From contig LGRX02027633.1 in the NCBI GenBank assembly GCA_001247695.2, forward strand, positions 1 through 64,000: DNA of 64,000 nt. Direction: 5' to 3'. The notes beneath the pieces are model-generated. The model saw only the letters and a program-made list of their open reading frames with translations, was not told where the DNA came from and searched no databases. Of the stretch, positions 1-64,000 are shown piece by piece. The DNA is from Cymbomonas tetramitiformis (lineage: Eukaryota > Chlorophyta > Pyramimonadophyceae > Pyramimonadales > Pyramimonadaceae). The position numbers were made by a program, and so were the translations under genes. How positions within the stretch are numbered: the stretch's first letter is position 1; each line of letters starts with the position of its first letter.

Positions 1-356
1 ATGTTCCCGAACGGTATCATGCGCTCAAGCATCTCTTCCATATACTCGTGTGTTGAAGTATCTAAAAGCTTCTGGGTTGTCGGTTTGTGCGGGAAGTCAT
101 TGTATATGATGATACCGCCAGAATGTATGTGCTCAATCAGTTTGGACAATTCATTTTTTCCCAACAAGCGATTTGCACGCACGATGTCAGGTGCAAAATT
201 GACAGCTCGAGGGGCATGATATAACTTGTCAGACTTCTCAAAGAGACTGACTTTCACTCCGTTGTTCGCAAGCATCATTGCAGTAAACATACCAACTGGG
301 CCTCCACCCACAATACAGACATCCTGCACACCTCCGTCACGCACATTGTTCTCCAT
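1..356 (-). CDS. FAD-dependent monooxygenase, N-terminal part (runs off window)
   Basis: The minus strand is open from an ATG at 356 down to the window edge (118 codons, no stop). Seen: a Rossmann FAD-binding start with the GxGxxG loop VGGGPVGM at residues 16-23, and an acidic residue ending strand 2 (LFEKS, Glu about 40), which in this fold binds the adenosine ribose. Next comes an APRAVNFAPD stretch near residue 50, like the PRA segment of aromatic hydroxylases of the PheA/MhpA type. Known of the family: NAD(P)H-dependent hydroxylation using FAD. The substrate cannot be told from this part. It is the only metabolic gene in the window, and its codons are unbroken next to a repeat-rich flank. 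The start is chosen because the FAD loop begins about 15 residues after this Met, as usual for the family. A later exon structure is unknown. Confidence 0.8.
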   Translation of the reverse strand, partial: MENNVRDGGVQDVCIVGGGPVGMFTAMMLANNGVKVSLFEKSDKLYHAPRAVNFAPDIVRANRLLGKNELSKLIEHIHSGGIIIYNDFPHKPTTQKLLDTSTHEYMEEMLERMIPFGN

Positions 357-570
357 TTGTGAGAAGTAAGAGCTTTCCGCTCAGAAGCGAGCAAACAGCA
401 ATGATGTTTGTTGTTGTTGGAGGTATTAGTTTGTTGTTGTTGGAGGTACTAGGCCCGGTCGATCTTAAATTAAGATCTCCACTAGGCGCATCTGACGGTG
501 GATGGGATTTATCTATATTGCCGACGTGGCGCACTCGAGAGATCCGAACATGAACATCGAGTCTGCCATT
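357..570. other. Intergenic segment with GTT microsatellite and a small ACTAGGC motif
   Basis: This lies upstream of the monooxygenase gene. It holds a short trinucleotide tract (TTG/GTT, about 404-446) and, at 447-487, two direct ACTAGGC copies flanking a GATCTT..AAGATC inverted repeat. The same motif recurs at three other places in the window. No gene is supported here. Confidence 0.5.
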
Positions 571-617
571 CCACCGCATTATTTCACCTCACCGCATGAT
601 TACATCTCACCGCATTA
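571..617 (+). repeat. 18-bp-unit CACCGCAT array, left piece
   Basis: Tandem 18-bp monomers with a constant core TCTCACCGCAT and alternating tails (TTATTT or TGATTA/TGATCA). The array continues at 1158 after a MITE insertion and at 5832 after the DIRS-1 insertion. Confidence 0.85.
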
Positions 618-1157
618 ATAGAGAGGTTCCGCAAAAAAGGCATCTTTCATTTTCCGAGACCAAAAAACGGTGCCACGTCGGATTTCGTGTCGAGTCACTT
701 CTTCGGTCCTGGCGTAATTCCAAAATGACGCCAGGGAATCTTTCAGTCCCGCAAAAAACGCGAAATACATTTTTCATGTGAAACAGTCCGCAGTCGCAGG
801 GTCAATTCTCCGAAGTCTGTTGAGTTTGCACTGCACTGCAGCAGCATGTCGATGTGCACACGAGAGCGAGACCCCACACGCCAAGACCAAAGAGCATCTT
901 TTAGGACCCAAAATCCGTCACATGTATGAAGCGCACGCGTGATTTTCATCCGTTTCCATCCGAATTCGGGAGCGATTTCCCGAATTCGGACGATTTACAG
1001 TGTTAAGAAAAAACGGAGCCCTGAGTGTTAATTTTCATTTCACGTGTAGGAATCTTTCCAGAATTCGGAGCAAAATTACGCCAACGTCCGACGTGTCTCG
1101 TAAAATGGTCCACGTCACCCGTTTTTTGACCGAATTCGGTCTGCGGAACCTCTCTAT
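618..1157. mobile_element. 540-bp MITE with TA target duplication, inserted in the CACCGCAT array
   Basis: Perfect terminal inverted repeats ATAGAGAGGTTCCGC at 618-632 and its complement at 1143-1157, with TA at 616-617 and 1158-1159. Removing the element and one TA gives exactly the array text found elsewhere (CGCATTATTTCACC). The inverted similarity continues inward imperfectly (GACC/GGTC followed by AAAAAACGG on both sides). No coding capacity, so it is non-autonomous. A TA duplication fits Tc1/mariner-type transposition, but the superfamily is inferred from the duplication alone. Confidence 0.85.
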
Positions 1158-1223
1158 TATTTCACCTCACCGCATGATTCGTACATCTCACCGCATTATT
1201 TTATCTCACCGCATGATCACATA
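1158..1223 (+). repeat. 18-bp-unit CACCGCAT array, continuation
   Basis: This continues the array from 617. Its text, ending in TGATCACATAA, is the same as 5917-5976 on the other side of DIRS-1, including the variant TGATTCGTACATC. It ends where the A1 repeat of DIRS-1 begins. Confidence 0.85.
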
Positions 1224-1376
1224 ACTGAGAGTTTTCTGGTCAGCGGAGGATGACTGTCAGTATGACAGTCATCTGGAGCTGATCGGAAAACTGAGGTTTT
1301 CTGATCAGCGGAGGCCTGAAGAGGCCCTCCCTGAACGGTTTTGACAGTTGCCGTTAACTGTGGAATTCTGTGGAGT
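1224..1376 (+). repeat. DIRS-1 A1 repeat
   Basis: Nearly identical to A2 at 5110-5263. It contains nested palindromes: GAAAACTGAGGTTTTC, and GATGACTGTCAGTATGACAGTCAT. The same types of palindrome mark A2 of DIRS-2 (60427-60512). Confidence 0.88.
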
Positions 1377-1392
1377 TTTTTCAGTGCTGTAA

Positions 1393-1590
1393 TTTTACTA
1401 TTCTTCAGTTCGAATTTTTTATATTCAGCAGCAGCTGCCTTCTTTCTCGCCTCCCCCAGCTGCTGGGGCTGGAGGTGGTCGTGGCTTTAGCCAGAACTTA
1501 ACTTGTTTTCGATGCGGACAATGGGGCCACCACCAGAACCAGTGCTCCTTGCCCGCTGCGGGCAGGGGTCGTGGACGTGGCCAGGGATGA
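1393..1590 (+). pseudogene. DIRS-1 Gag-like ORF, C-terminal remnant with zinc knuckle
   Basis: The frame is open from just after a TAA at 1390 to a TGA at 1588-1590. It encodes a Gln/Pro/Gly-rich stretch, then one CCHC zinc knuckle of spacing CX2CX4HX4C (CFRCGQWGHHQNQC), then a short Arg-Gly tail. This is the usual end of a retrotransposon nucleocapsid. There is no start codon and no N-terminal capsid region between A1 and the knuckle, so the 5' part of gag has been lost by internal deletion. The reverse transcriptase ORF follows in another frame after about 160 bases. Confidence 0.75.
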
Positions 1591-1749
1591 GCCCTCTGTT
1601 TATGCTGCCTTGCAGTAGTCTCCTTGCTGTAGCAAAAGACTTTCTCGTGCGGAATGCCGAGCTGTGTGCCTTGGCGGAACGCCAGGCTTGAACGAATGTT
1701 AGAGCGGAATGCCTAACTGTAACAATTTCTAATTTGTAATGCATAATGC

Positions 1750-3915
1750 TTGTGCTTCGCTTGCGGGTTGCTGTTGCCAGGTCTGGATGTTGAGTTTTCC
1801 GAAGAGGAGCTTGAGAATGCTGTTGCAATCGTTGAGCAGGGGGTTGCTGTGCCGCGAGTTGCAGGCAGGCTTAGGGATCACGCTTCCTTTTGGCGGACTT
1901 TTGTGCGTTCTACTTATGTGATGTCTTGGATTGAGCACGGGTTTAGATTGAGGTTTAGTAGCGGGCGTCCCCCGCCCTCGATTCACTTGCCCAATCACTC
2001 GTCGGCTAATTTGTATCCGGAATTTGTCACGGGGGCTTTGCGAGAGTGTGAGTTGATGGGAGCGGTGCGGAGAGCGGCCCGAAAGCCCAAGGTTGTCTTG
2101 CCGATTATGGTGGACAACAATGGGGTTAAGCTTCGTCTGATTTTCAATGGTAAGTACCTGAATTCCTTTCTTGACTTTCCTCGGTTTAGGTACGAGCCCT
2201 TGCAGCCGTTTGTTGATGTGCTTCGGCCGGATGATGGCTTGTTCTACTGGGACTATAAGTCCGGTTATTATCACGTTGACCTGCACGAGGGATCTCGGCA
2301 GTATGTGGCTGTTGAGTGGCTAGGTGTCTTCTATGAGTTTTGTGTTCTGCCGTTTGGATTGGCTCCGGCTTGTTGGGTCTTTACTAAGATCAACAGGGAG
2401 CTAGTGGGCCGTTGGCGGGCTCGGGGGGTGCGGGTGCACCCCTACGTGGATGACTTTATTTGTGCGGTGCGGGCCCCCTCCCTGACGGATCCTGCTGCTT
2501 TGGGTGAGCTCCGCTCGGTTATCCGAGATGTGGAGCTGGCAGGCTGGTTGGTCTCTGAGACCAAGTCCCAGCTGTTTTTGACCCGTGAGTTGGTGCATAT
2601 AGGGGTTGGGATTGACCTCCGAGGGAGGCGGCTGTTTGTCCCGGACAAGGCGGTTGCAAAGATCAGGGCTTGCGCAGAGCAGATCCTGTCTTGCTTCCGT
2701 CGGGTGCCGCTGAGGCTTGTGGCTAAGTTTGCAGGCCTGGTGAATGCTCAGTGGTTTGTGCTTGGTGCACTCTGCAAGCTGTTCACTAGGTCTGCGGCTG
2801 TCCTGATTGCTGACACCTTGTGTTGGGGGACGTGGGCATCCCATGTCCCGGGCTCGGATGCTTTTAGGCGGGAGCTTGAGTTCTGGTTGGGTGATGAGTT
2901 TAGGCAGTTTCAGCGGGGCATTTGGGAGCCTAGGGGTTCAGGTTTGCAGTTAGAGGTTGAGCATTGTGATGCATCTGAGGTGGCATGGGGCTCTTGGCTG
3001 GAGAGTGCCCTGGGTCCGAGGGGGGGTCCTGAGTTGGAGGGGCATAGTTACCTGTCCTTGGAGGACAGGCTGCGGTCCTCTACACATAGGGAGTTGCGGG
3101 GTATCCTTGACTCCCTCCGGGGTGTCAGTGTCTCGGGCCGTCTTCGGGGCAAGCGGGTGCTGGTTATTTGTGATAACCAAGCGGTCCACTTTGTCCTTGA
3201 AGGTGGTAGCAGGCATGAGGAGCTGCATGCACTGGCGGTTGAGATTTTTTGGTTTTGTATGGCAGAGAGTGTGGTGTTGTCGTCCTTGTGGGTTCCCAGG
3301 GAGTTTGAGGTTCGGTCGGACGGTCTGTCCAAGATCCAGGATCATGATGACTGGATGCTGAATCCGGCCATCTTTCAGTTCCTGGATCCTTGGATTGCTG
3401 GGGGATACTGGCACACTTGTGATCGGTTTGCAACAGACAAGAACTGTCTGTTGCCCCGTTTCAACAGTGCGTGGTACTGCCCCGGCACCTCTGGGGTGGA
3501 TACTTTCAGTCAGTCGGACTGGAGGGAGCACGTGAATTGGTGCAACCCTCCTTTTCGGTTGATTGGCAGGCTTCTCCTGTTTCTACAGGCGGAGAGGGCG
3601 GCTGCTACGGTGGTGGCCCCTATGTGGGTCTTCCAGCCGTGGTGGGTGCTGTTGTGCCCGGATGGGGTACATTTGGCTGATTGTGTGGTCCAGTGGACTG
3701 AGCTCCAGCCGTCTGCGGACACCTTTCTCCCTGGTCTTGGCAGGGCCAATGAGCGGGGGGTGGGGTTGCCTCGGTTTCGGGTCCTGGTGGTGCGGGTTTC
3801 CTTTGATGAGAGGGAGCCCGCGGGCCTCGGGTCCCGTTGCACTCTTGGTGGCTGTGAGAGGTGTTCTTGGGGCCGTGGGCTCTTGCGGGGTCTGCCCTTT
3901 CTGCAGGCACCATAG
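1750..3915 (+). CDS. DIRS-1 reverse transcriptase / RNase H / methyltransferase-like polyprotein
   Basis: About 721 residues. The start is uncertain: the frame opens near 1750 without an ATG, and the first in-frame ATG is at about 1921. RT blocks run in order: KLRLIFNGKYLN, YWDYKSGYYHVDL, LPFGLAPACW, and the catalytic YVDD at about residue 232. RNase H follows, with acidic residues in EHCDASEVAWG, HRELRG, VICDNQAV and the closing VRSDGLSK. The C-terminal part has the methyltransferase-like domain known from DIRS elements: DRFATDKN, FNSAWYCPGTSGVDTF, and NWCNPPF (about residue 597), which matches the NPPY/DPPW motif of N6-adenine methyltransferases. No frameshift is seen. The 3' end overlaps the recombinase ORF by about 55 bases in another frame. 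The homologous DIRS-2 ORF is at 61730-64000. Confidence 0.88.
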   Translation: MCFACGLLLPGLDVEFSEEELENAVAIVEQGVAVPRVAGRLRDHASFWRTFVRSTYVMSWIEHGFRLRFSSGRPPPSIHLPNHSSANLYPEFVTGALRECELMGAVRRAARKPKVVLPIMVDNNGVKLRLIFNGKYLNSFLDFPRFRYEPLQPFVDVLRPDDGLFYWDYKSGYYHVDLHEGSRQYVAVEWLGVFYEFCVLPFGLAPACWVFTKINRELVGRWRARGVRVHPYVDDFICAVRAPSLTDPAALGELRSVIRDVELAGWLVSETKSQLFLTRELVHIGVGIDLRGRRLFVPDKAVAKIRACAEQILSCFRRVPLRLVAKFAGLVNAQWFVLGALCKLFTRSAAVLIADTLCWGTWASHVPGSDAFRRELEFWLGDEFRQFQRGIWEPRGSGLQLEVEHCDASEVAWGSWLESALGPRGGPELEGHSYLSLEDRLRSSTHRELRGILDSLRGVSVSGRLRGKRVLVICDNQAVHFVLEGGSRHEELHALAVEIFWFCMAESVVLSSLWVPREFEVRSDGLSKIQDHDDWMLNPAIFQFLDPWIAGGYWHTCDRFATDKNCLLPRFNSAWYCPGTSGVDTFSQSDWREHVNWCNPPFRLIGRLLLFLQAERAAATVVAPMWVFQPWWVLLCPDGVHLADCVVQWTELQPSADTFLPGLGRANERGVGLPRFRVLVVRVSFDEREPAGLGSRCTLGGCERCSWGRGLLRGLPFLQAP

Positions 3916-5082
3916 GCACTGGGGAGTTTTGGGATGGCTTGCGGTTCTCGGAGACGGACCCTCTGGAGCGGCAGCGTCTGCGGGACATCCAGGGTGCGGT
4001 GCTGGAGACTAGGAAGCAGGGCACCATTGATGGGTATGCCCGGGCTTTTGTGCGGTACCAGAGGTGGGGTGCTGAGAGGGACCCCCCTCGGACTGCGGTG
4101 GTGGCTGACCCGGTCACGGTGGCCTTGTATCTGCAGTATGTGGCCAATGCGGCCAAGACCTTTTCTGTGGTTAAGACTGCTTCTGGCATGATTTTTCGGG
4201 CCCATGAGTATGCTCTGGTTCCGGCAGACAGGAACCCCACTGGTCATAGGCTTGTGGCTGCGGTCCGTGAGGCGGCTCACCGCCGGTTGGGTGACAGGAG
4301 GTTGGCTAGGAAGGAGCCGCTTGAGTATGAGTTTGTGGTTCGGGGTGCGGTGTGCTGGGTTCGGTCTGGGGGAGTGACTAGGCGTATGTTTGCTACGGTC
4401 ACGGTGTCTATGTGGGTGGCATTCATGCGGTATGACTGTGCGGGGTCCTTGCGGGTGGTGGACGTGCGGTTCTTTGAGACCCACATGTGCAAGGTTCCTC
4501 GAGCAGAGGAAGACGGATAAGTATCGGTTCGGCCAGGTGGTTGAGGTGGTCCGGGCGGCTCCGGGGCAGGAGTTGTGCCCGGTTGAGTTGCTCCAGCAGT
4601 GGGTTGACATTCAGATTAGCAGGGGGGTCCTGCCGCATGAGCCTCTGTTTCAGCAGATTGATGGTAGGCGGTTTGCCCGTCGGCCGGAGGAGGATTGCCT
4701 GTCGGGTGGTCCTTTGGACTATCAGCAGTTGCGTCGGTACCTGTTCCGTATGTTGGCGGAGGCATCAGGGTTGGATGCTGATGAGCTGAGGCAGCTGTAT
4801 GGGACCCAGTCTCTGCGGTCTGGCGGGGCTACGGCTGTGGCGGAGGCTGACCAGGTTTCGGACCACGAGTTCAATCAGTTCGGTGGTTGGAGCTCGTCAG
4901 CGGCCTGTGCTACTTACAAGGCCTCGAGCTTGGACCGCCGCCTGGCAGTGTCCAGGAGCATGCCCCATGCTCAGATCAGTATGCAGGCCCTGCCCCTTGC
5001 CATCTTGGACTCCATTTGTGCACTGTGTTGTGGTGATCTTTGTGGTGTTGCACCGGCCGGGTTTGACAGATACCCGCCTTAG
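3861..5082 (+). pseudogene. DIRS-1 tyrosine recombinase, frameshifted
   Basis: Homologous along its length to the intact 410-residue recombinase of DIRS-2. The first reading frame (3861-4520) carries the SAM-like DNA-binding part and the first catalytic Arg region. It runs into a stop because of one extra G near 4493, and the second frame then continues to 5082. The C-terminal catalytic block reads TQSLRSGGAT, then GGWSSSAACATYKA with the nucleophilic Tyr. The HxxR box has Gln in place of the first His in both DIRS copies, so this is a family trait rather than damage. The stop codon lies inside the B1 repeat. Confidence 0.85.
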
Positions 5083-5263
5083 GGCTCTGAGAGCCGTAGC
5101 TGATTAGAAAACTGAGAGTTTTCTGGTCGGCGGAGGATGACTGTCAGTATGACAGTCATTTGGAGCTGATCGGAAAACTGAGGTTTTCTGATCAGCGGAG
5201 GCCTGAAGAGGCCCTGCCTGAACGGTTTTGACAGTTGCCGTTAACTGTGGATTTCTGTGGAGT
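5049..5263 (+). repeat. DIRS-1 B1 and A2 repeats (joined)
   Basis: B1 (5049-5112) matches B2 at 5768-5831, and A2 (5110-5263) matches A1 at 1224-1376. The two share the few bases AAAAC at their join, which is also the junction seen at both outer ends of the element. Confidence 0.87.
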
Positions 5264-5767
5264 CCCGCCCGCCCGCCCTGTTGCAGGTGATGCCGCATCG
5301 GCTACTGGTGGTGAGCTGACAGAGCAGGAGAAGGAGGATGTGGCGTGCTTGGAGCAGCTGGGTGCCCAGTGGGGCATGGAGGCAGAGCCCGCAGAGGGGC
5401 AGTTGGCTAAGTAGACGGCAGATGGACTTGCTCCTGCCTTAGGCCGCCTGTAATTGCATGCAGTAGGCAATAGTATCCTCCATGGGGGCCCCGGTCTGGG
5501 TGACCTTCATGCCTGCTGCATGTTAGGCCTAGGGTAGAAGGCTCTCTTGGGACCTGGTCTGTTATTGCCAGGTAGCATCGACACGGCTTGTGCGGTGCCT
5601 TAGCTTTTGGGGGTTTCAGCCCTGAGAGAGCAGATATTTTCTGATGATTATGTCCGTATGTCGTCGGGTCTTATGACTCTTAGTCTCGGGATAGCACCCT
5701 TTGGGGTGGGACCGAGTGGGGTTTGGACTTTTGGACTTGTCGTATTTATTTTTATAATCCACACACA
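5264..5767 (+). other. DIRS-1 non-coding segment between A2 and B2
   Basis: GC-rich, about 500 bases, no credible ORF. Its counterpart in DIRS-2 is 59773-60426. It probably only completes the circularisation structure. Confidence 0.6.
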
Positions 5768-5831
5768 GTGCACCGGCCGGGTTTGACAGATACCCGCCTT
5801 AGGGCTCTCTGAGCCGTAGCTGATTAGAAAA
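5768..5831 (+). repeat. DIRS-1 B2 repeat, right end
   Basis: Matches B1 (TGCACCGGCCGGGTTTGACA ... GATTAGAAAAC), with a small indel in the GAG run. The element ends here and the CACCGCAT array resumes. Confidence 0.87.
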
Positions 5832-5983
5832 CACTCGCATTATTTCATCTCGCACGCATGATCACATCTCACCGCATTATTTCACCTCACCGCATGATTA
5901 CATCTCACCGCATTATTTCACCTCACCGCATGATTCGTACATCTCACCGCATTATTTTATCTCACCGCATGATCACATAACAC
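5832..5983 (+). repeat. 18-bp-unit CACCGCAT array, right of DIRS-1
   Basis: About eight monomers. The order of monomer variants equals that in the uninterrupted array at 12716-12996 read in reverse, which shows the pre-insertion sequence for both the MITE and DIRS-1. Confidence 0.85.
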
Positions 5984-6185
5984 CGTGGGAAAGGGAAAAG
6001 TGGTGCTCGCGCGACGAAGGGTAGCCAAGGTGGTAGGGGTGAAATCTCCGCATCGGTGCAACCGGTGGCATCGAGCTTTGAACACTTTCTCAAGAACACG
6101 CGTAATTTTATTTAGTGTATGCTTTTCGTGATTGAGATGACCTTGCCCCATTTTCGTGTGCAAAGTGTTGTTATTCATTACGCAA

Positions 6186-6545
6186 TGTACGACTCTTGAA
6201 AATATGTGCTAGGGATTCGTACCACGCCGTGCTAGACGACTACCGATAATATGTGATAACAATTCACCGCATCCCGCAGTATACGGCTCTCGAAAAAATG
6301 CGTTAGGAAATCGTGGCACGCCGTGCTGGACGACTCCCGAAAATATGTGATAACAATTTACCGCATACCGCAACATATGACTCTCGAAAATATGTGCTAT
6401 GAATTCATGGCACGCCGTGCTAGACGCCTCCCGAAATTATGTGATATCGAATCACCGCATTCCGCGATATACGACTCTCTAACATATGTGATAGAAATTC
6501 ATGGCACGCCGTGATACGAGACGACTACCGAAAGTAGGTGCATAT
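6186..6545 (+). repeat. Degenerate tandem repeat, unit about 90-104 bp
   Basis: Four copies, each containing a CGACTCTCGAAAATATGTG block, a GGCACGCCGTGCTAGACGAC block and ACCGCAT. Related single blocks occur at 33730-33830 and 35840-35900. The flank 5984-6185 shows nothing else. No coding frame is convincing. Confidence 0.6.
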
Positions 6546-6588
6546 GATGTAGGATATGTATGAACAAAAAAAGCGAAAGTAACGAGTT

Positions 6589-6755
6589 TGTGTGTGGGGC
6601 GCCCCACGGGGCGCAGTATTTTCAAAAAGGTTTGAACCCCAGGGGGGCGGTTGTGGGGCGGTTGTGGAGCCCCCCCCGGTGGGCGCAGTTTAAAAGAAAA
6701 AGGTTCAGGGTAACGGGGGGTGTGGGGGCGGAGCCCCATCGACGATCTTAAAAAA
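6589..6755 (+). repeat. G-rich repeat cluster with GGGGCGGAGCCCC palindromes
   Basis: Degenerate members of the G-rich family that is clearest at 16800-17118. The unit holds runs of G and a palindrome of the type GGGGCGGAGCCCC. Confidence 0.55.
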
Positions 6756-6810
6756 CTTTTCCGTATTGATACCGGAGAGGAGACGGGAGGGTCCAACGCA
6801 ACGCGCCTTC

Positions 6811-6906
6811 ATTTCATCTCACCCGCGCATGATCACATCTCACCGCATTATTTCATCTCACCGCATGATCACATCTCACCGCACGATTACATCTCACCGC
6901 ATTATA
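6811..6906 (+). repeat. 18-bp-unit CACCGCAT array
   Basis: Five to six monomers. This is the inverted counterpart of the inner end of the array at 12716-12800. The junction to the following repeat (TATACTTTACTATACAC) is the same in both places. Confidence 0.8.
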
Positions 6907-6920
6907 CTTTACTATACACT

Positions 6921-7290
6921 AGAGAGTTTCCAGCAAGGAGTTCGAACAGTGTTCTGAACACCAAATCGAACAGGATGACATGGACAACAAATGACAGAAA
7001 TCGCTTGCCTGTACAAAAATCGCTCGCGTGTACATCGAAAACTGTGTCATAATAAAATTCGCGAACCTGTGTCATAATTCCTCGCCGGAGCGTGTTCAGA
7101 ACAGTGTTCAGAACGAAAGTTTCCGATCACCTCGTCAGTATTAGGTGATCAGAAATTTCTGTTCTGAACACTGTTCTGAACACTCGAGAGGTGACGTCAC
7201 GTTGACGTGTCCGTCACGATTCCAGCGTGGATGATGACCCTGTTGGATTTGGTGTTCAGAACACTGTTCAAAACTTGCTGGAAACTCTCT
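6921..7290. mobile_element. 370-bp MITE with 3-bp (ACT) target duplication
   Basis: Terminal inverted repeats AGAGAGTTTCCAGC at 6921-6934 and complement at 7277-7290, flanked by ACT at 6918-6920 and 7291-7293. The inverted arms extend about 45 bases with few differences. The empty site exists in the window (near 12703, minus strand: TATACACTTTCACTTTCAC), which confirms both boundaries. It has no coding capacity. The 3-bp duplication fits PIF/Harbinger- or CACTA-like families, which I cannot resolve further. Confidence 0.83.
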
Positions 7291-7925
7291 ACTTTCACTT
7301 TCACAGAGACACACGACAGAACAGAGAATTGCAATCGTCAATAATGAGAAGTTCGTAAACCACGGAATTTCGATCATGGTCGAACTCAACCACAGCCACA
7401 GTTGAGTGAACTCAACCACGGTTTGGAATAGATCCCCGGAATATTCTGCCAACGTGGGGGGGGATATCCGCGTCGCGTAAGCGTCCAGATCGTGGTTGAG
7501 TTCGATTTTTCGTGGTTGAACTCAACCACGATCTCAACCACGGTCTCAACCACGGTGAAACGTCATCACGATGTCAGCAGATCGAGATGTCGCATTCGGT
7601 TTTCGATTTTTCGACATCTCGGTTACAAGAGCGCGTCATTCGAGTCGATCTGTGAATTTCCCAAATTAATTTTTCAATGCTACATCTGGATGACGATGGC
7701 TGACGAACTCGACAAACCGTGGTTACAGCCTTACACGTGTAAAAATGAAAACTCGGTTACACTTACAGTTACTAATCGTATCGTGTCAGAGCCGTCCGAT
7801 CGCAAAATGACTCCAAATATTCGGTCGCAGCTCGCAGGCCTAGTGGAGATCCCTAGATCGACTGGCCTAGTACATACACGTACACATGTCATATTTTTAA
7901 AATTAATTATTGAGGGTTTAAATTT
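7291..7925 (+). repeat. Inverted repeat arm 1 (mate at 12060-12715)
   Basis: Nearly identical, in inverse orientation, to 12060-12715. It is rich in CTCAACCACG motifs and their complements (7380-7560), which form local hairpins. A ~145-codon frame is open in both arms, but near-identity of the two copies means this says nothing about coding. The arm ends in an A/T-rich tract. Confidence 0.8.
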
Positions 7926-8565
7926 TTAAAAATTTTCCCTAATGGCGAAAATGATTTAAACATCGCATGGCCGACGCGATGTTCGGAAATCAGATAGATT
8001 AGCTTTTACATTGCATAGCAGACGCGAGGATCGAGAAATGTCAAATCATTAATGAGATGTGATCGTGCATCCTGCTTTACAGGTGTGATTATTGGGTAGC
8101 TAGGGTAGATAGGGTAGCTAGGGGGGTCCGTAGGGTGGGTGTGTCACATAACTCGATATACGTGGCAAAGCCGTTGTTACTTAGGCATATATATATACCA
8201 TATATAACATAAATATATATTATAAATATCATAACTTGAACTCTTGAATGATGGTGAAGATGAGATACGTGGCAAAGCCTATGTTACTGAGGGATATATC
8301 ATAACGTGAACTCTTGAATATAAATGGTGAAGATGAGAACATATCGTACATTTCCCACGTGTATGTACACTTGCGCGAAATTTTTTTCAAAAATTCAATT
8401 TCTAAAATTTTCTAGAAAATTTTAAAAATTTTTGACCCCCCCTTTTTGGGCCCTTAACACTGTAGAGGCCGAATTAATTGATTTTACAGTGTTAAGGACC
8501 CATTTTAAGTGAATGCCCTTCCTCCTGCATCTGATCTGATCTGATCTGATATGATTCTGATTATG
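7926..8565. other. A/T-rich non-coding stretch
   Basis: Contains GGGTAGCTAGGGTAGATAG-type short repeats (8095-8140), two copies of a GATACGTGGCAAAGCC segment (8157 and 8263), and a CTGATCTGATCTGAT microsatellite just before the LTR element. No gene is supported. Confidence 0.5.
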
Positions 8566-8808
8566 TGCGAGGAAGACAGATACGCTGTCCGGCTAAGCTG
8601 GCGGGGAAACAAACTGATCATCATATAACTTGTGTCTGGCCGAAGCTTTATGCTCTCGGAAACCCAGACATTGAAACGATGACTGTACTCCTGTACTGTA
8701 CTACTGTACAGTACAGTGCTAGGATGTCACGGACACGAGACGGAAGCAGGGTCAGGCTAGGGGCTAGTCAGAGCCCATAATAACTAAGCCTAAACCCGAA
8801 GTCCAGCA
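8566..8808 (-). repeat. LTR-A 3' LTR
   Basis: 243 bp and near-identical to 11608-11850. It contains the self-complementary ACTGTACTCCTGTACTGTAC cluster. Confidence 0.88.
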
Positions 8809-8992
8809 CACCACCCGTGGGTGTGACTACCTAGCAAGGCAGGCACAGGATATACAGCCACGAGATAATAAACAAACACCTACGTGCAACTCGGTGGAAA
8901 CCGATCACTTCTAGCTGGGTGCCGGGGTCTTGACCCGGTCATCCCACCACTGGGCTAAAGCTAATCAAGCTGCCAGGATAACTGATTTAAAC

Positions 8993-11167
8993 TCAGCCAC
9001 TTTGAGGCTGGTCAGCAGGGCTGAGTTCAGCGGCCGGGATGTAAATACAGAATAATCCCGAAGTGAATTGCAGACTGTCCTTCTGAAATCGAGCACCACC
9101 AGGCCCAAGTGGGCAAGGCGGTTCCATAGCAGAAAGTAAATCAACTGAAGAGCTTAATTGAGCAGGATCCCACGGCGGTTGGAGCATTGAAGAAAGAGAC
9201 ACTGAAAACCCATCATCTGGTGGCCAATCACGGATGTCCAGAGAGCCAAGCTGCGGACCCGAAGTAAAGTGATCCCCAGTAGACCGACGGACGGTGGCTC
9301 CGGGCTCAACCAGGCCCCTGTCACCACCGCCCACGGCAACCGGAGACGCCGTAGCACTGGCCAGTAGAGAGCAACAAAACACCGATGCCATCAACGCACA
9401 CCGGAGAAAGCTGGGCGGAGCCCGCGGGCGGTACACCGGTGCTGCTAGTGGCGATGCTCCCCCGTCAGAGTCATGTTCAAGAGTGCCGAAGGAGCCGAAA
9501 GTCACTTGATGCCCGCCGTCAGAGTCATTGTCAGAGCCTTGGTCATTGTCAGAGCCTTCAGAGCCAACGTCAGAAGTCTCAATCCTCATGCCAGCAAATA
9601 GCGGAGCCGGTGCAGAGTCGCCAAGCTGGAGTGATGGGACAGAGCCAGGCAAGCCGAGAGAGCCAGGGACAGCCACCGGTGGGTCATGAGCCGTAGGCAC
9701 ACCACCAGCCACGAGTGCAGAGGGATCCCGAACCGCAGGCGGTGGCGGAATCGAGCCCCGTGCACCCGAGTGGAATGTGGCCAGACCAAACTGAGCCATG
9801 CCGTCATCGTCAGCTGCCGCATCCTGAGCGGAAGCCGCCGCATCCTGAAAGTGCCGTAGAGACGTGGGCTCAGCCGTCGCAAAAGAATGCGCCGAGAGCT
9901 CGCACACCTCCGGGCGACCCTCCATCGTGCAGAGTGACTCGAAGGCGTGCTCATCCCCCGCGTCATAGAAACGCTGGAAACGAACAGCCAGGCAGTCAGT
10001 CTCGTAGTCTTCAACTGCACCACAATAGTGGGCAGAGTGAAGACCGCCGTTGGGGCATTCAGCATGCCAGTGCTTCAAACCACTTTGTGCACACACCGCA
10101 TTTTTGCAGTGGGGCACGAAGGCACCACTCCTCTTGTCAAATGAGACAGGAGGAGCGGTGCCAAGTGGCCGAACACCAGGACGAAGATGCTTGGCAGCAG
10201 AGCGGGGAAGGTGCTTGCCCGCATGCGGTGGCCCTTCCCGCTTCTGCCGCTTTAGGTCACGCATGTACTGTTGCATGCGCTCCAGCTGCTTCTGCAGACT
10301 GGACAACGCAGCAGCCAGGTCAGACGCGCCACCGCCGAACGACAGAGCAGAGACTGGGGCGCCAGAGTCCTTCAGGCCGTGGCGGAATTGCTCCCGCACA
10401 CGAGCCTGAATTGTCAGGAGAGACACGCCTTGCCGCTGGTCAGCTCGAGCCAAGGAATTAGCCAAGTCACGATACAGCCACGAATCGCCGAGAGCCTTCA
10501 GAAACTGCCGTTTCACCGCGTCCTTTGGCAAGTTGTGGGAACGTTGAACGTCCCTCAACAGGCCATTGAACTCACGGATGCCACGGTCAGGATCTTTGCT
10601 GCTGGGGATGCGAACCGCCAGCAGCAACTCAAAAGAGTCAAAGGGTTCCGAGCGTTCCTGGAGCATGCGCACCACCTCGAGGGCAGCGCGCTTGCCATCT
10701 CCAGGAACGTCGGACCCAGAGGCCTCAAGCCAGTCACGGGCAGGCGAGCCAGGCCGAGCCAGAAAGGTCAGGGCCGAGAGCAGTAATTCATTCCCCTCAT
10801 GCCTAGCCGCAACAGTCATGTCAGTCAGGTCAAAGAGGGGAGCAAACGCTTGCGACTGGAGCAAGAATTGTGCCCGCAACTCATGCATGATTTGTGAAAA
10901 AATGTCGACCGCATCTGCCTCTGTGCCAGCGAAGCGGTCCGATTTGTCTCCGAGAATTTTCGTGGCAACGATTTTGGCGATCTTCCTGTCAAAATTTTCT
11001 CGAGCCAACTGTTGACACTTCTCCAGAGTTTCCCTCGCAGCTGCGGTGGTCGGAGCTGGCAGCTGCGGGGTGTGCGGTGTCGCAGTATTTTGCGCACCCA
11101 CATCATCAAAAATTGTTTCTAATCTACGGACGCGAGACCGCGTCATGTTGTTCGTTGTGGTAACCAT
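8993..11167 (-). CDS. Gag-like protein of LTR-A
   Basis: 724 codons. Start at the ATG at 11167 (MVTTTNNMTRSRVRR), about 440 bases inside the 5' LTR. An N-terminal helical half (about residues 45-300) is followed by a Cys/His-rich block near residue 355-385 with spacing like CKNAVC..HWHAEC..HYC, a likely zinc-binding nucleocapsid. The C-terminal half is Pro/Ser/Asp-rich and disordered-looking, with a hydrophobic stretch (CALMASVFCCSLLASATAS) near residue 600 that could span a membrane or be chance. No protease, RT or integrase motif is present. By position and composition it is the structural protein of a gag-only element; the family assignment is inference. Confidence 0.7.
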   Translation of the reverse strand: MVTTTNNMTRSRVRRLETIFDDVGAQNTATPHTPQLPAPTTAAARETLEKCQQLARENFDRKIAKIVATKILGDKSDRFAGTEADAVDIFSQIMHELRAQFLLQSQAFAPLFDLTDMTVAARHEGNELLLSALTFLARPGSPARDWLEASGSDVPGDGKRAALEVVRMLQERSEPFDSFELLLAVRIPSSKDPDRGIREFNGLLRDVQRSHNLPKDAVKRQFLKALGDSWLYRDLANSLARADQRQGVSLLTIQARVREQFRHGLKDSGAPVSALSFGGGASDLAAALSSLQKQLERMQQYMRDLKRQKREGPPHAGKHLPRSAAKHLRPGVRPLGTAPPVSFDKRSGAFVPHCKNAVCAQSGLKHWHAECPNGGLHSAHYCGAVEDYETDCLAVRFQRFYDAGDEHAFESLCTMEGRPEVCELSAHSFATAEPTSLRHFQDAAASAQDAAADDDGMAQFGLATFHSGARGSIPPPPAVRDPSALVAGGVPTAHDPPVAVPGSLGLPGSVPSLQLGDSAPAPLFAGMRIETSDVGSEGSDNDQGSDNDSDGGHQVTFGSFGTLEHDSDGGASPLAAPVYRPRAPPSFLRCALMASVFCCSLLASATASPVAVGGGDRGLVEPGATVRRSTGDHFTSGPQLGSLDIRDWPPDDGFSVSLSSMLQPPWDPAQLSSSVDLLSAMEPPCPLGPGGARFQKDSLQFTSGLFCIYIPAAELSPADQPQSG

Positions 11168-11595
11168 AGTGAGAGAGACAGGGGAGAAGGTTGAGCTAAA
11201 CAGGGAGATGGTGGAAGAACGCTTACAGCGGCCAGACGGTTTGCAGAAGTCTCAGCTGAACGGATCGGAATTCACAGGTCGTAAGCGGAACAATGAGAGC
11301 GGCCAAAATCAGTTACGTGTGGAACGACCTCGCCGGAGCCAGCGGCGCACGAAACAGATTAACTCTCGCTGCGACGATGCTGCCGTAAAATAAAAAATAA
11401 CCCGCCACAAACTGCTCTCTAGTGCAGCGAAGGCGAGCACAATGCGTGCCGCCATCACTGCCAAGCTAAAAGGCCATACCGCAAGAGCAATTCACCACCG
11501 CCCAAGTGGGCGCTCAACCCCTCCTACGTCCTACTTAGCCGAACATGGCAACAGCAAGGCGCTGTGCCATCATCAGAATCACCGGAAAGCCGGTG

Positions 11596-11607
11596 CGGGC
11601 CATAACC
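11596..11607 (-). promoter_or_regulatory. Primer binding site of LTR-A (half initiator-Met tRNA type)
   Basis: Directly inside the 5' LTR the minus strand reads GGTTATGGCCCG. Copia elements are often primed by the cleaved anticodon arm of initiator tRNA-Met, whose complement is close to GGTTATGAGCCC. One or two mismatches remain. The same site is seen at 14230, 19400 and 48133. Confidence 0.6.
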
Positions 11608-11850
11608 TGCGAGGAAGACAGATACGCTGTCCGGCTAAGCTGGCGGGGAAACAAACTGATCATCATATAACTTGTGTCTGGCCGAAGCTTTATGCTCTCG
11701 GAAACCCAGACAGTGAAACGATGACTGTACTCCTGTACTGTACTACTGTACAGTACAGTGCTAGGATGTCACGGACACGAGACGGAAGCAGGGTCAGGCT
11801 AGGGGCTAGTCAGAGCCCATAATAACTAAGCCTAAACCCGAAGTCCAACA
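11608..11850 (-). repeat. LTR-A 5' LTR
   Basis: 243 bp and near-identical to 8566-8808. The element reads leftward from here. Confidence 0.88.
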
Positions 11851-12059
11851 TTATGTGTGATTGACAACCTTGCTCATGCATGCTCATGATGATATATTAT
11901 GGCTTCCCTAAGTGAATGCTCTTATCGTAGTTTCTAAGGTTGGCCATTGCATGATCCAAAATCTAACTTGTAGATCTGTTTTGCTAGAAATATAAAATGG
12001 TTGATTTATTTTACCTTAAAAATTACAAAATTTTTAGTTTTTTAAAAATTTTAAAAATT

Positions 12060-12715
12060 TTCAAAAATTTAAACCCCCTCAATAATTAATTTTAAAAATA
12101 TGACATGTGTACGTGTATGTACTATGCCAGTCGATCTAGGGATCTCCACTAGGCCTGCGAGCTGCGACCGAATATTTGGAGTCATTTTGCGATCGGACGG
12201 CTCTGACACGATACGATTAGTAACTGTAAGTGTAACCGAGTTTTCATTTTTACACGTGTAAGGCTGTAACCACGGTTTGTCGAGTTCGTCAGCCATCGTC
12301 ATCCAGATGTAGCATTGAAAAATTAATTTGGGAAATTCACAGATCGACTCGAATGACGCGCTCTTGTAACCGAGATGTCGAAAAATCGAAAACCGAATGC
12401 GACATCTCGATCTGCTGACATCGTGATGACGTTTCACCGTGGTTGAGACCGTGGTTGAGATCGTGGTTGAGTTCAACCACGAAAAATCGAACTCAACCAC
12501 GATCTGGACGCTTACGCGACGCGGATATCCCCCCCCCATGTTGGCAGAATATTCCGGGATCTATTCCAAACCGTGGTTGAGTTCACTCAACTGTGGCTGT
12601 GGTTGAGTTCGACCATGATCGAAATTCCGTGGTTTACGAACTTCTCATTATTGACGATTGCAATTCTCTGTTCTGTCGTGTGTCTCTGTGAAAGTGAAAG
12701 TGTATAGTAAAGTAT
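12060..12715 (-). repeat. Inverted repeat arm 2 (mate at 7291-7925)
   Basis: Reverse-complement copy of arm 1, without the MITE that separates arm 1 from its array. The two arms plus their CACCGCAT arrays form a large inverted repeat with a spacer of about 4.1 kb, most of which is the LTR-A insertion. Confidence 0.8.
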
Positions 12716-12996
12716 AATGCGGTGAGATGTAATCGTGCGGTGAGATGTGATCATGCGGTGAGATGAAATAATGCGGTGAGATGTGATCATGCGCGGGTGA
12801 GATGAAATAATGCGGTGTTATGTGATCATGCGGTGAGATGAAATAATGCGGTGAGATGTCTGAATCATGCGGTGAGGTGAAATAATGCGGTGAGATGTAA
12901 TCATGCGGTGAGGTGAAATAATGCGGTGAGATGTGATCATGCGGTGAGATGAAATAATGCGGTGTGATGTAATTATTTCATGCGGTGAGATGAAAT
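12716..12996 (-). repeat. 18-bp-unit CACCGCAT array, longest copy
   Basis: About 15 monomers reading on the minus strand. It is the only uninterrupted long copy and preserves the monomer order used to define the MITE and DIRS-1 insertion points. Confidence 0.87.
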
Positions 12997-13003
12997 AAAT
13001 AGT

Positions 13004-13089
13004 ATGAAGAGGTGCTAATTAGCCCCAATATGACCTGAAGGAGCGTCAGCGACTTCAGGTCATATTGGGGCTAATTAGCTCCTCTTCAT
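13004..13089. other. Long hairpin, 37-bp arms with 12-base loop
   Basis: The arm starting ATGAAGAGGTGCTAATTAG (13004-13040) is repeated in reverse complement at 13053-13089, with one mismatch and a GAGCGTCAGCGA loop. It lies a few bases outside the CACCGCAT array. It could be a small RNA precursor fold, a fold-back transposon end or a terminal structure of the neighbouring repeat. The sequence cannot decide between these. Confidence 0.75.
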
Positions 13090-14054
13090 GATATATTTGT
13101 GACACATCAGCCCTCGATTAATCGAAGGGATCATGTGAGAGCCACGTCATGGAATATGCTTTGCAACAATATTTCTCGACTCTGCCACGTCATCACAGTC
13201 GATATATTGCTCAAATATTGCTTTCGGTACAAATATTGCTTACAGTAGCGTCATCGGTGTGTCATCAGTGTCGACTGTCGCTGTCGCTGTCGCTGAACGT
13301 TGTCGTTGCGCTGTCGCTGTCATGTCGTGTCATGTCATGTCAATGTCATGACGTGTCATCACAGCCTATCCTACCTCAGGCTGTTTTGTACTAGGCGGAT
13401 CGATCTCAAAAAGGAGATCTCCACTAGGCCATCTGACCGTAAGATCATGTGCGCGACAGTGCTTCGCTTTTTGCGTCCCAACATGCCATGCCATAACGCG
13501 TGGGTGGCGTCGCGGTGAATGTACGCGACTGCAGTGGCACTGTCATCGTTAGCGTCTGGCGATCGTGAGATCGGAAGTTCGTGTGTGTCGCCCGTTGGGA
13601 TTCGCGCTTTGCTGATTAAGTAAGTAAGGTAAGGTAAGTAAGGTAAGGTAATTTGGGCAGGTTCCAAATCATAAGGAGCAGAGGTACCGGCGCGTCAGCG
13701 CACGGTGATCTGTACCGTCGCGTCAGCGAACGGCGAAGCGAACGGTGAAGATGTCCACGATGATCGTCTGTCATCAACGCAGTCGATCGTCTTTTCAATC
13801 GCGAGTCACATTATAAAATACTAGCCAATCGGAAACTCAAAAAACAGATTTCCAAGATCGTTCGAGTTTTCAGTCGTCTGTCATCGTGAAAAAGATACTG
13901 CCAATCAATGCCTAGAAAGTTGGATTTATAAGATCGATGCTTCGAACTTCGAAATTAACCCAAAGGGGAGTTCTGATGCAGTTTCAAGCCCATTTCTTGT
14001 TTGCATCATGTTTGCTGTGACCCTGCCGCTGTGACCCTGCCTGCTATGAATATC
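13090..14054. other. Non-coding, with simple repeats
   Basis: Holds CTGTCG and ATGTC short repeats (13270-13360), an ACTAGGC motif pair (13389-13430) and a GTAAGGTAA microsatellite (13617-13652). No credible gene. Confidence 0.5.
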
Positions 14055-14229
14055 TGCTGGAAATGACACCCTGACTAGTTCGTACAGTTAGGTGTCATAT
14101 TCAGTGTGTCATCTTCGGTGATCAGCTTGTGTGACAAACTCAGTATATATGTCTATTATCTGAGTTTATCTTGGTTCGTTGTTTCACCGTCGGCAGCGTT
14201 CCCCCTCGTGCACTGCTGAGTTTCTAGCA
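14055..14229 (+). repeat. LTR-B 5' LTR
   Basis: 175 bp. Matches 15810-15984 except for a few substitutions (for example TTAGGTG versus TCAGGTG). Confidence 0.88.
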
Positions 14230-14447
14230 GGTTATGGGACCACTTCACGCTTGCGTGTTGTGTATTTTAGCGTAGAATTTTATTTATTTTCATCATATCT
14301 TTCGGGAGAGTGTGTCCACGCCTTGTGGCTCACTCAGATTCGGATTCTTCGCTCGAGCTTTGAACTCGCGGTTTGCGAGGGAATTAGACGGAGTGGTGCT
14401 CTACGGATTTTCTTGGGTTGTTTCCACACTTATTTTCGTTATATTCT

Positions 14448-15361
14448 ATGGATTCTTCTCAGATTTCTTCGAGTGAAGAGCTCATAGCTCTTTTGGATTC
14501 TATTGACACTGGTTTTGCGAGAGTCTCGACTCTCAAGAGGTCTCAGTTGATCTCTTTGTGTACTTCCATGAGCGAGGCTATTGCGCTTTTCCGCTCACCG
14601 CAGATTTCTCAGCAGAGTTTGACCGCAGACCCGCCGATCATTTTGGAGATTTTGTTTCAGAGGGCACACCAGTTGGTGGTGCTATTTCCGATGATGCCGC
14701 GGGTTCCGCTATTTCTTTCTGTGAAACAGGCGTCGGAGATTCGCCGGTAATTTTGGAAAATAAATCAGTTTCCACTCAGATTACTTCCACTAGACCCTCA
14801 CCTAGTATACCTAGGGTGAGAAGCGCGCGCGCACAGGCCCCTCCTGTGCGTCGTGAAGTTCATTACATTCACGCGCCCCCTATGCCTGGGCCTCCTTCTG
14901 CGGACATCGAGGACCAGCGTTTTGAGCAGTATGACAGTAGTGAGGAGGATGAATCGGAGTACCCCCCTGGGTATTACGATGATTCAGACAGTTGTGAGGA
15001 AGTAGAGGAGGAGCAAGATGGCCACTTGGCCGCTCCGCATTTTTCGTCCGATCGATTGGAACAGGATGAAACCCTGGACACAGGTTTCCAGGGCGACTCT
15101 TATGGCGGAGTTTTAGAGCCCCCTGTTGGGGATGAATTTTTACCGCAGAATGATTTTTCAGTTGGCACTGTTTCCTATGTAAGAGATGCTATTCTTGAGA
15201 ACGAAAATTTAGAGCATTACGAAGGGTACACTGCTGAAGAGTGGGCTGCCTGGGAGGCCGAAGCCCATGCATCTCACGACACTGGTGGTGCTGGATTTTA
15301 TGATGAGTATGAATATTTTGAAGACTCAGCTTCCGATGATTACTCTGGTGGGTCTTATTAA
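14448..15361 (+). pseudogene. Gag-like acidic protein of LTR-B, frameshifted
   Basis: The first frame starts at 14448 (MDSSQISSSEELIALLDS) and is open to 14750. Another frame, open from about 14558 to 15361, looks more protein-like downstream: PADHFGDFVSEG, then a Pro-rich part, then strongly acidic Tyr/Glu/Asp-rich runs (YDSSEEDESEYPPGYYDDSD) and a Trp/Glu segment. The likely coding path switches frame around 14600-14660, so this copy is broken or uses a shift. No zinc knuckle or enzyme motif is visible. Assigned to gag by position between the PBS and the 3' LTR. Confidence 0.55.
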
Positions 15362-15809
15362 TCTTTAAACAGACAGGCGGTGCTACCTTTTGCAATTCTC
15401 CACCACTTGCTGTAGTTTTGGACCGTAGAATGTTGCATTATTTCTCACCACTTGCGGGCAGCTTTTCAAATTAAGACGAGCAATTTACAGGCGCAAGAGA
15501 CCTTTGCAATTCGCAGAATTAAAGGCTAAACCGACAGGCAGACTTATTTCTTACATTCTCCATCACATGCAGACAGGCGAGATCTGTGGGAGCACCCACC
15601 ACTAGCTGGCAAGGACGCATTTTGACCGATCAGATTTTGTTTTAGCGAGATCTCTAGCTTTAGCAAGTATCATATTTTTTTGCTTAAGCTCTCATCGACC
15701 ACTTGTGACTTTTCTAGCTTCTAGGCTTAACAATCTTGCATCTTACACTGTAAGCCTAGTAGCTAGGGTGGTGTGTTGTCACAAGCTGTCCACCTCAGAT
15801 GAGGTGGTG

Positions 15810-15984
15810 TGTTGGAAATGACACCCTGACTAGTTCGTACAGTCAGGTGTCATATTCAGTGTGTCATCTTCGGTGATCAGCTTGTGTGACAAACTCAGTA
15901 TATATGTCTATTATCTGAGTTTATCTTGGTTCGTTGTTTCACCGTCGGCAGCGTTCCCCCTCGTGCACTGCTGTGTTTCTAGCA
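15810..15984 (+). repeat. LTR-B 3' LTR
   Basis: 175-bp partner of 14055-14229. Preceded by a CAGATGAGGTGGTG purine-rich tract suitable as a polypurine tract. Confidence 0.87.
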
Positions 15985-16453
15985 ATATCTTTGTGCATAA
16001 TGTTTCCGCGACTGACTTTAAGTGTGTATGCATCGATATGTGTATGCATGACTAACTTTTTGCTTACATGCAGGATCAGTGCTCGACCGCATGATGACCT
16101 TCGACTAGTCGACCCCTTTACGCTTGTGTTCATCTTCGACCGACTCCACGCTCAACGCTCGCCTACGAGATCCTCGCTGCATCCACGCATACCATTTTAG
16201 TTTCATATGCACTTGCGTGTGTGTGCCCTTCATGTCACTGTACGTTTTCAGATGAGTTGTGTATTCTCCCTAAATCCCCCCCGCCATATGCCCCATGTGG
16301 CATCCGCGTATGCCCCCTTGTGACAGGAAGCATCTCATTTGTGTCGCGAGGGCCTGTTATTTGTCGTGTCGCAAAAAGATTCGTTTATACCCTCCCGTCT
16401 CCGACGGAGGGCCCATGCGGCGTTTAAAGTGTCGTGGTCGTGGTCACACTTTT
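15985..16453. other. No gene seen
   Basis: Mixed-composition sequence after LTR-B. Nothing recognisable was found apart from short CCC/GGG runs. Confidence 0.4.
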
Positions 16454-16795
16454 GTGATCAGGTAGGTGGTCGCCAGGTTTTACGACATGTGACGCAGTCC
16501 GCAAAGCTCCCAGAATGAAAGTTGGTGACAGTGTCATGAGCGTTGGGAATTATACACAGGAGCTCGCAGAGCTCGAGCTCCCAGAGTGCAAGTTGGTGAC
16601 AGTCTGACAGAGTGCAAGTTGGTGACAGTCTGAGACAGTGCCAGTGCAGTGCAGTGTCACAGGACACGGTGACGATGACAAAAGCGTTGTCGTTGTCGTC
16701 GTCGACACGTTGTGTTCAGATAGGTGGTCGCCAAGTTTCACGACATGTGACGCAGTCTGCAAAGCTCCCAGAATGCAAGTTGGTGACACAGGCAC
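16454..16795 (+). repeat. Duplicated ~80-bp block with GCAAGTTGGTGACAG spacer repeats
   Basis: The block at 16454-16530 (GGTAGGTGGTCGCCAGGTTT ... AAAGTTGGTGACAG) recurs at 16705-16790. Between the two are short AGTGCAAGTTGGTGACAGTC repeats. Confidence 0.65.
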
Positions 16796-16799
16796 GAAA

Positions 16800-17118
16800 A
16801 AAAAAAGTGTACTAACGGGGGGGTGTGGGGCGGAGCCCCACTCGGGCTAAGGCTGGAAAAAAAAGTGTAGTTACGGGGGTGTGGGGCGGAGCCCCCACTC
16901 GGCCGATCCTGGAAAAAAAAGTGTACTTACGGGGGGTGTGGGGCCTAATCACCGGCTCACCGAAAAAAGTGTACTTACGGGGGTGTGGGGCGGAGCCCCA
17001 CTGGCCGAGTCCGGAAAAAAAGTGTACTTACGGGGTAAAAGGGGGCGGCTCAGTCTGGGGAAAAAAAGTGTACTTACGGGGGGGTGTGGGGGGGGGGCGG
17101 AACCCCCCCACTGGGCGC
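16800..17118 (+). repeat. G-rich tandem repeat, unit about 50-60 bp
   Basis: Six or so copies of a unit with an A-run, GTGTACTTACGGGG, a G-run and the palindrome GGGGCGGAGCCCC. The same family is at 6589-6755, 35495-35665 and (reversed) 39895-39970. It has many runs of three or more G, so quadruplex formation is possible. The last copy joins directly to the element at 17150. Confidence 0.75.
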
Positions 17119-17149
17119 AGTTAAAAACAGAGGTACGCGAAAAAAAAAG

Positions 17150-17587
17150 GACTGCAAAAACGGACATAAATTGCAAAAACGGTCACGATTCTGCAAAAGC
17201 CGACACTGGCGCGTCAGACGATGAGAGCGTGACATAAAATTCTCGCCCGACAATGACAACCGTTGTGGTCAACGTTCCTCGGAGTTCATGGTCACGAATT
17301 TCAGATTCATGGTCATGAATTCTAAATTCATGACCATGAATTTCTGATTCATGGTCGCGAATTTTTAGCTTTCGCGAATACTGCACGTCGGATCAACTTT
17401 ACATTCGAGCGACACTGACCCAGAATCCCAGATTCGATCGATTTGGAATTCTCGCCCGAGAATTTGGAATTCTCGGGCGAAAATTGAAATGACGATGACA
17501 CCCGAATGGTGTCATGGCACAAATTTCCAGTGTCGGCTTTTGCAGAATCGTGACCGTTTTTGCAGTTCCTGTCCGTTTTTGCAGTTC
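17150..17587. mobile_element. Non-autonomous element with ~60-bp terminal inverted repeats
   Basis: The left end GACTGCAAAAACGGACA (17150) and right end (complement, ending 17587) share about 60 bases. Each arm contains two tandem ACTGCAAAAACGG blocks followed by GATTCTGCAAAAGCCGACA. The middle is a series of palindromes built on GAATTCATGACCATG and GAATTCTCGGGCGA. No target duplication was found. A partial reversed copy lies at 39720-39880. Confidence 0.65.
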
Positions 17588-17768
17588 TTGACAGTGGTGA
17601 GCGTTTATAGGAATAGTGGAAAGCCTAAAGGGTTACGAAACTTTCAGTGAACTGCTGTAATATCCTATTGGATATTATATCTCTTTCTTTAAAAAATTTT
17701 GTATATTTTTACGCACTTACGCAATGGAAGACTTTACCCAAGACGTGGAAGATTCTTTGGTACGCTTC

Positions 17769-18386
17769 TGTTACGGGCTGTAGATACAAGCGCCGTGATT
17801 ATATTATCAATATGCAAAGTTGGACAGCAATGCGAGTGTACGGATGAGCGGATTTGTGAGTGCAGATTCTGTGAGAAGAGCTGCTGAAGCACAACGCTTC
17901 CTCACTTAAGTACCTACGTCTCCCATCATCTTAGATGGTACCGCCATTGGGTTGTGAACCCGAGACGTAGGTTGAACGACCAGCATTGTATAAACGACTA
18001 GTTCGTTCATGCTGCGCATGCATGTTCCGCGCATGCTAAAGCGAAGATGGTTCTTGAAGAATCGACAAGATGTATCTTTGCTTTGTCATCTTCGAGTTCG
18101 GAGTACGAACTCTCAATGACAAGATCATTCAAGTATTTCCTTGAATAATTACAGATGATGTGACGTATCATCTGGCGACCTGTACAGTCATCGTCGACTG
18201 TAATGACTACTGTCATAATGATGTATGACGCGACTCGACGTGTACAGTCGTGATCGATCGTACTGTTGACTGTCATATTAATATATGACACGACATGACA
18301 TGACATGACATGACATGGTATGACATGTCTGACAGGTATGACACGTATGACATATGACACATATGTCATCGGTCATGACCCTGACA
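17769..18386 (-). repeat. Ty3-1 3' LTR
   Basis: Partner of 30473-31105, near-identical but shorter by one ~15-bp indel. It contains inverted motifs (CTACGTCTCCC ... GAGACGTAGG) and ACATG-type short repeats near 18290-18320. Confidence 0.9.
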
Positions 18387-18402
18387 GATCTCCCCTCTTA
18401 AA
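18387..18402 (-). promoter_or_regulatory. Ty3-1 polypurine tract
   Basis: The minus strand reads AAGAGGGGAGATC directly before the TGTCAGGG start of the 3' LTR, the usual site of plus-strand priming. Confidence 0.75.
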
Positions 18403-19164
18403 AGAGTTGTGACCTCACAATGGGCATACCTTTGTATATGTCGATAATGTCTTTGTTGTTGTTGCTTCTTGCTGGTACCAGTCTTCTTACACCGATTTGA
18501 GGCGTCCCTCATGGTGTTTTTAGGTTATTGGGGGGAACTGAGTCCACTTTAGTCCCTCACCTTACAGTTCTTAGGATGTAGCCCACCTTTCTGCAAATCG
18601 TATCGTATTTCAGAGTGACGTTTGAAGGTATCCGAGGTTTACATTACGGATTTTTGCGCTTGCCGTCGTCGAATTTGCGAACGATGATCGACGTTTTAAC
18701 GAACGATTCTCGGCCTTATATATACAACTGATCGACGAAAGCCCAAGGGCACATGTTTCCACAGTTATATATAGTGCACCCAACCCTTCCTCCCCTCCTG
18801 AAGCTACTATGGAGGTTCACAGGCGGCAACGGGGAGCCCGTGTTTGTTTCCGGAGTTATTTCACCGGGGGCTTGTTTTAATGCAAACGGAGTGGCCCTGC
18901 TTAACGGGATTGGACTTATAATCCTTCACCCGGTCTGCTCATCTCCTTAATATTTGGTCCGGTACGCGCGCTTTGACGAACATCTATCGCGATGAGTGAG
19001 AGTGGATTCGCCACGTACTAATGTGAAATTTCTTTAGTTATGTTTGTCAAGCATAACAGAGGATCACAACTCCGTCTACCTCAGTCGATGTCTCCGGTAG
19101 CTCGGATGACTGGCCAAAAGTCCGATGACAAACCACGGCTGGCAAAGGTAGCATTAGCAGTTTT
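18403..19164 (-). other. Ty3-1 3' non-coding region
   Basis: No credible ORF. It continues at 21676-21889 after the nested LTR-C, up to the pol stop. Confidence 0.55.
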
Positions 19165-19399
19165 TGACGGAGATGCCAACTTTCCCCCCATAGGGGGGGA
19201 GCAGTGGTGCACCTTTCTGTCACCCCTCGCCTGGCTGTCACTTGCAGTGCTGTCTGTGTCACTGTGTCACCGGCTCCCGAACCCTAAAGTCTCCTCAACA
19301 TTTGTTAGTATCAACTTTAGACTTCATCAGCTCGACACGACTGCCTTTTCTGCTTTACAGTGACAGTCAATATATAGATATATATCTCCTCTTCTATAA
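19165..19399 (+). repeat. LTR-C 5' LTR
   Basis: 235 bp. Ends in a TATATAGATATATATCTCC palindrome region that could hold the TATA box. Followed directly by the primer site GGTTATAGCCCAC (after 19399). Confidence 0.86.
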
Positions 19400-19643
19400 G
19401 GTTATAGCCCACGCACCTTCAGTGTTAGCTTGGTTTTTGTTCTCTAGTTCGCTTCGCGCCCTGCGACTCTATTCGACATCTATTCGACATCCCGACATCA
19501 GCGCCGGACCGACTTACCTCAGCACCGGCCGACACGAAATTGTGCCGCCTCCCAAAATTTATTCGACATCTACCGCCGTTTTTTTTGCTGCACACCCAGT
19601 GTGCTCAATTTCACCGCTGGACAAACGTTACTTTATTCCCGCA

Positions 19644-21275
19644 ATGGCCTCTGCCCGACGTGAAGGTCTTGGTTCCGCTCTGCGTGCTGCCCGCACGCGG
19701 GGAGGCTCCACCCCGTCACATTCGCCCTCAGGATCACAGAGCACTCCTGTTTCATCCCGTGGACGCCGTAGGATTGTAGGGACGTCATCATTACGGTCTA
19801 AACCGACATCTACGGTCGACGCCCCGACGGCTTTCGACTATTTCAACGACCCCGACGTGTTGGGGACCACGCCCGTGGAAGAGGGCCGCGAGGACGAGTA
19901 CATCGAGCAGCTGGCTTACGCTTTTCAGTACGGCAGCGACCTCCTGTCCTTCCTCAAGTCCACTGGTCTCAAAATGCCCACTGGCTTCACTCTGGACACT
20001 GCGACTGCCGACGTTGACTTCAACGCCCTGCTTTCCGGATTGGCCCATGTGCTGTATCCCGTGTCTTACCACGAGACAGCGAAGCTTCTGGACTTGGAAC
20101 ATGACCACGAGTTCTACCACGTGACCGTCAACGAGCTCCTCTTCACCATTTTGCCCCACCCACTTCGTGGTAACGCTCTTAGCGTGTACCACGAATGTGC
20201 CCGCCACCACCCCGCTGACGGCCGCTACGCATTGCAGCGACTGCGCTACGAGGTGGAGGGCGTGCCCGACTCTGACGGCATGCGTTTCTGGACCCAGCTG
20301 CGGGCGGTTGTGCTCACCGAGATCGAGGACCCCGCCCCACAGCTTGCCTTGATTCGACGCCTTGGTGACCGCCATCAAAAGCTCAAGCCCAACTACACCG
20401 ACTCGGACCGCGTTGCGGACCTTTGGCATGTGCTGTCCGAGTCCGCCAAGAAATCGCCGTACGTAGCCCCCCTTTACTTGGTTGTGCTACGAGAGTTGCG
20501 GGCGGGTGCCACGTTCACGTTTGCCCGCCTCGCGCTCCGCATCCGACTTGCATTTAGGGACGAGAGCCCCCTCGCCACACTCTCTCCCTCTTCCACCGCT
20601 CCCGACCTTCCACCCGAGGGTTCCGGCTACCGCCCCAAGGGTGGCAGCCAGAAGCCCCCTCATCACGCTCCTCGCCCCGTTGCCATGGCCCTCCGAGCGC
20701 AGAAGCAATCCTTGGCGCCCTTGGAGGGCAAGTGGGTGGCCGACACCCCCAACTCGCTCTACCGCAAGTGGTCAGGTGTTGGATTCCCTTGCACCGTGTG
20801 CTTCCGTCTCTGGAACGTCACGGACGCTCATCCCGACACGCGTGGTGCGTGTCCCTGGGTATGCATCGAAGCCTTCGCCAACGACCGCCACTTGGAGATG
20901 TCTAAGCCGGCCACCCCCCGCCCGTCCCTCGACGCATCCGCTGCTGTACTGTCGTTGCCGCCGCCCGCCGTGGACGCACCTGCCCCGCCTGTTGAGGGCC
21001 CGACGGCTGCTGCATTCCATTCCGTGCGGCTCACTGAGCTCGCACCTGGTGGTGGCGACGCGATCGACCCCGTCGGCACCAGCGCTCTGGTGGTGCCTGC
21101 GGAGGATGCGGACACCTTCCCGCCGCCCGATAAACCTCAGGATCCTGCCTGCTACGGAGCCGCACTTCACGATGAGGACGACACCGATTGGCCGGCCTTC
21201 CGCTCTTCACCGATTTGGTTACCCAAGTACTCCGGTGTCACCGGCGATGAGCATGGCAACTCCCCAAAGCCCTAA
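19644..21275 (+). CDS. Gag-like protein of LTR-C
   Basis: 543 codons from the ATG at 19644 (MASARREGLGSALRAARTRG). The frame is also open upstream into the LTR, but this ATG is the first one after the primer site with a plausible protein start. It has a basic Ser/Arg-rich N-terminus, a helical central part (about residues 80-320) resembling a capsid domain, a Cys/His block near 385-410 (CTVC ... CPWVC), then a Pro/Ala-rich acidic tail. Third positions are GC-rich, unlike Ty3-1 around it, as expected of a separate later insertion. There are no enzyme motifs. The role as structural protein is inferred from position and fold-like pattern. Confidence 0.7.
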   Translation: MASARREGLGSALRAARTRGGSTPSHSPSGSQSTPVSSRGRRRIVGTSSLRSKPTSTVDAPTAFDYFNDPDVLGTTPVEEGREDEYIEQLAYAFQYGSDLLSFLKSTGLKMPTGFTLDTATADVDFNALLSGLAHVLYPVSYHETAKLLDLEHDHEFYHVTVNELLFTILPHPLRGNALSVYHECARHHPADGRYALQRLRYEVEGVPDSDGMRFWTQLRAVVLTEIEDPAPQLALIRRLGDRHQKLKPNYTDSDRVADLWHVLSESAKKSPYVAPLYLVVLRELRAGATFTFARLALRIRLAFRDESPLATLSPSSTAPDLPPEGSGYRPKGGSQKPPHHAPRPVAMALRAQKQSLAPLEGKWVADTPNSLYRKWSGVGFPCTVCFRLWNVTDAHPDTRGACPWVCIEAFANDRHLEMSKPATPRPSLDASAAVLSLPPPAVDAPAPPVEGPTAAAFHSVRLTELAPGGGDAIDPVGTSALVVPAEDADTFPPPDKPQDPACYGAALHDEDDTDWPAFRSSPIWLPKYSGVTGDEHGNSPKP

Positions 21276-21440
21276 GTATCAAGCTAGAGATGTGAATGCG
21301 ACTAGCGCCAAAGCATGGAATTGCCTCTAGCTAGGTTGAAAAAGGCCTCTCTGAGTTACATTTAACATCTCTTTTAGCCGCCTGTCCGGGTGTACCGGCT
21401 GGCCCTGCAGTGCACCTCCCGCCTTCGGGGTGAGGTGGTG

Positions 21441-21675
21441 TCACGGAGATGCCAACTTTCCCCCCATAGGGGGGGAGCAGTGGTGCACCTTTCTGTCACC
21501 CCTCGCCTGGCTGTCACTTGCAGTGCTGTCTGTGTCACTGTGTCACCGGCTCCCGAACCCTAAAGTCTCCTCAACATTTGTTATTATCAACTTTAGACTT
21601 CATCAGCTCGACACGACTGCCTTTTCTGCTTTACAGTGACAGTCAATATATAGATATATATCTCCTCTTCTATAA
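21441..21675 (+). repeat. LTR-C 3' LTR
   Basis: 235-bp partner of 19165-19399. Preceded by the purine-rich CGGGGTGAGGTGGTG tract. Confidence 0.86.
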
Positions 21676-21889
21676 GTTTTTATTATCCACAGATATGATA
21701 TCTCGCATGTATGCGTATCTGTGCAAGGGTATGATCTTGAACAAGGCTCACTACACCTTTAGCAAGGAAGGATCAATTTCCTGCTTCTATGCAACATAAT
21801 GATACAACATTAAGAGCAAGGTTTATATAGATCATCGACATGTATTAGTATATATTACAAGAAGTAAGGGCATAAGGCTGAATAAATGT

Positions 21890-22619
21890 TTAGCCTTCAT
21901 AGGCAGCTATTATGTCTGCTGCATTGGTCAGCTCTGTGGCTTTGACCCAGGTGTCATGCTCAGGGCCGTAGCCTGCATATCGTACTAAGTAGTATTTGAC
22001 ACCTCTAGTGAACTTATCTGAGAGTATATGTGATATCTCAAATAGTGGTTGCCCTTCTTCGGTGATCATCTGTGGCAGAGGCAAAGGTGCTTGAATCGAG
22101 TCATTGTACAGCTCTAATCTGGAAACAGGCTGTACCGGATGGATACGGATATCAAGATCTCCGAAATCTAGCTCGTATGCACGTCCATGGCTAAGCACTT
22201 TGGAAATGGTGAATGGCCCAATATATGGCTGCTTAAAGTGTCTGCCTGCCTCTGTCAAACCAGTCCATTGAATAAACTCGGTCCGTAAAAGAACTTTCTG
22301 CCCAACTGCAAACTGCTTAGGCATGTGAGTCTTATTGAATCTGGCTTGGCTAATTTCTGCTGCACGGGAAATGTTGTCTACCGCGTTGGCGTGAACAGCC
22401 GAATACTGGTCAAAATGATCTCGAATAGCTCTTTGTATTGGCACCGGAGCTTCTGGCGGAATAGTGATTACCAGATCGTGAGGCGAAAGTGGCTGCGCCA
22501 TCGAGTCGAGATAAAATGGTGAATAACCAGTAGATGCAGAAATTGTGTTGTTAATTGCAAACTCCACCAGAGGCAACTTGTCCTCCCACGAATTGGCTGA
22601 AGTATCATTGCAACAACAC
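21890..22619 (-). CDS. Ty3-1 pol exon 2: integrase C-terminal part and chromodomain
   Basis: This continues the integrase after an 84-bp intron (22620-22703). After the splice the protein reads ..CCCNDTSANSWEDKLPLVEFAINNT, the standard end of the integrase core. Next is a GPF/Y-type domain (FKQPYIGPFTISKVL), then at the C-terminus a chromodomain (SHILSDKFTRGVKYYLVRYAGYGPEHDTW). Chromodomains guide integration of chromoviruses to heterochromatin by reading histone marks. The reading frame is only joined correctly if the intron is removed. The stop is at 21890. Confidence 0.82.
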
Positions 22620-22703
22620 CTGAGGAAGAAAAAATACCATCTAATCAGTTCATAAACAAGAGGATGGTGAAATCGAATCATGAATCAACAATTTGAAAAT
22701 TAC
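22620..22703 (-). other. Spliceosomal-type intron inside Ty3-1 integrase
   Basis: 84 bases with donor CAG/GTAATT and acceptor TTTTTCTTCCTCAG/G. Removing it restores a phase-2 Arg codon and the conserved integrase sequence across the join. Without splicing the frame stops at once. Confidence 0.8.
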
Positions 22704-23851
22704 CTGAGGATGTCCTCAATGAAGGCATGGCTCCTCTCATTGGCAGCATTCGACTGTGGATGGTGTGAAGATGTCATGGACAATCTCGTACCAGTAGACT
22801 TCCACAGTGTCTGCCAGAATGTAGAGGTGAATCTGGGGTCTCGATCTGAGATGATGTTCCTCGGAAGACCATGGAGCTTGAAGATATGCTGCATATATAT
22901 AGAAGCAGTATGCTGAGCTGTCCAGGTCATGCTGAAGGGAATGAGATGACAGCGATGAGAGAATTGGCACATTACCACAAATATACTGTCGTGCCCATTA
23001 GTGGTGATAGGCAGGTCAGTGATCCAATCAAGAGATACATCTAGCCATTTTGTCTTAGGCACGGAATATCGTATATGTGCCTGACCATAAGGCTTGTGTC
23101 GCCTCGTTTTCTGGCGCTGACAAACGGGGCACTCCCGAATGTAGTTGATAGCTGCCGTTGTCATTCCTGGCCAATAATACCGGCTACGCAGAAGATGAAG
23201 CATGCGATTTTTGCCTACATGACCAGAAATAGTGGCTGAGTGGCACTCGTGAAGGAGAATGTGGCGGAGCTGTGTGATCTCACCGTCATCTGTGGGAACT
23301 TTAGCTGTTGGTGGTATGTACAGCTGTCTGCCATATATGGTCTTACGATAGATCAGTCCCTGAACAAGCTCGAAGCTGTAGCTGCTGACTGACTGAGATG
23401 AAGTCGATGATGTCAGCTTAGCCAAGATAGTCTGTGCAAATGTGTCACGATCATATTCAGATATAATGATGTCGTGAAGCTGGTGAGCTGATGAAGAGGA
23501 TATAAGAGCAATGAATGAAGAATCTGCAGACGGAATGTCGATGACTGGAACCTCGATGATGCCTCTATGTTTCAGACAATCAAGGAGTTCTAGGAGTGTA
23601 GAAATGCGAGTGAGCGCATCTGCAACCTTGTTCTTTTCGCCAGCGATATGCTCAATATGGAAGTTGTACTCGGAGAGCTCATCCAACCACCGTGCCTGTT
23701 TGGGGCTCAGTGTGGATTTAGTCTGGAAATAAACCAGAGGCTGATGATCTGAGCGTACTATGGTCTCAGGAGCTCCCAACAAGATATGGCGAAAGAACCG
23801 GAAGCCCTCCACAATGGCAAATAACTCGATCTCAGGAATAGGCCAACGTCT
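22704..23851 (-). CDS. Ty3-1 pol: RNase H end and integrase core (exon 1 part)
   Basis: Same frame as the protease-RT ORF but separated from it by an in-frame TAG at 23852-23854. It contains the second half of RNase H (ELFAIVEGFRFFRHILLG, VRSDHQPLVYF, KVADALTR), the integrase H2C2 zinc finger (HECHSATISGHVG ... CPVCQRQK) and the DDE core with Asp in SLDWITDLP, Asp in IISDRDPRF and Glu in ANERSHAFIEDIL. It ends at the splice donor at 22703, where CAG is followed by GTAATT. Confidence 0.83.
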
Positions 23852-25800
23852 CTATGTATCGGATAGAGTGACGCTGTGATAGCCACATGGCTTCAAACCC
23901 TTTCCTTGATCCTGAAGTATTACTTGACCAACGTGTGTGCCTGATCCATCGACCTCCATAATAGATGGCAGTTTCTGATCTGGGAGCTGCAATACTGGAG
24001 CGTTACAGATGGCACTTTTGAGATTGTCAAATGCCTGCTGCTGCTCTGTTTCCCAGACAAACTCTGCATTATCTTTAAGGAGACGATTGAGCGGCTCGGC
24101 AACTTTGGAGAATTTTGGTATGAATCTCCTAAATTGACCGACCATGCCCAAGAATGACCGAAGGGATGACTTGCCATCTTTAGCCATACGGCGTAGAGGC
24201 TGCTTTCCAACGGTGGGACCATAAGACACTGGAGGCTGAATTGCCATGACTGCTCGGATTCTGTCTTCGATGATGGATAGACCTGCTTCAGAGATGTGAT
24301 GTCCGATGAAGTCTATAGATCTGACGAACAACTCCACCTTGGAAGGCCTGATGAAGAACTGATGATCTCTGCAACGCTGAAGAAACTGTCGAACATGTGT
24401 CACGTGGCTGTCAAAATCTGGACTGTATACGATAGTGTCGTCCATGAATATGACAAGAAACTGATCGATGAAGTCGAAGAATGCTCGGTTCCCTACACGA
24501 AGTGCTGTTGCAGGAGCATTGGTCAATCCGAAAGGCATAACTGTCCATTCATAAGACCCGTATCTGGTACGAATAGCAGTTTTATGAATGTCGTCTGGAT
24601 GGATGGGAATCTGGTGGAAGAACTGGTTGAAATCAAATCTGCTGAACCAGTGTGCTCCTCTCAATTGCTCAAGTAGGGTGTCATGTGGTGGCAGTGGATA
24701 AGTGTCCTTTATGGTAATGTTATTCAGGGCACGATAATCACAACACATCCTCCACTTTCCCCCTGGCTTAGGAGCGAAAATGATTGGACACCCATATGGC
24801 GATGAAGAAGGACGAAGGATACCCAACTCGACATACTTGATGATTTGCCGTTTGAGCTCCTCCATCATGGGAACAGGGATTGTGCGAACTGGCTGAGATG
24901 GTGGTTTATGCCCAGGTTCAATGTTGATTCGATGATACCCACCTTCAAACCGTTCTGGCCTATGACCAGCTGGAAGATCCTCCTGGAAAATGTCTGAAAA
25001 GTCTTCTCTCACTTGGTCACGTGCTGCTGTGACCTCTGGGTCTTCCATTGTGGTGTCTGAGTCTGATGCTGTGAAGACCAGTTCACCATCGACCTCGGAG
25101 AGGAAAAAGAGATATGCAACGGCTTCTTCAGCCGAACCACTGGATCGAATGCGACGGAGATGTTTCCTCATAGTGGTGGCACTGACCAATTCCATTTCAG
25201 GAAGGCCATCTGAGTCTGAGTCTGCAGTCTGCTCAACTCTGGATAGAACTGTACGAACACTGGAACCTGATGAGTGTGTCTTGGTGATCGTCATGTTCTT
25301 CGACTGAAAGTCTATGTGTGGGTTCCTTCTCTCCAACCAATCCTGTCCCAGGATGACTGTGAAGGGCCTCATATCAATAACATAGAGGTCTACTGAATCC
25401 TTATACTTGCCCAGCGTGAATGTAGCATTGGGAAGATAGGATGTACAGGGTAATTGGCTTCCTCCAGCCAACCCCACTGAGAATGACGACGAGTCTGATG
25501 GTGATATACCAAGCTGAGAAGCAAATTGTCTGTCGATAAAAGATGATGTGGCTCCTGGATCTACCAAAATGTGAGTATTCTGTCCAAATACTTTCCCCTT
25601 GTACAACAACAGCTTCTTCTGTGATTTCAGCTGTGCTGTCTGAGACTGCATCTGTGCGATGTGCTCTGAGGGATTATCTGTTTGCTGGAACTGCAATGTC
25701 AGATTGGATAGGACTTCTTCTGAGATACTCTCAACCTGGCCACTTGCTTCAGTGGCATCTGCAGGCTGATCTATCCCCTCTGGGGTGCTCTGAACAGTGG
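23852..25800 (-). CDS. Ty3-1 pol: protease and reverse transcriptase
   Basis: The open frame runs from 26236, but the part right of about 25800 overlaps Gag out of frame and is probably not translated independently, so pol begins by frameshift or splicing near the gag end. Aspartic protease: ILVDPGATSSFID (Asp-Pro-Gly instead of Asp-Ser/Thr-Gly). RT: WRMCCDYRALNNITIKDTYP, FSRFDFNQFFHQIPI, MPFGLTNAP, and the catalytic FMDD in FLVIFMDDTIVY. Then the connection region (LGMVGQFRRFIPKFS) and the first RNase H Asp (MEVDGSGTHVG). It stops at the in-frame TAG at 23852, where family members have an uninterrupted RNase H. Confidence 0.83.
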
Positions 25801-27213
25801 TACCTGTGCAGTACCCTGAGAGTTTCCCTGAGGAGATGGAGCTGAAGCTGGAGCTGGAGATGGAGCTGGAGTTGAAACTGCAGCATTGAGGCTCTGCTGA
25901 TTCTTCAAGGAATTGACCAAGGTGTTGATCGTGTTGATAAGTTTGCCAGACCCATCCTTGGCACCCTGATTCTGCTGCTGTTGCTGCTGCCTCCGATTCT
26001 GAAAATAGGGATTTGGATTTGGAGCTGGTGGCTTTCCCTTGATCTCCTTTCCATCTGGGGTTCTGGTGGAGAAACAATCCTTTGTGGCGTGATTGGTACG
26101 ACCACATCGTTGGCAAGGCTGAGGAGGATTTGGTGCTGCTCCTTTTCCTTTTCCTTTTCCACCTTTTCCCTTGCCTTTTCCACCTTTTCCCTTTGTCCGA
26201 TTCTGTGGAAAATTCTGGCTGCCATTCTGATTCCAACTCCTATTTCTGTTGGATCTGTCATATGGCTTTTGGCCACGTCCTCTGTTCTGTTCCTTTCTGA
26301 CTGGACCTCCAGATGACTGTTCCTTCTGACCCCGATAGTGCAGGGTTTCCGATTGCTTGGAATGAATGACGTAGTTCAGATCAAGCAATATCTGTGTGGT
26401 TTCTGGCCACGACAGATTGTTCCTCTGCTCTTCTGTCAGATATCTGAGCTGAAACTGTCTTCTGAGATCTGGATCCATACAGGAGACGAATCTGTCCTTT
26501 ATCAGCACATCATTCAAATCAACTGCTGCCAGAGAAGCCAGTGATGTGAATGTGCGCAAATAATCTGCAAAGGTTTGGGTTCCTTGAGTCAGTGCCATAA
26601 GATGTTTCTTGGCTACTGATCTCTTATGAGGATTACCAAATTGTCTGAGAAAAGTCTGTCTGATCATTTCATAGGTGGAATGTGGCTGTTGTGCCTGAAC
26701 CTGAAAATAGTGTCTGTCATTGTTCTGTATAAGAGTCAAAAATACTGTAATCAAGTCCTTATCAATGACACCTGGATAGGTGAACTGGAAATATCTGTCC
26801 ACGGTATCCAACCAGACCTCTGCGTCCTGTCCTGTTTTGAATTCCCTTGGTGGTGTCATTTTCACCTTGGGGACCAAACTAGGTGGTGCTAATGGTGGCA
26901 ATGGTGCTGGTACTGAATCTGCATCTGGATCTAAAAAGACCAAAGGAGGATTGTCTTCTGAATATTCTGCTTCTGGTGCCTGTGGCTCATTAGCAGGATC
27001 CTTGTACCGACTCATATCTGGTTTCATGCGACTGACGTTGTCATAATAGCCAATGTGGTCATATCTGGTTAGTGTATCTGCATAACCAGCGATCCACTTC
27101 GGAACCTTAAACCGACTGTATGCATCATAGGAACCAAGAATGTCGAAAAACCAAGTCGAATGATCTGGGTTGATATCTGGAACCTCATGCTCTTCCTCTT
27201 CGATAGTAACCAT
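25771..27213 (-). CDS. Ty3-1 Gag
   Basis: 480 codons. Start at 27213, just after a pyrimidine-rich tract ending TTTTTAG, which could be a splice acceptor for the long leader. A retrotransposon capsid domain lies at about residues 115-280 (DAEVWLDTVDRYFQF, HKRSVAKKHLMALTQG, TFADYLRTFTSLA). Next come a Lys/Gly-rich basic tract (340-358) and one CCHC zinc knuckle (CQRCGRTNHATKDC, 367-380), then a Gln run and a Pro/Ala-rich tail. Role: particle assembly and RNA binding in the cytoplasm. Pol lies downstream in another frame. Confidence 0.88.
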   Translation of the reverse strand: MVTIEEEEHEVPDINPDHSTWFFDILGSYDAYSRFKVPKWIAGYADTLTRYDHIGYYDNVSRMKPDMSRYKDPANEPQAPEAEYSEDNPPLVFLDPDADSVPAPLPPLAPPSLVPKVKMTPPREFKTGQDAEVWLDTVDRYFQFTYPGVIDKDLITVFLTLIQNNDRHYFQVQAQQPHSTYEMIRQTFLRQFGNPHKRSVAKKHLMALTQGTQTFADYLRTFTSLASLAAVDLNDVLIKDRFVSCMDPDLRRQFQLRYLTEEQRNNLSWPETTQILLDLNYVIHSKQSETLHYRGQKEQSSGGPVRKEQNRGRGQKPYDRSNRNRSWNQNGSQNFPQNRTKGKGGKGKGKGGKGKGKGAAPNPPQPCQRCGRTNHATKDCFSTRTPDGKEIKGKPPAPNPNPYFQNRRQQQQQQNQGAKDGSGKLINTINTLVNSLKNQQSLNAAVSTPAPSPAPASAPSPQGNSQGTAQVPLFRAPQRG

Positions 27214-30200
27214 CTAAAAACAAAACACCACACAAAAATACCTTCCGCTAATTGCCTAACTGAGTGTGTGTGATTTATATGTTATATATGGTATATCAGT
27301 ATGTTTACATACATATAGTACATTAGTACATAATAATGAGGTAAGTATATATATATATATCCACCTTCTTCCCCCCTCAAGGAAGTGTGTGATACAGTGG
27401 CAGTTGTCAATTGCCAATACCTCATAATCAGCATGCATCCTTTAAGGAAGCATCTGTCACAGTTCTTGGGTTGTTGCCCATCATATAATCATGTTTGTGA
27501 TGAAACAGCATGATATATCAACGCCAAACACGAAATTTTATCGAATTACAGTGGCAGTTTAGGGCATATCACGTTACAGTGGCCCAAACACCCAATAGTG
27601 TGATTAGGGTGTTACATGGTATCAGTAACCCCAATATAGGTTAAAAATATGCAGTATAATGTTTTTGCAAAGATTTTTAAGCAAAACTGCATTTAGTACC
27701 TACATGAATGTTAAGTGGTTTTCAGGAGGTGTGTTACACCCCCTGTCACACATATTTAATTTTAGGGTTGTTATAGGGTGTTACACATGCTTGTGTGCTC
27801 AGGGATTATTTATCAATAGCTGAATAATTAGATCAGCAAAAAAAATCGACCCGAATTTTTCATTTTGGAATCAAACGTGGAACTTTTTCACGCATTTCGT
27901 TACAGCCAAAATGTACATCCCTATATATTCAACACCTAATATCTAGGGTGTTACACGAGATATGACCATGGTCATTATGATTTGCACATACCTCAATAGG
28001 TATAAAATCATAATTTGAAATAAAATAAGGTCGAAATTTCAGTTTTGAAATTTATCGCCAACGTTTTTCACCGATTTTACAGCCTTTTTCAGCCATGTTT
28101 CGGGTAATATATATATCATATCTCGGTGTGTGTGTGGAATATAAAGTACAGAATCGCTGTAATGACTTCACCTTTGCATATGACGAATTTCATAGCAAAT
28201 AAGTGAGTTGTGCTTTATATCAACATTCATGGTTGATAGCATTCTGGGTTTTACTGACTCAAACCCATGTACAGCAAATGTACCTTCCTGATTATATATG
28301 GATTTATCAACTTAAGTGGAAACACCCACTTTAGTGATATATATCAACCTATGATTTGTTCTGAGCATAGGTCTGTGCTCTTAAGATTTATCAAAGTGAT
28401 ATATCTTATCTAGAACAAATCTGGACTTTTGCTGGATACAATCACAGCAACCTCACACAGCATATTTATGTGTGTGTTTTGTCCTTTATAACTATGTCAG
28501 ATATCATGTAAGCTGATCTGAGAGTTACATGCAATATTGATCTGATCAAGTCTGATTCAATTGTCAATATGCAGAGTAGTTTTTGTAGTTGCTCCAGCGA
28601 TGATATGTGAGATGAGACGCATGGACTGCACCCAACAGTTACCAGCTGTTTTTGGGTGCAGTATTTAGCCTTCGGGTCTGGAGATAACTCCATCCAGCCC
28701 TTCAGCATGGTGTCTTATCCTGTTTACCATACTATCACCATCGCTTGACATCCAGCTCGCACATGTGTTAGCTGGATGGTACTATGTATCATGTGTTAAT
28801 ATGATATTTGAACACTACACTTTCGAGTCAGTGTGTTGTCAACTTACATAGTAGTGTCAGTGATTTGATTATTACACTTGTGAATCAGTGCAATGTCATT
28901 ATACTTAATGATATCAGTATTACATCAATACATAAGTTGCAGTGACTTGTGTATGCAATGACTTATGTACGGTACTTTCTGATTTAGTACACTATGTGTG
29001 TGTGTGAGATTTATGCTACTACACACACTTGTATATAGGTAATTGCTGATTCATTACACTATACCAAGTTGATCTATCACATAAGATGATCTGTATACCA
29101 CTAACAGCATGTATCTAACATGATATATATCAACTCGGTTAGTGACTGTAATCCTGCATATCTCATCGGCAGTGATGAGTTGCTTGGGTATATTTCACAC
29201 ATGGTTCCGGTGAATATTCCTTTCAGTGATCCACAATAGAACGATATGTGGTCCGGAGAGTATCTCGACTCCACCGGGACATAACGAGCTAATTATTGTG
29301 TTACCAACCACTGAATAGGCACCTTACACCATATGGGTTCAAATATAGTTAACATGCACAGCAGGATGTTTTTGTGCATGTCTGATGCATTGTGATATGA
29401 TGCCATATATTCCAGTTGCTACCGTGATCAAACTGGTTTATACATAATATCTGCTAACATGATGCATGCACTACTTACAATATTGCAGTCACTCAGTATA
29501 GAACGTGCATATACTCAGATGCTGCATGTTAGTGTGTGCCACATGTACTGTGAGTTCAGATAAACATCTCTTGCACACTATATTGCAGATGAGCATGAAA
29601 TGCTGACAATTTGAATATTTCTGCAGTCATCAATATATGGTGTGAAATGCTGTAGTATAATAATCAGATGTTCATCATGCATCCATTCAAAATATGCCTG
29701 CGAGTATACAGTTGTTTTGCAGAGTATTTTGACACGAGTGTATATTGTACAGTCGATCATAGCATCATCTTGACATTGTCATCGTCATCAATTGAAATCA
29801 TTCATATCGTGCTGCAAGTAACTTATACATTAGGGCACGCTGATGATTGCGAACGGTGCGACGCGCTGATGATTGCAAACAGTGCATCGCGCTGATGATT
29901 GCGAACAGTGCATCGCGCTGATGATTGCGAACAGTGCATCGCGCTGATGATTGCGAACAGTGCATCGCGCTGATGATTGCGAACAGTGTAACGCTGACAT
30001 GCATGTTGAAAGCTGCGATCCATTTCTGCGAAAACATGCGATCATCGCGTATACTGCCAAATGAGAATTAATCCATCGCGCATCACATGTATGCATACAG
30101 CGCCGATGACATTCTGCGCGGATAATTATTCCGCTGATGATTGCGCTTTCGCGTCGCTTCTACGAACATATGTAAACCTGCGAATCATGTATGCGAGTTC

Positions 30201-30472
30201 ATCATTATTGCTGCGCGCATATGTGCCATTTGCACACCTTCGCGCGCTGTTATCTCTGACGGTGTATATGTGAACAATTGTGATTCTGACGATGTCTCCT
30301 CGCGCACTATTTTCGCTTATGCAGCGATCAGCATATGCAGTATATCAATATTCGAGCGGATGTGACGCCAATTATTATTCGCGCTCCTCAACCTGCATAT
30401 ACAAAATTTTTGATATCTACGCTGCGCTCACACTAGAGTTCTCGTATCGTGCTTGGACGATCAGAATACCTC
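27214..30472 (-). other. Ty3-1 long non-coding leader (between 5' LTR and gag)
   Basis: About 3.26 kb with no credible ORF, A/T-rich, with several TGTAACACCC-type short repeats (27560-27960). The same leader is present, inverted and complete up to the gag start, at 49317-52462. Conservation in two copies shows it belongs to the family rather than being an insertion. Confidence 0.75.
29836..29995. repeat. 26-bp tandem repeat in the Ty3-1 leader
   Basis: Six or so units of GCTGATGATTGCGAACAGTG plus CATCGC. Only about two units occur in the inverted copy (49838-49886), so the number varies. Confidence 0.8.
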
Positions 30473-31105
30473 TGTTACGGGCTGTAGATACAAGCGCCGT
30501 GATTATATTATCAATATACAAAGAAACACTGCAAAGTTGGACAGCAATGCGAGTGTACGGATGAGCGGATTTGTGAGTGCAGATTCTGTGAGAAGAGCTG
30601 CTGAAGCACAACGCTTCCTCACTTAAGTACCTACGTCTCCCATCATCTTAGATGGTACCGCCATTGGGTTGTGAACCCGAGACGTAGGTTGAACGACCAG
30701 CATTGTATAAACGACTAGTTCGTTCATGCTGCGCATGCATGTTCCGCGCATGCTAAAGCGAAGATGGTTCTTGAAGAATCGACAAGATGTATCTTTGCTT
30801 TGTCATCTTCGAGTTCGGAGTACGAACTCTCAATGACAAGATCATTCAAGTATTTCCTTGAATAATTACAGATGATGTGACGTATCATCTGGCGACCTGT
30901 ACAGTCATCGTCGACTGTAATGACTACTGTCATAATGATGTATGACGCGACTCGACGTGTACAGTCGTGATCGATCGTACTGTTGACTGTCATATTAATA
31001 TATGACACGACATGACATGACATGACATGACATGGTATGACATGTCTGACAGGTATGACACGTATGACACGTATGACACATATGTCATCGGTCATGACCC
31101 TGACA
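30473..31105 (-). repeat. Ty3-1 5' LTR
   Basis: 633 bp. TGTCAGGG...GTAACA on the minus strand, followed by the GCTTC duplication on its right. The sequence next to its inner end (GAGGTATTCTGATC) should be the primer site, but I could not assign a tRNA. Confidence 0.9.
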
Positions 31106-31407
31106 GCTTCGCGCGTTGTCTGAAATTGTGAGCGACGGATCTTTGCCTTTGTTGCGATCTTTGTTGCGTGTTGTTTGCTTACTTCATCTTTGCAACGAAA
31201 GTTTGCGGACCAACGGTCGGAACCTTCGTTTGCAATTCATACCAGGCTTGCGGCTCTATGAGCGAGGCTTCATCATACTAACCTACAACCTTTGACTCAT
31301 AGTCGAGGTTGCATTAGGGGTTAGGGTATGAGTTCAATTTTAAGCCTAATGGGCGGAAGCGCTGCTGAATTTTTTCCGTTATTAAAGGGTTTCTTTGTGC
31401 TTGGTGC

Positions 31408-33045
31408 TTGCAGCGTTTGCCTCGCAAGAGTGGACCAGTGGAACCACTTGAGCAAGCATATGAGGAGCGATGCCTTGCGGAGGTCCAAAAAGGTGCTATA
31501 CCCGTTGTCACCCTATCAAGAGTGGAAAGCGAGAACTTCTACAAGGGTACCTTGTATAAACTTCTCCGTAAGTACGTGATCCACTCGCAAGGGTGTAACT
31601 TCGTCGCGCTAGTCGCGACGTATGGGGACGTTGACTTGGGGAATGCGCCGAAGTGCTTGGGGTTGGTGGTACTTGGGCCATTATTTTCCTTGCTTTTACC
31701 CGAATTCCCCCACCCCAGCCCTTGGACAAGAGCGGAATACGCAAGTTTGAGAGACGATCGTTTTAAGCTCATGACTCTCACTTTGAAGGCCCAAGACCAA
31801 AACAAGCGATGGGAAAGCCCATTCTTCAACCCGCTCAAAGTGCACGCATCCGCTTACGCGTATCGCGTGCAGATGATTCTGGCTCTCCCTGACTCAAGCG
31901 ATGCAAAAAGGCCTGAAGGGGTGCTGGAAAAAATAACGTTCGAACGTGAGGTGAAACTCCTCGTGTCCAATGGCCAACTCCACGACAAGGACGAACCGCG
32001 TCTTTTTCGGTTTTTGAAAGATCTTTTAGAGCCGCGACGCTACAACAAGATGAACGCGCGTCCATTGCAAGTCTTTGGCCCGCAAGACCTTCCCCCCACT
32101 CGCTTGTCCAATGAGGAATTCAACCTTCTTTTCTTTGGGGGAATGAGCGCTTCCCAAGCAAGCGGTTTTTTTTCCGAGAGGCGGGGAACGAGCATGGACA
32201 CTCCTTTGGCGTTGGAGCCGTCCATTGTTGGCGTGGAGCCCGGCATCTGTCGCGTGGTGCATGAGTTGAGCCCGCCGGACATCTCCTTCCTTGTCCACTA
32301 TATGAAAAGCAAGGCGCATTCGTGTTCGGGTGGGCGTGCATCCACAAGCCCCATCTCAACTTGGTTTCGGGTTGGGGTGATTTCCAACAACATCTTCACA
32401 AACCGGCTCTCATCCCAAGGTGTCCAACCACCGGACTTGGTCACCGCCAAACTCTTCGCGTTGGTGGGCGAAGAGGTGAATCGGGCGATCACGTTGCCTA
32501 TTCCCTTTCAAGTTGATGCGGTGCAAGCACACATGCTCCCCGCTTGTTACAACCTTGGAAATGTACCCGTCCAATTTCCTTTCGTCGATGATATATGCAA
32601 GGATTCCTTTTTCCTCGACACCGTTCGAGCTCTTTTATTTGTTTTTGAGTCTCCGCAAGAGACACCCGCCCCCGAGGAAGCACACCCTCCCGCGGAAGCG
32701 GTTGTTCCGGCCGAGTTCGAGGATCTTATGGCTCAAGCGGCCGCGGCGGTAGAGCCTTCTCAGGTTGCCTCCGAGCCCGCATCCGACTCCACCTTTCGCA
32801 TCCCACGGGTTTTCTCCGAGGTAGATACCGCTTTGGAAATGGAGGTCAAGTTTCAAGGTGCTCAAAAGATTCTTGTTGGAAATGGTCGGTTGCTAGTTTT
32901 GACGGGTGACATTGCGGCTTCCCATATCCGCCTCCACAAAATGAAAAGCAACATGGGGTTCCGAGGTGTTTTTGTGTTTCACCAATTTGACATGAACACT
33001 CTTATCCGCACCAATAGGAACTTGAAAAGATATCCTATGGACTAA
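31408..33045 (+). CDS. Unrecognised 545-residue protein
   Basis: The frame is open from about 31370 and lacks an early ATG. Either the start lies in an upstream exon (a CTTGCAG acceptor-like site is at 31404-31410) or the N-terminus is lost. I do not recognise the family. Visible: a soluble, mixed alpha/beta-looking sequence, no membrane segment, no zinc-finger spacing, a Pro/Glu/Ala-rich linker near residue 415-470, and a final conserved-looking block (ILVGNGRLLVLTGDIAASHIRL). Codon use is GC-rich and regular over 1.6 kb, which supports real coding sequence. It sits between Ty3-1 and another unrecognised coding region (33908-35084) on the same strand and could be host cargo or part of a large DNA transposon. 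Confidence 0.55.
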   Translation: MQRLPRKSGPVEPLEQAYEERCLAEVQKGAIPVVTLSRVESENFYKGTLYKLLRKYVIHSQGCNFVALVATYGDVDLGNAPKCLGLVVLGPLFSLLLPEFPHPSPWTRAEYASLRDDRFKLMTLTLKAQDQNKRWESPFFNPLKVHASAYAYRVQMILALPDSSDAKRPEGVLEKITFEREVKLLVSNGQLHDKDEPRLFRFLKDLLEPRRYNKMNARPLQVFGPQDLPPTRLSNEEFNLLFFGGMSASQASGFFSERRGTSMDTPLALEPSIVGVEPGICRVVHELSPPDISFLVHYMKSKAHSCSGGRASTSPISTWFRVGVISNNIFTNRLSSQGVQPPDLVTAKLFALVGEEVNRAITLPIPFQVDAVQAHMLPACYNLGNVPVQFPFVDDICKDSFFLDTVRALLFVFESPQETPAPEEAHPPAEAVVPAEFEDLMAQAAAAVEPSQVASEPASDSTFRIPRVFSEVDTALEMEVKFQGAQKILVGNGRLLVLTGDIAASHIRLHKMKSNMGFRGVFVFHQFDMNTLIRTNRNLKRYPMD

Positions 33046-33334
33046 CCCTCCGTGTGAACTAGCTTCTATCTTGAATAGCATTTTATCGTGTATAAGCTTT
33101 TTGCTTTAGCAATAACAACTAGCATTTTATTTTGTGTAAGCTTCTTGCTTTAGCATTATTACCTATCATGTTATCTTGTATTATATACCTGCCGTGTTCT
33201 CTAAGACACCGAAGTCCGATCGAAGTTTGATCATAGTTAACATATATCACTTGTTTAGAACTCGTATATCTACACGCATATATATCTAGATATATATATC
33301 AATCTCGTGTGGTGCGGTACGTGTGGGGAATTCT

Positions 33335-33682
33335 TATTATTTACGGCTCGTATATAGCCACAAGATATGGGTATCAAATTTTGGGTTTCACTTATGCTAT
33401 CACAACAAACAATATATCGTTATGTTCGTCTATAACAAACCTTTATGTATGCAAAGTTTCATTCCAAAAGACCTCGTGACTCAAAAGTTATTCACGGTCA
33501 AGATACCCTATTATTCACGGCTCGTATATAGCCACAAGATATGGGTATCAGATTTTGGGTTTCACTTATGCTATCACAACAAACAATATATCGTTGTGTT
33601 CGTCTATAAAATCCCTTTATCTATGCAAAGTTTCATTCCAAAAGACCTCGTGACTCAAAAGTTATTCACGGTCAAGATACCA
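33335..33682 (+). repeat. Two-copy tandem duplication, unit about 174 bp
   Basis: 33335-33508 and 33509-33682 differ at a handful of sites. The unit length is a multiple of three, so one frame (ending KLFTVKIPYY in each unit) stays open through both. That alone is not evidence for a gene. Confidence 0.75.
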
Positions 33683-33689
33683 TATTATT

Positions 33690-33830
33690 ATGTTTACTGT
33701 TCAGCTGTTCAGCTGTTCAGCTGTTCACCGCATGCACCGCCCTAGACGACACTCAAATATATACGTGATAACATTTCACCGCATGCACCGCCCTAGACGA
33801 CACTCAAATATGTATGTGATAACATATGTC
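33690..33830 (+). repeat. Short repeats: CAGCTGTTCAG run and two 60-bp ACCGCATGCACCG units
   Basis: Three TTCAGCTG units, then two copies of a block with CACCGCATGCACCGCCCTAG and ACGTGATAAC. The block is related to the tandem repeat at 6186-6545. Confidence 0.6.
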
Positions 33831-33907
33831 GGCGGATCCTCACGTGTTTCACTCTCGCGGTTTCAACAGATTCCGAAGACTCCTCGACGGACCGTTGCAA
33901 TTGCGGT

Positions 33908-35084
33908 ATGCTGGACAAGAAGGGTCAACTTGTAATATGCAAGGATGCCAACCCCAGCCATGTCCCCGGGGAGAGGTGCACCCGGAAGCGCATGCATAAA
34001 GAGCTGCGATGCTATCGATGCGCCGGCCGCAGGCGAGGCACAAAGCAGCTGGACGAGTTCAACCGCGAAACCGCCATCGGCTTCGCCGCGCCCTTTACCT
34101 TGGCTTTACCCGAAGCTACGGACGCCCATCTTCGAGAGCGGTTCGCGAGCATGTGGACGGAAGCCTTGGACAAGATAAAGAACTGGGAAAGACTGCCACC
34201 GGGGGTTGTACCGTTGACCGGGGGCAAACTTGAGGTTTTCCACTCTTCTGCGGGAAGCGGAAGCTCGAAGCTGCAAACCGAATTCTATGATACCGTCCTG
34301 CTCGAGGAAGACCGAAAGCATCTAGACATCTTCGTGGACACCCTCAAGGAGCAGCTCCTTCAACGCGTTAAGGGAGACTACCTACTTGAGAATAGTGCTT
34401 TTCTTATCAACATGGACCATCCTGGTGCAGCAGAAATCCAGGGGCAAGAAGGAGGTCGTTCTCTCGACCCTATCGGGTTGGCAACCATGGCATCTTGACC
34501 AACCGATGAACACACCCCTCGACGCACCCGCCCATCACTTGGCGGTTATCGGTCATCTTGGCCCAGCCTCTCCGACAAGAATCTGTACCGCCCCGCACAT
34601 GGCCGTCGATGAGTTGTGCCAACGATTGGGCGCATCCAACCTTGAAGGAAGCACCCCCGACAAGCTTGCTTGCGATAGGGACTTCTTGGAGCAGTGTCCG
34701 CTCATGTTCCCCAAGGAATACCTCGATGCCTTCGCCGCGGATGTTGGCGGAAAGGCACGAGTGCAGTTGGGCGATTGCGCTCTTGTCGGCGGGGTACACC
34801 AAGGGGTCGCCAACTCGGATCGCACGCCTAGGGTTGTTTTCTCCGCGAACTTGGCCTTGCGGGGTGTGGCCTCCTACAACCCGGATGTGCAGTACAACCC
34901 GGCGAACACGGCCTTGTATTGGGGGTTTTGGGAATTCGGCGTCAAGGAGTACGTCAAATACCTCTTAGCGGGCACGGACCTCGCTGCCACATGCGATGCC
35001 CGACACCAGATGATTCTCAAGTCCTTGGCGGTGGATGTTTCAAACGGCTTGAAGAAGGCACTTGACGGCGCCGCAAACAGTTAG
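33908..35084 (+). pseudogene. Unrecognised protein with Cys-rich N-terminus, split by a frame change
   Basis: The first frame (to 34498) starts after an acceptor-like TTTCAACAG and holds a Cys-rich block (RCNCGML ... ICK ... CTRK ... RCYRCAGRR), probably zinc-binding, then a helical region. The second frame (about 34386-35084) continues with SGWQPWHLDQP and a well-composed C-terminal half (FSANLALRGVASYNPDVQYN). The two overlap near 34400-34490, where a 1-base shift or an unseen intron is needed. The HxD in WHLDQP could belong to a 2-oxoglutarate dioxygenase fold, but no downstream His/Arg pair is clear, so I do not assign a function. Confidence 0.5.
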
Positions 35085-35494
35085 GAAAGTAGGAAAACTA
35101 CGAATAACTAGGCGAAATAACGGGACACTCGAAACACCTAGATGTAAAACCGTACTAACTTTTTAAAGTGTGTATTCATATGGACATGCTACTACACATG
35201 ACCCTCGTGTCTCCGCTTGGTGTGTCGCCAACCATGTCGTGCCTGGCAAACTTGAATTCGCTCTGCGTTATTTAAGACCGTGCATTCCGGTTTGAGATTT
35301 TGAAATATGCACGCTTGATGCAGGTCTCGGATATATTGTGAGTTCCGGTTTCTTTATATTCATGTCTGTGATATCGTGAGTATCGTTATTTCATATTCCG
35401 GATGTCAGTTGTTCATGGAATATCTCATCATATGGTTGATATTTGCGGTATGGCTATCCTCTAATGCACAATTGTTTTGTTAATGGGCTCAGTC
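35085..35494. other. No gene seen
   Basis: A/T-rich sequence between the split unrecognised gene and a G-rich repeat cluster. Confidence 0.4.
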
Positions 35495-35765
35495 TGGAAA
35501 ATAAAAAATGTACTTGCGGGGGGTTGGGGGGTCGGAGCCCCCGGGGCTTAGTTTGGGGGAAAGTGTACTTACGGGGGAGGTGTGGGGGCGGAGCCCCCAC
35601 TGGGCTCGGTCTGGAAAAAAAGTGTACTTACGGGGCGGAGCCCCCCCACTGGGCTCAGTCTGGAATCCGTGATTGCTACTGAAATTGTGCATTAATGAAG
35701 TTTCCGATGTTGATAACGTTTCGCAAAAACATTCCGTAGTAACGGGGGGAGCCCCCCCCTGCCTG
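35495..35765 (+). repeat. G-rich repeat cluster
   Basis: Three full units of the GTGTACTTACGGGG / GGGGGCGGAGCCCCC family up to 35665, and one decayed unit near 35740. Confidence 0.72.
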
Positions 35766-36378
35766 CCTTGACCCTCGAAAACATGCGAGAATATTTCACA
35801 CAATAGCCGATTTCGATGGTAGTATGTATTCATCCGTGCTTGACGACTCCCGAAAATATGTTGTAAATCTTCTCATGCCGTGGCAATAGTTCCGCATATT
35901 TTCGGTGGTCCAACATTCTTAACTTTGGGTATTCGGTGTCTTTGATATACAGGCAATTGAAGATTGGTGACTCTGCCTGATGGGAATCCGGAGCGTCATT
36001 GCAACTTTAGCCATTATGATCAACAAACGGCTCATACGGGCCTTATTATGTTTGATGGTGTACTCCGCCGCGAATCCTACTTCTCATGATGCGATCTTCG
36101 ACGAGAGCATCGCTCCCATGGAGTACGTGGTCCCCATCACGAGAACCCCTTCCTCCACGACGCCCGCACAGGTGGCACTCACCACGACGGCCGGTGTTGG
36201 GCAGCAAAGGATACCGAACGCGTCGTGGAGGCGCGAGCACTTGCAACGGACTCGTAAAAGCCGTATTTTCGCGTCCCGTGAACGACAACGTGCACGGTTG
36301 ATGGGACGCGCCCGTTCCCCACAAAGAACTCGTCAACAGGCTGTGGCTATGGACATCGACCATGATATGTCCGCCATC

Positions 36379-37146
36379 ATTCCTCCCTCCGCCGATGCGG
36401 CCGTGGCGACTACGGGTGTGCGCGAGGCACCGATACTTCGACCTGACCATGCCCCTGTCCAAGCACCGCCTTCCGCCCCGGAGGTCCACGATCCACTACC
36501 TTGCACCCAACTTGCTCGGCGGGCCTTCGCCATGCTCCTCGACAACGGTATGTTACCTACGGCCGCCACCGTTCCTCCCTCCGCCGATGCGGCCGTGGCG
36601 ACTACGGGTGTGCGCGAGGCACCGATACTTCGACCTGACCATGCCCCTGTCCAAGCACCGCCTTCCGCCCCTGAGGTCCACGATCCACTACCTTGCACCC
36701 AACTTGCTCGGCGGGCCTTCGCCATGCTCCTCGACAACGGTATGTTACCTACGGCCGCCACCGTTCCTCCCTCCGCCGATGCGGCCGTGGCGACTACGGG
36801 TGTGCGCGAGGCACCGATACTTCGACCTGACCATGCCCCTGTCCAAGCACCGCCTTCCGCCCCGGAGGTCCACGATCCACTACCTTGCACCCAACTTGCT
36901 CGGCGGGCCTTCGCCATGCTCCTCGACAACGGTATGTTACCTACGGCCGCCACCGTTCCTCCCTCCGCCGATGCGGCCGTGGCGACTACGGGTGTGCGCG
37001 AGGCACCGATACTTCGACCTGACCATGCCCCTGTCCAAGCACCGCCTTCCGCCCATGAGGTCGACGATCCACTACCCACCACTCAACTTGCTCAGGAAGC
37101 CGTGACCATGCTTATCGACGAGGGTATCTTTCGCCCCTTTCAAGCA
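36379..37146 (+). repeat. Four 192-bp in-frame tandem repeats
   Basis: Units begin near 36379, 36571, 36763 and 36955, each encoding PPSADAAVATTGVREAPI and PLPCTQLARRAFAMLLDNG. The first three are almost identical in DNA. The fourth diverges at its end. The identity points to recent unequal crossing-over or gene conversion. Confidence 0.88.
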
Positions 37147-39060
37147 GCCGCCTCCGTCGCCTCCGGGCCCGCTCAGCCCGGCCCCGCTGTTGTGCTGCGT
37201 CAACCTCCTCTCGCCAACTCTTTCTACCCCGATTATGGCGGAACACTTACGCAGATCGCGCAGCAAGCCGTGGCCATGCGCGTCGAAGGCGGTTTCTTGC
37301 CGCCTCCGGCTGTCGACGCTGCTCCCAATTTTATGCAGGCGGCCGCCTCAGTCGCCCCCAGGCTTGGTCCGCCCGATCCCATGGTTGTGTTACGTCAACC
37401 ACCTTTCGACATATCCCACCCCGATGCGGGCGGAACTCTTACGCAGTTCGCGCAGCAAGCCGTGGCGATGCGCACTGAAGGCGGCATATCTCCTCCTCCG
37501 GCGGTCGACGCTACTCCCAACTCTCTCCAAGCGGCCGCCTCAGTCACCACCCGGCTAGATCAACCTGACGCCGTTCCTGTGCTATGTCTCCCACCTCTCG
37601 ACATATCCCACCCCGATGATGGTGGAACACTCACGCAGATCGCGCGGCAAGCCGTGACCATGCGCATCGACGCCGGCGTATCGCCCCCTCCGGCCATCGC
37701 CGCGGAGCCCTTTATCTTTCAGGCGCCCGGCGCCTCGGTTGCCACCCTCAGTACTCCACGTTCGCGCCGAAAGTCTTCGACTCCTATTCGACGTTCTTCT
37801 AATTCGTCTGGATTGCAAACGACCACCCCACGTTCCGAACCCTTGTCCAAGACTTCCGCTCGGGGTGAGCCACTAAGTCCTCTACGACCGCTTACTTTAT
37901 TCCAAGCTTTCAGGGGTGGGTGTGATACCACTCGATCTGCGCGTTTAACCACGACGGACAATCCTCCGCCTACCCCACCGCCGATACCATCTCCGAGTAC
38001 GGTTCCTTGCATCTCGTCGCCTGCGCATGCACCAAGCCCGATGGACCGTTTACTCCCCGGGCGAATGCTAAATGACGAAATTGTGGATTTGTATCTAGCG
38101 TACCTACGTCACGCCGAGAAGCAACGACAATCATCTGGCCAGGCCCCACGTATCCACTATTTCTCGGCTAGGTTTTATACGAAGTTAACGGAAGTATTCA
38201 ACCCCGACCATCGGACGCACGCGGTGCAACTAGTGGGAGACACGTTCGTGGACATTACACCACCTGGTTCTCAGGAGCCCATGGCCATAGACCCACAAGC
38301 CGCCCCCGTGTACAGCCGCAATGTGCGCAGTTGGAATACCGAGCGCGCATTGGGGTATGACATAACGTGTTGCGATATCTTCATGGTGCCTATCCACCAT
38401 CCTGGGGACCCGGGGCATTGGTCATTATTCGTGGTTGACGTTCCACGGAGCTGCATCACCAAGTACGATTCCATGTGCAACGTGCACGATCCCGAGGATA
38501 TTTGCTTCATCAATCTAGAAACATTTATGCGTGAGGAATTCGCCGCACACAATTCTGCACGCCTCTCGGGTGTCACTTGGTGTAGGCAGACCGCTGTTGA
38601 CGCCCCTCAGCAACATAACAACATCGATTGCGGGGTCTACGTGCTGCTCAACGCCACATGTATTTCTAAAGACGAACCTCTCAGCTATACCTTCGTTCAC
38701 ATCGCCCCCGCCAGATCCACCATCTCCGAGCGCATCTTGAGGCACGGTGAGCAGTTGTCGACTGAGCGACACTTGCGTATGAAAGGCCGAGGGCGGGCTG
38801 GAAAGCGTCGTAGCTCCCTTACTTCATCCTCACCATCGATTTATACCCCGAGAACCTTGCGGCGGAGCTCCAACGCTCGTCGCCAACGAGCCCGACGCTC
38901 CCAGCCCGGGGTGACGGAATGCGAGACTCAAGGCAAACGAGACCGTCGCTCCCAACCCGGGGTGAAGGAAGCCGAGGCTCAAGGCCAACGAGCCCGACGC
39001 TCCCAACCCGGGGTGAAGGAAAGCCGAGCTCAAGGTGAACGAGACCGACGCTCCCAACCC

Positions 39061-39217
39061 GATGATCACATCTCGCCGCATTATTCACCTCGCCGCATGA
39101 TCACATCTCACGGCATTGCATCTCACCGCATGATCACATCTCACCGCATTATTACATCTCACCGCATTATTACATGTCACCGCATTATTTCATCTCACCG
39201 CATCATTTCATCTCACC
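39061..39217 (+). repeat. 18-bp-unit CACCGCAT array inserted in a coding sequence
   Basis: The coding repeat that should read CCCAACCCGGGGTGAAGGAA is split after CCCAACCC. The array lies between, and the rest (GGGGTGAAGG) resumes at 39218. There is no visible target duplication and no loss of host bases. The 157-bp length shifts the reading frame. Confidence 0.88.
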
Positions 39218-39719
39218 GGGGTGAAGGAAGGCGAGGCCGCAGGAGCGCAGCAGAAACGTCAAGATGAAAGGCGAGACGAGTTAGAACGGCGAATGCACGT
39301 AAACGAAACCCTCCCAAAAGCTTCAGCCTTCCCAACCCCGCAAGACTTGGCGGGATTCGAGCAATGGCCAAACATCGCGGTCGCTGCCTTATGGGAGAGC
39401 ACGGGCATCGCACGATACCGCCGACATGAAGAACTTTCCGATCCGGATGTACGGGAAAGTTATGTGAAAGAGATTGACGCCGCGGTGGTGACGGACGATA
39501 TTTTGCAGCGATGTGTGAGTGCGTATGTGGACAGTACGTCTAATAAGCGGACTTTGGCTTCGTGTGCATCGTGTGGCATCCGTGATGTCGATCGTGAATA
39601 CCGCAAAGATATCCCTTTGAGCGAGTTGCATGACTCGTGCGTCGAGCTTACACGGGTTGAGCGTGACGCTTACTTGGCGTTTGGAGAGTATCGTTCATGT
39701 TACTCTCGGTAAGGGTGTT

Positions 39720-39970
39720 CGCGTCGCGGGTTTACGCGACCATGAATTCCGAGGAACGTTGACCACAGCGGTTGTGACGGGCCGCCAACCCTGTCCGTCT
39801 TCAGTCTGACGCGCCAGTGTCGGCTTTTGCAGAATCGTGACCGTTTTTGCAATTTATGTCCGTTTTTGCAGTCCTTTTTTTTCGTGTACCTCTGTTTTTA
39901 ACTGCGCCAAATGGGCTCCGCCCCCCCACACCCCCCCCCGAAAGTACACTTTTTTTCCCCCAGACTGAGC
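39720..39970 (-). repeat. Reversed composite copy of 17090-17310
   Basis: On the minus strand this carries, in the same order, the G-rich unit, the GACTGCAAAAACGG terminal repeat and the start of the palindromic interior seen at 17090-17310. The two repeats therefore move together as one unit. It is flanked by two copies of AGGGTGTTCGCGTCGCGG (39714 and 39993). Confidence 0.7.
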
Positions 39971-40267
39971 CCATAGGGCCCGCATTCGGTATGAGGGTGT
40001 TCGCGTCGCGGTTTGGAATAATTAAATATAGATCATACTTTTATGATCTCCCGATGCATCAAATTGCCATTTCCATAATTCCAGTCCTGATATCTCAGGG
40101 CGCAGTCATCACCGTCTTTGGAAGAATTAAATATAGATATCCCCCCCCCTTTTTGTCAAACATTGTCTCTTGCTGGAATACACACGATCGATTATATTAC
40201 ATTCCAATTATCCAATATTATATTACAATTATGGATACGCGTCTATCGTATACTATCGTATCAAGGC

Positions 40268-40641
40268 CTAATAGTAAATATGCACCGGGTGCCCCGCCAC
40301 ATCACCGCCATCATCTAGAAGCACACGACCCTCATCGGGATCAATGGGTGATTGTTGTGGAGGGGACGGAAATTCGTCGTCATACTCCTCGTTAACCGCC
40401 GGATCCACCTCTTGAAATACAACCTCTAGTGGAACGGTGTCGGAAGTGCCAGGGAGCAAAGCCTCCGGGAAAACGACGTTCAAAGTATATACACCGGTAT
40501 CATCGGCACATTGATGGTCTCCATCGTCCTCTGTTAGCACGGTGACGCCTTCAAGTCGCGTCGCTCGGGAGAACGCGACATACAGTTGTCCGTGGGAGAA
40601 AACGGGCTTGGGTAGGTATAGCCCGACGTACGTCCATCAAA
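40268..40641 (-). pseudogene. Helitron PIF1-type helicase, C-terminal fragment
   Basis: Minus-strand frame, open from about 40641 to the stop at 40268. It begins with VGLYLPKPVFSHGQLYVAFSRATRLEG, the last helicase motifs of Helitron RepHel proteins (the SHGQLYVALSR signature), followed by a variable acidic tail. All upstream helicase and Rep motifs are missing, so this is a 5'-truncated remnant. It is opposite in orientation to the Ulp1 polyprotein at 35980-39712, so the two are not one intact element. Confidence 0.75.
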
Positions 40642-41097
40642 CTACGAGGTTTATGCATGGTTTCAGATATACAACGAGTTTGGGGGGTAAATGTCACTTA
40701 TATATCGAAATACGTAGCAATATAGGTGAAAAAAACACCGAAAAACAAGAAAAAACATTAGATTTTCAATGTTTTCCATACTTAAGGCCAGATTTGGTGT
40801 TTTGGGGGGAAAAGCCGTGTAGAAAGTCGGTGTATGCTCCACGTGAGATGCGTTGCGGTTTGATATGACAATATACAATAAAACATTTCACACACGTGGC
40901 CAATAAAGCATGTAGCACGATTTTACGCGTTTTAAAAGCGATTTCTTCGATTTCACATCACACGAGAATGGCAAACTTTGAGGTTTCGCGGACGTGAGAA
41001 ATGCTTCTAAGTGAGATATATATCATTGATATATGGGTCAAGTAAGTCGATACATTTTAGGAATGCATGTTCAGGTAGACGTATATAACTTAGGTGA
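40642..41097. other. Non-coding flank between Helitron fragment and Ty3-2
   Basis: No gene and no LTR were recognised. Ty3-2 seems to lack its 5' LTR and gag, so the truncation point lies near 41090. Confidence 0.45.
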
Positions 41098-44000
41098 GTG
41101 ATTCCGACCACTGTCCTTGATACAAGTGGCCGAGGAATGAATTTGAAAGTAAGTCCGTTGATGAGCTATGACCCACTTAAATGTGAGCGGGTGTGCAGCG
41201 ATGGCAGTGTACGCTGGGGATCCACTGAATACTTGGCTTCTGCACAAGATCCAGATGGACCCCTACTTCTGGTATTCTTTGCGTACTTGAAGGGACATCG
41301 TATCAAGGTGCTGGTGGATTCTGGAGCTTCAGATATATTCGTATCTGAAGACTGCGCCAGACGCTGCAAGTTGACTACGCGAAGTGGACCCGCTATGCGT
41401 GTGACTCTGGCGGATGGCTCAGTCAAGACGACTGGTCATGTGGCTTATTCTAAGTTCACTGCCAGAACCAAGACAGGGACCTATACTGAGCAATCTATGG
41501 CTATGCGAGTGCTACCCTTGGGCATCGCCGTGGACATGGTGCTGGGAGGGAAGTGGCTACGCAGCTTATCTCCCATTACGCTGGACTATGATGGCAATGG
41601 TTCAGTGTCCTTTTCTAACAAAAGGAAAGGAGGCGGTGCAGAGAGGGTTACCATTTCCGGGTGTAATCCTGGAATCAGTGCTGCCCCTGGAGGGAGGAAA
41701 GGGAAGCGACGAGGAGATCTGGATTGTGCGGGGCTGATTGACGAGGTGTTCCTCAATTCGGTGCAGTTGAAGAAATATCTAGTAGCCGCGGAGACGCGGA
41801 GACTCGCGGGAGACGCTTCTTCAATGCCGGCATGGTTGATGATGGCAGCGAGGACCCCAACCGGAGAGCCGGCTTTCAAGGTGGAAGCGGAGGATTTGGA
41901 CGTTGAGAAGGAGGACATCTCAAAGATTCCTATCGGCGCCAACGATGAACCGAAGAACCCTGTGTCGCAGCAGGACTCGCAAGATGCGGATGCCACTGCA
42001 GCGTGGAAGAAGAAGTTCAAGAATCTCTTCGACGAGTTCGAGCAGGAGCTGCGGGACTCTTTACCTTCTGGATTGGAAAACCTTCGGCACGCTGACGAAG
42101 ACCAGGCGAAGATTAATCTCAAGCCGGACAGAGAAGGAGGACCTCCTTGTAGAAGACCTTACAAGATGTCTGTGGAGGAGTTGCGTCAACTACGAGAACG
42201 TATTGAACAACTGGTGGAGAAAGGATATATACGACCCTCTTCGAGTCCGTATGCGGCTCCTTGTTTAATGGTACCCAAGCCAGGACAGCCCCATATCCTT
42301 AGGCTGGTGTGTGATTTCAGGCAACTGAATTCACAAACAATTCGAGACCGATATCCTCTACCTGATATTCAAATGATGTTTGACGAGATGCAGGGAGCTA
42401 CCCATTTCTCCACCTTCGACGCTGTAGACGGGTTCTGGCAAGTACCTATGGCACCTGAGGACGTGGAGAAGACATCATTTACTACTCAGATGGGAGCCTA
42501 CGAGTGGCTGGTAATGCCTCAAGGCTTGCAGAACTCCCCGTCACAATACCAGCGGCGGATGCAGCGAGCGTTGGGACATTTACCCTTCGTCAGAATTTTC
42601 ATTGACGATGTATGTGTTTACACTAATGGGACTGTGGAGGAGCACTACTCTGCGGTACGTACATTTCTGTTAACATGCCGCGAGAAGGGTGTATACTTGA
42701 AGAAGTCTAAGGCTCAAATGTTGAAGTCTTCTATCAAGTTTCTTGGTCACACTCTGTCGAAGGAAGGATGCCAACCTCAACATGATAAGGTGGCGGCAGT
42801 GCGCGATTGGCCTGCGCTGGAGAATGTTACCCATGTGCGGCAGTTCTTGGGACTGGCGGGATATTATAGGCGTTTCATCCACTGCTTCTCTGAGATAGCG
42901 CAGCCCTTGACCAAGCTGACCAAGAATGATGTACCCTGGACATGGGGACCGGAGCAGCAGTGGGCCTTTGAGGAGTTGAAAGCTGCTCTGGTTAAGGCGC
43001 CTATTCTGGCATTGCCAAATATGAAGGCGGCAGCTGATGGATCCGCTCCTTTTCTGGTGCAGACAGACGCTAGCGGAGTGGCGCTAGGCGGGGTCCTTAT
43101 GCAAGACTGTGGGAATGGCCTGAAGGTGATTGCATATGAGAGCCGACAATTTTCAGCGGCAGAGCAGAATTACCATACTGGAGAGCGAGAACTGGGAGCT
43201 CTACATCATTGCTGTACAGTGACGTGGAGACATTATTTGATTTTCACGGAGTTCAAGCTTCAAGGTGATCACCGCCCATTAGAGTGGTTAATGGAGCCGG
43301 GGCGTGAGCTATCTAGACGACAGGCGAGATGGTACATGGACTTGGTGGAGGTGGGTGTTCCCCGTATGGAATATGTGAAGGGGGCCCTGTTGCTGGTACC
43401 CGACGCCTTGTCACGCCGACCTGACTATGTGGCCAAGTCGCCACGAGAGGGGTTGAAGGAGGCAGGGGTATTGGACGACAAATCCGATTTACCCAAGACT
43501 TCGCTCGCTGCGATGGACATCTCCCACGTCTTCGAAGAGGGGCCCTCGAAGAGCTATCCTGCATGGCATGCAGAGCAGCAGGCTTATCTTCACGCGGTGG
43601 ACACTTTACAGATAGCAGAGACAGCCATGGAGGCTACTCTGGCCTTTAAAAGTCGGGGGAAGTATCTGAGACCCGAGACGCTGGACAAGCGCATCACTTC
43701 TAAAGTGAAAAGGGTATCTGATAAAGTTGCAAAGGTGAGCAGTCGCACCGAGGACACTCAGACGACTCAGCAGGTGTCGGGTGGACTGGAACGCACATTG
43801 AGGAGGAGTCCCCGCTCCCAAGTGTTGCGAGTGAAGGAGGAGGTAGAAACTCCTTTGCGGGATGCCGCCTCGGAACGAGGCGAAGTGAACACCAAAGTGC
43901 CCAAGCAGGGTAGCCCGCAGGACAGGCGTTCTGTGCCTTCTGCCCTGAAAGGGGATAAGAAGGAAGACCAGTGCTCAGAAGTGCAGGAACCGTCTGCAGA

Positions 44001-44883
44001 AGCTCCACTGCCATCGCAGAGACAGCCAAGGAAGTCTGTGCGGTTCCAGGCAGTTGGCTTGCACGGTATGCGTGTGCGGCAGGAGGTATTTGACCGTATC
44101 CAGGCTAAATATGGCAACTTCGACGTCGACGCCTGCTGCGATGAGCATGGCAACAATCGGCGTGTCAAGCGGTTCTGGGACAACTGCTTACAGGAAAAGT
44201 GGAGAGGGTTACATGTGTGGTGCGAACCCTCGTTCTCAGATAAACACTTGACAGTGGAGGCCTTGCTGCGTCATTACGTGCAGGAGTGGCGATGTGACCC
44301 CGAGAACACTTCTGCTGTGTTCCTACTGCCTGATATTCAGTCCAGAATGCCGCAGTGGAGGTCCCTGTTCAGGCGAGCAGGGATGCGTATTGAGGAGGTG
44401 ATTCCCACGCATGATGCGCAAGGTGAACCAGTACAATTGATGGAGGGTTCCAATGGGAAATTACTGGATTTACAGCAGCCTATGCTGGTGGTATATGCGC
44501 CTCCATCGAAGCAGCGAGTCCAAAGAGTACGTCAACCAAGAGGACGAGTACCTATAATACACGCAGGCAAAGCAGCCAAATTGCGTGACTCTCAGGAAGG
44601 AGCGTCTGATGCTGCTTTCTTAGAGGCCTTGAAGTCCGAATATGCTAGAGATGGACCTCTCAATGAGCTACGCACTAAGATAAAGGGTGCTCCTCACAGC
44701 CGCACCAAAGAATTCTGTCTGGTGGGTGAAGTACTGTGGAGAACTGCATCGGGAAGATTTCAGTTGGTGCTGGGAGAGGACTCTCCGCTGAGAGAGATTG
44801 TCATGCGCGAAGCGCATGAGTCAGCGACAGCTGGCCATACTGGCCGAGATAAAACGCTGGAGCGTGTTCTGCGAAGGTTCTGA
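41098..44883 (+). CDS. Ty3-2 pol part 1: protease, RT, RNase H, Dam-like methyltransferase
   Basis: 1261 codons. Aspartic protease with VDSGASDIFVSED (Asp at 74). RT: RLVCDFRQLNSQTIRDRYPL, FSTFDAVDGFWQVPM, MPQGLQNSP, catalytic FIDD (about 502-504). RNase H: VQTDASGVALGG (Asp about 657), ERELGALHH, QGDHRPLEWL, PDALSRRPDY. Then a ~220-residue linker and a domain like phage N6-adenine methyltransferases at about 985-1150: GNFDVDACCDEHGNNRRV, EKWRGLHVW, CEPSF (about 1042-1046) where active enzymes have NPPY/F, and NTSAVFLLPD. The catalytic motif is degraded here but intact in Ty3-3. The ORF ends at a TGA (44881) inside the integrase zinc finger, where Ty3-3 has Trp. The same frame continues at 44884. 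Confidence 0.85.
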   Translation: MIPTTVLDTSGRGMNLKVSPLMSYDPLKCERVCSDGSVRWGSTEYLASAQDPDGPLLLVFFAYLKGHRIKVLVDSGASDIFVSEDCARRCKLTTRSGPAMRVTLADGSVKTTGHVAYSKFTARTKTGTYTEQSMAMRVLPLGIAVDMVLGGKWLRSLSPITLDYDGNGSVSFSNKRKGGGAERVTISGCNPGISAAPGGRKGKRRGDLDCAGLIDEVFLNSVQLKKYLVAAETRRLAGDASSMPAWLMMAARTPTGEPAFKVEAEDLDVEKEDISKIPIGANDEPKNPVSQQDSQDADATAAWKKKFKNLFDEFEQELRDSLPSGLENLRHADEDQAKINLKPDREGGPPCRRPYKMSVEELRQLRERIEQLVEKGYIRPSSSPYAAPCLMVPKPGQPHILRLVCDFRQLNSQTIRDRYPLPDIQMMFDEMQGATHFSTFDAVDGFWQVPMAPEDVEKTSFTTQMGAYEWLVMPQGLQNSPSQYQRRMQRALGHLPFVRIFIDDVCVYTNGTVEEHYSAVRTFLLTCREKGVYLKKSKAQMLKSSIKFLGHTLSKEGCQPQHDKVAAVRDWPALENVTHVRQFLGLAGYYRRFIHCFSEIAQPLTKLTKNDVPWTWGPEQQWAFEELKAALVKAPILALPNMKAAADGSAPFLVQTDASGVALGGVLMQDCGNGLKVIAYESRQFSAAEQNYHTGERELGALHHCCTVTWRHYLIFTEFKLQGDHRPLEWLMEPGRELSRRQARWYMDLVEVGVPRMEYVKGALLLVPDALSRRPDYVAKSPREGLKEAGVLDDKSDLPKTSLAAMDISHVFEEGPSKSYPAWHAEQQAYLHAVDTLQIAETAMEATLAFKSRGKYLRPETLDKRITSKVKRVSDKVAKVSSRTEDTQTTQQVSGGLERTLRRSPRSQVLRVKEEVETPLRDAASERGEVNTKVPKQGSPQDRRSVPSALKGDKKEDQCSEVQEPSAEAPLPSQRQPRKSVRFQAVGLHGMRVRQEVFDRIQAKYGNFDVDACCDEHGNNRRVKRFWDNCLQEKWRGLHVWCEPSFSDKHLTVEALLRHYVQEWRCDPENTSAVFLLPDIQSRMPQWRSLFRRAGMRIEEVIPTHDAQGEPVQLMEGSNGKLLDLQQPMLVVYAPPSKQRVQRVRQPRGRVPIIHAGKAAKLRDSQEGASDAAFLEALKSEYARDGPLNELRTKIKGAPHSRTKEFCLVGEVLWRTASGRFQLVLGEDSPLREIVMREAHESATAGHTGRDKTLERVLRRF

Positions 44884-47094
44884 TGGAGAAATGCATACCA
44901 AGATGTGGGAGAATGGGTTGCCTCCTGTTCAGTTTGTCAGGCGGTGAAGCCCAGATCATCCTTTCCAGATGGATTGCTGAACCCGCATTCTATTCCAACT
45001 CGGGTATGGCAGGATGTGGGAGTGGATTTCGTCACAGGCCTACCTTTAACTGAGCAAGGCAATGACGCATTTGTGGCATTTACATGCAAACTGTCTAAAA
45101 TGGTACATGTGGTTCCTATGAATTTTGGGGACAGCTCTGCTGCTACAGTGGCACGTATCTACTTTGACACGGTGTGGAGACAACATGGAGCTCCGATGAA
45201 AATAGTCAGTGACCGTGATCCACGCTTCCAGGATATCTTCTGGAAGGAGTTGATGAGATTGATGGGTGTGAAGGTGGCGATGACTACGCCCTACAACCCT
45301 CGCTCTGATGGTCAAGCGGAGCACACTAACAGGGTGGTGGAGGACATGTTGAGATCGTTTGTGGAGGACAATCCGGAGTCCTGGGACTTATACGCTACAA
45401 ACGTAGAGTTCGCAATCAACGATTCGCGTAATGATGTTACAGGCTTCACTCCATTTGAATTATGTTGTGGTGTGTCGCCCATGTCGCAGCTTGACATCTT
45501 CTTGGAGGCCGCCCAGTTGCACAGCGGGCGACTAAAAGGAGGGGTGGGGACTGCACATGAATGGGCGTCGAGATTTTCGTCGCAGTTGCGGGACGCACGC
45601 AGCAAACTTGAGCTAGCACAACGCAGGCAGCGAGACGCTTTTGATCAGCGACACACGCAGCGGGAGTATGCGGTAGGTGACTTGGTATGGATTGAGGCTA
45701 AACATCTCACGGAGAAGTTGATGGACAGAGCCTTGTGCCGCAAGCTGAGCAAGCGGTGGCATGGTCCAGTTGCAGTTACGGAACGCTTTTACAGCGATCT
45801 GCAGGCGGAGATGCCTGAGGCAGACAGAGGGGCACCAGTGGCGTATAGACTGAAGTTGCCCCCACATTGGAGAGTGCATGACGTGTTCGCGCAGCACAGA
45901 TTGAAACCTTACACAGGTGGAGAAGACACTTTCGCTCTGCGACAGCAGACAGTGACACCTGAAGCAGTGATGGTGGACGGACAGAAGGAGGCTCATGTAG
46001 AGAAAATCCTGAGCCGACGCGTACGCGTGAGCAGGGGCAAGGAAATAGAGGAATGGAAGGTGCGATGGACCGGGTTCTCTAAAGCCCATGATCAGTGGAG
46101 AACGCGTGATAAGTTAGAGCGCGGTGCCCCATTACAACAGTTGCGGGATTTTGAAGAGAGACGCCTAGCAATGGAACAGCAGGTCAGAGATTCAGCTGCG
46201 CGAAGAAGGGAACATCGACGACATCAGAATGTTGCGTCAATAATGACAGCGGACAGTGGGACATTAGTGCAGCAATTATCAGCGCAGTTCTGGGGTATGT
46301 CTAACAGTTCTGCGAGTGCGTGTCTTCCATGGGAAGAGCAACACTTTACCGATTCTGGAGAAGTGGCGTATGTGACTGAGTTATCGCCAGCTCCGGTAAA
46401 ACCTATCAGAATACTGGTACTCTTCAGTGGCACTGGCTCAGTTCAAAGATCCTTCTCAGAATGCTTCCCTCAGGCACAGACAGTGTCTTTAGATTCTGAT
46501 AAGTTCTGGCGATCTACGCATGTCACCAGAATTGAAGATTGGGAATATTGGAGCTATTACCCTCCTGGATATTTTGATGTAATATGGGCGAGTCCACCAT
46601 GTACCCAATATAGTCAAGCGCGAACTACTGGAGGACCACCAGATTTAATATCTGCAGATGCTTGTGTAGAACGCACCCTTGACATCATCGAATATCTCAG
46701 ACCGCGCTATTGGTTTCTGGAAAATCCAAAAGGGCGATATCCCAATGCTTTGCGGTTCAGACCTGTAGTGGATCAATTACCTACCCCCTTGTTTTGCTCA
46801 TATTGTATGTACGGGGAAAAGTATAAGAAACCTACCTGTATCTGGACTAATGCGCCGCCCAGCGTACCACTGCGGGAATGTACCTCGCAGACTCCGTGTC
46901 CATGCAAATGGGCCACTGGAGTGCACCCCCTTACTGCTCAACTAGGGCCTCATCCAGATCAGCAGGGAATGCAGAATTCTCGCGCAGTATATCCTATACC
47001 TGCTAAGTTACTGAGAACCTTATTTCAGCGGCTATTTCTCAGGAATACAGGTGATGAAGATGCTGGGGTGACATCAGGAGAAAGCCACCCCTAA
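44884..47094 (+). CDS. Ty3-2 pol part 2: integrase, chromodomain, Dcm-like cytosine methyltransferase
   Basis: Continues the same frame after one TGA. It completes the integrase zinc finger (CSVCQAVKP). DDE core: Asp in VGVDFVTGLP, Asp in IVSDRDPRF, Glu in GQAEHTNRVVEDML. Next are the GPV/Y-like region (WHGPVAVTERFYS) and a chromodomain at about 363-415 counted from 44905 (AHVEKILSRR ... EEWKVRWTGFSKAHDQW). The last 220 residues are a C5 cytosine methyltransferase: motif I LVLFSGTGSVQRSF, motif IV ASPPCTQYS with the catalytic Cys (about 566), motif VI WFLENPKG (about 606), KKPTCIWTN, and a closing motif YPIPAKLLRTLF. All the key residues I can identify are kept, so this domain may be functional. 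The stop is followed within 15 bases by the polypurine tract. Confidence 0.87.
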   Translation, partial: WRNAYQDVGEWVASCSVCQAVKPRSSFPDGLLNPHSIPTRVWQDVGVDFVTGLPLTEQGNDAFVAFTCKLSKMVHVVPMNFGDSSAATVARIYFDTVWRQHGAPMKIVSDRDPRFQDIFWKELMRLMGVKVAMTTPYNPRSDGQAEHTNRVVEDMLRSFVEDNPESWDLYATNVEFAINDSRNDVTGFTPFELCCGVSPMSQLDIFLEAAQLHSGRLKGGVGTAHEWASRFSSQLRDARSKLELAQRRQRDAFDQRHTQREYAVGDLVWIEAKHLTEKLMDRALCRKLSKRWHGPVAVTERFYSDLQAEMPEADRGAPVAYRLKLPPHWRVHDVFAQHRLKPYTGGEDTFALRQQTVTPEAVMVDGQKEAHVEKILSRRVRVSRGKEIEEWKVRWTGFSKAHDQWRTRDKLERGAPLQQLRDFEERRLAMEQQVRDSAARRREHRRHQNVASIMTADSGTLVQQLSAQFWGMSNSSASACLPWEEQHFTDSGEVAYVTELSPAPVKPIRILVLFSGTGSVQRSFSECFPQAQTVSLDSDKFWRSTHVTRIEDWEYWSYYPPGYFDVIWASPPCTQYSQARTTGGPPDLISADACVERTLDIIEYLRPRYWFLENPKGRYPNALRFRPVVDQLPTPLFCSYCMYGEKYKKPTCIWTNAPPSVPLRECTSQTPCPCKWATGVHPLTAQLGPHPDQQGMQNSRAVYPIPAKLLRTLFQRLFLRNTGDEDAGVTSGESHP

Positions 47095-47106
47095 GGGGGG
47101 GAGAGT

Positions 47107-47569
47107 TGTGCCAGGGGGCACGATAGACTGTCAATTACCCCCACGGAAGGGGGATCCGATTCAGATTACCGGCATATTGGGAGAAATATTGATAGGGAAT
47201 CTGAGATCGTGGATGAAGAATGCAAAATCAATAAATGTTATCTCTCTGGCAGAATCGTGAACGATAGAAATATTATTAGGAACGATTATGACAGAATCAA
47301 CGGTGTTGGTACAATACCGTGACAGATGACGATAGAGATGACATTTATGGCGGCGCAGGTTGGGGAAAAACAGGGATTCCTGTGACGAGAGAAACTAGCC
47401 GAACAATCTGTGCTATATAGTGACGAAACACGATTCCTTCGGGAGCTTTGTTACAGAATAAAAATGTTTTCGTAACACGGGCTGTATTGCATAATCACCG
47501 GTTGTGATATATATCGATTCGTATCCGATTACCCTGAAACTTCGTATATGCATTTGTGTGCCCGTGACA
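47107..47569 (+). repeat. Ty3-2 3' LTR (right end uncertain)
   Basis: Begins TGTGCCAGGGGGCA after the polypurine tract. Contains a TATA-like GCTATATAGTG (47411) and a poly(A)-like AATAAA (47457). The similar start TGTGCTAGGAGGCA in Ty3-3 supports the boundary. The right end is set at a CA near 47569 by inference. Confidence 0.6.
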
Positions 47570-47570
47570 A

Positions 47571-48694
47571 GAATTCTAGCGCTATACACTAAGCTTAACC
47601 TAGTTCTGTGTTTAACACTCCCTGCAAACCTTGAGCCGCACGCAGCGTGGCCATCCCACTATGTTTCCCAGATATGAGTTTCCTTTCACGAAGGGTCACT
47701 TTCACAAACTCTCAGTTTCGATCTTGCATGTTTGCTTTGTGTTGTCCCTTGCGGTTATGTGGGCTAATGCCATGTCGAAAGAAACCATCCCACTTCCTTA
47801 CGCCAACGACATCCAACGCGCCGAGGTTTTGGGCGATGGCAATCGGGCGCCCCAGTCACCCTTGATTTATTTTGCGCTTCGGCGAGTCACACCTCATCCT
47901 AATTCTAGTTTTGGACATGACGAAGTGGTTATGCGTGTCGTGCTGGATTCAGTACACCGTAGGTCATACCGTGCATGACTCCGTTCGACTGTACCAGTAC
48001 TCGTACAGTACTTGGTGACAGATACCTAGGTCACGGATGCATTATATATATATTCGTTTACCTTTATAATCAATTTACACTTGTATGAGAAACTATTCAG
48101 TGACCGCCCGATATAATACAGTATATTATATCTCACAGGTTATGGGCCCACCACGCTTCCACTGCGTGGATCCCTCTGACCTTGCTTCAACCTCTGAAAG
48201 CCAACGTCAAAATCCATCGGGAACGCATACACAAGAGGCTGATGGTGTCCCGATATTTTCGCGTAATTGCCTTTCGAATCAGCAAACGTTCGAGCCCATA
48301 CCTGATGTTGCTCGCGAACCTAGTCAATAGTTTAAGGACATGATTGTCGGCGTCCGTATGACAGATAGCTTTCATGGTCATGGAACTGTTGTTCTAGAGT
48401 GTGATAATCCCCGGTTTGCTGTCGATGAAGCGCCTAATAGTGCATTTGTTCGCTACGACAAGGATTCTCTCGTAACGGGAACGATACAAAGGCTTTTTGT
48501 GTGTGAATAAAGAGGTGGCATCTGAAGATCTCAACGAGCAAACAACCTCTTTGCAATTCGCTGACCAGGTTCGTTTTTTTCGCTTCCCTCGCTTACTTTT
48601 TGTGTTCCTTCAGAATTCCGATTAGCGAATTGCAGTCATCCCTTATAATCGATAGCAGGTATCGTAGGGTTCAGCTAGGAATTCATAAGATTAT
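47571..48694 (+). other. Degraded LTR-element remnant with a Copia-like primer site
   Basis: At 48127-48145 the sequence TCTCACA is followed by GGTTATGGGCCCACC, the same primer-site pattern as LTR-A, -B and -C, so an LTR end probably lies at about 48132. No partner LTR or gag was recognised. Short open frames here are not convincing. Confidence 0.4.
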
Positions 48695-51600
48695 TGTCAA
48701 GGTCATGACCGATGACATATGTGTCATACATGTCATACGTGTCATACCTGTCAGACATGTCATACCATGTCATATCATGTCGTGTCATATATTAATATGA
48801 CAGTCGACAGTACGGTCGATCATGACTGTACACGTCGAGTCGCGTCATATATTATTATGACAGTCGTCAGTACGGTCGACGATGACTGTACAGGTCACCA
48901 GATGATAACGTCACATCATCTGTCATTATTCAAGGAAAGACTTGAATGACCCTGTCATCGAGAGTTCGTACGTCGAACTCGAAGATGACAAAGCAAAGAT
49001 AACATCTTGAAGTACAAACAAGAACCATCTTCGCTTTTAGCATGCGCGGAACTCGCATGCGCAGCATGAACGAACTAGTCGTTATTACAATGCTGGTCGT
49101 TCAACCTACGTCTCGGGTTCACAACCCAATGGCGGTACCATCTAAGATGATGGGAGACGTATGGTATTAAGTGAGGAAGCGTTGTGCTTCAGCAGCTCAT
49201 TATCCAGAGACTGCACTCACACCCGCTATTCTGTTCACTTATGTATGCTGTCCAACAACACAGTGATTATCTGATAATATTGAATAATATACAGGGCTCG
49301 CATATCTGCCCTAACAAAATGGTATTCTAATTTAGCTCGTCAAGGCACGAACACGAGAACTCAAGTGGGTGCAGCGTCAGAAGTAAAATAGATCATATTA
49401 TCATATTGTTCGCAGGTTTGCAGGTGGGCGCATAAGCGACAGCGCTTGCAGCGATATCAAATATCTGCAACTCGAATAATATACGCTCGCATATTGTCAG
49501 TATACGGATTGCGCGAGGAGATTTTTCATCGCGGACATATTCGCATTTGACAGCATCAGCAGAGAAATTATCTTGATAATATAAGCGACAAGGTGTGCGC
49601 ACAGTATAATGATCGCGCACATATGATGTCAAAAACTCGCATGATCGTCACCATATGCGAGATCAAGACGCGCGAATGAAAAAATGTTTATCAGCATACA
49701 TGATCGCATCATCTGCGACAGTACGCACAATTTTCGTTAACAGCGCGCTCGAACTCTTTTATGCGACATGCATCAACGACGATGACATACTTTTGAAATG
49801 ATCGTCAGCATCGATTTTTGTGAATAATCCTTTCGCACTGTTCGCAATCATCAGCTCGTCGCACTGTTCGCAATCATCAGCGCGCACGATGATTTTTGGC
49901 CTGTCAGCACGATATGCATTTTCCATGATTTCACCAGATGCGATGAACGCTCGATTTTAGCGCGTACGATTTCTGATATGTCTACATGCAGTGAAATATG
50001 TGATATGTACGACGCGCGTCAACATTCAGAACAAATGTACACTCGCAGAGATACATGGAATGGACGCATGATAGACGTACATTTATTATACTGCTGTAGG
50101 CATCCATTTATTATACTGCTGTGGATACATTATCACTATGATGCTGTGAATGTACCATCATCACACTGCAGCAAATTACAATATCTTTTGATGACTGCAC
50201 AAATACTCTTAATCATCAGCATTTATGCTCATCAGCAGCACAATAATCTGTGCACAACATGTGTGTGCGGATCAGCACACACACACATGCACTCATTTCA
50301 CTCACAGCAATCATCAACATGCAGTGCATGCATTTTATACCATGCACATATCTTATGCTGAATGATTGCAACATTGTGAATTGTACATGCCTTACTATAC
50401 TGTGCAGCTTGACCACGATACCAGCTGTAGTACATAGTGCACAAGCATATTGCAGTGCATGCTAGTCTATATTTGAATCCATGTAGCAAAGGGTGCCTGA
50501 AGGTGGTTGTTAACATCATAATTAGCTCGACAAAGTCCTGACATGCATGTCGAGATACATGAGATGGACTTGTTGTTCTATGATGGATCACTGGAAGGAA
50601 TGCTCACCTGAGCTATATGTGAAATATACCCAACAACTCATTTTGTAATGAGATTATCATAGAATTACAATAATCCCTAAACTTGATATATCATGTTAGA
50701 TATATACAGTGCATGGTATGCTGACTATCTTGCATGATAAATTGTCAAGGGTATTGTAATATCCAGAACATATCCTACTGCAAAGTGTATACAAGTTATC
50801 TTACACACACACTTACAAAAGTACTGATCAGCAGTGCTGTGCATCACACACACACACTGGCATTCATTATACATATTGGCATTCAATGTATACAATAATG
50901 TAGGTACCACTTTCCAAACACATGTGCGTGGAAAGTGTCAGCGATGGTGATAGTAATGGTAAACAGGATAATACTACATGCTGAAGGGTTGGATGGAGTT
51001 ATCTCCAGACCCGAAGGCAAGATACTGCACCCATGAAACAGCTGGTAACTGTTGGGTGCAGTCCACTCGTCATTTCACATATCATCGCTGGAGCAACAAC
51101 AACAACTACATTGCATATTGACAGTTGATTCAGATTTGATCAGATCAAATGCATGCAACTCTCAGATCAGTATCTACATGACATCTGATAAAAGTTGTTG
51201 AGGACAGCACACACATACAAATGTGTTGTGTCAAATTGTTGTAATTATATCAAGCAATGTCCAGATATGTTCTAAATAAGAAATATCATTTTGATAAATC
51301 TTAGAGCACAGACCTATGCTCAGAACAGATCATAGATTGACAAATATCACTAAAGTGGACGTTCCTAACTGTATGTTCCCACTTAAGTTGATAAATCTAT
51401 ACATCATCAGAATGTACATTACTGCCATGGGTTTAAATCAGTAAAACCCAGAAATGCTGTCAACCATAGATGTTGATATACAGCACAATTCACTTATTTG
51501 CCATGAAATTTGTCATGTGCAAAAGTGAAGTATGTTGCAATATTCATGTAGCTTGCAACTTGCACACACACTGAGATATGATATATGTATCATCCGAAAA

Positions 51601-52462
51601 ATGGCTGAAAAAGGCTGTAAAATCGGTGAAAAACGTTGGCGATAAATTTCAAAACTGAAATTTCGACCCCATTTTATTTCAAATTATGATTTTATACCTA
51701 TTGAGGTATGTGAAAATCATAATGACCATGGTCATATCTCGTGTAACACCCTAGATATTAGGTGTGTAATATATAGGGGTGAACGTGTTGGCTGTAACAA
51801 TAAATCGGTCAAAATACAATACGTTGAATCTTTTGCAAATTCGGGATTGATTTTTTTTGCTATAATGGATATTTAGCTATCAAATAACAATCCCTGAATG
51901 GCTATTTACGTGTAACATCCTGTAACACCCTAATAATCGAATGCGTGTGTCAGGGGTGTAACGTACCCTCTGAAAAACACTTAACATTCACTTGGGTATT
52001 GAATGCAGTTTTGCTTAAAAAACCTTTGCAAAAATTTATACTGCTTATGTTTTACCTATTTTAGGGTTACTGATATCATGTAACACCCTAATCATACTAT
52101 TGGGTATTTGGGCCACTGTAACGTGATATGCCCTGAAATGCCACTGTAATTTCGATAAAACTTCGTGTTGGCGTTAATATATCATGCTGTTTTCATCACA
52201 GACATGATTATATGATGGGCAACAACCCAAGAACTGTGACAGATGCTTCCTGAAAGGATGCATGCTGATTATGAGGTATTGGCAATTGACAACTGCCACG
52301 ATATCACACACTTCCTTGAGGGGGGAAGAAGGTGGATATGTATATATACTTACCTCTTTATTATGTACTAATGTACTATATGTATGTAAACATACCGATA
52401 TACCATATATAACATATAAATCACACACACTCGGATAGGCAAATTAGCTGAAGGTATTTTTG
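48695..52462 (+). mobile_element. Inverted copy of Ty3-1 LTR plus leader, without gag-pol
   Basis: 48695-49316 matches the Ty3-1 LTR in inverse orientation (TGTCAAGG...CCTAACA). 49317-52462 matches its leader, diverged by substitutions and indels. The similarity stops at AAGGTATTTTTGTG, about 20 bases before the Ty3-1 gag start, exactly where Ty3-3's LTR begins. The copy is therefore cut off by Ty3-3 or by recombination. No gene is present. Confidence 0.82.
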
Positions 52463-52885
52463 TGGGAGTCTACATTCTTGCTTCTTCTCTTCTTTACGGT
52501 TTCGGACTTATCTTATCTACACTTATTAAACGACCGCACGAGGTATGGTTTCGATTGGTCTACTATCGGAATTCGGTTTCGTAATTCTTTCTAGTAATGC
52601 TTTTGCTTTCAGTGCATGCTTTCAATACACAATATACAGCAGTTACGGCTCTTTACTTTTATGTTACAATTCTCAGTTCAGTTCTCATCATCCGAAACGG
52701 GTTACACTTGGAGTTCTTATACATTCAGGAACTCTTTCCATAACTCAACTGTACTGAGTACTCCGTACAACAGGCTAGGCACCTCACATCAACATCATTC
52801 TGATCGGTCCTACTGTACTCCGTACTGAGTACTCTTGCGTTTTGTACTTAGCCGTTTTTCTTGCTCTTGTGCTTGCCTCCTAGCA
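52463..52885 (-). repeat. Ty3-3 3' LTR
   Basis: Minus strand starts TGTGCTAGGAGGCA after the polypurine tract. The far end is placed at TGGGAG/CTCCCA (52463), where the Ty3-1-like copy stops. Contains ACTCCGTAC inverted repeats. Confidence 0.65.
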
Positions 52886-53276
52886 CAACTCCCCCCTCCC
52901 CCCTTAGGGAAGGTCACGTCCACGCTGACCACGTCGGACCAGTAAAGTTTTTATACAGATCTTCTACTGTTGCTCAGGATGATTATACAGGTCTCAGCCG
53001 CCTGTTGTCTGGGATGACATTGCACTTCCCAAGACACACCGCAATAAGGAGATCAACCTCTTAAGCACAAGGGTCGGCCTCTCACCGGTCTGCCATCTGC
53101 ACTACCAGGCTCCCCCAAGGCTCGAGGTCTCACATCCATTACCACGCTCAAGGTTTTAAACCTTCCAACACGGTACACTTACAGGGGATGACAATAGGTT
53201 TGCCAATTACCTGACAGTTCTCGGGATGCCGGCCCGGAGGAAAGGTTTTAAACCTTCACCGCCTCCTCGGAGTGCG

Positions 53277-53652
53277 TAGAGCTTTTACCCAGATCTCCAA
53301 CTGCTGCCCGGTCGTGCCAGGTGCGGAGCCAATGCCCTCGTGAAATGGATTATACAGATTTCCACCTGTTGCCTGGTCGTACCGAGGCTAGAGCCACTGC
53401 TCGGTTGGATAGATTATCCAGGTTCACACCTGCGGCCTGGTCATACCGAGGCTTGGAGCCACTGCTCAAATGGATTATACAGATTTCCACCTGTTGCCTG
53501 GCTGAGCCGAGGCTAGAGCCTCTGCTCAAATGGATTATACAGATTTCCACCTGTTGCCTGGCTGTGCCGAGGCTAGAGCCACTGCTCTCTCGGATGGATT
53601 ACCCAGGTTCTCACCTGCCGCATGGTCTCGCCAAGGTTGGAGCCACCGCTCT
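53277..53652 (-). repeat. ~60-bp tandem repeats in the Ty3-3 3' region
   Basis: Six units, each with GATTATACAGATTTCCACCT, a CTGGTCGTACCGAGGC block and GGAGCCACTGCTC. They lie between the Dcm stop and the polypurine tract. Confidence 0.82.
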
Positions 53653-53674
53653 TCCCGACGCTCCTCAACGCTCT

Positions 53675-55003
53675 TCAATCGCTAAGACCACTCGCGTCAG
53701 ATTCCCATCCGCCCTCAGGTATAATCGTCACTTCAGCTCGTACTCCCGCTAACGCTATCGGTTCCGGTTCAAACTCGGGCGAGTCACACTCAACAACAGC
53801 TGACTGGACTAAAGCGCTCGTCTCGCTCAGATCCTCCCTGACAAGCAGTTCAGAAAGGAACGCATGCACCTCCTCATGTAGGGTCAGGTTGTGGAAAAGC
53901 TGTTTTAACAGTGCCGACGGAATCCCATACAAATTCTCTCGTGCTCCCATGCCCTTTGCGAACACACCCCCGGCTCTCTTCGCGCGCCCTCCTTGCGCTA
54001 CCTTCTCGTGCCTACCGTACTGCCGGAAGAACTCGCAAGGCGTGTCGGAATCGCACACTCGCAAGGGTGTGCGCAACGGAACGTTGGTCCAGATGTGCGT
54101 GGGCTTCCTGTATGCACTCCCGTATTTACAGTACGTGACAAGGTGCGGAGCTGGTAGATTGCTCATGCATCGACGCGTGTGCAAACCGTGGGGCTCTCTT
54201 CCCTTCGGATTCTCAATGAAGTATGCTTCGGGCCTCAAGTACCGGATGATCTCCAATGTCCTACGAACTCGCCTGTCCGCGGCGCGCAAATCTCGGATGC
54301 CTACCGTCTTCGCCTGGCTGTACTCTGTACAAGGTGGGCTAGCCCAGACTACGTCGAAGTGTCCTGGTCTGAACTGTCGGTAGTCCCATCGCATGATATC
54401 CTCGCAATGTGTGGGGCCCCACTTGGGCTGAATGTCTACGGCAACTACTTCGCTGTTGGGAAATTGCTTAGTGAACTGCCTCTCGACTGACCCGGTCCCA
54501 CAAAACAATACGAGAATCTTAGACTGGCCGACTGGTTCCTTCTCAAGTGCGGCGGCTCCGTTGACTGGCGGCAGGGTGCTCTGAGCAGATACTCTCGCGA
54601 AAGTTCCTACTTCCTCATCAAACCTCTCCTCTGGCACCCATGGCATTGCCCCGTCTACCTTGAGCTCCTCCGAGAGCGTGGTCCATACCGCTCCAGCGGA
54701 CTCGTCGCGCCTTTTGCGGACCCTAAGCTTCTCTCGCTCCACTCTCTTAGCCTCGATCCTCTCAAACTCCAACAACGCCCGGTTGGGAACGCCGGGCCTG
54801 CCGGCTCCGTCCCACTCCAGATCCTCTCGGGTCTTCCACTCGTTCTCACTGCGGGGCATTCCCGTCCACTTGACCAGGTACTCCGTCCATCTCCTACCCT
54901 GACGCTGGCGCGTGCGCGAACGCTCCACCCTCTCGACGTGGGTTTCCTTGCGCCCGCTGACGTCCAACGGAGGAGGGGGGATCTTCCTTAGCTCTCTCAA
55001 CAA
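53675..55003 (-). CDS. Ty3-3 pol part 2: chromodomain and Dcm-like cytosine methyltransferase
   Basis: 442 codons in a different frame from the integrase ORF, overlapping it by 110 bases. The chromodomain is at about residues 20-70 (THVERVERSR ... TEYLVKWTGMPRSENEW). The cytosine methyltransferase follows from about 165: ILVLFCGTGSVERQF, EVVAVDIQP, DVVWASPPCTEYSQAKT with the catalytic Cys, AYFIENPKGREPHG, RKPTHIWTN, and YGIPSALLKQLF. All the motifs seen in Ty3-2 are present. Known of the family: transfers methyl from S-adenosylmethionine to cytosine C5. Inference: made as part of pol and carried into the nucleus with the integrase. The frame change could be a translational shift or a mutation. 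Confidence 0.86.
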   Translation of the reverse strand: MLRELRKIPPPPLDVSGRKETHVERVERSRTRQRQGRRWTEYLVKWTGMPRSENEWKTREDLEWDGAGRPGVPNRALLEFERIEAKRVEREKLRVRKRRDESAGAVWTTLSEELKVDGAMPWVPEERFDEEVGTFARVSAQSTLPPVNGAAALEKEPVGQSKILVLFCGTGSVERQFTKQFPNSEVVAVDIQPKWGPTHCEDIMRWDYRQFRPGHFDVVWASPPCTEYSQAKTVGIRDLRAADRRVRRTLEIIRYLRPEAYFIENPKGREPHGLHTRRCMSNLPAPHLVTYCKYGSAYRKPTHIWTNVPLRTPLRVCDSDTPCEFFRQYGRHEKVAQGGRAKRAGGVFAKGMGARENLYGIPSALLKQLFHNLTLHEEVHAFLSELLVREDLSETSALVQSAVVECDSPEFEPEPIALAGVRAEVTIIPEGGWESDASGLSD

Positions 55004-57470
55004 AGCGGCTGCTCGACTCTACCGGCGAAAGCCGGTCCACGGTAAACACATCATGCACTTTCCACTGCTTAGGCGTCTGCAACCTATAGGCCGACGGTGC
55101 GCCTCTATCGCTCGCGGGAAGGGCCATCTGCCTGTCGCTGTGGAAGACTTCCAGCACCCGAAGGGGCCCGAGGCGCTTCTTAAGCAATTTCTTGTGCAAC
55201 TTGCGGTCGCCCGGCTGGGTGAGGTACGTGGCGTCCACCCAAACCTCATCGCCTACTGCGTAACTCCTGGACTTGTGACGCGCGTCGTACTGGGCGATCT
55301 GCTGCTGCTGAGCTAAGAGCAGCTTTTCCCTAGCGAGCTGCAACTGGCGAACAAATTGGCGGGCTGTCTCGTGGGCTGTACCCTTTTTTACTGCTGCGCC
55401 CCTCCCCCCCTTAGCTCGGCCTCTCCGTGATGCAAGTGCTGCCTCCACGAAGAAGTCCAGCTGAGAGGCCGGAGCGTGACCGTACGTCAGTTCAAAAGGG
55501 GTGAAGCCCGTGACGGCGGAACGGGAGTCATTAATGGCGTACTCGACCGGGGTACACCACAAATCCCAATCGTGCTGGTTGGCGTCGACATACGCGCGCA
55601 GCATGCGTTCGACCGTGTGGTTTGTGTGCTCTGCCTGCCCATCACCTTGTGGGTGGTACGGCGTAGTGGAGGCAACCTGGACTCCCATCAACCGATGTAG
55701 CTCGAGATGCATCTCATCCCTGAAGCGGGAGTCCCGATCGCAGACGATCTTCATGGGAGCGCCGTGCAAACGCCACACTTGGTCGAAATACATGCGCGCG
55801 ACCTGTGCAGCCGAGCTGTCAGCGTAAAGCATGGGGACTACGTGCACCATCTTGGACAGCTTGTCCGTGAAGGTAGCAAACGCGTCGTACCCTCGCTCTG
55901 TGCGAGGCAGCCCAGTGACGAAGTCGATGCTAACCACTTGCCACATTCTTACTGGGACTTGCAGGGGGTTAAGCTGACCGTCTGGGTACCCGTTGCGTGG
56001 CCGGGTCTGTTGGCACACGACGCAGGATTTGCACCAGTCGGTGACATCCTTGCTCATGCGTGGCCACCAAAAACGACGGGATACTCTGTCCAGTGTCTTA
56101 TCCCTTCCTGTGTGCCCTGCTGCAGGGGACTCGTGTGCTTCGCGCATCACCAGCTCTCTGAGAGGGGAGTCCTGAGCTAGCACTAGCTGATACCGCCCTT
56201 CCGCCACTCGCCATATCATGTCGTCCACCATGCGGAATGTATCTGTCCTCTGATGTGGGGCTGCGACCAGTTCTTCCTTCAACGAGCCGAGGTACGGGCT
56301 GCGTTCGTATTCCGCTTGCAAGGCACGGACGAACTCATCAGCCTTCAGTGGTCCTGATGCTGCCCTGGCCTTCGCTGCAACCCCTGTAGTGACTAAAGGC
56401 TCGTCGGGTTCTGCTTCACTGTCCTTTCGCGCAGGTGGCGCTCGGGGCTTTGCCCTGCTGGCCGCTGGGGCCCACACCAGAAGGACCGGCCAGCGCAGCG
56501 GGGGTCGACCTCCATCAGGAGACTCGAAGAGGTGGTTGGGACGACCTTTTTCGTCCTTCGTGTCAAAGACCTTGACCGGATGAAGCCCATACTTGGGGTG
56601 AATCAACCGCCTCCAGGGAGCGTCATAGTCTGGCAGAAGGAACATCGCTGAGGTGTTTTCTGGATCGGCGCGCCACTCAGCAAGGAAATGCCGAAGAATT
56701 CTTTCTATCAAGTCCGAATCCTTCGTGTAAGGGGGGTTACACCAAACGTGTTTCCCGCGCCACTTTTCCTTTAAGCAGTCGGTCCAATAGGTGTCAACCT
56801 GCCGGTTAACGCCCATGGAGTCGCAACACGCGTCAACGTCAAACATCCCGTACTGGGCCGCTATCTCCTCAAAGCGCTCCCTGATCAGCTTCCAGTCCTG
56901 GCGATCTACGACCTGGTCGTAGCGGGAGCTACCTTCTGGGGGCTTAACGTGCTCAGGTACCTTTCCGGTTACCTTCGGATGACTCTGGACTTCTGCTGTG
57001 GCCTGTTCCCTAGCTCGATCTGCTCTGGTCATAACTGCTAGCGATTCGGCATCCCTCAAGGACTTCTCGCCTACTGCTAGGGTGGCAGCTGCGTCCAGCC
57101 AGAGGGCCGGCGTCTCTACCCACGTGAGCCCATTAAGATGAGTGAGCTCACCAATGACCGGTGCCGGACTGGTGGGAGGGAAGGACTCGTCCTCGGAATC
57201 ACTATACTCGAAGGTGGCGCCTAAGACAGATGTGGGATCCTCGTCCTCTTCACATCTCTTGCCTTTCGGCTCAGAGTACTCGGGCCCATCTGTGGCGCGG
57301 TCCACTGCCCCGAGGACAGAGGTAGGATCCTCGTCCTCTTCGGACCCCTTACCTTTCGGTGCGGAGTCTCTGGGCCCATCTGTGGCGCGATCCACAATCC
57401 CTTTTTCCTTCAAACCTTCTCTAGCTGACATCTCCTGATAGTCTGGTCGCCGGGACTGCGCATCCGGTAC
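54894..57470 (-). CDS. Ty3-3 pol part 1: Dam-like methyltransferase and integrase
   Basis: Open from about 57470. The first ATG is at 57431, but homology begins before it with PDAQSRRPDY, the RNase H end. Two acidic 30-residue repeats (EEDEDPTSVLGA) lie in the linker. Dam-like domain at about 170-320: YGMFDVDACCDSMGVNRQV, EKWRGKHVW, intact CNPPYTKDSD (about 231-240), NTSAMFLLPDYD. Integrase: zinc finger HESPAAGHTG ... CVVCQQ, Asp in SIDFVTGLP, Asp in IVCDRDSRF, and Glu in GQAEHTNHTVERML. A GPL-type domain follows (KRLGPLRVLEVFHS). The ORF ends in a different frame just before the chromodomain, which lies in the overlapping ORF 53675-55003. Confidence 0.86.
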   Translation of the reverse strand, partial: VPDAQSRRPDYQEMSAREGLKEKGIVDRATDGPRDSAPKGKGSEEDEDPTSVLGAVDRATDGPEYSEPKGKRCEEDEDPTSVLGATFEYSDSEDESFPPTSPAPVIGELTHLNGLTWVETPALWLDAAATLAVGEKSLRDAESLAVMTRADRAREQATAEVQSHPKVTGKVPEHVKPPEGSSRYDQVVDRQDWKLIRERFEEIAAQYGMFDVDACCDSMGVNRQVDTYWTDCLKEKWRGKHVWCNPPYTKDSDLIERILRHFLAEWRADPENTSAMFLLPDYDAPWRRLIHPKYGLHPVKVFDTKDEKGRPNHLFESPDGGRPPLRWPVLLVWAPAASRAKPRAPPARKDSEAEPDEPLVTTGVAAKARAASGPLKADEFVRALQAEYERSPYLGSLKEELVAAPHQRTDTFRMVDDMIWRVAEGRYQLVLAQDSPLRELVMREAHESPAAGHTGRDKTLDRVSRRFWWPRMSKDVTDWCKSCVVCQQTRPRNGYPDGQLNPLQVPVRMWQVVSIDFVTGLPRTERGYDAFATFTDKLSKMVHVVPMLYADSSAAQVARMYFDQVWRLHGAPMKIVCDRDSRFRDEMHLELHRLMGVQVASTTPYHPQGDGQAEHTNHTVERMLRAYVDANQHDWDLWCTPVEYAINDSRSAVTGFTPFELTYGHAPASQLDFFVEAALASRRGRAKGGRGAAVKKGTAHETARQFVRQLQLAREKLLLAQQQQIAQYDARHKSRSYAVGDEVWVDATYLTQPGDRKLHKKLLKKRLGPLRVLEVFHSDRQMALPASDRGAPSAYRLQTPKQWKVHDVFTVDRLSPVESSSRFVERAKEDPPSSVGRQRAQGNPRREGGAFAHAPASG

Positions 57471-57475
57471 TCATG

Positions 57476-58145
57476 AAGCCGCAAGTCATGAAGACAATCC
57501 CCACGGCGGCCTTCAGTCTTCTTAGCTCTCCTGTGCTCGCGCTGAGCTCCATGCCCTTAGTTACCACGTTGCCCCAATTCCGATCGACTTTTGATTTCTT
57601 GTACCACTTAATCGCAATAGAACGAATGTCCTCATCCAGACCCCATGGTACAGCGAGTTCTGCAAAAACAGAAAAGAACAGCAGTCACTGTCATGCATAA
57701 TTTGACAATCGCCAAGTTCCAAGGGTGGGTATAGGGTGGCTATAGGTCGGGTGCAGGGTGGGCATAGGGATGGAATATTTCTCTGCAGTTCCAAGGGTGG
57801 GTATAGGGTGGGCATATGCTGGGCTGGGGTAGGCACAGGGATGGACTGCGTGTTCCCAGTTCCAAGGGTGGGTATAGGGAGGGCATAGGGCGAGCACAGG
57901 GATGGAATGAAATCCCGAGATTGTTACATACCAGAAAAAAGTTCTTCCAAGATTTTCTCCACCTCGTTCTCGTCCACAGGTTCAGGTAGCCACTCCGGGT
58001 GCACATGGTGATTTTCAGCATATCTAAGGCATCTAATATTCCAGTTGCACTGAAAAATAGCATATGTCATCCTATATTCCAAGTTATGAAGTTCGTGCAT
58101 GATATCCGGGAAGTAGTCCTTTGTCACGGAAAAGTGTGGCAACAA
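57476..58145 (-). pseudogene. Two-exon gene of unknown function, cut by Ty3-3
   Basis: Exon A (about 58145-57932) reads LPHFSVTKDYFPDIMHEL ... EKILEELFS and ends at a GTATGT donor. Exon B (57659-57476) follows the acceptor TCTGTTTTTGCAG and reads ELAVPWGLDEDIRS ... KVDRNWGNVVTKG ... GIVFMTCGFM. The 272-bp intron is phase 1 and the join is in frame. The family is not recognised; the sequence is soluble-looking and acidic. Exon B ends where Ty3-3 begins, so the 3' part is lost or displaced. It is divergent to the gene at 58413. Confidence 0.55.
57713..57905 (-). repeat. Intronic minisatellite, unit about 25-65 bp
   Basis: Repeats of CCAAGGGTGGGTATAGG and GTGGGCATAGGG motifs in three larger blocks, wholly inside the intron at 57660-57931. 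Confidence 0.75.
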
Positions 58146-58412
58146 AGAAAGTGCACACGGCCCTTATGAATTCTCAACGGCAATCTCAGACTGGATATGC
58201 CAAACGTTGACCACAGGGATGGAAATCGTATTACAGGTATGCTCAGGCCGGGACATCCTACTGGAAAACGTGCCACGGCGGCGATCGATGGGAGTGTGCA
58301 AATAATCGCATGGAAAACCGTACGGAAAGCTAATTAGACCCATAAAACTGACAAGCGGTCCCAGCACACGCAGTTGTTTCCCAGTCACCTTCGTTAGTTC
58401 TTTGCAATCAAA

Positions 58413-59144
58413 ATGGCAAAAAAAGCAGCCGCAGAATATGCCAAGAAGAAAGTTGAGCAGACCAAAAAAAGGAAGCCTCCCACACTCTACGACGAAGGCC
58501 GCACGAAAAGGAGCAAGACGTGCCAGCAAACGCGGGCCATCGCACAGGCCCAGGAGGGGAAGAAGGCCAAAGCCGCAGGCAAAAAACTAGTGAAGGAATG
58601 CTTCGGTTCGGACTCTTCGGAATCCGAAGAAGAGGAGGAGGATGACGAGGAGGAGGAGGAGGAGGAGGAGGCCGCTAAGGCGGGACCAGCAGACCAACCG
58701 TTGGACTTCGTAAAGTTGATGGAAAACCCGCAGCAGATGGCAGCGATCTTTGCAATGATGCAAAAGGCACAGCTAGGTGTGAAGATCGAGGCGGATCCAG
58801 TGGCTAGGCGGCCGTCGGGGGCGACGGACGATGAGGTTTCTTTGATGCAGGCGGACGCCCGGACCCTCATAAGCGAATGGGAGGAAGCCAAAAAACTCCC
58901 GGTGGGAGCGTGCAAAGAGGACCTTGGGAAAAAGTTCGTGAAGCTGAAACGAGAAATCGGCAAACAACATATCCCCCCCTGCACTGACAAGCAAGTTCAC
59001 ACGTACCTGGTTGCTCACCTGAGCTATCGCAAGGCCCGCCGCGGAGGAACCGGCCGGTTCAAAATGAATAAGGATGGGGACATCCGCATATATGGCGGAC
59101 CGCTCAACGGTCTCACTGTGGAAAACTTCACAGGTCTCACATGA
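58413..59144 (+). CDS. Lys-rich, acidic-tract protein of unknown function
   Basis: 243 codons from an ATG at 58413 in good context (CAAAATGGC), with the stop at 59142. Residues 1-60 are strongly basic (Lys-rich, likely nuclear localisation). About 66-90 is a Ser/Glu/Asp tract with a long Glu run. Then comes a helical segment (FVKLMENPQQMAAIFAMMQKA), another (ARTLISEWEEAKKLP), and a compact C-terminal part (GRFKMNKDGDIRIYGGP). The family is not recognised; the layout resembles chromatin- or nucleolus-associated proteins, but that is only composition. It shares a ~270-bp upstream region with the divergent gene at 57476-58145. No TE hallmarks, so probably a host gene or TE cargo. Confidence 0.6.
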   Translation: MAKKAAAEYAKKKVEQTKKRKPPTLYDEGRTKRSKTCQQTRAIAQAQEGKKAKAAGKKLVKECFGSDSSESEEEEEDDEEEEEEEEAAKAGPADQPLDFVKLMENPQQMAAIFAMMQKAQLGVKIEADPVARRPSGATDDEVSLMQADARTLISEWEEAKKLPVGACKEDLGKKFVKLKREIGKQHIPPCTDKQVHTYLVAHLSYRKARRGGTGRFKMNKDGDIRIYGGPLNGLTVENFTGLT

Positions 59145-59694
59145 CCGCGACTACCCCCCCCCGAACCTGCTTATAATAGTAATTCCGAGCAATATGCCAC
59201 AGTCATCCAGAGCACTCAGGATGTTTCGTTTTTAGGAGGTCCTGCGATTATATAAAGTATCTTGCTAGCAAATTTAGAGAACTGTACCATCAAAAGATTG
59301 CTTTCCAAGACATTTATTTGCCCATGCCACGCCACGTGACCCGACCTGATCTCATGCACTTTTCGGGTCCCGAAAACGACGACTGCATCACCGTATCATG
59401 ACTCAAGCCCAACGCCATTAGATGAGAGCCTCTTCAATCCGTCGGTCGTAGAAAAGTTTCCCAATAAAATGAATTAATGCAACGTCACCTCGGATATTTG
59501 TCGCTGACAGGTTTCTCGCGTTTTTAGTGGTGATGCAGATTCCGGTGTCCAACAGTGCATACAGGTCAGATCCCGAAGGTATTTTAGATGGAATCATTGG
59601 CGGTCGACCAATGGTTTCCGCGAACGATGATATTTAGCATTGTTTCTCATGCAACTCACGCCATCAACATCGCTGCTGTTGTTTGCTTTCACAG
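59145..59694. other. No gene seen
   Basis: Contains a short C-run after the stop codon at 59144 and no other recognisable feature before the left end of DIRS-2. Confidence 0.45.
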
Positions 59695-59775
59695 GTTTTC
59701 TAATCAGCTGCGGCTACATAGCCCAGCTTGCATGACACATATGACACATATGTGAATGGAACCCGGCCGGTGCAC
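59695..59775 (-). repeat. DIRS-2 B2 repeat (left end)
   Basis: Identical to B1 at 60513-60588 over about 75 bases, including two ACACATATG units. Confidence 0.88.
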
Positions 59776-60426
59776 TGCGTGTGGAATTACAAAAAATAAT
59801 AATACGACATATCCAGAAGTGCCACAAACCAAGGACTCCCGTCAGACAGGAATCAGGGTCCCGCGACCCGACTGCCGACCCCAGCCTTCTGCATGCGGGC
59901 ACACGCCCCTCGTGCCAAAGGACTGAGGCCTGCAAATACTATCATTACCCTAAAGAGTACAGACTATGGACCTAAAATGCTACGCTAGGGTTGAAACCCT
60001 CAAAAATCATAATTACCCGCTCCAGCTCAGAGTCAGGCATGACAGCAATAGCAAAGCCATCACCTAGCAAAGCCTACTGAACAGTGCCTAGATGAGAAGC
60101 AGCATGAGGCAGCTTCGCAGCCCCCCTCCGAAGGATCACTATAGCTACCTCTCATCACAGCGGTCGGCACTGAACAGGCACAGGTCCTAGTCTCCTCTAC
60201 CTACACTCTAATGAGCCGACTGCCCCTCTGCGGGCCGGATCTGCACGGCCTCCAGCTCAGAGCCCAGCTGCTCCAGGTCCTCCAAGTCCTGCAGCTCCTG
60301 CACTGAAAGCGGCCTCTCCTCATCCGTACCTGAATCACAAGGGAGGGCGGGTGGGAAAGTCCACACAATCACAGTAACACGGCAAGAGGCCCTCTCAGTC
60401 CGTTGCTGGCCTCTTAGGCCTCCGAC

Positions 60427-60588
60427 TGATCAGAAAACCTCAGTTTTCAGATCTGCTCCGGATGACAGTCATACTGCCTGTCATCCTACACTGATCAGAA
60501 AACCATCAGTTTTCTAATCAGCTGCGGCTACATAGCCCAGCTTGCATGACACATATGACACATATGTGAATGGAACCCGGCCGGTGCA
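60427..60588 (-). repeat. DIRS-2 A2 and B1 repeats
   Basis: A2 carries GATCAGAAAACC / GGTTTTC-type palindromes and GGATGACAGTCATACTGCC, like the A repeats of DIRS-1. B1 overlaps the C-terminal codons of the recombinase. Confidence 0.83.
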
Positions 60589-61760
60589 AGCACACAAAGA
60601 TCACCACAAAGCAGTGCACGTGTAATGCATGACAACAACAAGCAATCAGACAAGGAAGGCCGCCTACTCTGCTGAGCATGGGGCATGCTTCTGGACACCG
60701 CCAGCCTGCGGTTGAGGTTGGTAGCCTTGTAGGTGGCTGCAGCCGCCGACGAGCTCCAGCCACCGTACTGATTGAACTCGAAATCAGTAACCTGGTCAGC
60801 CGCAGCCACCGCCGTAGCCCCACCAGACCGCAGGGACTGGGTCCCGTACAGCTGCCTCGGAGCATCGGGGTCCAAGCCAGAAGCCTCACCTAGCATCCTG
60901 AACAGGTACCTCCTCAGCTGAGGATAATCCAGCCTCTTCCCCGTCAGGCAGTCAGCCGACGGGTCCCGCTGAAACCGCCTGCCATCAATCTGCTGAAACA
61001 GGGGCTCGTCGGGCTGCACCCCCCGTGCAATCTGAGTGTCAACCCACCTCTGACTGACCTCCACTGGGCACAAAGGCTGCCTCTCCGCCGCCCGGGCAAC
61101 CTCCACCAGCTGATCATACCTGTACTTGTCCGTCTTCCGCTTCTCGAGGAAGGTGGTCATGTGGGTCTCACAGAACTTCATATCCCGCAGTCTCACCTTC
61201 TCCGCACAGTCATACCGCCAGAAGCCTGTCCACATGTCCAAACCCAGTGTAGCAAACATCTGCCGAGTGACACCTCCCAGCATCAACCAGCAACGAGCAC
61301 CACTCTGCACAAATACAAACTCCAGCGGCTCCTTCCTGTTGAGCCGCCTGTCCCCCAGCCTCCTGTGAGCTGCCTCCCGTACCGCGGCCATCAGCCGATG
61401 AGAGGTGGGGTTCCGGTCCGCCGGGACCAGAGCCAAATCATGAGCAGTGAAAACCATAGCCGAAGCGGTCTTCACCACAGAGAAGGTCCTGGCCGCATTG
61501 GCTATGTACTGCAAGTACATAGCCACCGTGACCGGGTCGGCAGGAACAGGCACCCTAGGTGGGTGACGGTCCTGACAGAAAGCCTGGTACCGTACGAACA
61601 CCCGAGAGTAGCCCCGCATGGTGCTAGCCTCACGGGTGCCAGACACCGCCAACAGCATGTCTGCCCGCAGCTGCATCTCCAGCGGGTCCGTCACGGAGAA
61701 CTGCAGCCCAGCCCACTGCTCCCCAGTGCCTATGATGCCTGCATGAAAGGCAGCCCCCAT
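60528..61760 (-). CDS. DIRS-2 tyrosine recombinase, intact
   Basis: 410 codons, start at 61760 (MGAAFHAGIIGTGEQW), overlapping the RT ORF end by about 31 bases. The N-terminal helical DNA-binding part (VFVRYQAFCQDRHPP, VTVAMYLQYIANAART) is followed by the catalytic part: first Arg region FWRYDCAEKVRLRD, then RSGG with Arg about 311 in TQSLRSGGAT, Trp about 335 in GGWSS, and nucleophile Tyr about 344 in ATYKATN. Gln replaces the usual His of HxxR, as in DIRS-1. It inserts the circular DNA copy of the element into the genome without target duplication. No damage is seen, so it could still be active. Confidence 0.88.
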   Translation of the reverse strand: MGAAFHAGIIGTGEQWAGLQFSVTDPLEMQLRADMLLAVSGTREASTMRGYSRVFVRYQAFCQDRHPPRVPVPADPVTVAMYLQYIANAARTFSVVKTASAMVFTAHDLALVPADRNPTSHRLMAAVREAAHRRLGDRRLNRKEPLEFVFVQSGARCWLMLGGVTRQMFATLGLDMWTGFWRYDCAEKVRLRDMKFCETHMTTFLEKRKTDKYRYDQLVEVARAAERQPLCPVEVSQRWVDTQIARGVQPDEPLFQQIDGRRFQRDPSADCLTGKRLDYPQLRRYLFRMLGEASGLDPDAPRQLYGTQSLRSGGATAVAAADQVTDFEFNQYGGWSSSAAAATYKATNLNRRLAVSRSMPHAQQSRRPSLSDCLLLSCITRALLCGDLCVLAPAGFHSHMCHMCHASWAM

Positions 61761-62110
61761 CTCATACCCCTACCCCAGTCACAAGCCATGCAACCTCCCA
61801 AGGTACAGCGGGGACCGGGGCCTGCAGGCTCCCTCTCATCGAAGGAGACCCGCAAGAGGAGGACCCGAAAATCCGGCAGGCCCACCCCCCCCTCATTTGC
61901 CCTTCCGAGGCCAGGGAGGAAGGTGTCCGCAGAGGGCTGGAGCTCCGTCCACTGCACCACACAGTCTGCTAAGTGAACCCCATCGGGACACAGCAAGACC
62001 CACCACGGCTGGAAAGTCCAGACCGGGGCCACAATGGAGGCTGCAGCCCTCTCAGCCTGCAGAAACAGCAGGAGCCTCCCGATCATCCGAAAAGGCGGGT
62101 TGCACCAGTT
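61730..62110 (-). pseudogene. DIRS-2 RT ORF, 3' part (methyltransferase-like domain)
   Basis: Begins at NWCNPPFRMIGRLL and ends at 61730. It corresponds to the last ~120 residues of the DIRS-1 polyprotein, including APVWTFQPWWVLL. It is cut off from the rest by the hAT insertion, which falls exactly in the codons of the NPPF motif. Confidence 0.85.
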
Positions 62111-62118
62111 CAAGGATA

Positions 62119-62360
62119 GGTATCGATATTCGATAGTTGCGATAGTATCGATTAATCGATATATTATTATTTATCGATAGGAAATTTATGCCTATCGAAA
62201 TTGATCGATAAGTACGATTGGTTATTCAGTATTGATCGATATCCTTTGCGAACTATCGAAATTGATCGATACCTGGAATGTACCTATCGAAATCGATCGA
62301 TCATTCAAAATTGAGGTGCACTGATTGGTTATTATCGATTAATCGATTAATCGATCCTGA
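62119..62360. repeat. Left subterminal TATCGATA-type repeats of the hAT element
   Basis: About a dozen copies or near copies of TATCGAT/ATCGATA in both directions, some joined as ATCGATTAATCGAT. Matching motifs occur at 63430-63660 on the right. These are candidate transposase binding sites. Confidence 0.7.
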
Positions 62361-62543
62361 AATTCCCTAATCTGAACTTGGCATTGGTTGTTGACTTGTT
62401 AATATGATGGGAAACGATATTGATACCTGATTGGACAATTAGTCGATTACGCCATAGGAGATGGGTTCAAAATCAGGAGTCGGAATCTCCGATCGCCCAC
62501 ACACTTTCAATTTTGACCGGATTCATACGGTCCGATCACAAAA

Positions 62544-63284
62544 ATGGGTAAGCGTGGCGCAGGCAGTCGTGTGCGCAAGGGCAGAAGCGCGCCGCCAACG
62601 TTGTTGCCTCAAGGTAAAGGGCTTGTTAAGCGAACCCCGCTCCATTCGTTTGATGCTGCTGGCAGTGATGACAGGGAGTACTTCGTTGAGAAGATACTCG
62701 CCACCCGCACGAGTTTCGGTGTGCACCATTGGTTGATTAGGTGGGAAGATTTGACTGGAGACTCCGATACATGGGAGCCCTTAGAGAATTTACCGGGTCA
62801 CGACGCGCGTATCGAGGAGTTTCGCATTAGTTCGGAGAGAAATTATACTGATGAAGCGAAGAGAGCTGCCGAGGCAAAGCGAAAGAGGCAGGAAGCCGAT
62901 GAGGCCGATGAAGGTACGTGTGTATACCAAGTGTGTGAATAACGCTTGATTCTAAGATTTGCTGAGAGCACAGATTCGACTCCAGCTCAGAAAAAGGTAA
63001 AACGTAACGTAGTGACAGTAACATCTTACCTAACAAACTCTGATGATGAAGAACGTGACACCGTAGCATCTGAGGGAGAAGTGGAGAAAGATGAGCTGAG
63101 TATTTACTTAAGCCTGCCGGATGTCCCTTTAGATACAAACTTGCTTAAGTGGTGGAAGAGCCAAGAAGCTGAGTTGCCTTCCTTAGCTAGAATGGCGCGC
63201 CAGTTTTTGGGTGTGCCCGCTACCACTGCTGGAGTGGAGCGAGCTTTAATTTTCCTAGAGATAGGTCACGTTCGTACACTCTGA
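62544..63284 (+). CDS. Chromodomain-hATC fusion protein, two exons
   Basis: Exon 1 (62544-62913) starts at an ATG in good context (MGKRGAGSRVRKGR). It carries a basic N-terminus and then a full chromodomain at about residues 45-95: EYFVEKILATRTSFGVHHWL, IRWEDLTGDSDTWEPLENL, with the aromatic residues expected for methyl-lysine binding (Tyr, Trp, Trp). A 60-bp intron (62914-62973, AAG/GTACGT ... CACAG) is phase 1 and keeps the frame. Exon 2 reads KKVKRNVV, an acidic linker, then the hAT dimerisation signature LLKWWKSQEAELPSLARMAR ... GVPATTAGVERA. After ERA the frame departs from the family. The expected tail (SDLGKRLSEGSIEHNIM) is readable in another frame to 63360, so the 3' end is frameshifted. 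The DDE catalytic core is absent between the two domains. Confidence 0.8.
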
Positions 63285-63673
63285 CCTGGGTAAAAGGTTG
63301 AGTGAAGGTAGCATAGAACACAACATTATGGCCAGTATGAATACTATACAGTTTGATTAAGTAATGTCAATAATTTGCACGCTGCAAGCCTATATATTGT
63401 GTAATAGCTATAGTTACGATAGGCTTGGTTGAGGACTTATCGATATATCGATTAATCGATAATCACTGTAGGGAACTTATCTATTGATACGCTTTGCATA
63501 AGTATTCATATTGATCAATATGGGAAGTCAAACTATTGTTATTTGTCGATAACTTCGGTCACGGGCATCGTTATTTATTGATATGCCTGAGGACTTATTG
63601 TTATTTATCGATACGTATATTTGACCTATCGAAAACTATCGATACGGCCTAAAACTTTCGATACCTATCCTTG

Positions 63674-64000
63674 CACCAGTTGACGTGCTCCCGCCAGTCC
63701 GTCTGACCGAAAGTGTCAACCCCCGACGTACCTGGACAGTGCCACGCACTGTTGAAGGAGGGGGCACCTGCACTGTCAAAAACAAGACAATTCTTGTCAG
63801 TTGCAAACCTGTCCCGGGTGTGCCTCCACCCCCCGGCAATCCATGGGTCAGCCCACCGAAAGATTGCCGGGTTGACCATCCAGTCATCATGGTCTCTGAT
63901 CTTGGACAGGGCATCAGCCCGGGCCTCAAACTCCCTGGGCATCCAAAGGGAGGACAAAACCACCCCGTGGTCAGCACAGAAATCATGCACCGCTAAAGCC
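63674..64000 (-). pseudogene. DIRS-2 RT ORF, RNase H end and start of methyltransferase-like domain (partial)
   Basis: Open to the right window edge. It matches the DIRS-1 polyprotein from LAV..VVLSSLWMPREFEARADALSKI (end of RNase H) through DRFATDKN and FNSAWHCPGTSGVDTFGQTDW to NWC, where hAT is inserted. Upstream RT sequence lies outside the window. Confidence 0.85.

What the first reader, a model, noticed from the sequence alone, without database searches (positions are those of the whole stretch)
41098..57475. A Ty3/gypsy lineage whose pol carries both an adenine- and a cytosine-type DNA methyltransferase domain
Seen in two diverged copies on opposite strands (41098-47094 and 53675-57475): a Dam-like domain (FDVDACCD, EKWRG.HVW, NPPY) between RNase H and integrase, and a Dcm-like domain (FxGTGSV, SPPCT.YS, ENPKG) after the chromodomain. 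Cytosine methyltransferases in algal and dinoflagellate retrotransposons, and Dam-like domains in DIRS elements, are established. I do not know of an LTR element with both plus a chromodomain. Inference: the element may mark or protect its own cDNA, or set methylation at the insertion site, with the chromodomain choosing heterochromatin. Presence in two diverged copies argues against a one-off fusion.
Basis: partly seen in the sequence, partly recalled or inferred. Interest (0 to 1): 0.92.

Follow-up and report, generated by a model that had tools for sequence, protein, structure and literature searches.

The report
Jumping gene carrying two DNA methyltransferases
This genome, very likely that of the green alga Cymbomonas, holds hundreds of full or partial copies of a jumping gene whose replication protein carries two phage-like DNA-methyltransferase domains; the adenine-type one lacks its active-site motif in every sampled copy of one large family, and the element likely uses the cytosine-type one to mark its own new copies or their landing sites.

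Summary
The window carries two 5'-truncated copies of a Ty3/gypsy chromodomain LTR element whose pol has a phage-type Dam-like domain between RNase H and integrase and a phage-type C5-cytosine methyltransferase domain after the chromodomain. Both window copies are broken (a stop, a frameshift), but the same genome holds uninterrupted frames of 2,383-2,586 aa from protease to Dcm (three read) and at least 150 near-identical Dcm matches in each of two families (capped lists). It is not a one-off fusion or two adjacent genes. All 9 Dam-bearing elements in an integrase tree share one clade. Dcm keeps its catalytic motifs and is constrained (Ka/Ks 0.012 in five intact family A copies). The Dam motif is NPPY in copy 2 but CEPSF in copy 1 and in 14 of 14 sampled copies of its family, yet that domain is still constrained (0.084). 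So cytosine methylation is the safer function; the adenine domain may be non-catalytic there. Best mechanism: an integrase-tethered chromomethylase that would methylate new copies at heterochromatic targets. Activity is untested. New variant of a known kind (transposon-borne methyltransferases).

The parts
41098..44880 (+). Copy 1 pol, first open stretch: protease, RT, RNase H, Dam-like domain, start of integrase H2C2
   Evidence: homology to uninterrupted copy C7 starts at 41168
41284..41550 (+). Copy 1 aspartyl protease
   Evidence: PF13650 2.6e-10
42271..42756 (+). Copy 1 reverse transcriptase
   Evidence: PF00078 4.3e-28
43042..43347 (+). Copy 1 RNase H
   Evidence: PF17917 1e-26
44029..44514 (+). 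Copy 1 Dam-like domain; catalytic motif reads CEPSF
44881..44883 (+). In-frame stop, not shared by the uninterrupted copy in contig C7
44884..47094 (+). Copy 1 pol, second open stretch: rest of H2C2, integrase core, SH3, chromodomain, Dcm, stop codon
45022..45300 (+). Copy 1 integrase core
   Evidence: PF00665 5.6e-6 (below curated cut-off)
45994..46158 (+). Copy 1 chromodomain
   Evidence: PF00385 4.5e-6
46384..47058 (+). Copy 1 C5-cytosine methyltransferase domain (FSGTGSV, SPPC, ENP)
47093..47106 (+). Polypurine tract beside the 3' LTR (overlaps the stop codon)
   Evidence: sequence
47107..47569 (+). Copy 1 3' LTR, 463 bp, TG...CA
   Evidence: 99.7% identity with another genomic copy (L044) ends at 47569
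54897..57470 (-). Copy 2 pol, first open stretch: end of RNase H, Dam-like domain, H2C2, integrase, SH3
56454..56930 (-). Copy 2 Dam-like domain, motif CNPPY
55650..56168 (-). Copy 2 integrase: H2C2 (55995-56168) and core (55650-55940)
   Evidence: PF17921 4.6e-24, PF00665 1.5e-5 (core below cut-off)
53678..55018 (-). Copy 2 pol after a frameshift: chromodomain and Dcm
54815..54940 (-). Copy 2 chromodomain
   Evidence: PF00385 6.8e-8
53870..54538 (-). Copy 2 C5-cytosine methyltransferase domain

Best explanation
These are truncated copies of a high-copy Ty3/gypsy chromodomain LTR retrotransposon lineage whose pol frame carries a phage-type Dam-like domain between RNase H and integrase and a phage-type C5-cytosine methyltransferase domain after the chromodomain, and the integrase-chromodomain-methyltransferase end is predicted to act as a tethered chromomethylase that would add cytosine methylation to the new copy and its landing site. 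Shown: domain order, uninterrupted frames, copy number, shared clade, constraint on both domains, LTR and PPT (and, in one copy, a primer site). Inferred: the chromodomain would read a heterochromatin mark and bring the integration complex there; the C5 domain, on the same polypeptide, would methylate the cDNA or the flanking DNA, so that the new copy looks like resident silent chromatin. Inferred: the Dam-like domain, placed just after RNase H, would have methylated adenines of the cDNA; in family C1 it would persist as a nucleic-acid-binding or structural part without catalysis.
Confidence: 0.48

Rival explanations
1. Protection: the methyltransferases would modify element cDNA, or host DNA in trans, so that it survives nucleases, such as restriction enzymes of large algal DNA viruses; an antiviral role of this kind is proposed in PMC6338049.
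For: The nearest named relatives found for both domains are phage enzymes. The published Cymbomonas genome holds an integrated giant virus and many PLVs (PMC10675990, passages). PMC6338049 proposes an antiviral role for transposon methylases.
Against: No restriction enzyme was looked for. It does not explain the position right after the chromodomain, nor loss of the Dam motif in an abundant family.
Confidence: 0.2
2. The Dam-like domain acts on the element's RNA (N6-adenosine methylation, perhaps next to the cap), and only the C5 domain acts on DNA.
Against: The sequence families are DNA methylases (PF05869, phrog_111), and two named phage N6-adenine methyltransferases align through HVWLNPPYS. 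A shared fold does not name the substrate.
Confidence: 0.12
3. One or both domains are non-enzymatic: kept as DNA-binding or structural modules of the pre-integration complex.
For: CEPSF in 14 of 14 sampled C1 copies with continuing constraint; CSPPS in P0015.
Against: Catalytic motifs of Dcm are invariant in 32 of 32 aligned, and Dcm has the lowest Ka/Ks of the family A domains (5 intact copies); 16 of the 20 proteins of P0001-P0062 that match VWC.P.. keep NPPY or NPPF (P0008 with HAWCNPPY was missed by the pattern).
Confidence: 0.13
4. Artefact: misassembly, chance fusion, or two adjacent genes read as one.
For: Both window copies are interrupted.
Against: Uninterrupted frames in several contigs, NCBI, JGI and ENA proteins with both domains, shared clade.
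Confidence: 0.01

Closest known systems
KnitGypsy-Dnmt3 of Klebsormidium nitens (PMC5890265; passages read)
   Same: C5 methyltransferase inside the Pol frame of a Gypsy element, reported there under purifying selection
   Different: That domain is Dnmt3-type, with repeats arranged as in DIRS; the main text has no occurrence of 'chromodomain', and the passages seen mention Dam-like enzymes only for DIRS. Here the C5 domain's nearest named relatives are phage enzymes, and a Dam-like domain is added
DIRS1-like elements (PMC3266345; passages read) and SymbioDIRS-Dnmt3 (PMC5890265, passages)
   Same: RT-RNase H followed by a methyltransferase domain in pol
   Different: DIRS use a tyrosine recombinase; this element has an H2C2/rve integrase and LTRs, and a second methyltransferase
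Chlamyvir-related chromodomain Ty3/Gypsy elements of Cymbomonas (PMC10675990) and the >10,000x scaffolds with chromodomain, RNase H and cytosine DNMT (PMC5741210) (passages read)
   Same: Very likely the same elements, seen before in part: chromodomain pol, and a cytosine DNMT on very abundant scaffolds
   Different: The passages seen describe no Dam-like domain and no joint architecture; the main text of PMC10675990 has no occurrence of 'methyltransferase'
Plant chromomethylases (recalled, no call)
   Same: Chromodomain coupled to a C5 methyltransferase
   Different: Host enzymes without RT or integrase; different C5 subfamily
T1-like phage Dam-like N6-adenine methyltransferases and Bacillus phage C5 methylases
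   Same: Nearest named sequence relatives found (25-26% and 31-32% in alignments 118 and 119); shared NPPY, ENP and YC.YG...KPT motifs
   Different: Free-standing phage genes
Sola transposon ParB-methyltransferase proteins in algae (PMC12477816; passage read)
   Same: Transposon-borne DNA methyltransferase proposed to mark its own element
   Different: DNA transposon, separate gene, other domain partner

Membership tests
Ty3/gypsy LTR retrotransposon | PR-RT-RNase H before integrase in one pol frame | tested here: met
   (frames of C7, C860, C24590)
Ty3/gypsy LTR retrotransposon | Direct LTRs with TG...CA ends, PPT and tRNA primer site | tested here: met
   Family A copy C3710: 1366-bp 3' LTR TGTACC...GGTACA; the other LTR, as far as fetched, 97.2% over 1153 bp, followed by TGGTATCAGA. 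That 10-mer was in 1 of 6 stretches searched; the others need not reach a 5' LTR. Window copy 1: 3' LTR and PPT only; no TGGTATCAGA in the window
Ty3/gypsy LTR retrotransposon | gag | not tested
   No HMM scan was run on the part before the protease of C7 or family A
Ty3/gypsy LTR retrotransposon | Target-site duplication | not tested
   No copy was fetched with both outer flanks
Chromovirus | Chromodomain after integrase | tested here: met
   PF00385 over cut-off in both window copies
Chromovirus | RT/integrase phylogeny inside chromoviruses | tested here: inconclusive
   Integrase tree of 24 sequences, midpoint-rooted, hardly any named references; PMC10675990 calls such a pol related to Chlamyvir
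Phage-type Dam (PF05869) | HMM score over curated cut-off | tested here: met
   33.8 and 35.0 bits, cut-off 28.1
Phage-type Dam (PF05869) | Catalytic (N/D/S)PP(Y/F/W) motif (recalled): copy 2, families A and B | tested here: met
   CNPPY
Phage-type Dam (PF05869) | Catalytic (N/D/S)PP(Y/F/W) motif (recalled): copy 1 and its family C1 | tested here: not met
   CEPSF in copy 1 and in 14 of 14 sampled copies including it
Phage-type Dam (PF05869) | N6-adenine methylation of DNA | not testable with these tools
   no activity or modification data
C5-cytosine DNA methyltransferase | Motifs I (FxGTGS), IV (PPC), VI (EN) | tested here: met
   32-sequence alignment: SPPC and ENP invariant, motif I nearly so
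C5-cytosine DNA methyltransferase | PF00145 score over curated cut-off | tested here: inconclusive
   22.9 bits (copy 2) and 16.9 bits (copy 1), cut-off 22; P0013 25.8 bits
C5-cytosine DNA methyltransferase | Fold of C5 methyltransferases | tested here: met
C5-cytosine DNA methyltransferase | Motif VIII arginine (recalled) | tested here: inconclusive
   column is H/C/N/Y/other here and varies in phage relatives
DIRS | Tyrosine recombinase instead of DDE integrase; split or inverted repeats | tested here: not met
   H2C2, rve and SH3_Tf2-1 matches and direct LTRs

The most novel reading that the evidence does not exclude
A retrotransposon that carries its own dual methylome writer: an integrase fused to a chromatin reader and a C5 methyltransferase, with a Dam-like adenine methyltransferase beside RNase H, so that one polyprotein copies, places and epigenetically labels each insertion; at hundreds of copies or more it would be a major source of 5mC, and in the NPPY families 6mA, in this alga.
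Probability: 0.3. Interest if true: 0.92.

Novelty: new variant of a known kind. Interest (0 to 1): 0.74.

Why it matters
Transposon-borne methyltransferases raise the question why a parasite would encode a mark that hosts use for silencing. Here the two chemistries sit in one pol, families differ in which catalytic motif they keep, and many near-identical copies exist, so the question can be tested inside one genome. If the Dcm is active on integrated copies, it would be a natural integrase-chromomethylase fusion, and the element rather than the host could shape the alga's methylation.

Tried and rejected
Complementary loss: I first thought that family A had lost its Dcm by a frameshift while C1 had lost Dam. 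Reading the copies showed the Dcm complete in 5 of the 7 family A copies in which motif IV was found; the shifts in C17313 and C18147 differ from each other and are not shared. Dropped.

Ka/Ks values that I do not use, because the copies were picked by that very domain: C1 Dcm (0), family B Dcm (0), family A Dam and its N part (0.040, 0.032). Kept values are for domains not used for picking. Family A Dcm there uses only the 5 copies without frameshift (0.012); with 8 matches, frameshifted copies kept, it is 0.092, and its N-terminal part 0.025 over 7. The family A Dam C half is too small to say much (0.084, bootstrap 0-0.36, 5 against 2 codons).

Footprint of methylation in copy differences: C/T differences are highest before G (17.7 per 1000 C against 6.8-15.7 in family A; 8.6 against 4.8-6.5 in family B), most at CCG; mild, unpolarised, confounded by codon positions. 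PMC12695648 (passages) reports prasinophytes with high 5mCG and no CpG depletion, so a weak footprint says little either way. Inconclusive.

The Dam alignment A3 found no confirmed relative there (30 stretches), and P0022 no match. No named eukaryotic virus donor was identified. A comparison with DIRS Dam domains was not made.

The Dam piece against PDB sequences gave only an unrelated match at E 0.41; the tRNA scan of the window gave none. Foldseek searches of 'pdb' and 'viral' were not accepted. Whether the P0022-type (PHD) family is in this genome, how many C2-type copies it has, and how common CEPSF is genome-wide could not be asked (unanswered searches below).

That I found no description of the joint architecture in print rests only on searches of an open-access library; subscription papers, preprints and Repbase entries were not seen. 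PMC6338049 (parts 1 and 2 of 4 read) says DAM- and DCM-encoding Ty3/Gypsy and DIRS elements were revealed in green algae and other groups, without this architecture. Passages of PMC9998398 and PMC3350952 gave nothing on it.
Full report
What is there. The window lies in an 851.7-Mb assembly of 25,745 contigs. Proteins named CYMTET_* of Cymbomonas tetramitiformis are up to 98% identical to copy 2 (P0006 over 65% of the query; P0063), so the host is very likely this prasinophyte green alga; the genome itself is unnamed, and its size differs from the published 914.3 Mb. Copy 1 (+) reads protease, RT, RNase H, Dam-like domain and the start of H2C2 in 41098-44880, a stop, then integrase, SH3, chromodomain and Dcm to 47094, a polypurine tract, and a 463-bp 3' LTR to 47569. 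Its homology to the uninterrupted copy in contig C7 begins at 41168. Copy 2 (-) begins at the end of RNase H (57470) and runs through Dam, integrase, a frameshift, chromodomain and Dcm to 53678.

One reading frame, many copies. Uninterrupted frames with all domains were read in C24590 (2383 aa), C860 (2586 aa) and C7 (2423 aa). Protein records with both domains in one chain include P0005, P0011, P0013, P0014, P0015, P0016, P0019 and P0022. P0013, a JGI record, has a Dcm 100% identical to copies of this genome, so it is no independent species; P0015 and P0022 (unnamed ENA records, 52% and 42% identical to copy 2 over 81% and 50%) are more distant. P0022 carries a PHD finger between Dam and integrase. 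Family A has a 1366-bp 3' LTR with TGTACC...GGTACA ends, an LTR partner 97.2% identical over the 1153 bp fetched, and TGGTATCAGA just after it, the sequence of a methionine-tRNA primer site as I recall it; this 10-mer was seen in 1 of 6 stretches searched. Copy 1 and another copy are 99.7% identical over 2665 bp, so recent movement is likely.

Selection. Ka/Ks by a Nei-Gojobori count, for domains that were not used to pick the copies: family A Dcm 0.012 (bootstrap 0-0.037; 5 copies without frameshift; 20 codons synonymous-only, 1 changing), RT 0.038 (7 copies), integrase 0.076 (9 copies); family C1 RT 0.028, integrase core 0.037, Dam 0.102, RH-Dam spacer 0.515 (0.25-0.96) (2 copies). Keeping frameshifted family A copies gives Dcm 0.092 over 8 matches. 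With 14 C1 copies the Dam-like domain gives 0.084 (0.02-0.20; 15 synonymous-only, 7 changing codons). Twelve of these were chosen from the 17 with long open frames, and all have near-identical Dcm, which excludes stops but not amino-acid changes in Dam. Pairs of copies are not independent.

The adenine domain is not always equipped. Among the 20 proteins of P0001-P0062 that match VWC.P.., 16 have NPPY or NPPF, 2 SPPY, 1 SPPS (P0015) and 1 EPSF (copy 1); P0008 (HAWCNPPY) was missed by the pattern. All 14 sampled C1 copies, window copy 1 and C7 included, read CEPSF with the domain open. The aligned Dcm sequences show no such motif decay. I therefore rank cytosine methylation as the likely core function and treat adenine methylation as family-dependent.

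History. In an integrase tree of 24 of the 46 sequences offered (22 were dropped because the cutting rule did not find the stretch or it was too short; midpoint-rooted), the 9 Dam-bearing elements fall in one clade of 11 (UFBoot 98), inside a group of 14 (UFBoot 61) in which all but P0010, which ends before that place, show a Dcm. P0068 and P0123 in the clade and P0087, P0095 and P0096 outside it start after the place of Dam, so they cannot be scored for it. The other 10, among them the third gypsy element of this window, show neither domain by motif. Distance matrices agree: Dam-integrase r 0.82 (n 10; 1 of 2000 shuffles), Dcm-integrase r 0.80 (n 10; 0 of 2000), Dam-Dcm r 0.50 (n 8; 29 of 2000). 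Splits agree only in part (3 of 7, 5 of 7 and 2 of 5 shared, with some well-supported differences), so exchange between elements is not excluded.

Known work. Burns et al. 2015 (PMC5741210, passages) saw chromodomain, RNase H and a cytosine DNMT on the most abundant Cymbomonas scaffolds; Gyaltshen et al. 2023 (PMC10675990, passages) named a chromodomain Ty3/Gypsy pol related to Chlamyvir. De Mendoza et al. 2018 (PMC5890265, passages) described a Dnmt3 in a Gypsy pol of Klebsormidium and in DIRS of Symbiodinium, and noted Dam-like enzymes in DIRS. PMC6338049 (parts 1 and 2 of 4) says DAM- and DCM-encoding Ty3/Gypsy and DIRS elements were revealed in green algae among others. The two-methyltransferase chromodomain pol was not found in my searches. 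I file it as a new variant of a known kind. (The names of authors are partly recalled.)

Mechanism. Shown: architecture, copy number, constraint, motif loss. Inferred: the chromodomain brings the integrase to marked chromatin, the adjoining C5 domain methylates the new copy or its flank, and the Dam-like domain modifies cDNA, or RNA, or only binds it. Nothing here measures methylation; existing nanopore reads could decide.

Noticed in passing
window 21893-27213 (-): A third Ty3/gypsy element: gag, protease, RT, RNase H, integrase, chromodomain, spread over several open stretches, with no Dam or Dcm match in them: a built-in methylase-free comparison.
   Followed up: partly
window 35971-39267 (+): 1098-aa open frame with 192-bp tandem repeats (98-99% between three units) and a Ulp1-type C48 peptidase domain (PF02902 4.6e-23).
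   Followed up: no
window 60528-61769 (-): 413-aa frame that looks by eye like a tyrosine recombinase (no Pfam match); an exact 80-bp repeat at 59695 and 60509 overlaps its end.
   Followed up: no
L009-L016, L024-L026 (family A): The pol frame of family A holds arrays coding 7-aa HATxxxx-type repeats before the protease and between RNase H and Dam; similar arrays lie downstream of pol in the LTR region.
   Followed up: no
protein P0022 (unnamed ENA record): Relative with a PHD finger (PF00628 3.4e-13) between the Dam-like domain and integrase, so a second chromatin reader; whether this genome has it could not be asked.
   Followed up: partly
protein P0125 (unnamed record): 609-aa protein with an NPPW adenine-type motif and a C5-type Dcm in one chain, no retroelement domain seen by eye: another two-chemistry methylase.
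   Followed up: no
window 53343-53636: Minisatellite just downstream of copy 2 Dcm; the LTR of copy 2 was not delimited.
   Followed up: no
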